Source: Lotus japonicus
Taxonomy: Eukaryota; Streptophyta; Magnoliopsida; Fabales; Fabaceae
Assembly (NCBI RefSeq): GCF_012489685.1
Contig: NC_080042.1
Location: forward strand, 18,986,150-19,050,149
Length of the DNA stretch: 64,000 nt
Direction of reading: 5' to 3'
Both the position numbers and the translations under genes were made by a program. Under the pieces are notes generated by a model. The model was given only the letters and a program-made list of their open reading frames with translations. It was not told the origin of the DNA and ran no database searches. Every line of letters starts with the position of its first letter. The stretch's first letter is position 1. Below are positions 1-64,000 of the stretch, piece after piece.

Positions 1-243
1 TTGAAAATAACCGTTGTTGATTAAAAGGCAAAGTAAAATAACGGTTAAAAATTAAAGACATCACAGCAACAGTTAATACACATATCACACGATGGAGAGA
101 AGCACATCAACCTCATTGCGACAGATTGTCAGCACGGGCACAAGGAACAATGTATCATAGCTACTGACACACGTTTACGTTTACCTTCTGAACTAGACAT
201 CTTCTGATAAAGAAGCATCATAGTCAGAGGTTCTGATCCATCT

Positions 244-3200
244 TCATGCTGGACAAAAGTCCATATTCAGATTTTTCAGAATGAAATTAAATCTATCCTC
301 TGCTAAGGGCTTTGTAAAGATATCTTCCCATTGATGGTCAGTATCAACAAACTTCAGAAGAAGTACGCCCTTCTGAACATAATCTCTAATAAAATGATAC
401 TTTACCTCAATGTGTTTTGCCCTTGAGTGTAAGATAGGATTCTTACTCAGTGAGATTGCAGCAATATTATCACAGTAGATTGGGATATTTCTCTCAAGGA
501 TTTGATAATCCTCTAGCTGATGTTTCATCCGGAGCATCTGAGTGCTGCAAATTGCTGCTGAGATATATTCTGCCTCTGCAGTGGATAGTGCAATGGTTGA
601 TTGCCTCTTGCTTGCCCATGAGACTAGATTACTTCCCAGAAATTGACAATTTCCAGAAGTGCTTTTTCTCTCTGTTCTATCTCCAGCATAATAAGCATCA
701 CAGTAACCTGAAAGCTTATACTCTGATGTTTTCTTATACATCAAGTCAAGGTTAGTGGTACCTTTCAGATATCTCAGGATCCTCTTAACAGCAGTTAAGT
801 GGGTTTTCCTCGGATCTGATTGGAAACGAGCACATAGATGAACACTAAACAGAATATCTGGCCTAGATGCAGTTAAGTATAGAAGTGATCCTATCATACC
901 ACGATAGAGCTTCTGACAAACTTTACCACTTGCATCTTCTTTCTCCAGAATGCATGTAGGATGCATTGGAGTCTTAGCAATTGTAGATTCTGTCATGTTG
1001 AACTTCTTCAGAAGTTCTTTAGTGTACTTGCTCTGATGGATGTAAGTTCCTTCTGGTGTTTGATCAACTTGTATACCCAGAAAGTATTTGAGTTCTCCCA
1101 TCATACTCATTTCAAATTCAGCCTGCATCATCTCATAAAACTCTTTGCATAGAGATGGATTAGCAGATCCAAATATAATATCATCAACATAAATTTTCAC
1201 AATTAATATATCATCTTTGTAAGTTTTGCAAAAGAGAGTTGTATCTACTTTACCCCTGACAAACTCATTTTCCAGAAGGAATGAGCTGAGTCTCTCATAC
1301 CATGCTCTGGGAGCTTGCTTCAGACCATAGAGAGATTTCTTCAATTTGAAAACATGGTCAGGGTTCTTCTCATCTTCAAAACCTAGGGGTTGATGAACAT
1401 AGACTTCCTCTGAGATTTAACCATTTAGGAAGGCACTCTTAACATCCATCTGATGAAGAATTATGTTGTGATTCACTGAGAATGAGATTAGCAGTCTGAT
1501 AGCTTCCAGTCTTGCTACCGGAGCAAACGTTTCAGTATAGTCTATTCCTTCCTGCTGACTGTAGCCTTGAGCAACTAGCCTTGCCTTGTTTCTCACTACA
1601 TCTCCTTTCTCATTCAGCTTGTTTCTGAAAACCCATTTGGTTCCAATCACATGAACGCTTTGAGGTTTCTTCACTAGGTTCCAAACATCATTCTTGGAAA
1701 ATTGATTCAGTTCTTCTTCCATAGCCAGAATCCAGTCCTTGTCTTGAAGAGGTTCATCAATTGACTTAGGTTCAATTAAGGACACCAATCCTTTCAGACT
1801 GAGCAGGGTCTCTTTAGAAGGTCTGAAGGCTGATCTGGTTCTGACTGGTTCATCTTTGTTACCCAGAATCAATTCCTTAGGATGAGATGCAGTGATTCTG
1901 CTCTTCTTCTGAGGTTGTGAATCAGAGGGACCAGCTTCTTCTGGTTCATCTTCCTCTAGCTCAGCTTCCTCTGGATGTTTGCCTTTGTCATGTACATTAA
2001 TGCTTAAATCTGCAAACTTCTCAACTAGTTTTGACTGATCAGAGTCAAGCTTATCATCAAATCTAACATGAATAGATTCTTCAATAGTTTTAGCATCAGT
2101 ATTATAAAATCTGAAACCTTTAGATCGATCAGAGTAACCAAGTAATAGACATTTAGAAGATTTAGCATCAATCTTATGCAATCTATCCTTAGTGTTTAGA
2201 ACATAGCAAACACAACCAAAAGGATGAAAATAAGAAATGTTGGGTTTTATATTCTTCCACAATTCATAAGGAGTCTTATTCAGAATTGGTCTCACAGAGA
2301 TTCTGTTCTAAATGTAACATGCTGGTTTACTGCCTCTACCCAAAAGTGCTTTGGAATGCCAGTTTCTTGGAGCATGGTTCTAGCCATCTCCTGAAGAGTT
2401 CTGTTCTTCCTCTCAACAACCCCATTTTGTTGAGGAGTTCTGGGACAAGAGAAATCATGTGCAATTCCATAGGAATCCAACAGACTCTCAAACTTGTCGT
2501 TCTCAAACTCTCCACCATGGTCACTTCTGACACGCACAATCCTACAAGCCTTCTCGTTTTGCACTTGGGCTATGAAGGTAGAGAACACAGAATGAGACTC
2601 ATCCTTGCGGGATAGAAATTTTACCCATGTCCAGCGGCTATAGTCGTCAACGATGACCATCCCATATCTCTTGCCACCTATAGACTTAGTATTCACTGGT
2701 CCAAACAGGTCGATATGCAGAAGTTCCAACAGCCTTGAGGTAGAGACAACATTCTTTGCCTTGAAAGGGACTTTTGTGAATTTGCCTTTCTGACATGCTT
2801 CACAAAGAGCATCTGAAGAGAACTTCAGAGAGGGTAAGCCCCAGACAAGGTTGAGCTTACTCAGTTGAGAAATCTTTCTCATACTGGCATGCCCTAACCG
2901 TCTATGCCATACCCATTGCTCCTCATTAACAAAAAGAAGGCACTTCACATTCTGAGATTCCAACTCAGATAATCTGATCTTATAAATGTTGTTCTTCCTC
3001 TTGCTGTTAAATAGAACAGAGCCATCGAACTGACTTACAGCCCTGCAAGACTTTTGATTGAAAATAACATCATAACCCTTGTCAGCTAATTGACTTATAG
3101 ACAATAAGTTATGAGTTAAGTCATCTACCAATAGAACATTGTCAATGCATGGACTACTATCAACACAAATAGTACCAGTACCAACAATTTTACCCTTCTC

Positions 3201-3468
3201 GTTGCCACCAAAGCAAACTTCGCCTCCAGGCTTAAGTTTTAGCTCTTGGAACATACGCCTTTCTCCCGTAATGTGACGCGAGCATCCACTGTCCAGATAC
3301 CATGATTGGTGTTTCAGTGGAGCTATCAAGGATATCTGCAACATAGATAATCTTATCCTTAGGTACCCACTTTCTGGGTCCTCTCTTGTTAGTTACCTCA
3401 GAGGTTCTGATCACCTTGGGTTTCTCAACATGATAGTGTAAAGGAATTTTAGCATGATATTTAGACAT
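244..3468 (-). pseudogene. copia pol remnant (protease-integrase-RT-RNase H)
   Basis: Protease: the DSG motif (YLDSGCSRH) is near 3290. GAG-pre-integrase: HRRLGH near 2905. Integrase core: DLFGP, VDDYSRW and the PQQNGVVERKNRT stretch. [11 protein letters not shown] and the YVDD active site (IYVDDIIFGS) near 1185. RNase H: STAEAEY and the conserved KHIEVKYHFIRD region near the end. It is broken by frame changes near 3300-3344 and 2290-2330 and an in-frame TAA at 1417-1419, just after the AFLNG motif of RT. The stretch 244-1344 after that stop is open for 366 codons. It would have acted as a polyprotein in the cytoplasmic virus-like particle; it now encodes nothing complete. Confidence 0.88.
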
Positions 3469-5142
3469 GGAGAAGGTTCCCTTTTTGAGAGGGGGTTAGC
3501 AACTTTAACAGGTAATGGTTCAGGCAATATAGTACCAGAGGGTACAAAACATTCATACAAGGATTTAGCCTTAGGCATAGGAGGCTCATTTCTATTTGAT
3601 CTAGAATAGCCAATGCCATGCATTCCATTTCTGCTTACGCCATAGATCATTGAAGCCATCAAGCTTCTGTCTACGCTTTTAGCTAGGAATCTTTGAAAGG
3701 ATTTTTCATATTTAGATTCATTCTTACTATCAGAAGCATCACAAGCAACTACTTCTTCTAACTTAGCAATCTGGTTCTTAAGCACAGAGTTAGAATTCAC
3801 TAAAGCATGATTATTATTTTTCAATTCAGAAAATAATTTTCTCATGTTCAGAAAGAGTCTTAGAAGCAGCAGAGAAATCCTTTTTCAACTTTTTATGCTT
3901 AGTTAATAAAGAGTTATACTTATCCATAATATCAGACAAAGCATGTTTTAGTTCAGAGGTTGAGAAAGAAGCGAATACCTCATTTTCATCGTCTGAGTTA
4001 GGATCTTCTTCTGATTCTGAGTCAGAGTCAGTTGCATCTTTTGACTCTGCTTCTTTGTCTTTGACAATAGCCATGAGTCCTTGAACTTCACCATCAGATT
4101 CAACATCCTCTAACTCTGTTTCGTCAAAAGTCACCATCAGACTTTTCTTTGTTTTGAAGTGCTTCTTAGGCTTCTTGTCCTTTTTCAGCTTTGGACAGTC
4201 ACTCTTGTAGTGCCCTGATTCTTTGCACTCGAAACATGTGACTTCCTTGATTGAGGACTTCTTCTGGCCTGATGAGGATTCAGACTTTCCTTTGGCCTTT
4301 CCAGAGCCTCTGTACTTGCTCTGCCTGTGCTTCCAGATGCGGTTGAGTATTTTGGAGATCAGAGTCAGCTCATCTTCATCAGAATCTTCTGATGCTTCTT
4401 CAGATTCTTCTGCTTCAGCTTGGAGAGCTTTTGACTTCTCAGATTTAGCCTTCACAGATTTGGATTTCAAGGCTATAGACTTCTTCCTCAGATCCTGCAT
4501 CTCTGAGCGCTTCAGCTCATGACATTTCAGTATGCTGATGAGTTCTTCTAGACTCATATGCTCAACATCTCTTGTAAGCTCTATTGAAGTCACTAAAGGC
4601 ATCCAGCTTTCAGGAAGACTTCTGACGACCCTTATGACATGATCTTTTGTAGTGTAGTTTTTGTTGAGAGGTCTTATTCCAGCTACAAGCAACTGAAATC
4701 TGGAAAACATATCCTCAATGGACTCGTTTGGTTCCATGATGAAGGATTCATACTTCTGGATCAAGGACAGCCCCTTTGATTCTTTCACTTTCTTGTTTCC
4801 TTCATGAAACATCTTCAAAGATTCAAAGATGCCCTTGGCAAACTCACGATCTGTAATCTTCTGGTACTCTTCATAGGAAATAGCACTAAGAAGAATAGCT
4901 CTAGCTTTGTGGTGTTGTGAGTAAAGCTTCTTTTGTTCAGCAGTCATCTCTGATCTGGAGATCTTCTTGCCATCTGCATCAACTGGACGTTCATAGCCAT
5001 CCACAATGATATCCTAGAGATCTGCGTCGAAACCCAGAAATAATCTTTCAATTCTGTCTTTCCAATATTCGAACCTTTGACCATCGAACATGGGAGGCTT
5101 TGCATTGTATCCATCTTTTTGCATTTCACTGGTGGTAGCCAT
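3411..5142 (-). pseudogene. copia gag remnant
   Basis: The likely start codon is the CAT at 5140-5142, about 60 bases inside the primer binding site. The frame runs about 43 codons to an in-frame TAG (about 5013-5015), then stays open to 3826. It holds the UBN2/gag capsid region, a serine- and glutamate-rich linker, and one CCHC knuckle (CFECKESGHYKSDC) near 4200-4240. It is followed by an acidic, coiled-coil-like tail that continues in another frame from 3845 to 3411. At least two frame changes and one stop show decay. Structure and order match SIRE-type gag. Confidence 0.8.
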
Positions 5143-5201
5143 TTTTTTTTCACACCGGCCCGGATCACTGAACACTGTTAGGTGTGGTAATCAGAACTTG
5201 C

Positions 5202-5213
5202 GCTCTGATACCA
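5202..5213 (-). other. Primer binding site, tRNA-iMet (copia)
   Basis: The minus strand reads TGGTATCAGAGC, the standard 12-base complement of the 3' end of initiator tRNA-Met, two bases inside the LTR boundary. It fixes the element as minus-strand and 5216-5730 as its 5' LTR. Confidence 0.9.
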
Positions 5214-5215
5214 AT

Positions 5216-5730
5216 TGAAGGTATGAAAAACGGTAGAAAGGGGGGGTTTGAATAACGTTTTCAGAATAAAACTTTTACCTTAAGATTTTAACAAGTCTTT
5301 CGAGACACAAGTAAAGTGCTTAAGATAAGAGATGAGAAAAGAACACAAGGATTTTATCCTGGTTCACTTGATGAATCACTCAAGATAGTCCAGTCCACCT
5401 GTGAAGGTGATTTCTGCCTTCTTAGAATGAAGGCAATCCACTAATCAGATAATTGTTACAAGTGATCTGAGTCCACATCAGAGCTTGATTAACTTCAGAA
5501 CTTCTGAAGCCTTTCTACTATTCCGATTGAACATAGATATTGCGAAAGCGTTGCTAGGGTCACTCTTTAAGCAAAGTGCTTCTGATTTGTGTAAGATTAT
5601 GTTAAGGTCAGAGCCTGTTAAGAGCACACTCAGAAAACACGTTAGAGTACCATAATTGTTCATACTAAAACGTAAACTTGTAATCATCAAAACATAGAGT
5701 TGTACTACTAGATCAAAACTTGATCTTACA
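5216..5730 (-). repeat. 5' LTR of copia element, internally deleted
   Basis: Termini are TG (5216) and CA (5730). It matches both ends of the 1191-bp SIRE LTR at 28075-29265, but is only 515 bp because about 675 bp of the middle are missing. The lost part includes the region holding the TATA box of the longer LTR. Confidence 0.85.
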
Positions 5731-8082
5731 GATTAGGCCTTGCAACCACTGGTCATGACTCCGGAGTCGTCTCCTCAGAAGGATCTGTCTCCTCCGATGA
5801 AACCCTAGGCTCTTCGTCCTTCGGACAGTGGAACCTTGCCAGTGGATAGGGCATCTCAACTATCCCTCCGCGTATCAACTACTCCTCCACAATGTTTCCT
5901 TGCTTGTCTCGTCCTGTAAGTGACACATCGGCGACGTAAATCTTGCGAACTTCGGACGCGTCGGCCGTCCAGACTAGATCGTTATCTTGATCATTCAGTC
6001 TCATCACCCAGGGGTTGGCATGAACCGTGGTCTTGGTCAGCACCATCTACACCCCCCCCCCCCCAAATAAACACCTAGCAAACATTTAAAGTGTCAGGTC
6101 AACAGAAAACAACATAAGCAAGAAACAAAGTTGTTTATGAATGTATTATCCTTTAAGGAATTTAAGTATCAGTTAGTTGATTAGGCTAACAGAACCTCAC
6201 ATCGCACAGCCCACCAAAACACCTTGGCCAATCACATACATCCGCAGATGTACAATCACGTGGATTCGCAATGATCCACAAACACAAGTCTCAAGGTGAC
6301 CGCAGTCAACCAAATCACGTGGAGCCGCAATGATCCACAAAATCTCCCTCGCGTGCAAGCTACCGTTTGTCTCTAACGGCACCATCGTTCTCATGGTACA
6401 TAGTCTCACCTAGACCTATGTTCCATTAATTCTCATTTCACTTGCAAGCGATTAATCACAATCTCTTTGTTACCGGCTCTAAAGTCATCCTAGAGTCTTA
6501 ACACTTCAACGTCGGATAAAACATAAACAACAAGAAATATAATCAACAGCCGAAGGGATTACAGCTGGATGAGTGACCTTCTTAAATAAATCTCAGTCAG
6601 GCAATTACGTTAAACAGTACCATTGAGCAAAATGTTCAGAATTTCAAAGGATAAATAACTAAATAGCAGATGGATACAAGTTTTTCTGAAATTAAATATC
6701 ACGTTCGTTTTCTAAAAAAAATACAGCAGAAACCACAGTCACTAAAAATGTTCTACAGAACTCATTTCACAACCAATAGTTACTTTCTACACATATCTGG
6801 GAAGCCAATTAAAAATCCTAAAACTTTCTAGTTGACCACTTTTTCGTTTGAAAATCGGAACTGGGTGATATTGGACCACGAAGTTTGCTGTCCAGCGCAG
6901 GAAAAACAGCACGTACATCAGTTACTAAAAACGTTCTCCAGGACTCATTACTAATCCAAAAATTACGTTTTTTATATGCTTGGAAAGCTGATTAAAAATC
7001 CTACAACGTCTTAGTTAACTAAAGTTTCATTTGAACGCCATACCTGAGTGATATTGGACCTCGAAGTTCGCTGTCCAGCACAGAAAACTGGCAGCCTCCC
7101 TTCGGCCTCAAAATTTCTTTACGTATGTTCAAGTCTAGGGTTCCTACTTGTTTCAACCTGATTCAAACTCTAAGCCAAGAATCCCTAATAAACATGGTTT
7201 TCACGCATAAAGATCCAGCAACACTTATGATCATAGAACTCATGCATGACAATCAATAACACATCTATTCTCATGAAAATTCTCATTGCATAAACCTAAT
7301 CATTCTACCCATCCTAAGACCAGCCCTTACCTTGCTAGTTGGGTGGTGCAAAGAGATGAAAGATGAAGTGTGGAAGAAGCTATCCCTTGCTGTCCCTCTC
7401 TGCTCGCTCGATCTCCTCCCTCCCTCTCGCTCGAACGCTCTCTCTCGCACGCACGGTGGTGGCCGGCGCTAGGGTTGAAAGTGGCGGTGGTTCCTCTTTC
7501 TTCTCTCTCGGTTTCTCTCTTTCTCTCTTTCTTTCTTCTGAAGTTTTTTACGTAAGAGTGGTGTATGGGACCTTCTAATTCAGAATGAAGAGAAAATTAG
7601 GATTCCCCCCCCCCCCGTTACCCCGATCAAACTCGCGGCCACACTAGCATGTGGGCTAGGGTTTTTCTTTTTCATTCAAGCCCGATCCAAGTCAACTCTC
7701 TTGGCCCACTAAGTTCCAAGTAATCAGACCTAAAACCCAATTAAAACCCTCCTCTTTTCTCTAAAAATCAAAGGTAAATTCGAAATTAAAAGTTATCATA
7801 TCAACAAAAATAGCTGGCACTGTTCAGCCAGACCTTCGCTCACTAAAATTCAATTATCTTGAGCTACAGATATCGGATTGACACGAAACCAATTGGAACA
7901 TTTAGCTAACTCAGAGAGCTACAACTATCATGAAGGAAGATTCTCCAGAAAATGTCGTTAAGACCTCTCACAAATTCATACAAGGTCACAGGAAGATTAG
8001 CAATAAAGTCAAACTTCACTACAAACTTCATTTTTATTGAATAAATCACTTAACATTACATAGTAAAGGTTAGGGTCTTACA
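5731..8082 (-). repeat. 3' LTR of element A, left-truncated
   Basis: It ends in TTACA at 8082, next to a purine-rich tract on the minus strand (8083-8100). It aligns with 13166-14868 of the right LTR and continues about 650 bp beyond that copy's break. The left 580 bp are absent from this window because the copia inserted there. A broken copy of the LTR ORF lies at 5735-6045 (minus), with an in-frame TAG where the other LTR has CAG. Hairpins with CGCA loops lie at 6237-6397. Poly-C runs occur near 6050 and 7605. The rest is non-coding. Confidence 0.82.
6237..6397 (-). repeat. Hairpin array, element A 3' LTR
   Basis: It is the left-LTR counterpart of the array at 13673-13815. 6237-6252 is a perfect 6-bp stem TACATC/GATGTA with loop CGCA. 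Further stems are GTGGAT/ATCCAC (loop containing CGCA), GAC/GTC (loop CGCA), CCGTT/AACGG (6363-6379) and ACCAT/ATGGT (6381-6397). On the transcript strand the CGCA loops read UGCG. Confidence 0.55.
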
Positions 8083-8118
8083 ATGCCACCCTCCTTAAAA
8101 ATAGTTTTGTCCTCGAAA

Positions 8119-11100
8119 CTAGGGCTCTATAAAAAACTCGGGATGTGACTCCCACATCTTACTCTCAAGCTCCCAGGTAGCATCACCCGTCTCTTGATTC
8201 CCAATCACTTTCACGAAGGACACTTCCTTGTTTCTTAAGCGTTTGATACTCTTGTCGACGATCTTGATGGGCGGCATCACCATCGTCAGATCATCCTTTA
8301 GCTGAATGTCATCAGGTTCGAGAACATGAGAATCATCAGCCATGTACTTTCGCAACTGCGACACATGAAGTACATCATGAATATTGGATAGGAAAGGCGG
8401 AAACGCAATCCTATGCGCCACTGGCCCAACACGTTCCGTAATCTGGTACGGTCCGATGAACTTTGGAGTAAGCTTCTTAGACTTGATCGTCCTTCTGACA
8501 CCTGTCATCGGGGTAACCCGCAAGAAGACATGATCTCCAGCTTGAAATTCCAGCTCCTTCCTCTTGTTGTCAGCATAACTCTTTTGACGACTCTGCGAGA
8601 TCCTCATCTTTTCCTGGATTCGCTTCACCTCTTCTGTAGTTCGCTGAACCAACTCCGGTCCAATGACCAAATTCTCACCGTCTTGATGCCAGCACAAGGG
8701 CGTAAGACACCTCCGACCATACAAAGCTTCGTAAGGTGCCATCCCTATGCTCGCATGAAAACTGTTGTTGTAGGTGAACTCAATCAGCGGCAACAACTCA
8801 TCCTAGCTTCCCTGATGATCTAGCACACAAGCCTGTGGCAAATCCTCCAAGGATTGAATAGTCCTCTCGGTTTGCCCATCCGTCTGTGGATGATACGCGG
8901 AACTCAATCTCAACTTGGTTCCCAAAGCTTGCTGTAGAGCTCCCCATAAACGTGAAGTAAACCTCGGGTCTCTGTCCGACACGATGCTAGACGGCACACC
9001 ATGCAGATGAACAATCTCAGCGATGTAAATCTCTGCTAGCTTCTCCACTTTGTAATTCAGGTTGATTGGCACGAAGTGAGCAGTCTTCGTCAATCGATCA
9101 ACTACAACCCAAATTGCATCAAATCTTCTTCGTCTTAGTGGTAAAGCCGTCACAAAATCCATCGAGACACGGTCCCACTTCCACTCCGGAACATCCAATG
9201 ACTGTAGTTTCCCTGCTGGCTTCTTATGTTCCACCTTCACCTTCTCACAAGTCAAGCATGTCGACATGTACTCAGCTACTTGCTTCTTCATCCCAGGCCA
9301 CCAAAAATGAAGCTTCAAGTTCTGATACATCTTGTGCATTCTCGGATGAATACTCAACCTGCTCTTGTGCCCTTCATCCAAGATCAGCTTCCTCATTGTT
9401 GCATCATTGGGTACACAAACTCGTCCTTTACAACGCAGAATGTCATCGTTTTCAATAGCAAACTCCGGCGCCTTTCCTTGAGCAACAAGCTTGCGCCACT
9501 CAATCAATCCTTCATCGGTTTCTTGCTTCGACTTTATCTCGTCTAAGAGTCCACTCGACACCATTACAATTCTGAAACTCAACTTTCCTGGCGCGATCTT
9601 CACATCCAAACTCAGATCTCAGAATGCTTCTAACAATTCTAGCTCCTTGACCATCAACGAGGATACATGTATAGCTTTTCAACTAAGAGCTTTAGCTACA
9701 ACATTGGTTTTCCCCGGATGATACTGTTGAGCAAACTCGTAGTCCTGTAGGAACTCCATCCATCTTCGTTGACTCATATTCAGATCCTTCTGATCGGACA
9801 GGTACTTCAGACTCTTGTGATCACTGTAGATCGTGAACGTACTGCCATACAGATAATGCCTCCAAATCTTGAGAGCATACACTATAGAAGCCAACTCCAA
9901 ATCATGTGTCGGATAATTCTTCTCGTGAATCTTCAGCTGTCGCGAAGCATAAGCAATCACTTTCTTCTCTTGCATCATTACACAGCCCAATCCATTGTGC
10001 GAAGCGTCACAGTAAATGTCGTATGGTTCACCTTCCTTGGGTAAAGCTAGTATCGGTGCGGTCGTCAGTCGCTTTTTCATCTCTTGAAAACTCTCTTCGC
10101 ACTTCTCCTTCCATGCGAAAGGCTGATTCTTCTTCGTAAGTTGAGTCAATGGTGAAGTCAACTTCGCATAGTCCTTCACAAAGCGTCTGTAGTAACCAGC
10201 AAGCCCAACGAAACTTCTGATGTCGCTTGCCGTCTTAGGTTGTTCCCACGACAAAATCGATTCAATTTTGCTGGGGTCAACAGCCACACCCTGACTTGAT
10301 ATGACGTAACCAAGGAACTTCACCTCTTCCATCCATAATTCGCATTTGGAACCATTAGCATACAACTCTTTCTCCCGCAATACTCCCAGCACTTGTCATA
10401 GATGCTCCTCGTGTTCCTCGTTACTCTTCGAGTAGATCAAATATCGTCGATGAACACCACCACTAACTTGTCCAGGAATGGCCTGAACACTCTGTTCATG
10501 TAGTCCATAAACACTGCGGGTGCATTAGTAACTCCAAACAGCATCACAAGGTACTCATAATGCCCGTATCGAGTTCTGAATGCGGTCTTCTAAATGTCAG
10601 CTTCCTTGACTCGAATTTGGTGATAACCCAACTTCAAATCTATCTTCGAGAAAACGACAGCTCCCCAAACTTGATCCATCAAATCATCTATCCGAGGCAT
10701 CGGATAACGATTCTTCATCGTCACTTTGTTGAGTTGTCAGTAGTCCACGCACAGTCTGGACTTCCCATCCTTCTTCTTCACCAACAGCACAGGTGCTCCC
10801 CACGGCGACACAGTCGGTCTGATAAATCCCTTGGAAGACAGATCATCCAACTGCTTTCCTAAATTCGTCAACTCCGCTGGTGCCATCCGATAAGGCGCCA
10901 TTGATATTGATCCCGTGTCGGGCATAATATCAATAGAGAACTCTATTTCTCTTACCGGTGGTAATCCGGGCACATCTCCTGGAAACACAACCACAAAGTC
11001 TTGTACCACCAAAATGTTGCGTACATCGCCGTCGTTCTTCGCTTCCGCTACAAGAGAATTCACAAATGCTGGTGAACTCCTTCCCAAGGAGTACGAATTC

Positions 11101-11612
11101 AAGTAATCCGTAACGCCTGAATCTGGAAAGACAACGGCCTTGTTAGCACAGTCCAAGAGAACGTGATACTGTGTTAACCAATCCATTCCCAGAATCACAT
11201 AGAGCTCCTTAATTCCTAAGCAGACGAGATTCGCAAGGAACGTTCGATTCTCATAGATTAACGGACACTGCAAGCATGCCGTGCGCGTAACTAATCGATC
11301 GGCGGCAGGGGTCGTCACCACCAAATCGAACGGTAAGTCAGCAGTTAGCAATCCTAATTTCTTCACACACTCCTTAGCAATGAATGAGTGCGTAGCACCA
11401 GAATCAAATAACACCATTAATGAAGTTTCAGCGATAATGCACATACCCTGGATAAGATCATCAGTTATAGCAGCATGTTCGCCAGAGATTGCAAACACAA
11501 GACCTGGAGCAGAAGGTCGCCTTCCCCTAGCGGTGTTCAACACTGGCTTGGGTTTTGCAGCATTAGGGCAGTTCCTCTCGACGTGCCCTGGTTTCAGACA
11601 CTTCCAGTACAC
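8119..11612 (-). pseudogene. Element A pol remnant
   Basis: Protease [10 protein letters not shown] is near 11420. RT shows KSRLCVDY near 10740 and VVVFIDDI near 10450, and RNase H shows [10 protein letters not shown] near 10010. Integrase shows the H-H-C-C region near 9230-9390, the VSDRDPRF and TDGQTER motifs, and a chromodomain-like C-terminus ending at 8119. Breaks include a TGA right after LCVDY (10737), several stops between 10390 and 10740, a one-base deletion right after the catalytic Asp-Asp pair of RT (about 10445), a stop after KALS (9679), and another after DHQGS (8803). Most stops look like CAG to TAG or CGA to TGA transitions, as expected of methylated, silenced copies. Confidence 0.85.
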
Positions 11613-11648
11613 GATCTCCTTTCCACATTCATTCGCATAGTGCCCCTT

Positions 11649-12313
11649 CTAGTTGCACTTGAAACAGACGACATCATCCTTAGGAGCAGGTGCTGCACCC
11701 CTTCCAGAAAAAGGCACCCTGTCAGTAGGACGCTGATAAGGCTTCCTCATCGGTGCCTTGCCCTTGTCAAATCTTCCAGCAGCTTTCTGTCCACCATAAC
11801 TTCCTGATTGGCTCTGTCTTGAGCGAACGGGTCCTCCATCTCGGGAAAGTACTTGTCCATGAAAGCCCTTTTGAAAGACTCCCAAGTAATGGCCTCATGA
11901 TTTGCAGTCATCAGCTGTCTTGCGCTTCTCCACCAATACTCGGCGTCGCCCTTCAGCATAAAGGCGGCCAGCTTCACTCTTTCAGCATCAGGAGTGTGGA
12001 GCGTCTCAAATATTTTATCCATCTCCTGGATCCACAGATCAGCCTTCTCCAGTTCCACCTCGCCTTTGAACCTAGGTGGTCCGTGACGATTGAAATCAGT
12101 TCTCATCCTGACCTGATCATGCGCTAGTTCTCTCTCAGCCCTCTATGTCCTTCTGGCATCCTCTTCAGCCCTTCTAGTGGCCTCTTCAGCTTCCCTCTGA
12201 GTTTGTGCTGCGGTTTGAGCAGCAGCAGTGGCAGCCTGCTGAGCCATTACTTGGGCCAGCTGTGCCATTGCTTCAGCAAGCTGAGCATTGGTTGGGTCCT
12301 GTCTCGGCGGCAT
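11649..12313 (-). pseudogene. Element A gag remnant
   Basis: The start (MPPRQDPTNAQLAE) is at 12313. The capsid region has the Ty3 retrotrans_gag pattern ([21 protein letters not shown]) and lies around 11850-12110. There is an in-frame TAG at 12143-12145. The segment after YFPEMED runs into unrelated-frame sequence, which indicates an internal deletion compared with the intact gag of element C. A knuckle remnant CFKCN at 11650 ends in a stop. Confidence 0.78.
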
Positions 12314-12570
12314 GTTCCTACTCGGAAATAGAACCACAACCCAATGTCAGTGCCCCAAAAGTAATAATTAATCTAAACTATAAATAAACAATCTACAACT
12401 CAAGTATCACGGCAATGATACGGATTCAGACAATCTCACAATCAAACAAACATCTTAGCAACCAAGTCTACCCAATCTCACCGCGAAAACTTTAAATTTG
12501 TCAAAACAAAACAACAACGAGTCCAAGCTCGTGTGCCCAAAACCCTTAGTGCTCTGGTTTCTCAACCGGA

Positions 12571-12582
12571 GCTCTGATACCA
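12571..12582 (-). other. Primer binding site, tRNA-iMet (element A)
   Basis: The minus strand reads TGGTATCAGAGC, three bases from the LTR start at 12586. Bases 12314-12570 between it and gag are a non-coding leader. Confidence 0.9.
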
Positions 12583-12949
12583 CAATGTAACGCCCCTATT
12601 TCTCGAGTGTCATACAGTAACCAAATAACGTAGTTTTCGTAAAGAATTTTCGTCGATTCATTTATTATTCTTTACTTACTGACAAACCGTCATTGATTAT
12701 GAAATTCTTAGCTGACATAATAAACCAATTACCATAATAAAACTTGCAGAAAAAAACTTCCAAGTAATCGTGGTAACAAAAGGTACTGTAATAAAACGCC
12801 GTGGCCACACCCGTGTGTGAAAAACAACATTTAATAGTTGATCATCCTAATATCTTTAAAATAAAAGCTAAACCATGTTTAATATTTCAACAAATTAAGA
12901 TAATTCAAAAACCGATGTAACTACTCTCAGGATCCCCCAAAATACGAGC

Positions 12950-13486
12950 TTAGCATTCCTTAGGCACAACCGGGTCACCTTCAGAGCCTTCGAGCCATCC
13001 ACATTGTCTTTTCTTTGACGGAGCGCCGGCATCAGGATCTGGAAGTGCCTCTAGTGGCGGGGCTCGAAAGTCACCAATACGCCCCCACCAGGTTGGTACC
13101 TCGTGCACTCGTGAAGTCCCCACCGCTCTATCACCAACTCTTGGAGCTTCAGCTCGAATGTTCTCTGGAAGATTAGGCCTTGCAACCACTGGTCGAGACT
13201 CCGCAGTCGTCTCCTCAGAAGGATCTGTCTCCTCCGATGAAACCCTAGACTCTTCGTCCTGCGGACAGTGGAACCTTGCCGGTGGATAGGGCATCTCAAT
13301 TATCCCTCCGTGTATCAACTGCTCCTCCACAATGTTGCCTTGCTTGTCTCGTCCTATAAGTGTCACATCGCCGACGTAAATCATGCGAACTCCGGACGTG
13401 TCGGCCGTCCAGACTCGATCGTTATCTTGATCATTCAGTCTCATCACCCAGGAGTGGGCATGAACCGTGGTCTTGGTCAGCACCAT
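12950..13486 (-). CDS. LTR-encoded acidic protein, element A (178 aa)
   Basis: Open for 178 codons in transcript sense inside the LTR, ahead of the primer site and gag. No named domain is recognised. It starts MVLTKTTVHAHSWVMRLND directly next to a poly-C run. Residues about 12-75 align with the B and C LTR proteins: a DQD motif, W..AD, G.R..Y.G, a charged segment with R.D..G and E, then a Pro-rich stretch ending H-C before an acidic Ser/Glu region. The C-terminal third is basic/Pro-rich and not shared. The left LTR copy of the same ORF is broken by a TAG. That it is translated is inference; its conservation across two diverged LTR families is visible in the sequence. Confidence 0.5.
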   Translation of the reverse strand: MVLTKTTVHAHSWVMRLNDQDNDRVWTADTSGVRMIYVGDVTLIGRDKQGNIVEEQLIHGGIIEMPYPPARFHCPQDEESRVSSEETDPSEETTAESRPVVARPNLPENIRAEAPRVGDRAVGTSRVHEVPTWWGRIGDFRAPPLEALPDPDAGAPSKKRQCGWLEGSEGDPVVPKEC

Positions 13487-13672
13487 CTACCCCCCCCCCC
13501 AAATAAACACATAGCAAACATTGCACGGGTCAGGTCAACAGAAAACAACATAAGCAAGAGACAAAGTTCTTTATGAATTTATTATCCTTTAAGGAATTTA
13601 AGTATCAGTTAGTCGGTTAGGCTAACGGAACCTCACATCGCACAACCCACCAAAACACCTTGGCCAATCACA

Positions 13673-13815
13673 TACATCCGCAGATGTACAATCACGTGGA
13701 TTCGCAATAATCCACAAACACAAGTCTCAAGGTGACCGCAGTCAACCCAATCACGTGGAGCCGCAATGATCCACAAAATCTCTCTCGCGTGCAAGCTACC
13801 GTTTGTCTCTAACGG
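13673..13815 (-). repeat. Hairpin array with UGCG loops (element A 5' LTR)
   Basis: Successive inverted repeats: 13673-13688 (6-bp stem TACATC/GATGTA), 13696-13715 (GTGGATT, two-base bulge), 13731-13747 (GGTGAC/GTC-A-ACC) and 13755-13774 (GTGGA/TCCAC). All contain CGCA at the tip, which is UGCG on the transcript strand. Two are closed by a C-G pair, the form of a UNCG tetraloop. A fifth stem, CCGTT/AACGG, is at 13799-13815 with a different loop. The array lies upstream of the LTR ORF in transcript direction. Confidence 0.55.
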
Positions 13816-14868
13816 CACCATCGTTCGCTTGGTACATAGTCTCACCTAGATCTATGTTCCATTAATTATCATTCACTTGCAAGCGATTAATCACATTCTC
13901 TTAGTTACCGGCTCTAAAGTCATCCTAGAATCTTAACAGTTCAACGTCGGATAAAACATAAACAACAAGAAATATAATCAACAGCAGAAGAGATTACAGC
14001 AGGATGAGCGACCTTCTTAAATAAATCTCATTTAGGCAATTACGTTAAACAGTACCATTGAGAAAAATGTTCAGAATTCTAAAGGACAACTAACTAAATA
14101 GCAGATGGATACAAGTTTTTCTGAAATTAAATATCACGTTCGTTTTCTAAAAAAAAAATACAGCAGAGACCACAGTCACTAAAAATGTTCTACAGAACTC
14201 ATTTCACAAACAATAGTTACGTTCTACACATATCTGGGAAGCGAATTTAAAATCCTACAATTTTCTAGTTGACCACTTTTTCGTTTGAAAATTGGAACTA
14301 GGTGATATTGGACCACGAAGTATGCTGTCCAGCGCAGGAAAAACAGCATGTACATCAGTTACTAAAAACGTTCTCCAGGACTCATTACTAAACCAAAAAT
14401 TACGTTCTTTATACGCCTGGAAAGCTGATTAAAAATCCTACAACTTATTAGTTCATTGAAGTTTCATTTGAACGCCAGAACTGAGTGATATTGGACCTCG
14501 AAGTTCGCTGTCCAGCACAGAAAACTGGCAGCGTCCCTTCGGCCTCAAAATTTTTTTACGTATGTTCAAGTCTAGGGTTCCTACTTGATTCAACCTGATT
14601 CAAACTCTAAGCCAAGAATCTCTAATAAACATGGTTTTCAAGCATAAAGGTCCAGCAACACTTATGATCATAGAACTCATGCAAGACAATCAATAACACA
14701 TATATTCTCATGAAAATTCTCATAGCAAAAACCTAATCATTTTACCCAACCTAAGACCAGCCCTTACCTTGCTAGTTGGGTGGTGCAAAGAGATGAAAGA
14801 TGAAGTGTGGAAGAAGCTATCCCTTGCTGTCCCTCTCTGCTCGCTCGATCTCCTCCCTCCCTCCTCGT

Positions 14869-17271
14869 AAGTTGAGTCAAAGGTCCAACAATCTTGGCGA
14901 AATTCTCGATGAAACGACGATAATATCCCACCAAACCGACAAAACTCCTGATCTCAGTCACTGTCCTCGGCCGTTCCCATGACAATACGGTCTCTACCTT
15001 TGCTGGGTCCACAGCTATACCCTCTTTAGAGATCACATGGCCTAAGAATTTTACTTCTTTGAGCCAAAATACGCACTTAGAAGGGTTGGCGTACAACTCT
15101 TTCTCCCTCAGCACTTGTAAAACTTGACGTAAATGCCCCTCATGATCCTCAGCATTCTTTGAGTAAATCAGAATGTCGTCGATAAACACCACGACGAATC
15201 GATCTAAGAATGTATGGAAAGTCCTGTTCATGTAATCCATGAAAATGGCAGGTGCGTTTGTCACCCCAAATGGCATCACTAAATACTCATAGTGTCCATA
15301 ACGAGTTCTGAATGCCGTCTTCTGGATATCCTCAGTCTTTACTCTGATCTGATGGTAACCCGACTTCAGGTCTATCTTTGAGAATATCGTAGCTCCTCGA
15401 AGTTGATCCATCAAATCATCAATTCTAGGTAACAGATACCTATTCTTGACGGTTACTTTGTTCAGTTGTCGGTAGTCGACACACAATCTAGATTTCCCGT
15501 CCTTCTTCTTCACCAATAAGACAGGCGCTCCCCAAGGTGAAACGCTTGGTCGGATAAATCCCTTCGACAGAAGATCCTCTATTTGAGACTTCAACTCCAC
15601 TAACTCTGCAGGTGCCATACGATATGGTGCAATCGAAATCGGCCCTGTTCCTGGTACGATGTCAATAGCAAACTCAATGTCGCGCACAGGCGGCAATCCA
15701 GGTACATCGCCAGGAAAAACATGCGTGAAGTCTCTCACAACTGGAATATTGTTAACTTCCGCATTCCCTTTACTCTCCAAGCTTAGCAATACGGAATACT
15801 CATGAGATCCTTCGTTCAAAGAGACGCTAATGTGATTGGCGGATAGATACTCGGAAAGATCCGAGTCAGGAAATACCACTCTCTTTCGGTTGCAGTCCAA
15901 AAGACAATGATAGTGGGACAACCAGTCCATTCCTAGGATAACATCTAGGTTCTTGAGAGTTAGGCACACTAGGTTAGCATGGTAGACTCTATCTCTATAT
16001 GTTACTGGACAATACATACATGCCGTATTAGCAAGTAGAGTTTTGGCAGGGGTTGTAACTATAAGATCGAAGCTCAAAGCAGAAATAGGAAGTTTTAATC
16101 TGGTCACACATTCCCTAGAGATAAAAGAGTGCGTTGCACCGGAATCGAAAAGTACAGTTAGGAGATTACCGTCAATCTCGCAGTCTCCCCTGATCAGACC
16201 GTCAACTCCTTCATTATCTTCACCATCCATGGTGTAGACTCTTGCCTTAGCAGCAGGACGCTTTCCACGAGCAGTGTTGACAGTTGGTTCCGTCTTGGGT
16301 GCTTTGCACTGTCCGGCAGTATGCCCCAATCTGTTACAATTAAAGCACTTGGGCCTCGTGTCGGGACAAACATTAGCATAATGCCCCGGCTTCCCACATC
16401 TGAAACAGGTAGTCTCCCTGTTCAAAGTCTGGCCTCCAGAACCACCAGCAGTACCCACCATGGGTCTATAAGATCCTGAAGCAAATCCTCTACCAGCGGG
16501 ACGTTGATACGGCCTCCTGCTCTGAAATTTCCCTCTGCCTAGAAAGTTTTGAGAGCCCGACCTCATCGGCCCTCCTGTTCCAGCACGATTCAGCCTCTTG
16601 TTCTTCATCAATTCCACTTATGTGGCTTTCTCAACCAAAGACTGGAAGCGCATGATTCCCAATGGCCTCACTGAGTCCTCGATATCAGGCCTCAGTCCAT
16701 TAACAAAACGCTTACACATGTAGCGCTTATCAACATGATCGTTGAAAAATTGGAAATGCTTCGCCATAGATTCCAACTTGGAAGCAAATTCTGGTACAGA
16801 CATACCTCCTTGACGAAGGGTCAGAAACTGTGCCTCCCGCTCATCCCGAGCACTTGTTGGAAAATACTTTTCCAAGAACGCAGTTCGAAAAGAGTTCCAG
16901 TTGATCTCCTCATGATTAGCTTCCATAATCCCCCTGGTGCCTCTCCACCAGTACTCAGCATCACCCAGCAGCAGATAAGTTGCCATGCCCACCTTGGCAC
17001 CCTCAACAGTCTGCAATACGCTGAATATCTTCTCAACTTCCTGGATCCAGAGATCCGCTTTGTCCGGGTCAGTACCACCCGAGAACTTTGGTGGATCTTG
17101 TCTCCTGAAGTCATTCAGGCCTTTGTTCTTATCTAGTGTCACTTCTCTCTGACGCTGATGCTGAACACGTGCCTCCTCAGCAGCACGCCTCATAGCATTT
17201 TCGTTCGCCTGTGCAGTCACAGCTTGGGCCATAGTGGCCATCATCTCAGCTAATTGGTTAGTGTTCACCAT
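14869..17271 (-). pseudogene. Element B gag-pol fragment
   Basis: Gag starts at 17271 (MVNTNQLAEMM) and is open to an in-frame TAA at 16618-16620, where element C has a Glu codon. The same frame then continues to the truncation, with two CCHC knuckles ([14 protein letters not shown] and [14 protein letters not shown]), protease [10 protein letters not shown], and RT with [25 protein letters not shown] and [12 protein letters not shown]. It ends after GPLTQLTR at the start of the RNase H region. The reading frame from 14868 down to 14764 is sequence from element A's LTR, not part of this protein. Confidence 0.85.
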
Positions 17272-17467
17272 GTTCTGTTAAGTCAAACAAATAGTTAATA
17301 CTCATCATAAGATAGCATCTAACATAACTATACAATATGATTAAGCAATAACTTCAATCAATTCTAAGCGAAAAATCGCTTGCAGACAATCAATTTTTAC
17401 TCTTTGCAGAGTCACACAACCTAGCACAGAAGACCTATTCCCCAAGGACTCCCGAAAGACTCGACAA

Positions 17468-17479
17468 GCTCTGATACCA
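17468..17479 (-). other. Primer binding site, tRNA-iMet (element B)
   Basis: The minus strand reads TGGTATCAGAGC, three bases from the LTR start at 17483. 17272-17467 is a non-coding leader before gag. Confidence 0.9.
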
Positions 17480-17966
17480 CAGTGTAACACCCCGATTTCG
17501 GTGGCGTCACTTTAGTAACCAAAAAGAAACTTAAAGCGGAAAAACGTGAATAATTTTTTTTTCGATAATGAAATTAAAACTGAAAGGAATAAAACTCGAC
17601 AACAAAAGATAACAGAACTAATATACAATAATAATTACAGCCCCCGCTGTAAGTAACAAACCACGTCACGAGTATCCTCCAGTGACGGGAAGTAGTAGAA
17701 TGTAACGCCCGTAGGCAATATGTACAATCCAAAGGAAAAGTTAAGTGTCCGCAACACCATTCCTCAAAACTGAGAATAAGTTAGCCCAAACGGCCTAAAA
17801 CAAGACCCCCTAGTCCAACCAACTCTCTGTGATTTCCGTAGAGAAACCACACAAAAAGCTATCGACAGGAAACTACCCTGTCCCCAAATAGAAAACATGA
17901 CGGTCAGAGCTAAGACTCTACTCCTACACTAATCCTGTCTCGAGGAGCTCACACCAGCACTCAATC

Positions 17967-18575
17967 CTACATGCTAGTGTGATCGTCGCCCGAATCTGAA
18001 TCCAGAACGACCAAGTCTATGTACACCATCCTACCTCCTCTAGCTACCCCGATGCGCTCATGTGCTGGCCTCACGAGCTTAGGGCCCGAGCCAAAATCAT
18101 CGATGACAGCAACAGTGGGTGAGCTGGACTCCGCAGAAGTCCCTCCCACAGGCTCCTCCTTAGAGGGGTCCTCATCATCAGAAGATGACGGTGGTGGTGG
18201 TGCTCCTACTCCTGGTCCGCAGTGCACGCCGGGTGGCAAGTTGAAGCTCACAGTGTACCTCCTCAGCACTCCCTCCGTCAGGTGTCCCAGTCGGTCGACG
18301 CGGTACTCCATAATCCGCCCCGAATAAGTCGCTCGGTGGCCAGCGGGGTCTACCACCCATGAGTCGGGGTCATCCTGGTCCAGCATCTCAAACCGGGTTC
18401 CCCCCGAAGGGTGAACCATCGTAAACCAGTCCGCCATGGACATCTTACAATGGGCGTAGTCCGCCAAAGCACACACAGAAGACGCGAGGGTCAACTCCAA
18501 AGAATTACGTAAATAATAAATCCAATAGGTAAAGATAAGGAGTAGCCACTTAGGCTTATAAGTTAGAGATAACAT
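17967..18575 (-). CDS. LTR-encoded acidic protein, element B
   Basis: Open for 202 codons from 18575, but the first 26 residues are not conserved. Homology to the C protein begins at ELTLAS, so an internal Met (MSMADWFTM, near 18440) is a plausible start. Conserved core: DQDDP, WVVD, GHRATY, GRIM, RVDR, LTEG, then FNLPPGVHCGPG, a Pro/Ser/Asp-Glu acidic stretch and a C-terminal VDLVVLDSDSGDD. Compared with C over 36 codons (18294-18401 against 51920-52027), 14 of 21 differing codons are synonymous, which argues for past selection on the protein. Function unknown; no signal peptide or catalytic motif is evident. Confidence 0.55.
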   Translation of the reverse strand: MLSLTYKPKWLLLIFTYWIYYLRNSLELTLASSVCALADYAHCKMSMADWFTMVHPSGGTRFEMLDQDDPDSWVVDPAGHRATYSGRIMEYRVDRLGHLTEGVLRRYTVSFNLPPGVHCGPGVGAPPPPSSSDDEDPSKEEPVGGTSAESSSPTVAVIDDFGSGPKLVRPAHERIGVARGGRMVYIDLVVLDSDSGDDHTSM

Positions 18576-19119
18576 CCTAGAGTTGTATATTTCTCAATGA
18601 ATATAAAAGACGATAATAACAATTAGCATGCATCAAATAGGATTAACAAGTATCAATCACACTCATGAAATGCAATGCTGGTTGACAAGATGCATTCCGG
18701 AAGGATGGGCATCAACGAGTCAGCCCTAGCACCAGCAACGGTGGGACCATTTCCGCTCGCGTGTCTCTTATACCACACAAAGTGTAGTCAGATCAGCAGT
18801 GAACCCGAAGGTCTGCCATTTCCGTCTGCTACTATGAATCACCGCAGTGTTTTTATATGGAAATCCGGGTCTTATGACCATTTTGGAATCCACCGAGGTC
18901 TGGTATCCCGCCGTGTATTAACCTCAAAATGAGTGCATGAATGCAAAGTGATTAGCCAAACAACGTCTCCGACCTCACTCGACACGTCGCCACGTGTTCT
19001 AGCTAACTTATTGTCTCTAAAAAGAATACCCTAAGGCAAATGTAGATTCTGCGACAAAATACAATTAATCATAAAAAGAGTGCAATCACTCACGATAACT
19101 CTTCAAGTCATCAATGCTC

Positions 19120-19362
19120 TCACGAAGTCTCACGCTTCAGTGAAGTCTTATACAATCACAAAGTCTCACGCTTCAGTGAAGTTTTATGCTTTCACGAGGT
19201 CTCACGCCTCAGTGAATTTACACACTTGCACGAAGTCTCACGCTTCAGTGAAGTTTCATGCGGTTCACGAGGTCTCACACCTCAGTGAAGATCCATGCTT
19301 TTCACGAGGTCTCACGCCTCAGTGAAGATTCACGCTTTCACAAGGTCTCACGCCTCAGTGAA
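19120..19362 (-). repeat. Seven-unit tandem hairpin array (element B LTR)
   Basis: Seven units at about 36-bp spacing start at 19120, 19156, 19191, 19229, 19264, 19301 and 19337. Each is a stem CAC/GTG (extended to TTCAC/GTGAA in most) plus a 4-bp stem GAGG/CCTC or GAAG/CTTC, one bulged base, and loop TCTCACG or TCTCACA (CGUGAGA or UGUGAGA on the transcript). The switch GAGG/CCTC to GAAG/CTTC is compensatory. Units 2 and 7 carry changes that keep pairing only as G.U on the minus-strand RNA. Confidence 0.75.
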
Positions 19363-20894
19363 GCTTCTCGGCTCATCCCTTGCAGTTTTCCCATAACTTG
19401 GATTCGACGACAATTCTCCTTTTCCAAAACTAATATTCAATCCTAAGCTTGCATCCGAGATTGTTATCATTATTTAAAGGTTTAGAGGTTGTTTAATATC
19501 TTATGAATTTTGCTTGTAAAATAGTTTCCTTTTAGTCTTATCGTATTTCCAATGAGTTTCAAAGATCCCATAATCCCAAGTAATTCCCAGAGAATGTCTC
19601 GATCCACTAAAACAATAACAAGGCCCGAACTCCGTTCGTCCCGTCAAACTTTCTCAAAAACCTCATAAAAATTTGGCATGACTTGCCTGTTATCCTCACT
19701 CTCCAGCATCACAGATATATGTGTAATAGCATCGTTAAATTAGCACAGTCCAACAATCGTGGCACATATATCAACACATCCTAGATTAACCACGTAGCAC
19801 TTAGCATATAGAGCATATATCACACATCCTAAATTAACCATTTAGCACATAGCATGTGAATCAAACTCAAAAACATCAATAGATGAATAATCATCATTGT
19901 CAGCCGAAGCCTCAGAAAACATTTTCCAATCAACACAAACAAGTGCATAAACAGTAAACCAAGTCGAATGCGTCGACACCTAAAGCATTAACTAATAGTT
20001 CAGTGAGTAGCCCTCACCTGTAGCTCCTCCAGGTTCTCCTCAAACGCTCTTTCACAATCAACTCCTTGTTCTTCGGGAAATTCCTCAAAAGAACCTTAAG
20101 CAAAAACCACAGAATTTCATCAAAATCTATCAGAAACTCAGAAATCAATACTCACTAAGGTTACACGAAGTAGCATATACTCCGAGGTACGATAATCTAA
20201 CGAAATCGGACAAGTTTTCGAAAAAGAAATTTTCTCCCTCCCCTAGGGTAGCTCTCGGCCACACATCACAATTGGGTGGGTCGATTTTTCTTCGATCAAA
20301 CTTGGTTCCTAGGTTATTATTAGTCGTAACTAAGGTGAATCTAACTCGGAAAAATTATCGGATCGAAAACTGTCGCAGGGGTATTTTGGTCAATATTTTT
20401 AGCTCAGAATTTCAAAATTGAAATTTCGAAAAACAAATTGGATGGGGATGTCAACAACGACGTTTATGACGACTAATCCTACTAGCACTAAGCTAAGTCG
20501 ATAGTTTTCAGCTTAAAGGTTGAAACTTTGCTTAAAAATGGGTATTTCCTATAGAAATGAATTCCGGCGGCATTTCGGTGACATTCGGCAAAATGTAATC
20601 CGCTAGAAGTACTCTTGGGCACGTAGGGAATAAGTTTAGACACTAAAATCAAGCTATTTGAACAGTTTTACAAAAAGCTCCAAACTTTGAGCACAGAAAG
20701 ACATAGAAGAAGTCGACAGAATTGACGATCAGAAGTGAGGGATAGTATCTATACCTCGTAGTCTTGAAGTGGCAACGAACTGTGAAGCAATTGGGCAAGA
20801 AACGACGAAAATCTTCTTCTCCTCCTCCTCCAATGAAGGTCGCAGGTTTGGGAAGAAAATGGGTAAGTTTTTGCCAAAATTTTTCATTTCCTTG

Positions 20895-20904
20895 CTATTT
20901 ATAG
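20895..20904 (-). promoter_or_regulatory. TATA box of element B LTR
   Basis: The minus strand reads CTATAAATAG, about 700 bp inside the LTR from its transcript-5' end (21609). The same box is in the C LTRs and at 36514-36523. Transcription would run leftward through the hairpin array, the LTR ORF and gag-pol. Confidence 0.65.
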
Positions 20905-21609
20905 GTTTTGGAAAATGCGGAAAAATGAAAATTTCGCGATTCCGATTTTTCTTGCGCATTCCTCGTAGAATTCTAAGATAGGTTCTGGCGACAGAATTCC
21001 AAAACTCAAAAGAGGTTTCTTGGAATTAAGGTAAACGATTCAAAGTCGGTGTAAATCTATTTTACCCGAAAAACTACTTTTTGCAGCGAATGTCGGAAGA
21101 GAAAACTTCCTTCTGAAGAAAAATTGGAAACATCAAGAGAAATGGGTGTACGTGTGTGGAATCTTCATTTGAAGCTTCGAATAGAAAAAGTCTTCATCGT
21201 CGGTTGATTTTAGGTTTCTTAAACTATCACGGTTTTAGTTTCGGCAAACCTCCGAGGATTGGAATCGGACGTTCGTACATTCTAGGGTTTCGCATCGAAA
21301 CGCTTGTTTATAGACGATCAAGAGAAGTTCTAACATTTCTCTGAAGATTTTTGGAATTAATTTCCATCGTGCCTTTAAGTGTAAATTAGCTATTTACTAG
21401 TGTTCTTGCCCTAGGTTTAAGCGTATATTAGTCGTGCTATAACTCTTATCGATTTTGATACAGTCCTTAGACTTTTCCTGAACTTTCTCCTTCATAAATT
21501 TATCTCATTCAATAAACTCTTGTTCAGGTTTCCCTCCACGATACATCAAACCTAATCGTGAATAGGAATTCTATTCACTTATTCTAAACTTAAAAACTTG
21601 GGTCTTACA

Positions 21610-22272
21610 CGTACAATGCATACAGGTTGCATCCACAGCTAAATGGCAACGAACTCTGAGTTGGTTCACCTGAATAGCATTATGGAGAATCAGCCAAACA
21701 AGCATCCATATTTTCTCAGGCACTTGGAGCTTCCAAACCCAGCCAAGTCTCCGGTCCTCTTGCTGATTATGTTGAGCATCATTGAGCCAAGCATAGGCAT
21801 CGCGAACAGAATAGATCCCAGTGCTACCCACCGTCCAAATCCAACCATCGCTTCGAGTCGCACACAGAGACGGTTGCATCATCAACAGCTTCTTAGTAAC
21901 AGAGGCAGGAAGGATAGTATATAATCGGTTAAGATTCCAACTGGTATCCGGGAAAACATCTTTCAGCTTCAACTCATTATCAGCAATATTAACAAATGAA
22001 AATTGTTTAGCAATTGGGCCTGTCCCGCTACAATCTTTGTACCAAATCGACGTTTCACCATTACCTAGCTAGAAGCTAAAGTGCTGCCCAACTTGGTCTC
22101 GAGCACGTAAAATGCCCTTCCAGACTGACGAGTCCTGCTGGTGCGCTTGAACATTTAGAATTGAAGAGTCCTTGACATATTTGTGCTCAAATACTTTTAC
22201 CCACAATTTATTTGGTTTCTGAACCATTTGCCAAACGGCTTTCCCAAGCAGCGCTGTATTAAACTGATTCAT
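21610..22272 (-). pseudogene. LINE reverse-transcriptase C-terminal fragment (copy 1)
   Basis: The minus-strand frame carries the plant non-LTR RT thumb pattern (FNTALLGKAVWQM) and a zinc-binding RVT region (GIYSVRDAYAWL...WVWKLQVPEKI, ending CMHC). It is cut at the C-terminal side by the end of LTR B and has no upstream RT domain. Copy 1 has a TAG at about 22077 where copy 2 has Gln, splitting the frame. A relic, not a gene. Confidence 0.75.
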
Positions 22273-23014
22273 CTCCTTGATTCCAACATGTTAATATTTT
22301 TAATAAAAATTGATATAGTTTCTAATTAATGGTTAATGAAAATATTGTAATAACATAAAAAGTTGTTAGTAACTAATTAATATTGTCATTTAAAAAAAAA
22401 TATTGTCATTAATGTAAAGTTCTATACCTAATATAATTGTTTTATATAAAAGTACTATTTTATTTTACTTTATTGATTATAAAATTCTTTTCACTTTTTT
22501 AATTAGTAATTAGCATTGAAATATGAAATTTTGAGATATTTTACGATTAATAGCTAAAATAATCAATAATATAAAAGGTTATTATTTTTGTTCCATTATA
22601 AAAGGTTATTATTAACTAAATAGTATTGTTTTTAATTCTCTTCACCACATTCCCTTTTTTATATTTCCCTGTCATTGTCCTTATCCTGAGTCAAATTTTC
22701 CATATTTTTCGGATCCTCTCCACGTTTTTTTTATTTTTTGAAATCTTAAAGCTAATGACAGATACTCAGATACCACCTTCTGGATGGTTGGAACTTTTAA
22801 AAGTAAAATAGAAGAATTTTTTTGTTGTTGTTCTGTTCCCACTCTGTTTTTTCTTTTTTAATATACATGTATATATATTTCGGGGTTATGCCGGAATCAA
22901 TTTGTTTGATTCTGTATTCTGGGTCTTTAAATCAGGCCAATTCCAAGTTTTTAGAATTTGTAGAATTCAGGGGTGCATTCTGTTTCCTGAGGAAATAAAA
23001 AATAATTATCAACC
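22273..23014 (+). promoter_or_regulatory. AT-rich upstream region of the hydrolase gene
   Basis: There is no coding signal here. Sequence is strongly AT-rich to about 22620, then pyrimidine-rich. A TATATATATT run near 22870, about 145 bp before the start codon, could be the core promoter. 22880-23014 would then be 5' UTR. The TATA assignment is tentative. Confidence 0.35.
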
Positions 23015-26000
23015 ATGAAGCTAGAAGGTGTTGATAATGAATTACAGAAGATTTTGGATGCTAAAATGGATGAAGTGGGCGCTAGAAAGCGTGCACGTGA
23101 AGCCTTCAAGGATATTCAGCTTGGGATTGATCATATACTGTTTAAGGTGTGTGTGCCTTTGGTTTGGTCTTCTTTCGTTTCTTTTGTTTGTTGTTGTTGT
23201 TGTTTATGGAATTGATTGAATGAATCCCACTTATTTGTTTGGTTTTGTTTTGTCTTGTGAGTAAAGTTTTAATCCATTTTTTTAATATTGTTTCTGGTAA
23301 CTCTGCATCCAGGTGCTGTATTGCAATAAATTTGGCTTTGGTCTGGTTTTCTCTTTCTTTAGTTCTGTGGACATTAATTGGTATTTGGTGATAGTACATG
23401 GTTGTTGAGATCTCCTAGTTCAACATGGTTACGTGGGGATAAAATATTGACTTTGTGATTGCTTGTAGTTGTTGGCAACTCCTTAGACTTAGAGGGTAGT
23501 TGGAAGAGGGAGAGGGCCTGTTCTTTCATTTTTACTAGGTAAAGTGAGAGAGTCTGTTCTAGGCTTTTAGTTATTAAATGTTATAGCCAACTTGCAACTT
23601 CTTTTACTTGCCTGATTGCATTAAGAGTATGTATTTTTTTTATATACATTGCTCTTACAATTTCGATTCAAGTTGGTAAAGGCTAAAAGTCTTCATAAGT
23701 GTAGCACTAAATTTTTGACCTAGAAATTTAAACAATCACTTTTAACTACTGCAATCAGCACCAATTAGGTGTATTATCGTCTATCGCTCATGATAAAATT
23801 TTATATGATTTTTTATGTTAAAATTTTGTATTTATTTCTCTTCAAAAAATTTAACAAAATTTTACCTATTTAATATATTTATATAAAAAGATAGATAAAT
23901 ACAAAATAAGGTGATGGGAAATTTCACTATACTAAGCTGATTGTAACAGCTAAATTTTATATGATTTTTTATGTTCAAGTAGTACATGATTGATTCCCCT
24001 TAAACAAAGTCTAGGGTTTGAGTCTTGTAGATGGAAAAAACTCTCACTAGGAGAGTTAGCCCCACCGTGTGGTGGATGTACCCAGCTCGAACAGAATTGC
24101 CTCCTGTGTGGAGGACACCCGTAAGATATAAAAACACCCAAGTGGCATCTTGCCTTAAAGGCAGTAAGACCAACAATGAGGGAAAGTGAGACCAACACAT
24201 AGATTGTTTTCCTAATTCAATCACATCCTGTATTTATTTAGGTATTAAGCATGGGAGATTTTAAAGGTTACATGATTTATCACTACAAAACACTAGTATC
24301 ATTTTATCTGATGTGATATTTCACTTGAATTGAGTAAAAATTTTGTTTTCTTCAAAATGTTAATATCATTTTTTTCATTCTTTGCAGACTCCATGTGATG
24401 GACTAAAAATGAAAGAGGTGAGAAGTTTTGTTTGAATTTGAAACACATTCATGCTATGAATTTGAAACAATTGCTAATTTGATGTTTTGTTCTATGCAAA
24501 TGCAACAGACTTATGAGGTGAACTCAAGGGGCGTAGAGATCTTTTATAAAAGCTGGCTTCCTGGGGAATCTAAGCCCAAAGCAGCTGTATTTTTCTGTCA
24601 CGGTTATGGAGACACTTGCACCTTTTTCTTTGAAGGCATGTAGCAGCTACCTTGTATTTGGAAATTGGAACTGCTAGCTAGCTATAACTTTAAGTAACTA
24701 AATTCAGTTATCTTGTGGAATAGTAACTCAATTGTGACTTGGAATCTTTCATTTGCAGGAGTTGCTAGAAAGCTGGCATCATCTGGATATGGAGTTTTTG
24801 CTATGGATTATCCTGGATTTGGTCTTTCAGAAGGTCTCCATGGCTTTATTCCCAGTTTTGATGAGCTTGTTGATGATGTCATTGAGCAGTACTCCAAAAT
24901 CAGAGGTACTTTACATACTCCTATCAATGGATCCGAATTTACTACCGCAGACTGCACTTCTGTCACAAATCCAAGTTGTTCAATTAGGATTGGACTGCTC
25001 ATATTTCTAGCCTGTAAATAATTTATATCCAAATTATTGAGATCAAATATATATTGTTTGATCTTAATGCAATGGCTAATGTTGAATGACTGCAGTAACT
25101 GCGTCAAAATGTGACTGTAGTTGATCCGGATCCCCCATTAACCCCTGTCATACATTTTCCAGTCATCATGAAATGCAATCATTATAAATTTAATGAGTTA
25201 GAATTAGTTGCTCCTTAGGAAGGGGATCAAATGCTGCATTGTATCCTGGTGGTCTATGTACCTTGACAGGATTAGTTTTGTAGATAATTGTTGAGATAGA
25301 AAAGGACACTTATCTATGTACTGTAGTTCTAAGTTATGTCTCATGTGTATTACACATTACTCAAATTATCAATTAGAAAATATTATTCCTTTCAACTTTT
25401 CCAATATAGGCAATACTTAAAGTGCATATTTTTTATGAAGGAAATATCTCAGTTGTCTCCTATAAGTCATTTTGAACTTTGGCAATAAAATAGAAACAAT
25501 GCAAGTTCACTATTTACTAAATTGTGAACATTACATGTAACTTATTTCATCTTACACTGGAAACAAGTTGAACAACATATATATGAGGGTTTTGATTATT
25601 TGATACTACTGTATTCTATGGCAGAAAACCCTGAGTTCCATTCTCTTCCCAGCTTCCTATTTGGAGAGTCCATGGGTGGAGCTGTCGCGTTGAAGGTGCA
25701 CCTGAAACAACCTAATGCATGGGATGGCGCCATTCTTGGTGCACCAATGTGTAAAGTATTAATCCTCAAACACAATCATGTAGGTTCTGATTGGATTTGC
25801 TATGATCTCCCTTTGACCTGAAAAATTTGTTTAGATTGCAGATGACATGGTTCCATCAAAGTTGGTCACTCAGATCCTTATTGGTATAGCCAATGTTCTT
25901 CCGAAGCATAAATTAGTTCCACAAAAGGATTTAGCAGATGCAGCATTCAGAGATTTGAATAAGAGGAAGCAGGTTTGTATTTTGTAATGCCACAGAACTG

Positions 26001-27831
26001 TTTTTTGTCTACTGATACACCTTTGTTATCTGCTTATCGCATAAGAGCTTATTCATAAGCTAATTTGAGAAATTCATTGAAATAAGCTCAAAATATGTTA
26101 TAGGTAGGCATAAACACTTATTCATAAGCTAACCTGAGAAGCTTATGAAGATAATCTCAAAACAGGTTATAGGTAGATCTTAAGCTGTTTGCATAAACTC
26201 TTACAAATACTTGCATAAGTGTTTATGCTATAAGATAAGCTCGTATAAACTTTTCCAAACGGAGCCTGAACACAATAACCCATCTATCTTTCCGTCTGAA
26301 CCTCTATTGACTCAATTTTTCTCCAATTCTTCTGATTCATTTCTTTTTTTAGATCATTATTAGCAATTTCTTGACACTTTTGAATGTCTCTCCAGGCAGC
26401 CTATAATGTCATTGCTTACAAGGACAAACCACGCTTGCGGAGCGCTTTAGAAATGCTTAGAACTACTCAAGAAATAGAACGGCGGTTGAATGAAGTATGC
26501 TCTCATCTTCTGACTAATATACATTTCCTTGTTAAATATGTCTACCCAAGCTGAATCTGAATGAAGAAACTCTTTCAGTGGCTCCCTGAACTATTTTGTG
26601 ATAATTTTCAGGCTTAATCTTTAAAATAAAGACAAATGCTCCAACCCCTTATAAAATGAAATTGCAGAAGTGGTTTTTGATCAACTACTACTCATGAAAA
26701 AAAAGATTTCTGTTAATGTTAATTTAAGTCAGCCTTAATTGGATTTTTGAACTGATAAGCCATAAGATGCAGAGGACTTTTGGGATTGAAAATGCTACTT
26801 TTGAACACCTCATAGTTAAAAGCAATAATTTGTTTTGCAGAAAGCAAGCATTTGGGGTTTGAAAGGAAATTATATCTTGATAGTTGATACACTATTGCAT
26901 ACTCTTTTAACTCTGTCTTGTTCCTTCTGCTTTACCTATTCCTATTCCTGTTCATTTTTGTTGTTTAGCATGATATTTCATCTCAAATTCTTTTGTATTT
27001 ATTGATTTTTCTCCCCCCCCCCTTTTTCTCCTATTTTATAGGAGGATAAACTATTGGTTATTGATTGTGTTGAGAAATTTCACATTGGCTGGAAATATGG
27101 TCAAAATAGTCCGTATAAATGGTTGAGCAACTCTCACTCTTGAGCTAGCTTTTGTGGTAGAATTATGTTTAACCCAAATTCTAAGATAGTATCAGAGTCT
27201 ATCATAGATCCATTTATTGGAGACCATCCATATATGTGTCACATGTAGATGTTCATTCTTGCAAACTACAAGCTTTAGATATCTAACCTTGGGTGTGAGA
27301 GGGGTGTTGAAAATCGACCATCCATATATGTGTCACATGTAGATGTTCATTCTTGCAAACTACACGCTTTAGATATCTAACCTTGGGTGTGAGAGGGGTG
27401 TTGAAAATCGTACATTGACTAAAAAATAAACAAAATAATTCGTATAAATGGTAGAACAACTCTCACTCCTGCTAGCTTTTGGGTAGAGTTATTCATGAGA
27501 TTGTATATGAAATTTCACATTTTTCCCATGGAATGAAAATTATTATATATAATAGTTCAATGAAATTATTCATCTCATGTAATGGCTGTGAAAACAGGTC
27601 TCTCTACCATTGTTAATCCTTCATGGGGATGCTGACACGGTGACTGATCCATCAGTGAGCAAAGCCTTGTATGAGAAAGCAAGCTGTTCAGACAAGAAGC
27701 TTAAGCTTTACAATGATGCCTACCATGCTCTTCTTGCGGGTGAGCCTGATGAAGTAATAATTCAAGTTTTTGGTGACATCATTTCTTGGCTTGATGACCA
27801 CAGCTTGAAACATTATCAATCTTCACCTTGA
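23015..27831 (+). CDS. Alpha/beta hydrolase, monoacylglycerol lipase family (copy 1)
   Basis: Eight exons: 23015-23146, 24388-24417, 24509-24635, 24759-24905, 25625-25755, 25835-25972, 26396-26494 and 27598-27831. They join in frame to 345 aa, the usual MAGL size. Oxyanion HG is at H85-G86 (FFCHGYGDT), the nucleophile S161 is in GESMGG, the acid D281 is in HGDADTVTDP, and the base H311 is in AYHALLAG; all triad residues are present. The family hydrolyses monoacylglycerols or related esters, probably cytosolic or membrane-associated; the real substrate is not shown. Exon 2 is only 30 nt. Intron 3 has a GC donor (GCATGT at 24636) with a normal AG acceptor. Intron 1 holds a SINE, intron 6 an ATAAGCT-rich repeat and intron 7 a TRIM. 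An AATAAA lies at 27978. The caffeoyl-shikimate esterase branch is less likely by overall sequence pattern. Confidence 0.9.
23973..24190 (+). mobile_element. SINE-like insertion in intron 1 (copy 1)
   Basis: It has a tRNA-derived head: an A-box-like AAGTAGTACATGATTG near 23977 and a B-box-like GGGTTTGAGTC at 24014-24024. The body is of the GGAAAAAACTCTCACT..GAGTTAGCCCC type found in plant SINEs. The 3' limit is approximate and no target duplication was identified. Confidence 0.45.
26031..26266. mobile_element. MITE-like ATAAGCT-rich inverted repeat in intron 6 (copy 1)
   Basis: Multiple ATAAGCT/AGCTTAT words in both orientations allow extensive foldback, and the right end reads CCAAACGGAGCC. 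The pattern resembles a common non-autonomous repeat of legume genomes. Terminal repeats and target duplication were not resolved. Confidence 0.5.
27068..27498 (+). mobile_element. TRIM-like mini LTR retrotransposon in intron 7 (copy 1)
   Basis: The left LTR-like end TGTTGAGAAATTTC starts at 27068. An iMet-like primer site TAGTATCAGAGT is at 27187-27198. A purine tract GTGTGAGAGGGG directly precedes a second TGTTGAAAATC at 27399. Both LTR-like parts share CGTATAAATGGT and AACTCTCACTC words. GATTG flanks it at 27063-27067 and 27499-27503, a possible target duplication. The internal part contains a 94-bp direct duplication (27222-27315 and 27316-27409). Non-coding. Confidence 0.5.
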
Positions 27832-27977
27832 TACTATTCAAAAGAAGAATATTCAGATTGTTTTCAGTTGATATTTACTTCTACTTTGGTAGATTGAACA
27901 TCAAAATTTGAAGTTGTTTATTCTTTACCATCTTAGTCAATTACTAGTGTAGCATTGTTTAATGTGAATAATACAGA

Positions 27978-27983
27978 AATAAA
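27978..27983 (+). terminator. Candidate poly(A) signal of the hydrolase gene
   Basis: AATAAA lies about 147 bases after the stop codon in AT-rich sequence, before SIRE element F begins at 28075. Confidence 0.4.
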
Positions 27984-28074
27984 GAAATATAGTGGGAATG
28001 CAAAATCTATTGGCCCTTAAGCTTGCTTGATTAAGGTTTAACTTTGGAACCTCCTTTGTTTGACATGGAGTAGA

Positions 28075-29265
28075 TGAAGGTATGAAAAACGATAGAAAGG
28101 GGGTTTGAATAGCGTTTTTACTCTAAAAACTTTTCCGACTTGAGATTTTAACAAATCTCTTCAAACACCGAGAATGAAAGTGCTAAGATAAGAGTTTGAG
28201 GAAAGAACACAATAATTTTATCTTGGTTCACTTGATAAATCCCTCAAGCTAATCCAGTCCACCCGTTAAGGTGATTTCTTCCTTCTTAGAATGAAGGCAA
28301 TCCACTAATCAGAGTTTGTTACAACTGCACTTGCAACCTGCAAAGTGACTAACAATACAATGACTTAGCTATCACTAAGATTCACTCTCTTAGTCTTCTC
28401 AAGGATCTGACCAACCTTGGTCTCCTTAAGGAAAAGCAAACAACTGTTTGAAAGTTTTGGTTTACAAAGAAATGCTTTTCAGAAAGCTAATAGTAAACAC
28501 AATAAGTACAATATGAAGAAAGATTGCTTAAGAGAATATTTGAATTTCGCGAAAGCTTGAACAAAGTTTCTTAAAGCGGCATCTTTCATATTCAGCCTCT
28601 TTATATACTCCAAGGATTAAGGTTTGGAAGTTTGCATGGAATGCTACCGTTGGAAGGCAGATCTGGATTTTCTAGGTTCTGCTGTGGCTGAATAAGTTAG
28701 GTAAGGTCGTCAGGAATGGTACAATTGCTTTTGTACTTTGGATAGTGACATGACCTTTATCCTAGTTGACTTCTGTTCAGAGCGATGCTTCATGTTGGAA
28801 CTTGTGAAGCTTGGTGATCAGAGTTAGAGGGAAGCTTGGATCCTCTGACCTTTGTACCTTCTGCTTCTTGACTCAGAGGAGAAGTACTTGGTCTTCAGAG
28901 CCAGCTTACTCTTGGACTTCAGAATCTTCACTACTCAACTTCTGAACCTTCAGAGCTTCTGATCCTTCAGAGCTTCTGGTCTTCAGAACTTCAAGTGAAC
29001 TGAATCCATATCAGAGCTTTACTATCTTCAGATCTTCTGAAGCTTAATCTACTGTTCAGATTGAACATAGTGAGTGCGAAAGCGTTGCGGAGGTAACTCT
29101 TTGAGTATGGTGCTTCTGATTTATGTGTAATTAGATCAGAGTTAGAGCCTGTCATTAAAACACTCAGAAAACAACGTTAGAGTATCATAATTGTTCATAC
29201 ACAATAGTTAACATGTAATCATCAAAACATAGAGTTGTACTACTAGATCAAAACTTGATCTTACA
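28075..29265 (-). repeat. SIRE-type 3' LTR (1191 bp, copy 1)
   Basis: TG at 28075, CA at 29265. Both ends match the 515-bp LTR at 5216-5730. It retains the central region lost there, with the TATA box on the minus strand. Confidence 0.88.
28599..28608 (-). promoter_or_regulatory. TATA box of SIRE LTR (copy 1)
   Basis: The minus strand reads GTATATAAAG. A transcript from it would run leftward out of the LTR toward the 3' end of the hydrolase gene, antisense to it. Confidence 0.55.
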
Positions 29266-29279
29266 ATCTCCCCCTTTTT
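29266..29279 (-). other. Polypurine tract of element F (copy 1)
   Basis: The minus strand reads AAAAAGGGGGAGAT directly before the LTR, the usual plus-strand primer position. Similar AAAAAGGGGGAGT sequence recurs at 29746-29760. Confidence 0.7.
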
Positions 29280-30019
29280 GATGATGACAAAACCAAGTAT
29301 TTTGATGAACAATTCTTAAACAATAAACTGAATTCACTCAGAGTTTAGAATAGAGATAAACTTATCCTGAGGTGAATGGTTTATGTTGCTCATTCTGAAT
29401 CCAAGTCACAGCTTGATTCTGAGCTTAGCTCCCCCTGAATCTAAGACTTAATGAAAACATTAGTAATATCTAGATTCTGAGCTAAATAACAAAAGAGTTC
29501 AGAGTGAGAATTTATGACATAGATAATTATTAGAATATCAGAGCGCATAAATATTCAGAGTCAAGAGCAAGGTAAAAGTATCAAAGTCAGCCGATTTAGC
29601 ATATGATCATGTCAAAAGAAGTGAAAATGTATTACTTGCAAATGCTCACGGACAGATCTATGGTCATAAAGAGTGGAACTCTTAAATTCTCCAAAAGAAA
29701 AAGAAATCACACTAACACAGCTTACACATCAAAAACTGGTTGCATACTCCCCCTTTTTGTCATAAGCAAAAAGAATGGGGTGTGAAAAACTTAGCTTGAA
29801 GTACAAGGACTCCCCCTTAGAGAAGGTCTAAGTTTAAAAAGATGGAGAAAAAAAATAAAAGGATTAAAGAAAACGTATGTAATTAATGCATATGCAGAAG
29901 ATTAAATGAAGGAGTGGAACGTTTACTACCGGCCAAGGAGTTAAAAGTAAGCAACTGTTACCAATAAACAATCCTCGAGAAACTGCTTCAGCATTAACTT
30001 CTGGAGACTAAACTGATCT

Positions 30020-30026
30020 TATAAAA
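30020..30026 (+). promoter_or_regulatory. TATA box of antisense mini-gene (copy 1)
   Basis: TATAAAA lies 63 bp before the ATG at 30083, on the strand opposite to the retroelement's own genes. Confidence 0.45.
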
Positions 30027-30082
30027 AGCGGTTAAAGCATGACAGTCTTCACATCTCATTTGCACTTGAAATCAACATTGCA

Positions 30083-30472
30083 ATGGCATCCTTCATAGCA
30101 TACATCGAAGAATTAAGGAAGAAAGCCTTTGATGAAGATCTCTTCATCAACGTGCGCCACCCAGAGGAGCCGAGTGTCTATAGTCTGACAAACCAGCTAC
30201 TAGGCATGGGCATGAGTCCAGAAATGGACAGCATCCTCAGAGGCTTCCTTGCGTTTGTAGAGGAGCTTCAAGATCTCTTCCAGCGGGAGCTGGATAATTC
30301 TGCCAAAAGACAAGCGACGAAGACTGCACTTGAGACAATGGCGGAGGGTCCTGAGAGGCAGGAAGTGCGCCAGAGCTTGATCCAACTAGAGTATAGGCAG
30401 CATCGTCTAGAGCTTGAGAAAGCAGCGATGCGTAGGCAGTGTAGATCATTGAGGAAAAATCCTCCTTTTTAA
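30083..30472 (+). CDS. Antisense 129-aa ORF within SIRE element F (copy 1)
   Basis: Starts MASFIAYIEELRKKAFDEDL and ends KNPPF. It is mostly alpha-helical by composition, rich in Glu, Arg and Leu, with a likely coiled coil from about residue 95 (QLEYRQHRLELEKAAMRRQ). No known domain is recognised. It lies between the 3' LTR and the env-like remnant in the opposite orientation. It has its own TATA box (30020-30026) and an AATAAA (30506-30511), so a complete transcription unit fits in about 490 bp. It is undamaged while the sense-strand ORF beside it is broken. Function unknown. Confidence 0.5.
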   Translation: MASFIAYIEELRKKAFDEDLFINVRHPEEPSVYSLTNQLLGMGMSPEMDSILRGFLAFVEELQDLFQRELDNSAKRQATKTALETMAEGPERQEVRQSLIQLEYRQHRLELEKAAMRRQCRSLRKNPPF

Positions 30473-30682
30473 ATGTATGAATGCACATGTATGAAAGATG
30501 TTATTAATAAAGAAGTTTGTTTGTTGATTAATGCGTTTGAGTAAAAACTAAGTAATGATGACCAAGTAATTATGCAAGCACATAGGAAAGAAAAACGATA
30601 ATAGGATAAAAGAAACATAGTTAAATACGAAAACATAGTAACATAGTAGAAGGAAAACAGAAGAAAGGAGAGTTCCTAAAGA

Positions 30683-32210
30683 CTAAGGCTTGGGTGTCCT
30701 CTTCAGAAGTTCTGTGCACATCTCATGCAGACTCTGGAGAAGAGCTTCTTGAAAATCAAGTCTTCGTTCAATGAGATCAAGTCTTGAGTCTGACTGAGCT
30801 TGAGCAGACGGAACAACTTGTTCAGAGTGAGGAGCTTGAGCAGAGGTGGAGGCAAAATCAGTAAATGGAATAATTCCAAGGGCTTGATTTCTAAGAGCCT
30901 CAGCTTCAGCTTGTAGTCTAGCTGCTTGTTCCAGAGCTTCCAGCCTTGCAGCTTCACGTTATTCAGCTTCAAACCTTGCAGCTTCTTCTTCTTGTTCTTT
31001 CTTCTTCCTTGCTTCTTCAATAGCAGTATAAAGTTGATCTCTCAACTTTTGTTCATTCAATGCTTCTCTTCTTCTGAAACGCTGACTAGCAGCTTCAATT
31101 CTTTGATCCCTTTCAGCAGTAAGGAAAGCCATCATCACTGCCACTTGATAAAGCATCCAAGTGCATAGACGATCCCAGTCGTCAGCAACCATGTCTGGTT
31201 TCTCACTGAGGTAAGTGCGACCATGCACACTGTGAACCCTTAAAGATGCTTCATGATTAAATAAGTTAATGCAATCAAGCAGGGTGTTTGGTCCAAGGTG
31301 GGTATAGGGAAGAATTGAGAGATTGGTTTCAGGTGAAGAGGGATGATTAAATAAGTTAATGCAATTTGCAAAGTTTGAGGTTCAGAGGTATTGGTCTCAG
31401 GGTTTGGATGAGAAACTTCAGTCTTAGGATTTGGAGATTTGTCAGAGACAGATTTTTCATTTTGAGGTGGAGGAGAAAGAGGAAGAGGTGGTGGTACTGA
31501 AGTGAGAGGGACCGCTTGGATTGGAAAATCAGGAGCAACCAGAGGTTCTGGTCTTGGTCCAGGATAGCGGTTTGGACTTGGAACATTTATGAAATGTTCA
31601 GGAATTTCTGAAATTCTTTCTCTGGCAATTTGAAAGAATTGGCGAGTGGCTTTAGATTCATTTGATGGAGAGGAAAATTGAACATTGGTAGGAAAAGAGA
31701 CAGAGGGAGTAGGAGAGAGAATTTCTTTATCAGAGGGTTCCTGATTTGAGTGATCAGAGGGTTTAGGCTCAGAGTTAGACTTTTCAGTGGTTGGTGTTTC
31801 TAGAGCTTGTATCTCAGAAGCTTGTGGTTCAGAGGCTTGTGGAGTGGATGGAAGTATAATGGGTGAGGTTGGTTTAGTGGACTTAGGAGTTTGGAGCATT
31901 TTCCAGAGGGGTTCTTCCTCAATGGAGGGTTGAAAGAATGAAGCCCTAGGTGGTGAAATGTGTGAAGTTGATTGATCAACTAGTGTGGGTTCAGGGTTGG
32001 ATTCAACATGAATTGCATCAAGCAAATTTAAATCATCTTCATCAGAAAGAACAATAAACTTACTTGAAGCTCTGACTACTGATCTTGTGACTCTGGTAGA
32101 AATTGCAGCTCTAGTAGGCTCCAGAGTTGGTTCCAAATGAGTGACTTGGGTTGCAATTCTGACCTTCTTTGCTATCTTCTGAGGCGGTGGTTCATCATCA
32201 TCATTATCAT
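30683..32210 (-). pseudogene. SIRE env-like ORF remnant (copy 1)
   Basis: The N-terminal part (from 32210, entering at DNDDDEPPPQKIAKK) is rich in Ser, Pro and Thr. The C-terminal part (31228-30683) contains a predicted coiled coil (RRREALNEQKLRDQL) and ends with LLKRTPKP before a TAG. There is an in-frame TAA at 30959-30961 and a frame change near 31240-31340, beside a 23-bp direct repeat (31253-31275 and 31343-31365). A Met at 32238 lies in LTR D and is not its true start. The position after pol and before the LTR matches the env-like ORF of SIRE elements; a membrane fusion role is not shown. Confidence 0.6.
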
Positions 32211-34038
32211 TGTAACGCCCCGATTTCTCGAGGGTCACTTTAGTAACCTTTCCAAAAACTAAATATGCTGACTAAACTTTCGAAGTCAATAATAACCAAG
32301 TATTTTTTTTTTCAAAACATGCTCTAGCGAATGCACAGTAATTACCCAATAATATATAACTTCATATCCAAAAGTATGGGTACAATTGAGTCTTTAAAGA
32401 GAAATATCAAAAGACTTCTTATGCCCAACAAGCTCCTTATGATCTCCATACTGGGTAGACCACAAAATAGCAAAACATCAGAACCTACCATTTCTCTAAA
32501 ACCAAAAGAATACAAACTCCTATGATCATCCTACAAGCTTCAACCAACAACGATAAGCTTTCTACCCAAAAGGCTCAAGCCGTACACAAGACTATTCCTC
32601 CTCCGAGGGATTCTCTTCGACGGTCGAACAATCAATCTCTCATAAGATCTGCAACAGGGTTCTGGCATCAGAAGACATGTAGTCAATCCCACGAACGACT
32701 TACTGTGCGCTTCACCGAACTAATGCAAAGACATGACACTTCATCCGATCATCATGGATCCTCCTCATAAGCAGCGTCACAGCAACTTTCCCAGAAGCAT
32801 GGTGCTTGATCATGGTTGCCGCCCATCACCTGGCAGTCGCCGGCCGCCAAACACAAGCAATACATACAATGGCGTGCGAGGGTCAACTTCCAGAATATAG
32901 GTATATATATAATAGTAGGTCACACAATATACACATAATCACATACTTATACATTTCACGGCTTACTAACGCAATCTATCGATCACGTGGCTTATGTAAA
33001 ATACGAGGGTTGTCAATGACAAACCTCTCTGACACACATAACAATTAAATCACATTAGCTTATCTCAAGCATATCAAAACTCATAGCACATATCACCTCA
33101 TCATCAAGCTCAATCGACAACCCTAAGGTTAGTCTATATGCTCGTGCAAATGCAATGCCACATAGGCACATCAAATGATTCGGATATAAACGCCTTTTCC
33201 ATGAGGTAGGCGAGACAACACTTAGTCGGTCTGATACCCACTCCAGTATCAACCTCTGACTAGTGAATGTCACTTAGTTGATACCCACTCCAGTATCAAC
33301 ATAGTTGATAACCTCTCCATTATCAACATCTGAAGGTACGACCGCTCCATCGTCCTCAGAAGACAGGCATGGCCACTCCACCATCCTGACAAAAATGTAT
33401 GCATGCATGATATGAATCATGGTTAGCCAAACAAACAAGAACGCCCTCTCTAGTGTTCGTGTTTACTGCTGAGAAAATAGTTAAACTATGATACAATTAT
33501 GAGTTGATCACCAACGGTTGCACTCTGCTCCAAGTGACCGAAGTTTACACTACGACAGGTCACTCCACTCCAAGTAACCGTGTCGCCGAGTCTCGTCTTT
33601 CTTTCATCTAAGCCATCAAATAAGGCCCCCCTTTGAAATTCTCTTTTCTAAAAAGGATTGAAGTCTCATTTAAAAATATCTTTCTAGAAGCTTTGCGTTG
33701 CAGTAAACTTTCTTTTAATTTTCAAAATATGTGTACACTTTGATTATTTATTTTAGATGAAGTTTATAAGTAAATCATGAATACGTTTGTTCCTTTTCGA
33801 AAACTTTGGTAGGTTAAAATAAAAGCTCCCACCCTGTGTAACCCTTTTTGAGAAAACCTCTCAATCAAAAACCTCAGTAAATCAAAAACATCGTTAAAAT
33901 CTCCTCTAACCGACACTCAGAAAACCCTTCGGTTACAAAAACAATATGTCGTCAACAGATAATCAAATTCACAATAGAAGTATAGACATCATCACAACAA
34001 GCCATTATATCAAATAGCTAGCATCAAAGTGCTCTCAT
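32211..34038 (-). repeat. LTR D: third Ty3/gypsy LTR family, truncated (copy 1)
   Basis: It begins TGTAACGCCCCGATTTCTCGAGGGTCAC, closely like the left ends of LTRs A, B and C, so it is probably in the same minus orientation. A GAGGGTCAACTTCC block (about 32880) matches the start region of the LTR ORF in B and C, but I could not trace the ORF itself. A striking hairpin array is at 33232-33585. It is cut at 34038 by LTR E. Nothing else coding is seen. Confidence 0.6.
33232..33585 (-). repeat. Hairpin array with invariant 8-base loop (LTR D, copy 1)
   Basis: Seven hairpins share the loop CNNCTCCA on the plus strand (UGGAGNRG on the transcript): 33232-33251, 33277-33300, 33304-33327, 33334-33356, 33364-33388, 33515-33540 and 33553-33585. 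Stem sequences differ completely, for example GTTGATAC/GTATCAAC, GTTGATAA/TTATCAAC, ACGA/TCGT and ATGG/CCAT. The second and third differ by a compensatory closing pair. The last has a 12-bp stem with one bulge and one pair that is G.U only on minus-strand RNA. Confidence 0.75.
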
Positions 34039-34394
34039 TGTAAGACTCGATTTTAGGGCATATTATTTTAATAATAATATTAAATAATATTCTGTGAATT
34101 GCTTGTGCTATATGTGGTATTATGCCTTTTAAAAAGGTGATTAATTTTTAGAAGCAATATTAAGTCCTAGAAACCTCTAGACGTTGATGAGCGCGACGAT
34201 ACGAGCATTTTGACTATAATATTGCTAGGGTTCGGTGACGACGACTTTTAGGTCAAAATCGACCCGACGGCAGCGATGAGTTGGCGAATCGAGTCGACGA
34301 GGACGATTTCGTGGGCCGCACCTTATGGGGAGGTGTTGGGAATGATTTTAAGAATATTCTAGGAGAGAATATTCCGTGGTTTTATTTTTGAAGG

Positions 34395-34431
34395 TTTTAT
34401 TTAAATAAAATGGGGTTTTATTTAAATAAAA
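34395..34431. repeat. Two tandem perfect 16-bp palindromes (copy 1)
   Basis: TTTTATTTAAATAAAA occurs at 34395-34410 and again at 34416-34431, separated by TGGGG, about 640 bp upstream of the LTR E TATA box. Confidence 0.7.
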
Positions 34432-35070
34432 CGCATTTAAATAATTTTAACCTATGGTTTAATATCAAAATTAATTCTGAAAATATTTTTGAGGCATAAT
34501 GGAGCTGGTGCACGAATTTTTGGAGCCAAAAATTATTGATGAGGATTTTTGATTTTAAAATTGAAGTTTTGATGCGTTTAGGAGGGAAATGGTGCATTTA
34601 ATGCATTAATTATTTTAGGGTTTTTATTTAAATTATTATTTTAAAAATTTTAGGTGAAAATCTGAGCATGGAGAGTGTGTGGTCGGCCAAGACTTGTGGA
34701 GGAAGGAAAAAGAAGACTTTTGCAAAAATTTCCTTTTCTAGCTAGGTTTTATGATGGAGAGAAATTAGGGATGTGATTCTTTGATTTTCTTTTTAATGGG
34801 GGATTGATTTCTAAAGTTTTAAAACTTCCAAGGATCCCTCCAAATCTGATTTAAAACTCTTGTGACTCAGATTTTATTTCTTTAAATAATTAGGGATTTA
34901 AATGCTAATTTTTGTCGGGTTTAATTTAGGAAATAAACCTAAATTTGAGGGCTAAAGGTGGGGAGTTTCGGAAAGTTGTAGAAACCCCTAGAATGGGCTG
35001 AAGGAGGGGCGGTTTTGGGCCTCACTTGGGGAGGAAGAAAAGAAATTAATGCTTTGCTCTCACCTCTCAC

Positions 35071-35078
35071 TATAAATA
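35071..35078 (+). promoter_or_regulatory. TATA box of LTR E (copy 1)
   Basis: TATAAATA lies in the context CTCACTATAAATAGAGAG, typical of plant core promoters, followed by a CT-rich leader. Confidence 0.6.
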
Positions 35079-35487
35079 GAGAGCTCCTCCTCATTTTTCA
35101 CACAAGCTCACTTGCTCTCCTCTCTCCCTAGCCGAAGTTCGAAGTGAGCGTGATCCCGCCAAATCCAAAGTCCTAGGACGTGTTTTTGCTGTGACAAAGG
35201 TAAGGGCACTTCGGCCTCGGCCTAGATAAATTGTTTGTGATTGTGATTGTTAGCAAGCATGATGCTAGGACTATTGATGATGTATGAGCTAGATATGCTA
35301 TATGATGATGCAATAAATGCTAGCTAGTGCTATTATGAACATGCCTATATGCCTAGGGTGTTAGCTATATTTATTGCTATGCATGCAAGTTATTATGCGA
35401 TGATGTGTTGTTCATAAGAGATGAACGTGATGGGCTTAGGGCCTAGTGATGATGACTGACTTGCATGGCATGCATTTGTGGGCCAAG

Positions 35488-36162
35488 TGTAACACCCCGA
35501 TTTCGGTGGCGTCACTTTAGTAACCAAAAGAAAATACTTTAAGCGGAAAAACGTGAATTATTTTTTTTTTCGACAATATAACTAAAGACAGAAAGCAATA
35601 AAACTCCCCAACAAAAGATAAAGGAACTACTATACAACTATATATACATGCCTCGCTAAACACTACCACGTCACGAGTAACCTCCAGTGACGGGTGACAG
35701 AAAAGAGTAACGCCCGAAGGCAATATGTACAGTCCAAGATAAAGATACTGTGTCCGCAAACACTAAACTACAAAATCTGAGAGCAAGTTGGCCCAGCGGC
35801 CTAAGAAAAGACCCCCTAAATCCAACCAGCTCTCTGTGATCTCCATAGGAAACCACACAAAAGCTACCGGTAGGAAAACTACCCTGTCCCCAAAAACGGA
35901 AGCATGACGGTCAGAGCATCGACACTACTCCTACACTATCCCTACCCGAGGAGCCCACACTAGCACTCGATCCTACACGCTAGCGCGGTCGTCATCCGAA
36001 TCTGCATCCAGGACGACTAGGTCGACGTACTCAACACTGCCCTCTTTGTCCACCCTAATGCGCTCCTGCTGGACTCTCGGGCTCGGGGGCCGGAACGAGA
36101 TCCGCGACGACAGCAGCAGCAGTAGACGGACTAGACTCCGTCGAAGCCCCACCTACTGGCAC
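35488..36162 (-). repeat. Start of element C LTR (copy 1), ends at assembly gap
   Basis: It matches 51105-51778 closely and includes the C-terminal part of the LTR ORF (with a 2-base deletion near 36070). It stops at the N run. Confidence 0.88.
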
Positions 36163-36262
36163 NNNNNNNNNNNNNNNNNNNNNNNNNNNNNNNNNNNNNN
36201 NNNNNNNNNNNNNNNNNNNNNNNNNNNNNNNNNNNNNNNNNNNNNNNNNNNNNNNNNNNNNN
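36163..36262. other. Assembly gap, 100 N
   Basis: Exactly 100 N, the customary placeholder for a gap of unknown size. It separates the two copies of the 15.5-kb block. Confidence 0.99.
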
Positions 36263-37229
36263 TAAAATCAAGCTATTTGAACAGTTTTACAAAAAGCTCC
36301 AAACTTTGAGCACAGAAAGACATAGAAGAAGTCGACAGAATTGACGATCAGAAGTGAGGGATAGTATCTATACCTCGTAGTCTTGAAGTGGCAACGAACT
36401 GTGAAGCAATTGGGCAAGAAACGACGAAAATCTTCTTCTCCTCCTCCTCCAATGAAGGTCGCAGGTTTGGGAAGAAAATGGGTAAGTTTTTGCCAAAATT
36501 TTTCATTTCCTTGCTATTTATAGGTTTTGGAAAATGCGGAAAAATGAAAATTTCGCGATTCCGATTTTTCTTGCGCATTCCTCGTAGAATTCTAAGATAG
36601 GTTCTGGCGACAGAATTCCAAAACTCAAAAGAGGTTTCTTGGAATTAAGGTAAACGATTCAAAGTCGGTGTAAATCTATTTTACCCGAAAAACTACTTTT
36701 TGCAGCGAATGTCGGAAGAGAAAACTTCCTTCTGAAGAAAAATTGGAAACATCAAGAGAAATGGGTGTACGTGTGTGGAATCTTCATTTGAAGCTTCGAA
36801 TAGAAAAAGTCTTCATCGTCGGTTGATTTTAGGTTTCTTAAACTATCACGGTTTTTAGTTTCGGCAAACCTCCGAGGATTGGAATCGGACGTTCGTACAT
36901 TCTAGGGTTTCGCATCGAAACGCTTGTTTATAGACGATCAAGAGAAGTTCTAACATTTCTCTGAAGATTTTTGGAATTAATTTCCATCGTGCCTTTAAGT
37001 GTAAATTAGCTATTTACTAGTGTTCTTGCCCTAGGTTTAAGCGTATATTAGTCGTGCTATAACTCTTATCGATTTTGATACAGTCCTTAGACTTTTCCTG
37101 AACTTTCTCCTTCATAAATTTATCTCATTCAATAAACTCTTGTTCAGGTTTCCCTCCACGATACATCAAACCTAATCGTGAATAGGAATTTTATTCACTT
37201 ATTCTAAACTTAAAAACTTGGGTCTTACA
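36263..37229 (-). repeat. LTR B fragment (copy 2)
   Basis: It corresponds to 20644-21609, ends TTACA at 37229 and retains the TATA box at 36514-36523. The rest of the LTR is lost in the gap. Confidence 0.88.
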
Positions 37230-37892
37230 CGTACAATGCATACAGGTTGCATCCACAGCTAAATGGCAACGAACTCTGAGTTGGTTCACCTGAATAGCAT
37301 TATGGAGAATCAGCCAAACAAGCATCCTTATTTTCTCAGGCACTTGGAGCTTCCAAACCCAGCCAAGTCTCCGGTCCTCTTGCTGATTATGTTGAGCATC
37401 ATTGAGCCAAGCATAGGCATCGCGAACAGAATAGATCCCAGTGCTACCCACCGTCCAAATCCAACCATCGCTTCGAGTCGCACACAGAGACGGTTGCATC
37501 ATCAACAGCTTCTTAGTAACAGAGGCAGGAAGGATAGTATATAATCGGTTAAGATTCCAACTGGTATCCGGGAAAACATCTTTCAGCTTCAACTCATTAT
37601 CAGCAATATTAACAAATGAAAATTGTTTAGCAATTGGGCCTGTCCCGCTACAATCTTTGTACCAAATCGACGTTTCACCATTACCTAGCTGGAAGCTAAA
37701 GTGCTGCCCAACTTGGTCTCGAGCACGTAAAATGCCCTTCCAGACTGACGAGTCCTGCTGGTGCGCTTGAACATTTAGAATTGAAGAGTCCTTGACATAT
37801 TTGTGCTCAAATACTTTTACCCACAATTTATTTGGTTTCTGAACCATTTGCCAAACGGCTTTCCCAAGCAGCGCTGTATTAAACTGATTCAT
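37230..37892 (-). pseudogene. LINE reverse-transcriptase C-terminal fragment (copy 2)
   Basis: Same relic as 21610-22272, but here the frame is open for the whole fragment, because a Gln codon stands where copy 1 has TAG. It contains the RT thumb-like start (MNQFNTALLGK) and zinc-binding RVT region. The C-terminal residues after CMHCT are LTR B sequence. Confidence 0.75.
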
Positions 37893-38634
37893 CTCCTTGA
37901 TTCCAACATGTTAATATTTTTAATAAAAATTGATATAGTTTCTAATTAATGGTTAATGAAAATATTGTAATAACATAAAAAGTTGTTAGTAACTAATTAA
38001 TATTGTCATTTAAAAAAAAATATTGTCATTAATGTAAAGTTCTATACCTAATATAATTGTTTTATATAAAAGTACTATTTTATTTTACTTTATTGATTAT
38101 AAAATTCTTTTCACTTTTTTAATTAGTAATTAGCATTGAAATATGAAATTTTGAGATATTTTACGATTAATAGCTAAAATAATCAATAATATAAAAGGTT
38201 ATTATTTTTGTTCCATTATAAAAGGTTATTATTAACTAAATAGTATTGTTTTTAATTCTCTTCACCACATTCCCTTTTTTATATTTCCCTGTCATTGTCC
38301 TTATCCTGAGTCAAATTTTCCATATTTTTCGGATCCTCTCCACGTTTTTTTTATTTTTTGAAATCTTAAAGCTAATGACAGATACTCAGATACCACCTTC
38401 TGGATGGTTGGAACTTTTAAAAGTAAAATAGAAGAATTTTTTTGTTGTTGTTCTGTTCCCACTCTGTTTTTTCTTTTTTAATATACATGTATATATATTT
38501 CGGGGTTATGCCGGAATCAATTTGTTTGATTCTGTATTCTGGGTCTTTAAATCAGGCCAATTCCAAGTTTTTAGAATTTGTAGAATTCAGGGGTGCATTC
38601 TGTTTCCTGAGGAAATAAAAAATAATTATCAACC
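37893..38634 (+). promoter_or_regulatory. Upstream region of hydrolase gene (copy 2)
   Basis: Identical in character to 22273-23014: AT-rich, no coding signal, TATATATATT near 38490. Confidence 0.35.
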
Positions 38635-41600
38635 ATGAAGCTAGAAGGTGTTGATAATGAATTACAGAAGATTTTGGATGCTAAAATGGATGAAGTGGGC
38701 GCTAGAAAGCGTGCACGTGAAGCCTTCAAGGATATTCAGCTTGGGATTGATCATATACTGTTTAAGGTGTGTGTGCCTTTGGTTTGGTCTTCTTTCGTTT
38801 CTTTTGTTTGTTGTTGTTGTTGTTTATGGAATTGATTGAATGAATCCCACTTATTTGTTTGGTTTTGTTTTGTCTTGTGAGTAAAGTTTTAATCCATTTT
38901 TTTAATATTGTTTCTGGTAACTCTGCATCCAGGTGCTGTATTGCAATAAATTTGGCTTTGGTCTGGTTTTCTCTTTCTTTAGTTCTGTGGACATTAATTG
39001 GTATTTGGTGATAGTACATGGTTGTTGAGATCTCCTAGTTCAACATGGTTACGTGGGGATAAAATATTGACTTTGTGATTGCTTGTAGTTGTTGGCAACT
39101 CCTTAGACTTAGAGGGTAGTTGGAAGAGGGAGAGGGCCTGTTCTTTCATTTTTACTAGGTAAAGTGAGAGAGTCTGTTCTAGGCTTTTAGTTATTAAATG
39201 TTATAGCCAACTTGCAACTTCTTTTACTTGCCTGATTGCATTAAGAGTATGTATTTTTTTTATATACATTGCTCTTACAATTTCGATTCAAGTTGGTAAA
39301 GGCTAAAAGTCTTCATAAGTGTAGCACTAAATTTTTGACCTAGAAATTTAAACAATCACTTTTAACTACTGCAATCAGCACCAATTAGGTGTATTATCGT
39401 CTATCGCTCATGATAAAATTTTATATGATTTTTTATGTTAAAATTTTGTATTTATTTCTCTTCAAAAAATTTAACAAAATTTTACCTATTTAATATATTT
39501 ATATAAAAAGATAGATAAATACAAAATAAGGTGATGGGAAATTTCACTATACTAAGCTGATTGTAACAGCTAAATTTTATATGATTTTTTATGTTCAAGT
39601 AGTACATGATTGATTCCCCTTAAACAAAGTCTAGGGTTTGAGTCTTGTAGATGGAAAAAACTCTCACTAGGAGAGTTAGCCCCACCGTGTGGTGGATGTA
39701 CCCAGCTCGAACAGAATTGCCTCCTGTGTGGAGGACACCCGTAAGATATAAAAACACCCAAGTGGCATCTTGCCTTAAAGGCAGTAAGACCAACAATGAG
39801 GGAAAGTGAGACCAACACATAGATTGTTTTCCTAATTCAATCACATCCTGTATTTATTTAGGTATTAAGCATGGGAGATTTTAAAGGTTACATGATTTAT
39901 CACTACAAAACACTAGTATCATTTTATCTGATGTGATATTTCACTTGAATTGAGTAAAAATTTTGTTTTCTTCAAAATGTTAATATCATTTTTTTCATTC
40001 TTTGCAGACTCCATGTGATGGACTAAAAATGAAAGAGGTGAGAAGTTTTGTTTGAATTTGAAACACATTCATGCTATGAATTTGAAACAATTGCTAATTT
40101 GATGTTTTGTTCTATGCAAATGCAACAGACTTATGAGGTGAACTCAAGGGGCGTAGAGATCTTTTATAAAAGCTGGCTTCCTGGGGAATCTAAGCCCAAA
40201 GCAGCTGTATTTTTCTGTCACGGTTATGGAGACACTTGCACCTTTTTCTTTGAAGGCATGTAGCAGCTACCTTGTATTTGGAAATTGGAACTGCTAGCTA
40301 GCTATAACTTTAAGTAACTAAATTCAGTTATCTTGTGGAATAGTAACTCAATTGTGACTTGGAATCTTTCATTTGCAGGAGTTGCTAGAAAGCTGGCATC
40401 ATCTGGATATGGAGTTTTTGCTATGGATTATCCTGGATTTGGTCTTTCAGAAGGTCTCCATGGCTTTATTCCCAGTTTTGATGAGCTTGTTGATGATGTC
40501 ATTGAGCAGTACTCCAAAATCAGAGGTACTTTACATACTCCTATCAATGGATCCGAATTTACTACCGCAGACTGCACTTCTGTCACAAATCCAAGTTGTT
40601 CAATTAGGATTGGACTGCTCATATTTCTAGCCTGTAAATAATTTATATCCAAATTATTGAGATCAAATATATATTGTTTGATCTTAATGCAATGGCTAAT
40701 GTTGAATGACTGCAGTAACTGCGTCAAAATGTGACTGTAGTTGATCCGGATCCCCCATTAACCCCTGTCATACATTTTCCAGTCATCATGAAATGCAATC
40801 ATTATAAATTTAATGAGTTAGAATTAGTTGCTCCTTAGGAAGGGGATCAAATGCTGCATTGTATCCTGGTGGTCTATGTACCTTGACAGGATTAGTTTTG
40901 TAGATAATTGTTGAGATAGAAAAGGACACTTATCTATGTACTGTAGTTCTAAGTTATGTCTCATGTGTATTACACATTACTCAAATTATCAATTAGAAAA
41001 TATTATTCCTTTCAACTTTTCCAATATAGGCAATACTTAAAGTGCATATTTTTTATGAAGGAAATATCTCAGTTGTCTCCTATAAGTCATTTTGAACTTT
41101 GGCAATAAAATAGAAACAATGCAAGTTCACTATTTACTAAATTGTGAACATTACATGTAACTTATTTCATCTTACACTGGAAACAAGTTGAACAACATAT
41201 ATATGAGGGTTTTGATTATTTGATACTACTGTATTCTATGGCAGAAAACCCTGAGTTCCATTCTCTTCCCAGCTTCCTATTTGGAGAGTCCATGGGTGGA
41301 GCTGTCGCGTTGAAGGTGCACCTGAAACAACCTAATGCATGGGATGGCGCCATTCTTGGTGCACCAATGTGTAAAGTATTAATCCTCAAACACAATCATG
41401 TAGGTTCTGATTGGATTTGCTATGATCTCCCTTTGACCTGAAAAATTTGTTTAGATTGCAGATGACATGGTTCCATCAAAGTTGGTCACTCAGATCCTTA
41501 TTGGTATAGCCAATGTTCTTCCGAAGCATAAATTAGTTCCACAAAAGGATTTAGCAGATGCAGCATTCAGAGATTTGAATAAGAGGAAGCAGGTTTGTAT

Positions 41601-43450
41601 TTTGTAATGCCACAGAACTGTTTTTTGTCTACTGATACACCTTTGTTATCTGCTTATCGCATAAGAGCTTATTCATAAGCTAATTTGAGAAATTCATTGA
41701 AATAAGCTCAAAATATGTTATAGGTAGGCATAAACACTTATTCATAAGCTAACCTGAGAAGCTTATGAAGATAATCTCAAAACAGGTTATAGGTAGATCT
41801 TAAGCTGTTTGCATAAACTCTTACAAATACTTGCATAAGTGTTTATGCTATAAGATAAGCTCGTATAAACTTTTCCAAACGGAGCCTGAACACAATAACC
41901 CATCTATCTTTCCGTCTGAACCTCTATTGACTCAATTTTTCTCCAATTCTTCTGATTCATTTCTTTTTTTAGATCATTATTAGCAATTTCTTGACACTTT
42001 TGAATGTCTCTCCAGGCAGCCTATAATGTCATTGCTTACAAGGACAAACCACGCTTGCGGAGCGCTTTAGAAATGCTTAGAACTACTCAAGAAATAGAAC
42101 GGCGGTTGAATGAAGTATGCTCTCATCTTCTGACTAATATACATTTCCTTGTTAAATATGTCTACCCAAGCTGAATCTGAATGAAGAAACTCTTTCAGTG
42201 GCTCCCTGAACTATTTTGTGATAATTTTCAGGCTTAATCTTTAAAATAAAGACAAATGCTCCAACCCCTTATAAAATGAAATTGCAGAAGTGGTTTTTGA
42301 TCAACTACTACTCATGAAAAAAAAGATTTCTGTTAATGTTAATTTAAGTCAGCCTTAATTGGATTTTTGAACTGATAAGCCATAAGATGCAGAGGACTTT
42401 TGGGATTGAAAATGCTACTTTTGAACACCTCATAGTTAAAAGCAATAATTTGTTTTGCAGAAAGCAAGCATTTGGGGTTTGAAAGGAAATTATATCTTGA
42501 TAGTTGATACACTATTGCATACTCTTTTAACTCTGTCTTGTTCCTTCTGCTTTACCTATTCCTATTCCTGTTCATTTTTGTTGTTTAGCATGATATTTCA
42601 TCTCAAATTCTTTTGTATTTATTGATTTTTCTCCCCCCCCCTTTTTCTCCTATTTTATAGGAGGATAAACTATTGGTTATTGATTGTGTTGAGAAATTTC
42701 ACATTGGCTGGAAATATGGTCAAAATAGTCCGTATAAATGGTTGAGCAACTCTCACTCTTGAGCTAGCTTTTGTGGTAGAATTATGTTTAACCCAAATTC
42801 TAAGATAGTATCAGAGTCTATCATAGATCCATTTATTGGAGACCATCCATATATGTGTCACATGTAGATGTTCATTCTTGCAAACTACAAGCTTTAGATA
42901 TCTAACCTTGGGTGTGAGAGGGGTGTTGAAAATCGACCATCCATATATGTGTCACATGTAGATGTTCATTCTTGCAAACTACACGCTTTAGATATCTAAC
43001 CTTGGGTGTGAGAGGGGTGTTGAAAATCGTACATTGACTAAAAAATAAACAAAATAATTCGTATAAATGGTAGAACAACTCTCACTCCTGCTAGCTTTTG
43101 GGTAGAGTTATTCATGAGATTGTATATGAAATTTCACATTTTTCCCATGGAATGAAAATTATTATATATAATAGTTCAATGAAATTATTCATCTCATGTA
43201 ATGGCTGTGAAAACAGGTCTCTCTACCATTGTTAATCCTTCATGGGGATGCTGACACGGTGACTGATCCATCAGTGAGCAAAGCCTTGTATGAGAAAGCA
43301 AGCTGTTCAGACAAGAAGCTTAAGCTTTACAATGATGCCTACCATGCTCTTCTTGCGGGTGAGCCTGATGAAGTAATAATTCAAGTTTTTGGTGACATCA
43401 TTTCTTGGCTTGATGACCACAGCTTGAAACATTATCAATCTTCACCTTGA
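38635..43450 (+). CDS. Alpha/beta hydrolase, monoacylglycerol lipase family (copy 2)
   Basis: Exons 38635-38766, 40008-40037, 40129-40255, 40379-40525, 41245-41375, 41455-41592, 42016-42114 and 43217-43450 encode the same 345 aa as copy 1; I saw no coding difference. The catalytic triad S161/D281/H311, the HG oxyanion pair, the 30-nt second exon and the GC-AG third intron are all retained. The visible intron difference is one C fewer in the poly-C run of intron 7. Given the gap and contig context this is probably the second haplotype of one gene, not a paralogue. Confidence 0.88.
39593..39810 (+). mobile_element. SINE-like insertion in intron 1 (copy 2)
   Basis: Same insertion as 23973-24190, with B-box-like GGGTTTGAGTC at 39634-39644. 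Confidence 0.45.
41651..41886. mobile_element. MITE-like ATAAGCT-rich repeat in intron 6 (copy 2)
   Basis: Same as 26031-26266. Confidence 0.5.
42687..43117 (+). mobile_element. TRIM-like element in intron 7 (copy 2)
   Basis: Same as 27068-27498, including the 94-bp internal duplication, which starts at 42841. Confidence 0.5.
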
Positions 43451-43693
43451 TACTATTCAAAAGAAGAATATTCAGATTGTTTTCAGTTGATATTTACTTC
43501 TACTTTGGTAGATTGAACATCAAAATTTGAAGTTGTTTATTCTTTACCATCTTAGTCAATTACTAGTGTAGCATTGTTTAATGTGAATAATACAGAAATA
43601 AAGAAATATAGTGGGAATGCAAAATCTATTGGCCCTTAAGCTTGCTTGATTAAGGTTTAACTTTGGAACCTCCTTTGTTTGACATGGAGTAGA

Positions 43694-44884
43694 TGAAGGT
43701 ATGAAAAACGATAGAAAGGGGGTTTGAATAGCGTTTTTACTCTAAAAACTTTTCCGACTTGAGATTTTAACAAATCTCTTCAAACACCGAGAATGAAAGT
43801 GCTAAGATAAGAGTTTGAGGAAAGAACACAATAATTTTATCTTGGTTCACTTGATAAATCCCTCAAGCTAATCCAGTCCACCCGTTAAGGTGATTTCTTC
43901 CTTCTTAGAATGAAGGCAATCCACTAATCAGAGTTTGTTACAACTGCACTTGCAACCTGCAAAGTGACTAACAATACAATGACTTAGCTATCACTAAGAT
44001 TCACTCTCTTAGTCTTCTCAAGGATCTGACCAACCTTGGTCTCCTTAAGGAAAAGCAAACAACTGTTTGAAAGTTTTGGTTTACAAAGAAATGCTTTTCA
44101 GAAAGCTAATAGTAAACACAATAAGTACAATATGAAGAAAGATTGCTTAAGAGAATATTTGAATTTCGCGAAAGCTTGAACAAAGTTTCTTAAAGCGGCA
44201 TCTTTCATATTCAGCCTCTTTATATACTCCAAGGATTAAGGTTTGGAAGTTTGCATGGAATGCTACCGTTGGAAGGCAGATCTGGATTTTCTAGGTTCTG
44301 CTGTGGCTGAATAAGTTAGGTAAGGTCGTCAGGAATGGTACAATTGCTTTTGTACTTTGGATAGTGACATGACCTTTATCCTAGTTGACTTCTGTTCAGA
44401 GCGATGCTTCATGTTGGAACTTGTGAAGCTTGGTGATCAGAGTTAGAGGGAAGCTTGGATCCTCTGACCTTTGTACCTTCTGCTTCTTGACTCAGAGGAG
44501 AAGTACTTGGTCTTCAGAGCCAGCTTACTCTTGGACTTCAGAATCTTCACTACTCAACTTCTGAACCTTCAGAGCTTCTGATCCTTCAGAGCTTCTGGTC
44601 TTCAGAACTTCAAGTGAACTGAATCCATATCAGAGCTTTACTATCTTCAGATCTTCTGAAGCTTAATCTACTGTTCAGATTGAACATAGTGAGTGCGAAA
44701 GCGTTGCGGAGGTAACTCTTTGAGTATGGTGCTTCTGATTTATGTGTAATTAGATCAGAGTTAGAGCCTGTCATTAAAACACTCAGAAAACAACGTTAGA
44801 GTATCATAATTGTTCATACACAATAGTTAACATGTAATCATCAAAACATAGAGTTGTACTACTAGATCAAAACTTGATCTTACA
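43694..44884 (-). repeat. SIRE-type 3' LTR (copy 2)
   Basis: Termini TG/CA. TATA box on the minus strand near 44218-44227. Same as 28075-29265. Confidence 0.88.
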
Positions 44885-45701
44885 ATCTCCCCCTTTTTGA
44901 TGATGACAAAACCAAGTATTTTGATGAACAATTCTTAAACAATAAACTGAATTCACTCAGAGTTTAGAATAGAGATAAACTTATCCTGAGGTGAATGGTT
45001 TATGTTGCTCATTCTGAATCCAAGTCACAGCTTGATTCTGAGCTTAGCTCCCCCTGAATCTAAGACTTAATGAAAACATTAGTAATATCTAGATTCTGAG
45101 CTAAATAACAAAAGAGTTCAGAGTGAGAATTTATGACATAGATAATTATTAGAATATCAGAGCGCATAAATATTCAGAGTCAAGAGCAAGGTAAAAGTAT
45201 CAAAGTCAGCCGATTTAGCATATGATCATGTCAAAAGAAGTGAAAATGTATTACTTGCAAATGCTCACGGACAGATCTATGGTCATAAAGAGTGGAACTC
45301 TTAAATTCTCCAAAAGAAAAAGAAATCACACTAACACAGCTTACACATCAAAAACTGGTTGCATACTCCCCCTTTTTGTCATAAGCAAAAAGAATGGGGT
45401 GTGAAAAACTTAGCTTGAAGTACAAGGACTCCCCCTTAGAGAAGGTCTAAGTTTAAAAAGATGGAGAAAAAAAATAAAAGGATTAAAGAAAACGTATGTA
45501 ATTAATGCATATGCAGAAGATTAAATGAAGGAGTGGAACGTTTACTACCGGCCAAGGAGTTAAAAGTAAGCAACTGTTACCAATAAACAATCCTCGAGAA
45601 ACTGCTTCAGCATTAACTTCTGGAGACTAAACTGATCTTATAAAAAGCGGTTAAAGCATGACAGTCTTCACATCTCATTTGCACTTGAAATCAACATTGC
45701 A

Positions 45702-46091
45702 ATGGCATCCTTCATAGCATACATCGAAGAATTAAGGAAGAAAGCCTTTGATGAAGATCTCTTCATCAACGTGCGCCACCCAGAGGAGCCGAGTGTCTAT
45801 AGTCTGACAAACCAGCTACTAGGCATGGGCATGAGTCCAGAAATGGACAGCATCCTCAGAGGCTTCCTTGCGTTTGTAGAGGAGCTTCAAGATCTCTTCC
45901 AGCGGGAGCTGGATAATTCTGCCAAAAGACAAGCGACGAAGACTGCACTTGAGACAATGGCGGAGGGTCCTGAGAGGCAGGAAGTGCGCCAGAGCTTGAT
46001 CCAACTAGAGTATAGGCAGCATCGTCTAGAGCTTGAGAAAGCAGCGATGCGTAGGCAGTGTAGATCATTGAGGAAAAATCCTCCTTTTTAA
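45702..46091 (+). CDS. Antisense 129-aa ORF within SIRE element F (copy 2)
   Basis: Protein identical to that at 30083-30472. TATAAAA lies at 45639-45645 and AATAAA at 46125-46130. A single A is inserted just after the AATAAA relative to copy 1. Confidence 0.5.
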   Translation: MASFIAYIEELRKKAFDEDLFINVRHPEEPSVYSLTNQLLGMGMSPEMDSILRGFLAFVEELQDLFQRELDNSAKRQATKTALETMAEGPERQEVRQSLIQLEYRQHRLELEKAAMRRQCRSLRKNPPF

Positions 46092-46302
46092 ATGTATGAA
46101 TGCACATGTATGAAAGATGTTATTAATAAAAGAAGTTTGTTTGTTGATTAATGCGTTTGAGTAAAAACTAAGTAATGATGACCAAGTAATTATGCAAGCA
46201 CATAGGAAAGAAAAACGATAATAGGATAAAAGAAACATAGTTAAATACGAAAACATAGTAACATAGTAGAAGGAAAACAGAAGAAAGGAGAGTTCCTAAA
46301 GA

Positions 46303-47830
46303 CTAAGGCTTGGGTGTCCTCTTCAGAAGTTCTGTGCACATCTCATGCAGACTCTGGAGAAGAGCTTCTTGAAAATCAAGTCTTCGTTCAATGAGATCAA
46401 GTCTTGAGTCTGACTGAGCTTGAGCAGACGGAACAACTTGTTCAGAGTGAGGAGCTTGAGCAGAGGTGGAGGCAAAATCAGTAAATGGAATAATTCCAAG
46501 GGCTTGATTTCTAAGAGCCTCAGCTTCAGCTTGTAGTCTAGCTGCTTGTTCCAGAGCTTCCAGCCTTGCAGCTTCACGTTATTCAGCTTCAAACCTTGCA
46601 GCTTCTTCTTCTTGTTCTTTCTTCTTCCTTGCTTCTTCAATAGCAGTATAAAGTTGATCTCTCAACTTTTGTTCATTCAATGCTTCTCTTCTTCTGAAAC
46701 GCTGACTAGCAGCTTCAATTCTTTGATCCCTTTCAGCAGTAAGGAAAGCCATCATCACTGCCACTTGATAAAGCATCCAAGTGCATAGACGATCCCAGTC
46801 GTCAGCAACCATGTCTGGTTTCTCACTGAGGTAAGTGCGACCATGCACACTGTGAACCCTTAAAGATGCTTCATGATTAAATAAGTTAATGCAATCAAGC
46901 AGGGTGTTTGGTCCAAGGTGGGTATAGGGAAGAATTGAGAGATTGGTTTCAGGTGAAGAGGGATGATTAAATAAGTTAATGCAATTTGCAAAGTTTGAGG
47001 TTCAGAGGTATTGGTCTCAGGGTTTGGATGAGAAACTTCAGTCTTAGGATTTGGAGATTTGTCAGAGACAGATTTTTCATTTTGAGGTGGAGGAGAAAGA
47101 GGAAGAGGTGGTGGTACTGAAGTGAGAGGGACCGCTTGGATTGGAAAATCAGGAGCAACCAGAGGTTCTGGTCTTGGTCCAGGATAGCGGTTTGGACTTG
47201 GAACATTTATGAAATGTTCAGGAATTTCTGAAATTCTTTCTCTGGCAATTTGAAAGAATTGGCGAGTGGCTTTAGATTCATTTGATGGAGAGGAAAATTG
47301 AACATTGGTAGGAAAAGAGACAGAGGGAGTAGGAGAGAGAATTTCTTTATCAGAGGGTTCCTGATTTGAGTGATCAGAGGGTTTAGGCTCAGAGTTAGAC
47401 TTTTCAGTGGTTGGTGTTTCTAGAGCTTGTATCTCAGAAGCTTGTGGTTCAGAGGCTTGTGGAGTGGATGGAAGTATAATGGGTGAGGTTGGTTTAGTGG
47501 ACTTAGGAGTTTGGAGCATTTTCCAGAGGGGTTCTTCCTCAATGGAGGGTTGAAAGAATGAAGCCCTAGGTGGTGAAATGTGTGAAGTTGATTGATCAAC
47601 TAGTGTGGGTTCAGGGTTGGATTCAACATGAATTGCATCAAGCAAATTTAAATCATCTTCATCAGAAAGAACAATAAACTTACTTGAAGCTCTGACTACT
47701 GATCTTGTGACTCTGGTAGAAATTGCAGCTCTAGTAGGCTCCAGAGTTGGTTCCAAATGAGTGACTTGGGTTGCAATTCTGACCTTCTTTGCTATCTTCT
47801 GAGGCGGTGGTTCATCATCATCATTATCAT
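46303..47830 (-). pseudogene. SIRE env-like ORF remnant (copy 2)
   Basis: The same broken frame as 30683-32210, with the same stop and frame change; these breaks predate the split of the two copies. Confidence 0.6.
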
Positions 47831-49657
47831 TGTAACGCCCCGATTTCTCGAGGGTCACTTTAGTAACCTTTCCAAAAACTAAATATGCTGACTAAACTTT
47901 CGAAGTCAATAATAACCAAGTATTTTTTTTTTCAAAACATGCTCTAGCGAATGCACAGTAATTACCCAATAATATATAACTTCATATCCAAAAGTATGGG
48001 TACAATTGAGTCTTTAAAGAGAAATATCAAAAGACTTCTTATGCCCAACAAGCTCCTTATGATCTCCATACTGGGTAGACCACAAAATAGCAAAACATCA
48101 GAACCTACCATTTCTCTAAAACCAAAAGAATACAAACTCCTATGATCATCCTACAAGCTTCAACCAACAACGATAAGCTTTCTACCCAAAAGGCTCAAGC
48201 CGTACACAAGACTATTCCTCCTCCGAGGGATTCTCTTCGACGGTCGAACAATCAATCTCTCATAAGATCTGCAACAGGGTTCTGGCATCAGAAGACATGT
48301 AGTCAATCCCACGAACGACTTACTGTGCGCTTCACCGAACTAATGCAAAGACATGACACTTCATCCGATCATCATGGATCCTCCTCATAAGCAGCGTCAC
48401 AGCAACTTTCCCAGAAGCATGGTGCTTGATCATGTTGCCGCCCATCACCTGGCAGTCGCCGGCCGCCAAACACAAGCAATACATACAATGGCGTGCGAGG
48501 GTCAACTTCCAGAATATAGGTATATATATAATAGTAGGTCACACAATATACACATAATCACATACTTATACATTTCACGCTTACTAACGCAGATCTATCG
48601 ATCACGTGGCTTATGTAAAATACGAGGGTTGTCAATGACAAACCTCTCTGACACACATAACAATTAAATCACATTTAGCTTATCTCAAGCATATCAAAAC
48701 TCATAGCACATATCACCTCATCATCAAGCTCAATCGACAACCCTAAGGTTAGTCTATATGCTCGTGCAAATGCAATGCCACATAGGCACATCAAATGATT
48801 CGGATATAAACGCCTTTTCCATGAGGTAGGCGAGACAACACTTAGTCGGTCTGATACCCACTCCAGTATCAACCTCTGACTAGTGAATGTCACTTAGTTG
48901 ATACCCACTCCAGTATCAACATAGTTGATAACCTCTCCATTATCAACATCTGAAGGTACGACCGCTCCATCGTCCTCAGAAGACAGGCATGGCCACTCCA
49001 CCATCCTGACAAAATGTATGCATGCATGATATGAATCATGGTTAGCCAAACAAACAAGAACGCCCTCTCTAGTGTTCGTGTTTACTGCTGAGAAAATAGT
49101 TAAACTATGATACAATTATGAGTTGATCACCAACGGTTGCACTCTGCTCCAAGTGACCGAAGTTTACACTACGACAGGTCACTCCACTCCAAGTAACCGT
49201 GTCGCCGAGTCTCGTCTTTCTTTCATCTAAGCCATCAAATAAGGCCCCCCTTTGAAATTCTCTTTTCTAAAAAGGATTGAAGTCTCATTTAAAAATATCT
49301 TTCTAGAAGCTTTGCGTTGCAGTAAACTTTCTTTTAATTTTCAAAATATGTGTACACTTTGATTATTTATTTTAGATGAAGTTTATAAGTAAATCATGAA
49401 TACGTTTGTTCCTTTTCGAAAACTTTGGTAGGTTAAAATAAAAGCTCCCACCCTGTGTAACCCTTTTTGAGAAAACCTCTCAATCAAAAACCTCAGTAAA
49501 TCAAAAACATCGTTAAAATCTCCTCTAACCGACACTCAGAAAACCCTTCGGTTACAAAAACAATATGTCGTCAACAGATAATCAAATTCACAATAGAAGT
49601 ATAGACATCATCACAACAAGCCATTATATCAAATAGCTAGCATCAAAGTGCTCTCAC
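47831..49657 (-). repeat. LTR D, truncated (copy 2)
   Basis: Same as 32211-34038, with a few one-base indels (for example one G fewer near 48434). Confidence 0.6.
48852..49204 (-). repeat. Hairpin array with invariant 8-base loop (LTR D, copy 2)
   Basis: All seven hairpins of 33232-33585 are unchanged. The indel near 49012 falls between hairpins. Confidence 0.75.
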
Positions 49658-51104
49658 TGTAAGACTCGATTTTAGGGCATATTATTTTAATAATAATATT
49701 AAATAATATTCTGTGAATTGCTTGTGCTATATGTGGTATTATGCCTTTTAAAAAGGTGATTAATTTTTAGAAGCAATATTAAGTCCTAGAAACCTCTAGA
49801 CGTTGATGAGCGCGACGATACGAGCATTTTGACTATAATATTGCTAGGGTTCGGTGACGACGACTTTTAGGTCAAAATCGACCCGACGGCAGCGATGAGT
49901 TGGCGAATCGAGTCGACGAGGACGATTTCGTGGGCCGCACCTTATGGGGAGGTGTTGGGAATGATTTTAAGAATATTCTAGGAGAGAATATTCCGTGGTT
50001 TTATTTTTGAAGGTTTTATTTAAATAAAATGGGGTTTTATTTAAATAAAACGCATTTAAATAATTTTAACCTATGGTTTAATATCAAAATTAATTCTGAA
50101 AATATTTTTGAGGCATAATGGAGCTGGTGCACGAATTTTTGGAGCCAAAAATTATTGATGAGGATTTTTGATTTTAAAATTGAAGTTTTGATGCGTTTAG
50201 GAGGGAAATGGTGCATTTAATGCATTAATTATTTTAGGGTTTTTATTTAAATTATTATTTTAAAAATTTTAGGTGAAAATCTGAGCATGGAGAGTGTGTG
50301 GTCGGCCAAGACTTGTGGAGGAAGGAAAAAGAAGACTTTTGCAAAAATTTCCTTTTCTAGCTAGGTTTTATGATGGAGAGAAATTAGGGATGTGATTCTT
50401 TGATTTTCTTTTTAATGGGGGATTGATTTCTAAAGTTTTAAAACTTCCAAGGATCCCTCCAAATCTGATTTAAAACTCTTGTGACTCAGATTTTATTTCT
50501 TTAAATAATTAGGGATTTAAATGCTAATTTTTGTCGGGTTTAATTTAGGAAATAAACCTAAATTTGAGGGCTAAAGGTGGGGAGTTTCGGAAAGTTGTAG
50601 AAACCCTAGAATGGGCTGAAGGAGGGGCGGTTTTGGGCCTCACTTGGGGAGGAAGAAAAGAATTAATGCTTTGCTCTCACCTCTCACTATAAATAGAGAG
50701 CTCCTCCTCATTTTTCACACAAGCTCACTTGCTCTCCTCTCTCCCTAGCCGAAGTTCGAAGTGAGCGTGATCCCGCCAAATCCAAAGTCCTAGGACGTGT
50801 TTTTGCTGTGACAAAGGTAAGGGCACTTCGGCCTCGGCCTAGATAAATTGTTTGTGATTGTGATTGTTAGCAAGCATGATGCTAGGACTATTGATGATGT
50901 ATGAGCTAGATATGCTATATGATGATGCAATAAATGCTAGCTAGTGCTATTATGAACATGCCTATATGCCTAGGGTGTTAGCTATATTTATTGCTATGCA
51001 TGCAAGTTATTATGCGATGATGTGTTGTTCATAAGAGATGAACGTGATGGGCTTAGGGCCTAGTGATGATGACTGACTTGCATGGCATGCATTTGTGGGC
51101 CAAG
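49658..51104 (+). repeat. LTR E, interrupted by element C (copy 2)
   Basis: TATA box at 50688-50695 on the plus strand; palindromes from about 50014. The five bases before element C, 51100-51104 (CCAAG), should recur after 64070 if they are the target duplication. Confidence 0.55.
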
Positions 51105-51631
51105 TGTAACACCCCGATTTCGGTGGCGTCACTTTAGTAACCAAAAGAAAATACTTTAAGCGGAAAAACGTGAATTATTTTTTTTTCGACAATATAACTA
51201 AAGACAGAAAGCAATAAAACTCCCCAACAAAAGATAAAGGAACTACTATACAACTATATATACATGCCTCGCTAAACACTACCACGTCACGAGTAACCTC
51301 CAGTGACGGGTGACAGAAAAGAGTAACGCCCGAAGGCAATATGTACAGTCCAAGATAAAGATACTGTGTCCGCAACACTAAACTACAAAATCTGAGAGCA
51401 AGTTGGCCCAGCGGCCTAAGAAAAGACCCCCTAAATCCAACCAGCTCTCTGTGATCTCCATAGGAAACCACACAAAAGCTACCGGTAGGAAAACTACCCT
51501 GTCCCCAAAAACGGAAGCATGACGGTCAGAGCATCGACACTACTCCTACACTATCCCTACCCGAGGAGCCCACACTAGCACTCGATCCTACACGCTAGCG
51601 CGGTCGTCATCCGAATCTGCATCCAGGACGA

Positions 51632-52126
51632 CTAGGTCGACGTACTCAACACTGCCCTCTTGTCCACCCTAATGCGCTCCTGCACTGGACTCTCGGGCTC
51701 GGGGCCCGGAACGAGATCCGCGACGACAGCAGCAGCAGTAGACGGACTAGACTCCGTCGAAGCCCCACCTACTGGCACCTCCTCAGAAGGGTCCTCATCA
51801 TCTGAAGGGGATGGTGGCGGTGGAGGTACTCCCAAGCCGGGTCCACAGTGTACTCCTGGAGGCAGGTTGAAGCTCACTATGTGCCTCCTCATCACTCCCT
51901 CCGTCAAGCGTCCAAATCGGTCGACACGGTCCTCCATGATCCGACCGGTGTAGGTCGCACGGTGGCCCTCGGAATCGACCACCCATGCACCTGGGTCGTC
52001 TTGGTCAAGCATCTCGTACCTGGTCCCCCCCGACGGGCTGACCATGGTAAACCAATCCCCCATACTCATCTGACAAATGGCGTAGTCCGCCCAAACACAC
52101 ACAGCAGACGCGAGGGTCAACTCCAA
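51632..52126 (-). pseudogene. LTR-encoded protein, element C 3' LTR copy (frameshifted)
   Basis: Identical in sense to 60944-60405 until residue about 155, where one T is missing near 51659 (CTCTTGTCC against CTCTTTGTCC). The conserved C-terminal VDLVVLDADSDDD is therefore lost and replaced by a short out-of-frame tail. One substitution near 51996 is synonymous. Confidence 0.55.
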
Positions 52127-52784
52127 AGAATTATATAATTAATAAAACCAGATATATTTATAGGATAATAAATACTCGCCTCTCAGGCTTATAAGTTTTG
52201 GGATAGCTTCCTAGGGTTGCATGTATCACAATGAATATAAAGAGCCATAAAAACAAGTAGCATGCCTCAAAAATAGGATAAACAGTTACCAATCACACTC
52301 AGCAACTAAGTCAGCATGTATGTTGCATGAAATGCAATGCTGGGTAACAAAATGCATTCCGGAAGAAGGATGGACATCAACGAGGCGGCCCTAACACCAG
52401 CCACGGTGGGTACCTTCCTGCTCGCGTGTCTCTTACACCACACAAAAGTAGTCAGATCAGCAGTGAACCCGTAGGTCTGCCATTCCGTCTGCTACTGAGG
52501 ACCACCGTAGTGTCCTAAATATGGAAATCCGGGTCTTATGACCATTTTGGAATCCACCGAGGTCCGGTATCACGCCGTGTATTAACCTCAAAATGAGTGC
52601 ATGAATGCAAGTGATTAGCCAAACAACGTCTCCGACCTCACCCGACACGTCGCCACGTGTTCTAGATAACTTAAAGTCTCTAAAAGAATACCCTAAGGTA
52701 AATGTCGATTCTGCGACAAAATACAATTAATCATAAACAAAAGAGTGCAACCACTCACGACAACTCTTCGAGTCATCAATGCTC

Positions 52785-53027
52785 TCACGAAGTCTCTCGC
52801 TTCTGTGGAGTCTCACACATTCACAAAGTCTCACGCTTCAGTGAAGTTTTATGCTTTCACAAGGTCTCACGCCTCAGTGAATTTACACACTTGCACGAAG
52901 TCTCACGCTTCAATGAAGTTTCATGCTGTTCACGAGGTCTCACGCCTCAGTGAAGATCCATGCTTTCCACAAGGTCTCACGCCTCAGTGGAGTATCACGC
53001 ATTCACAAGGTCTCACACCTCCGTGAA
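52785..53027 (-). repeat. Seven-unit tandem hairpin array (element C 3' LTR)
   Basis: Same design as 19120-19362. On the transcript strand each unit is UUCAC-(U)-GARG-loop-CYUY-GUGAA with loop CGUGAGA or close to it. Unit 6 has UCCAC/GUGGA, a compensatory A-U to G-C change. Units 2, 3, 4, 6 and 7 contain positions that are A.C mismatches on the plus strand but G.U pairs on the minus strand. The plus-strand reading frames through it (repeating SHASVKF-like) are by-products of the repeat. Confidence 0.8.
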
Positions 53028-54571
53028 GCTTCTCGGCTCATCCCTTGGATGGCTAAACAAACTGCTCCCAGAGCGAATGAGTATCAACATACCCAGAACT
53101 CGAAATCTTCTCAACACTTGGATCCGACGACACTTCTCGTTTTCCAAAACTAAACTTCAATCCAAAGCTTGCATCCGAGATTGTTATCTTTATTTAAAGG
53201 TTTAGAGGTTGTTTAATATCTTATGAATTTTCTTTATAAAAATAGCTCTTTTTAGTCTTATCGTATTTCCTATGAGTTTCAAAGTTCCCATAAACCCAAG
53301 TAATTCCCTGAGAAGGTCTCGATCCATTGGAGCATGACAAGGTCCGAACTCCGTTCGTCCTTTTAAAACTCTCTCAAAATCTCATAAAAATTCGGCATGA
53401 CCTGCCCGTAAACCTCACTCTTCAGAATCTCAGGTACAAGTGGAATAGCATAAATAAAACAGCTCAGTCAAAAGCATAAACAGCATATTCCAACACATCC
53501 TAAGTTAACCATGTAGCACATAGCATGTGAATCATTTAGCACACAATATCATGGCCTCAAATACTCAACAAGGTCGGCCGAAGCCTCAGAGAACAATTCA
53601 GACATTTAGCAATTAAGTGCATAACACATAGATCAAGTCGAACTTGTCGACACCTAAAGCATTATCTAGTAATTCAGAGAGTAGCCCTCACCGGTGGGTC
53701 TTCCAGCTTCTTCCTCAAGATGTTCTCCAAACTCTTCTCCTTGATTTCTGGGAATCTCCTCAAACGAACCTTAAGCAAAAATCACAGAAATCAATACCAA
53801 GAGTCAGAAACTCAGCAATCAAAGAGTCCTAGGGTTACACAGTACACTACTACCTCCTTGGTACGACAATCTAACGCGTTAAGACAAGTTTTCGAAAAAT
53901 CGGATTCTCCTCCCCCCTTGATATAGCTCTCGGCCACTTTCCTTAATTGGGAGGGTCGATTTTTCTTCGATCAAACTTGGTTCCTAGGTTAACATAAGCC
54001 GTAACTAAGACGGTTCTAGGCTCGGAAAAATTTTCGGATCGAAAACTGATATAGGGGCAGTTTGGTCATTATTTTTAGCTCAGAATTTCAAAATTGGATT
54101 TTTGAAAAAAAAATTGGATGGGGACGTCCACAACGACGTTTATGACGACAAATCCTACTAGCACTAAGCCAAGTCGATAGATTAGAGCGTAAAGGTTGCG
54201 ACTTTGCCGAAAAATGGGTATTTAGGGTAGAAATTGATCCCGGCGGCATTTCGTCGACATTTGACAAAATCTAATCCGCAGAACACGCTCAGGAGCATGC
54301 AGGGAAGAAGTTTAGACGCTGAAATCAGCTGATTTGAACAGTTTTTCAAAAACCTCAAAATTTTGAACTCAGAAAGTCGCAGGAGAAATGGACAGAAACG
54401 ACGATTCGAAGGAGAGTATAGATTACCTACCTCGAGGTCTTCGATTAGTGACGATCGGTGAAGCAAACGGGCAAGAAACGACGAAGATCCGGATCTCTAT
54501 CTCTCTCTAGGAACTCGCGGTTTTGGGGGTGGGGGAAAATGGGTTTTTTCTCAAAAAATCAAATTTTCAAG

Positions 54572-54581
54572 CTATTTATAG
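54572..54581 (-). promoter_or_regulatory. TATA box, element C 3' LTR
   Basis: The minus strand reads CTATAAATAG, about 675 bp from the LTR's transcript-5' end. Confidence 0.65.
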
Positions 54582-55253
54582 GTTTTGGAAAAAACGGAAA
54601 AATGATTTTTTTGCGATTCCGATTTTTCCTGCGCGTTCCTCTGCGCATTCTGAGATAGGTTCTGGCGACAGAATTCCAGAACTCAAAATAGAATTCTTGG
54701 AATTAAACCAAAAGATCCAAAATCGGCATAAGTCGGTGTAAGTCGGTTTATCCCGAAAAACTACTTTTTGCAGTGATCGTCGGATGAGAAAACTTCCTTC
54801 TGAAGAAAGATTAGGAATGATGAGAGAAGTAGGAGAACGCGGGTGGAATCTTCATTTGAGTTTCCGGATAGAAAAAGTCTTCATCGTCTGTCGATCTTAG
54901 GTTTTTCGAACTATCAGGGATTCCGTTTCGGCAAACTTCCGAGAATTGGAATTTGACGTTCGTACTTTCCAGGATTTCGCATCGAAATGGTTGTTTAAGG
55001 ACGGAAAAGAGAAGTTCTAACATTTCTCTGAGGATTTTTGGAATTAGTTTCCATCGTGTCCTAAAACGTAAATTAACTATTCACTAATACCTTCGACCTA
55101 GGATTAAGCGTATGTTAGTCGTGCTATAACTCTTTCGGTTTTTCGATACATTCTCGGACTTTTCCTGAACCTCTTTCCTTCCCAAATTTATCTTAATCAA
55201 ATAACTCTTTTATTTTATTCACTTATCCAAAGCGTTAAAACTTGGGCCTTACA

Positions 55254-55270
55254 TTACTACCCTCCAAAAA
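55254..55270 (-). other. Polypurine tract of element C
   Basis: The minus strand reads TTTGGAGGGTAGTAA immediately before the 3' LTR, in the plus-strand primer position. Confidence 0.65.
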
Positions 55271-55290
55271 GAAAGTTTCGACCTCGAAAC

Positions 55291-58200
55291 TTAAGGGTCA
55301 GTAAAAAGTTCTGGATACTGTTCCTTGATCTTTTCCTTCAGCTCCCACGTTGCATCGCCGGTGTCCTTGTTCCAAATAACCTTCACTAACTCGATCTCTT
55401 TACCCCTCAACTGCTTTACCCTTGTGTCACCAATGCTGATTGGCGGTGTCTCGAAAGACAAGTTATCCTTCAACTCAATGTCATCCAGCTCGATGACGTG
55501 CGTCGGATCAGCAATATACTTCCGCAGTTGTGACACATGGAATACATCGTGAACGTTTGATAGAAAAGGCGGTAGTGCGATCTGGTAAGCTACCGGTCCT
55601 ACACGACGAGTAATCTGATAAGGTCCAATGAACTTTGGCGTCAGCTTTCTTGACTTGATTGCTCGACCAACTCCTGTAGTCTGGGTAACTCGCAGGAACA
55701 CATGATCTCCTTCTTCGAATTCCAGGGTTCTGCGCCTTTGATCTGCATAGCTCTTCTGTCTACTCTGAGAAGCCTTCATCTTCTCCCTGATCTGTTTAAT
55801 CTTCTCAGTTGTCTGTTGCAGAAGTTCCGGTCCTACTAACAAATTCTCTCCATCTTGATACCAACATAAAGGTGTTCTACACTTGCGGCCATACAATGCC
55901 TCATACGGTGCCATACCTATGGTCGTATGAAAACTGTTGTTATATGTGAATTCAATCAGTGGCAATAGGGTGTCCCAACTGCCCTTATTGTCTAACACGC
56001 AAGCTCGTAGCAAATCCTCCAATGATTGGATAGTTCTCTCAGTTTGCCCATCAGTCTGTGGATGATAAGCAGAGCTTAATCTCAGCCTCGTTCCCAAAGC
56101 CTCATGAAGAGCTCCCCACAGATGTGAAGTAAACTTCGGGTCTCTATCGGAAACGATACTTGTTGGCACTCCATGAAGTCGCACAATCTCAGCTATATAA
56201 ATCTCTGATAGCTTATCCACGTTGTACGTAGTTCTCACAGGTATGAAATGAGCCGACTTAGTCAGTCGATCCACGATTACCCAAATCGAGTCATATCCTC
56301 TTTGAGTTCTTGGTAATGCCACGACAAAATCCATCGATATGCTATCCCATTTCCATTGAGGTACATCCAAGCTTTGTAGCATACCCGCAGATTTCTGATG
56401 TTCCACCTTCGCCTTTTGACAGGTTAAACATGCAGCTACATATTCTGCCACTTGTCTTTTCATTCCTGGCCACCAAAAATTCACCTTCAAGTCCTGGTGC
56501 ATCTTTTTCATTCCAGGGTGAATGCTCAGCTTACTTTTGTGACCTTCGTCCAGTATCAACCTCCTTAAGTCAGGGTTGTTGGGTACGCAAACTCTACCCT
56601 TACACCGTAGGATATTGTCACTTCCTACCTTGAATTCCGGGTCCTTACCCTGAATTACCAAATTCCTTTTTCCGAGTAAAAATTCATCTTGTAACTGTTG
56701 GTCTCGGATTTCTTCCATCAATCCATTGGTAATCCTGATCATCCCGAACCTCAGTTCTCCCTCGGATACTCTTACGTCCAAACTCAAATCTCGGAATTGT
56801 TCCAGCAGTTGTAGCTCCTTCACCATCATTGACGAGATATGCATTTTCCTGCTCAATGCATCAGCAACAACATTAGCTTTTCCAGGATGGTATTGTAAGG
56901 TAAAATCGTAATCCTTGAGAAACTCCATCCAACGTCGTTGTCTCATGTTCAACTCCTTTTGGTCAAACAAGTACTTCAAGCTCTTGTGATCGCTAAATAT
57001 GGTGAAATTGCATCCATATAAGTGATGTCTCCAGATCTTCAACGAAAACACAATGGCAGCAAGTTCTAAGTCATGAGTCGGATAGTTCTTCTCATGAGTC
57101 TTCAGTTGTCGTGAAGCATAAGCTACCACCTTCCGATGCTGCATCAGCACACATCCCAACCCTTGATGCGAAGCATCACAGTACACTTCATACGGTTCCT
57201 CTGGTTGCGGTAAGACGAGCACAGGTGACGTCGTCAAACGTTCCTTCATTGTCTGAAAGCTAGTTTCGCACGCTTCGGTCCATGCAAAAGGTTGATCCTT
57301 TCTCGTAAGTTGAGTCAAGGGTCCAACGATCTTGGCGAAATTCTCAATGAAGCGACGATAGTACCCCGCCAAACCGACAAAACTCCTGATCTCAGTCACG
57401 GTCTTTGGCCGTTCCCATGACAACACCGTCTCTACCTTTGCTGGATCCACAGCTATACCTTCTTTAGAGATCACATGGCCCAAGAATTTTACCTCTTCGA
57501 GCCAAAATTCACACTTAGAAGGGTTGGCGTACAACTTTGTCTCTCTCAACACTTGTAAAACCTGACGCAAGTGCCCTTCATGATCTTCAGCGTTCTTTGA
57601 GTAGATCAGAATGTCGTCGATAAACACCACGACGAATCGATCCAAGAACGGATGGAATGTCCTGTTCATGTAATCCATGAAGATAGCAGGTGCGTTTGTC
57701 ACCCCAAATGGCATCACTAGATACTCATAGTGTCCATAACGAGTCCGGAATGCCGTCTTCTGGATATCCTCAGTCTTTACTCTGATCTGATGGTAACCCG
57801 ACTTCAGGTCTATCTTTGAGAATATCGCAGCTCCTCGTAGTTGATCCATCAAATCATCAATTCTGGGTAGCGGATACCTATTCTTGACGGTTACTTTGTT
57901 CAGTTGTCGATAGTCGACACAAAGTCTAGATTTCCCATCCTTCTTTTTCACCAATAAGACGGGTGCTCCCCAAGGTGAAACGCTTGGTCGGATGAATCCC
58001 TTCGACAGAAGATCCTCAAGTTGAGACTTCAACTCCACCAATTCCGCAGGTGCCATCCGATATGGTGCAATCGAAATCGGTCCTGTTCCCGGTACGATGT
58101 CAATAGCAAACTCAATGTCGCGTACAGGCGGCAAACCAGGTACATCGCCAGGAAAAACATCCGCGAAGTCCCTCACAACTGGAATATTACTCACTTCCGA

Positions 58201-59709
58201 ATTCCCTTTACTCTCCAAGCTCAACAAAACTGAATACTCTTGAGATCCTTCATTCAGAGAGACATTAATATGATTGGCGGATAGATACTCGGAAAGGTCC
58301 GAGTCAGGAAATACCACTCTCTTTCGGCTACAGTCCAGAAGACAATGGTAGTGGGACAACCAGTCCATCCCTAGGATAACATCTAGGTTCTTGAGAGTTA
58401 GGCACACTAGGTTAGCATGGTAAACTTTATCCCTATAGGTTACTGGGCAATACATGCATGCAGTGTCGGCAAGCAGAGTTTTGGCAGGTGTGGTAACTAT
58501 AAGATCGAAACTCAAAGCAGTAACGGGAAGTTTTAATCTAGTAGCACATTCCCTAGAGATAAAAGAGTGCGTTGCTCCGGAATCAAAAAGTACAGTTAGG
58601 AGATTACCGTCAATCTCGCAATCTCCCCTGATCAGACCATCAACCCCTTCAGCTTCTTCACCATCCATGGTGTAGACTCTTGCCTTGGCAGCAGGACGCT
58701 TCCCACGAGCAGTGTTAACAGCCGGTTCTGTCTTGGGTGCTCTGCATTGAGCAGCAGTATGCCCCAACTTGTTACAGTTAAAGCATTTGGGCCTCATGTC
58801 AGTACAAGCATTGGCATAGTGCCCAGGCTGCCCACATCTGTAACAGGTCATCTCCCTGTTCACAGTCTGACCTCCAGAACCTCCAGCAGTACCCACCATG
58901 GGCCTATAAGATCCTGAAGCAATCCCTCTACCTGCAGGACGTTGATACGGCCTCCTACTCTGAAATCTCCCTCTGCCTTGAAAATCTTGAGAGCCCGACC
59001 TCATCGGCCCTCCTGTCCCAACACGGTTCAGTCTCCTGTTCTTCATTATCTCCACCTCAGTGGCTTTCTCAACCAAAGTCTGAAAACGAGTGATTCCCAA
59101 CGGTTTCACCGAGTCTTCAATATCGGGCCTCAGCCCATTCACAAAGCGCTTGCACATGTAGGGTTCATCGACCCCATTGCGGAAGAATCGAAAGTGCTTG
59201 GCCAACGATTCCAGCTTGGCAGCATATTCCGGGATGGACATGCTACCCTGACGAAGTGTCAGGAATTGCGACTCACGCTCGTCCCGAGCACTATCTGGAA
59301 AATACTTTTCCAGAAAAGCAGCACGAAACGAAACCCAGTTCACTTCCAAGTTGTTTGCTTCCATCATTCCTCTGGCGCCTCTCCACCAGTACTCAGCATC
59401 ACCCAACAGTAGAAAGGTTGCCATTCCCACCTTGGCCCCCTCAGCAGTCTGCAATACACCGAAGATCTTTTCAATCTCCTGGATCCAGAGATCCGCTTTG
59501 TCCGGGTCAGTACCCCCCGAGAACTTAGGAGGATCTTGTCTCCTGAAATCATTTAATCCCTTATTCTGATCCAGAGTTATTTCCCTCTGGCGTTGGTGCT
59601 GATCACGTGCCTCCTCAGCAGCACGCCTCATAGCATTATCGTTTGCCTGTGCAGTCACAGCTTGGGCCATAGTGGCCATCATCTCAGCTAGTTGGTTAGC
59701 GTTCACCAT
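55291..59709 (-). CDS. Element C gag-pol polyprotein (1472 aa), intact
   Basis: A single open frame. Gag capsid region is about 60-215 ([23 protein letters not shown]). Two CCHC knuckles are at 289-302 and 309-322. Aspartic protease [10 protein letters not shown] has D376. RT has [13 protein letters not shown] and catalytic FIDD, D698-D699. RNase H has YCDAS, D845. The integrase HHCC region begins with H1057, and the DD35E triad is D1127, D1188 and E1224. The C-terminus ([18 protein letters not shown]) is chromodomain-like, which in chromoviruses directs integration to heterochromatin. Gag and pol are in one frame with no recoding site, usual for this lineage. The start follows the primer site by about 200 bases. 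Every catalytic residue I checked is present, so it may be functional. Confidence 0.93.
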
Positions 59710-59905
59710 GTTCTGCTAAATTAACAAACAGTTAGTGCTCATCATAAGATAGCATCCAATATAACTATACAATATGATTAAGCAATAACTTCAAACAATT
59801 CTAAGCGAAAAATCGCTTGGCAGACAATCAATTTTTACTCTTTGCAGAGTCACACAACCTAGCACAGAAGACCTATTCCCCAAAGACTCCCGAAGGACTC
59901 GACAA

Positions 59906-59917
59906 GCTCTGATACCA
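59906..59917 (-). other. Primer binding site, tRNA-iMet (element C)
   Basis: The minus strand reads TGGTATCAGAGC, four bases inside the LTR boundary at 59922. 59710-59905 is the leader before gag. Confidence 0.92.
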
Positions 59918-60404
59918 CAGATGTAACACCCCGATTTCGGTGGCGTCACTTTAGTAACCAAAAGAAAATACTTTAAGCGGAAAAACGTGAATTATTTTTT
60001 TTTCGACAATATAACTAAAGACAGAAAGCAATAAAACTCCCCAACAAAAGATAAAGGAACTACTATACAACTATATATACATGCCTCGCTAAACACTACC
60101 ACGTCACGAGTAACCTCCAGTGACGGGTGACAGAAAAGAGTAACGCCCGAAGGCAATATGTACAGTCCAAGATAAAGATACTGTGTCCGCAACACTAAAC
60201 TACAAAATCTGAGAGCAAGTTGGCCCAGCGGCCTAAGAAAAGACCCCCTAAATCCAACCAGCTCTCTGTGATCTCCATAGGAAACCACACAAAAGCTACC
60301 GGTAGGAAAACTACCCTGTCCCCAAAAACGGAAGCATGACGGTCAGAGCATCGACACTACTCCTACACTATCCCTACCCGAGGAGCCCACACTAGCACTC
60401 GATC

Positions 60405-60944
60405 CTACACGCTAGCGCGGTCGTCATCCGAATCTGCATCCAGGACGACTAGGTCGACGTACTCAACACTGCCCTCTTTGTCCACCCTAATGCGCTCCTG
60501 CACTGGACTCTCGGGCTCGGGGCCCGGAACGAGATCCGCGACGACAGCAGCAGCAGTAGACGGACTAGACTCCGTCGAAGCCCCACCTACTGGCACCTCC
60601 TCAGAAGGGTCCTCATCATCTGAAGGGGATGGTGGCGGTGGAGGTACTCCCAAGCCGGGTCCACAGTGTACTCCTGGAGGCAGGTTGAAGCTCACTATGT
60701 GCCTCCTCATCACTCCCTCCGTCAAGCGTCCAAATCGGTCGACACGGTCCTCCATGATCCGACCGGTGTAGGTCGCACGGTGGCCCTCGGAATCGACCAC
60801 CCATGCACCTGGGTCATCTTGGTCAAGCATCTCGTACCTGGTCCCCCCCGACGGGCTGACCATGGTAAACCAATCCCCCATACTCATCTGACAAATGGCG
60901 TAGTCCGCCCAAACACACACAGCAGACGCGAGGGTCAACTCCAA
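60405..60944 (-). CDS. LTR-encoded acidic protein, element C 5' LTR (179 aa, intact)
   Basis: Starts MELTLASAVCVWADYAICQM and ends DADSDDDRASV. No known domain is recognised. Residues about 20-95 form the conserved core (MGDWFTM, DQDDP, WVVD, GHRATY, GRIM, RVDR, LTEG, FNLPPGVHCGPG). Then come a Pro run, an acidic SDDEDPSEE stretch, and a C-terminal hydrophobic-acidic VDLVVLDADSDDD that resembles an acidic activation or SUMO-interaction-like tail (speculation). It is the first sizeable ORF in the transcript, about 2.4 kb after the TATA box and 0.7 kb before gag. Homologues are at 17967-18575 and, more distantly, 12950-13486. Leader position suggests either translation from a spliced or internally initiated RNA, or cis regulation of gag. 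Confidence 0.6.
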   Translation of the reverse strand: MELTLASAVCVWADYAICQMSMGDWFTMVSPSGGTRYEMLDQDDPGAWVVDSEGHRATYTGRIMEDRVDRFGRLTEGVMRRHIVSFNLPPGVHCGPGLGVPPPPPSPSDDEDPSEEVPVGGASTESSPSTAAAVVADLVPGPEPESPVQERIRVDKEGSVEYVDLVVLDADSDDDRASV

Positions 60945-61601
60945 AGAATTATATAATTAATAAAACCAGATATATTTATAGGATAATAAATACTCGCCTC
61001 TCAGGCTTATAAGTTTTGGGATAGCTTCCTAGGGTTGCATGTATCACAATGAATATAAAGAGCCATAAAAACAAGTAGCATGCCTCAAAAATAGGATAAA
61101 CAGTTACCAATCACACTCAGCAACTAAGTCAGCATGTATGTTGCATGAAATGCAATGCTGGGTAACAAAATGCATTCCGGAAGAAGGATGGACATCAACG
61201 AGGCGGCCCTAACACCAGCCACGGTGGGTACCTTCCTGCTCGCGTGTCTCTTACACCACACAAAAGTAGTCAGATCAGCAGTGAACCCGTAGGTCTGCCA
61301 TTCCGTCTGCTACTGAGGACCACCGTAGTGTCCTAAATATGGAAATCCGGGTCTTATGACCATTTTGGAATCCACCGAGGTCCGGTATCACGCCGTGTAT
61401 TAACCTCAAAATGAGTGCATGAATGCAAGTGATTAGCCAAACAACGTCTCCGACCTCACCCGACACGTCGCCACGTGTTCTAGATAACTTAAAGTCTCTA
61501 AAAGAATACCCTAAGGTAAATGTCGATTCTGCGACAAAATACAATTAATCATAAACAAAAGAGTGCAACCACTCACGACAACTCTTCGAGTCATCAATGC
61601 T

Positions 61602-61845
61602 CTCACGAAGTCTCTCGCTTCTGTGGAGTCTCACACATTCACAAAGTCTCCGCTTCAGTGAAGTTTTATGCTTTCACAAGGTCTCACGCCTCAGTGAATT
61701 TACACACTTGCACGAAGTCTCACGCTTCAATGAAGTTTTCATGCTGTTCACGAGGTCTCACGCCTCAGTGAAGATCCATGCTTTCCACAAGGTCTCACGC
61801 CTCAGTGGAGTATCACGCATTCACAAGGTCTCACACCTCCGTGAA
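61602..61845 (-). repeat. Seven-unit tandem hairpin array (element C 5' LTR)
   Basis: Same units as 52785-53027. One base is missing in the loop of unit 2 (TCTCCG) and one T is added between units 4 and 5; no stem is disturbed. Confidence 0.78.
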
Positions 61846-63388
61846 GCTTCTCGGCTCATCCCTTGGATGGCTAAACAAACTGCTCCCAGAGCGAATGAGT
61901 ATCAACATACCCAGAACTCGAAATCTTCTCAACACTTGGATCCGACGACACTTCTCGTTTTCCAAAACTAAACTTCAATCCAAAGCTTGCATCCGAGATT
62001 GTTATCTTTATTTAAAGGTTTAGAGGTTGTTTAATATCTTATGAATTTTCTTTATAAAAATAGCTCTTTTTAGTCTTATCGTATTTCCTATGAGTTTCAA
62101 AGTTCCCATAAACCCAAGTAATTCCCTGAGAAGGTCTCGATCCATTGGAGATGACAAGGTCCGAACTCCGTTCGTCCTTTTAAAACTCTCTCAAAATCTC
62201 ATAAAAATTCGGCATGACCTGCCCGTAAACCTCACTCTTCAGAATCTCAGGTACAAGTGGAATAGCATAAATAAAACAGCTCAGTCAAAAGCATAAACAG
62301 CATATTCCAACACATCCTAAGTTAACCATGTAGCACATAGCATGTGAATCATTTAGCACACAATATCATGGCCTCAAATACTCAACAAGGTCGGCCGAAG
62401 CCTCAGAGAACAATTCAGACATTTAGCAATTAAGTGCATAACACATAGATCAAGTCGAACTTGTCGACACCTAAAGCATTATCTAGTAATTCAGAGAGTA
62501 GCCCTCACCGGTGGGTCTTCCAGCTTCTTCCTCAAGATGTTCTCCAAACTCTTCTCCTTGATTTCTGGGAATCTCCTCAAACGAACCTTAAGCAAAAATC
62601 ACAGAAATCAATACCAAGAGTCAGAAACTCAGCAATCAAAGAGTCCTAGGGTTACACAGTACACTACTACCTCCTTGGTACGACAATCTAACGCGTTAAG
62701 ACAAGTTTTCGAAAAATCGGATTCTCCTCCCCCCTTGATATAGCTCTCGGCCACTTTCCTTAATTGGGAGGGTCGATTTTTCTTCGATCAAACTTGGTTC
62801 CTAGGTTAACATAAGCCGTAACTAAGACGGTTCTAGGCTCGGAAAAATTTTCGGATCGAAAACTGATATAGGGGCAGTTTGGTCATTATTTTTAGCTCAG
62901 AATTTCAAAATTGGATTTTTGAAAAATAAATTGGATGGGGACGTCCACAACGACGTTTATGACGACAAATCCTACTAGCACTAAGCCAAGTCGATAGATT
63001 AGAGCGTAAAGGTTGCGACTTTGCCGAAAAATGGGTATTTAGGGTAGAAATTGATCCCGGCGGCATTTCGTCGACATTTGACAAAATCTAATCCGCAGAA
63101 CACGCTCAGGAGCATGCAGGGAAGAAGTTTAGACGCTGAAATCAGCTGATTTGAACAGTTTTTCAAAAACCTCAAAATTTTGAACTCAGAAAGTCGCAGG
63201 AGAAATGGACAGAAACGACGATTCGAAGGAGAGTATAGATTACCTACCTCGAGGTCTTCGATTAGTGACGATCGGTGAAGCAAACGGGCAAGAAACGACG
63301 AAGATCCGGATCTCTATCTCTCTCTAGGAACTCGCGGTTTTGGGGGTGGGGGAAAATGGGTTTTTTCTCAAAAAATCAAATTTTCAAG

Positions 63389-63398
63389 CTATTTATAG
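63389..63398 (-). promoter_or_regulatory. TATA box, element C 5' LTR
   Basis: The minus strand reads CTATAAATAG. This is the presumed promoter of the full-length genomic RNA of element C. Confidence 0.68.
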
Positions 63399-64000
63399 GT
63401 TTTGGAAAAAACGGAAAAATGATTTTTTTGCGATTCCGATTTTTCCTGCGCGTTCCTCTGCGCATTCTAAGATAGGTTCTGGCGACAGAATTCCAGAACT
63501 CAAAATAGAATTCTTGGAATTAAACCAAAAGATCCAAAATCGGCATAAGTCGGTGTAAGTCGGTTTATCCCGAAAAACTACTTTTTGCAGTGATCGTCGG
63601 ATGAGAAAACTTCCTTCTGAAGAAAGATTAGGAATGATGAGAGAAGTAGGAGAACGCGGGTGGAATCTTCATTTGAGTTTCCGGATAGAAAAAGTCTTCA
63701 TCGTCTGTCGATCTTAGGTTTTTCGAACTATCAGGGATTCCGTTTCGGCAAACTTCCGAGAATTGGAATTTGACGTTCGTACTTTCCAGGATTTCGCATC
63801 GAAATGGTTGTTTAAGGACGGAAAAGAGAAGTTCTAACATTTCTCTGAGGATTTTTGGAATTAGTTTCCATCGTGTCCTAAAACGTAAATTAACTATTCA
63901 CTAATACCTTCGACCTAGGATTAAGCGTATGTTAGTCGTGCTATAACTCTTTCGGTTTTTCGATACATTCTCGGACTTTTCCTGAACCTCTTTCCTTCCC

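Follow-up and report, generated by a model that had tools for sequence, protein, structure and literature searches.

Seven hairpins of four stem classes sharing a GGAGNR loop in a long LTR of Lotus japonicus: a putative loop-recognised RNA element

In the bacterial RNAs of the CsrB/RsmZ type, several hairpins with GGA loops on unlike stems act together and are read by CsrA/RsmE. In HIV-1, the Psi hairpin (GGAG loop) and the SD hairpin (GGUG loop) are bound by the nucleocapsid protein NC; its two knuckles bind G7 and G9 of the GGAG loop, and packaging is described as not significantly affected when that loop is replaced (PMC7599994). The tandem CCHC knuckles of LIN28, an animal host protein that acts on microRNA precursors, read GGAG in the loops of pre-let-7 (PMC3759924). 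Ty3 has one zinc finger, in NC, and it is critical for packaging (PMC4974528). Certain RNA viruses are described as having multiple packaging signals, which are coat-protein sites dispersed over the genome (PMC6281560). In plants, the LTRs of the Sireviruses, which are Copia elements, carry arrays of palindromic units (PMC2829016, PMC10760457); in their boxes, situated upstream of the TATA box, constant CGG–CCG arms enclose a variable spacer (PMC2829016). The hairpins of maize LTRs are concentrated in Copia elements, Ty3-type elements being without an obvious peak (PMC10760457). How a plant LTR retrotransposon chooses its own RNA for packaging appears to be little known; in a 2025 review on the host factors of these elements the term ‘packaging signal’ occurs zero times (PMC12786077).

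How does the present locus compare? The window, that is the whole stretch of 64,000 nucleotides that was analysed, holds an array of seven hairpins (h1–h7) at 33228–33585 on the minus strand, which is the sense strand of a long LTR, LTR D. The array is real, and its parts are as follows.

32212..34038, minus strand: LTR D, with its 3′ end at 32212 and its 5′ limit at most 34038, probably truncated
33228..33254, minus strand: h1, loop GGAGUG, bulge on the 3′ side
33277..33300, minus strand: h2, loop GGAGUG, inner stem identical to that of h1
33304..33327, minus strand: h3, loop GGAGAG, closing pair A-U where h2 has C-G
33329..33360, minus strand: h4, loop GGAGCG, bulges on the 3′ side
33364..33388, minus strand: h5, loop GGAGUG, bulge on the 3′ side
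33515..33540, minus strand: h6, loop GGAGCA, bulge on the 3′ side, weak
33553..33585, minus strand: h7, loop GGAGUG, longest stem, bulge on the 5′ side, sense-only wobble pair
33440..33457, minus strand: a possible eighth hairpin of degenerate form, U[AGAGAG]G, whose match to the covariance model (E 3.4) is not significant

An octamer with complementary arms on each side is present at all seven sites, as the preliminary description had it. On the sense strand this octamer reads UGGAGNRG in 7/7 hairpins, the CNNCTCCA octamers of h1 to h7 lying at 33238, 33285, 33312, 33342, 33373, 33525 and 33565. When each hairpin was folded as RNA with 16-nt flanks, the octamer was closed by a U.G wobble to leave a hexaloop, and it is best read as GGAGNR within a U.G closing pair. 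The hexaloop is GGAGUG in four of the seven hairpins; GGAGAG, GGAGCG and GGAGCA are found in one apiece. A loop that NC can read (GGAG, or exposed guanosines) on a hairpin marks a packaging signal of the retroviral type, and GGAGNR provides one in 7/7 cases. The bulges, on the 3′ side of the stem in h1, h4, h5 and h6 and on the 5′ side in h7, are those of the same local folds; h6 forms with 16-nt flanks and is absent with 22-nt flanks. Two further details claimed for the array proved correct, namely the compensatory change of the closing pair between two neighbours (C-G in h2, A-U in h3) and the combination in h7 of a bulge with a G.U pair peculiar to the sense strand.

Between this array and the CsrB/RsmZ-type RNAs there is similar working at most, and no kinship. 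As in HIV-1, GGAG would be exposed in the loops of a retroelement RNA, and the related Gags encoded here also have two CCHC knuckles; but D has a U.G-closed hexaloop instead of a tetraloop, repeats one loop seven times and carries its array inside the LTR of a plant element, where a role in binding or packaging is putative (PMC7599994). With the LIN28 sites D has the loop word in common, whereas those sites come without an array of unlike stems (PMC3759924). The packaging signals of RNA viruses are, like the hairpins of D, stem-loops with a common recognition motif and otherwise differing sequence; those of D, however, are clustered within about 360 bases (PMC6281560). In D as in Sireviruses, palindromic units are arrayed in a plant LTR (PMC2829016, PMC10760457), but D reverses the design of the Sirevirus boxes, having a constant loop and variable arms (PMC2829016); its arms fall into four classes and lack the CGG–CCG core. 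Loop-read hairpin arrays are already known as a kind; the plant LTR setting is without precedent among the literature matches listed. Such an array was undescribed in the titles and abstract openings of those matches, from a coverage that leaves out most subscription journals.

How often does the motif occur in the window between pairing arms? There are 33 matches to CNNCTCCA, of which 14 are the seven array sites in two copies of a duplicated block (see below) and 19 lie elsewhere. Outside the octamer the array sites have 3 to 8 Watson–Crick pairs and the other 19 matches at most 2; the reverse motif has 19 matches in the window, each with at most 1. With G.U pairs allowed and the second block copy excluded, GGAGNN hexaloops on at least 5 contiguous pairs were counted at 15/257 sites on the minus strand, made up of the 7 of the array and 8/250 others, and at 1/107 on the plus strand. 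A covariance model built from the seven hairpins, R1, scores them at E 0.00043 to 0.019 by construction; its best match in the window outside the array reaches only E 2.4. Rfam release 15 yielded 0 matches at the gathering score over the whole window, and 4 sub-threshold matches in 32000–34200, none of which overlaps the array.

We also scanned for loop words without presupposing the motif. Across the hairpins of 33200–33620 the commonest loop 5-mer is TGGAG (7 hairpins), a value matched by 0/100 dinucleotide shuffles, and it is the commonest in the entire LTR D too (7 hairpins; 0/100 shuffles); the value of the 4-mer version for the whole LTR was matched by 2/100. Elsewhere, LTR B was conspicuous for its tandem array (8; 0/40 shuffles) and the value of one host-gene control was matched by just 1/40 shuffles, those of the remaining 5-mer controls by at least 9/40. 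When 5-mer, loop length and offset were combined in 4,417 ways over the minus strand of the window, TGGAG in 6-base loops had p = 9.9e-7, or about 0.004 after multiplication by 4,417. Nine words from the tandem arrays of LTRs B and C rank above it, TGGAG being tenth, and all 7 of its matches in six-base loops are array hairpins.

If the loop is constant, do the stems vary together with their partners? Covariation was counted on 18-nt cores (7 sequences, 6 distinct), bulges and outer stems being left out. Paired cells amount to 91.7%, against 55.7% in shuffles. Both sides have changed in 14 cells (shuffled mean 5.0; 0/500 shuffles as high), and the covariation score is 1.03 against 0.25 in shuffles (0/500 as high) and at most 0.38 with slid partners. 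Change on both sides is seen at 5/6 pairs, a number that 81/500 shuffles also give. The three unpaired core cells all belong to the outermost pair; counted outwards from the octamer, pairs one to four are formed in 7/7 hairpins, which makes up all 28 inner pairs. Exchange of arms between hairpins preserves these 28 pairs in 4/5,040 permutations, and from the pairing table these four are the identity and the swaps within h1/h2 and h6/h7. Since only these exchanges keep all 28 pairs, we conclude that each stem matches its own partner. The stems form four classes (h1–h3, h4, h5 and h6–h7): h2 and h3 constitute a 27-bp tandem repeat, and h6 and h7 are 85% alike over 20 nt. The earlier assertion that the stem sequences differ wholly is therefore too strong, there being four classes, not seven, and an identical inner stem in h1 and h2.

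The end of LTR D aligns with those of LTRs B and C1 over 37 bp at 84%, and its segment 32409–32511 aligns with LTR C1 at 67% (104 aligned columns, E 1.6e-7). It thus shows what is looked for in a long Ty3/gypsy LTR, an end homologous to the LTRs of a complete element. Beside LTR D we did not find the primer-binding motif that comes after LTR B (17468) and LTR C2 (59906), so LTR D is a 3′ or solo LTR. It lacks a TATA box of the type found in its relatives B, C1 and C2; what it has is a TATA-like sequence at 33769, on the upstream side of the array when read in the sense direction. At 34039–35487 there is a plus-oriented LTR-like stretch that starts with TGTAAG, has a TATA-like box near 35070, stands head to head with LTR D and terminates at a C-type LTR end. 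Because this stretch begins at 34039 and the relatives' type of TATA box is missing, LTR D is probably truncated on its 5′ side.

LTR D lies in a 15.5-kb block that is present twice (20644–36162 and 36263–51778, 99.87% identical, with a run of N between), which reflects either tandem duplication of recent date or a fault of the assembly. B/C-type LTRs were seen at the edges of the block. The seven octamers with 14 nt on either side are identical in the two copies; in a 40-base frame 6/7 hairpins are identical and h5 differs. The array is thus present in the second copy, as had been reported, but this copy is not independent: because the block is 99.87% identical beyond the N run, it adds no evidence, and the effective sample is one family and one array copy. 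Neither the Gag nor the pol of D itself was found in the window. What is probably a host gene is represented by plus-strand pieces at 24422–27831, and the piece scanned, 27592–27831, matches Pfam Hydrolase_4.

Which strand would carry the element? The invariant U and G that flank the loop can pair on the sense strand only, as can the additional wobble pair of h7. The fold z-scores favour the other strand, at −5.45 antisense versus −3.85 sense for 33225–33395 and −4.37 versus −2.70 for 33225–33600. Since the antisense z-scores are the stronger, energy gives no ground for the sense orientation, which is argued from the wobble pairs and from the LTR's direction. In the 171-nt antisense fold (33225–33395) all five hairpins of the stretch are formed. 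The corresponding sense fold has h3, h4 and h5, and swaps arms between h1 and h2, which puts two GGAGUG segments opposite each other in an internal loop. The 376-nt sense fold (33225–33600) has h3, h5 and h7 as drawn, with h4 added in the centroid; h1 and h2 are again swapped and h6 is missing. Its antisense counterpart forms h1–h4 and leaves h7 unformed.

Is D the only LTR of the window with an array in this part? Tandem hairpins with another loop were found in its relatives.

19119..19362, minus strand: LTR B array, seven tandem hairpins, loop YGUGAGA
52784..53027, minus strand: LTR C1 array, seven tandem units of the kind seen in LTR B
61602..61845, minus strand: LTR C2 array, six units matched, of the kind seen in LTR B

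The units of LTRs B and C are 26-nt tandem hairpins with a heptaloop YGUGAGA, replaced by CGAGAGA in two units. Twenty units, 11 of them distinct, match the search pattern, and one C2 unit with a deletion does not. In these units 96% of cells are paired, compared with 92.7% after shuffling (3/500 as high), and both sides have changed in six cells (0/500 shuffles). Compensatory exchanges of A-U for G-C and of U-A for C-G occur at two pairs, as in 54/500 shuffles, and the pair types are no more numerous than in shuffles. Consensus folding of the B/C stretch lent no support (double change in 1/87 pairs, covariation term +1.78). As these arrays are plain tandem repeats, their constancy is weaker evidence than that of D. 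They show, however, that D is not alone in having a hairpin array in this part of the LTR. A conserved CTATAAATAGC TATA box lies 1,541–1,553 bases upstream of the array in each of B, C1 and C2, so that these three arrays are transcribed if the CTATAAATAGC box is used; from the TATA box of these relatives we infer that the array part of D may be transcribed as well. C1 and C2 are 99.78% identical over 4,088 aligned columns, C2 being cut by the end of the window.

What proteins do the related elements encode? ORF 55291–59709 of the C1–C2 element, flanked by LTRs C1 and C2, has Gag, CCHC, protease, RT, RNase H and integrase domains, and tandem knuckles are present in two related Gags.

58744..58845, minus strand: tandem CCHC knuckles in the Gag of the C1–C2 element, ORF 55291–59709
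16306..16407, minus strand: tandem CCHC knuckles in the Gag of the LTR B element, ORF 14764–16617

Comparison with the PDB, which covered the knuckle pair of the C element only, gave HIV-1 NC (best E 1.6e-8) and LIN28 (E 0.007), both as likenesses of sequence. The C element has tandem knuckles, yet its loop is other than GGAG. Pfam reported no chromodomain in ORF 55291–59709 at E 0.001; a chromodomain at the integrase end is the mark of the Tekay/Del lineage of Chromovirus, and no assignment to that lineage was made.

In our view the array is probably an RNA element under selection, whatever its kind. The loop-recognised RNA element put forward in the preliminary description, which we retain as putative, is consistent with the covariation, the permutation of arms and the sense-only pairing of the invariant U and G. 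Against it, the stems are less independent than claimed, the second copy of the block carries no evidential weight and the longer sense folds leave some hairpins unformed. What might read such an element? Our best explanation, held tentatively and somewhat short of even chance, is that the sense strand of a long Ty3/gypsy LTR has, in its transcribed part, an RNA element that Gag reads. Each hairpin would show a GGAGNR hexaloop, its stem sequence being free provided that the arms pair, and repetition of the loop would give one loop-reading protein several places to bind along the array. Of the possible readers we think the Gag of the element itself the likeliest; its tandem CCHC knuckles would hold the exposed guanosines of the loop, and such binding would select or gather genomic RNA for packaging, the several sites being additive. 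Gag is favoured because related Gags have tandem knuckles, HIV-1 NC and LIN28 read GGAG, and the finger of Ty3 is critical. The pairing of loop with knuckles is drawn by analogy, since the window yielded no Gag of D itself; we infer that a protein would bind the D array and that this protein would be Gag, which as reader is a credible candidate at a little under an even bet. The stronger antisense folds count against this explanation, and so does the C element, with its knuckles and other loop. Further points against it are the longer sense folds with their swapped or missing hairpins, the 81/500 shuffles that equal the number of doubly changed pairs, the HIV-1 result on replacement of the GGAG loop (PMC7599994), and the single effective copy of an array whose stem classes number four instead of seven. 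It is doubtful whether long-LTR plant Ty3/gypsy elements carry family-specific, loop-coded hairpin arrays in the transcribed LTR as multivalent packaging signals read by Gag, GGAG being the code of D. If this were true, plant retrotransposons and animal retroviruses would use one GGAG code, whether shared or convergent. A short loop-coded array would lend itself to tests that use small RNAs and the purified NC domain, and to comparison among elements and among plants.

The same covariation and permutation of arms would be expected if the selected RNA element were read instead by a host RNA-binding protein, for nuclear export of unspliced RNA, RNA stability or translational control of the long leader, and RNA-structure-dependent export elements are described in LTR elements of the mouse (PMC12786077). 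We regard this reading as unlikely, though the strongest of the rivals, because GGAG is the word of tandem CCHC knuckles, which the related elements encode. Might the palindromes act as DNA, on transcription or chromatin? Both strands of the array fold well, a TATA-like sequence lies upstream of it at 33769, and plant LTRs do have arrays of palindromic boxes upstream of the TATA box (PMC2829016). But the constant loop and variable arms are the opposite of the Sirevirus boxes, one strand alone has the U.G and other wobble pairs, and the comparable B/C arrays lie downstream of their own TATA box; action at the level of DNA is thus improbable. Slightly less probable still is the idea that the hairpins serve RNA silencing as substrates or are left over from it, or that the palindromes have no function: small RNAs do coincide with the palindromes of Sirevirus LTRs (PMC10760457), but a constant loop on unlike stems would be left unexplained. 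That the array was a chance find or a plain tandem duplication, picked by eye in 64 kb, is very improbable; duplication does relate h1–h3 and h6–h7, and the motif was chosen after the sequence had been read, but the motif-free scans single out TGGAG, and the loop is common to four stem classes without full cross-pairing. An RNA complementary to the loop was sought inside LTR D, and pairing of loop with loop there is rejected, CUCC being absent from the sense strand of D.

Two other candidates were dropped. In LTR A (5730–7429 and 13170–14867) UGCG loops had been noticed by eye on several stems (6243, 6301, 6266 and 6327, within 6181–6470), and the shuffle test was unsupportive. For the whole LTR the best loop words are not UGCG, and shuffles equal the best value in 87/100 cases for 4-mers and 100/100 for 5-mers; for 6180–6470 they do so in 69/100 and 31/100. 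An exact pattern of the LTR end searched against viral contigs gave one match, L001, which has ORFs bacteriophage-like by eye and six loop-motif matches without an array, and was dismissed as a chance match. Two predicted UNCG-type tetraloops were observed in LTRs B and C (18690–18990 and 52345–52655). These regions show little covariation overall; between B and C the two tetraloops differ at their variable second base alone, with UGCG giving way to UACG in one and UUCG to UACG in the other, which looks like preservation of the tetraloop.
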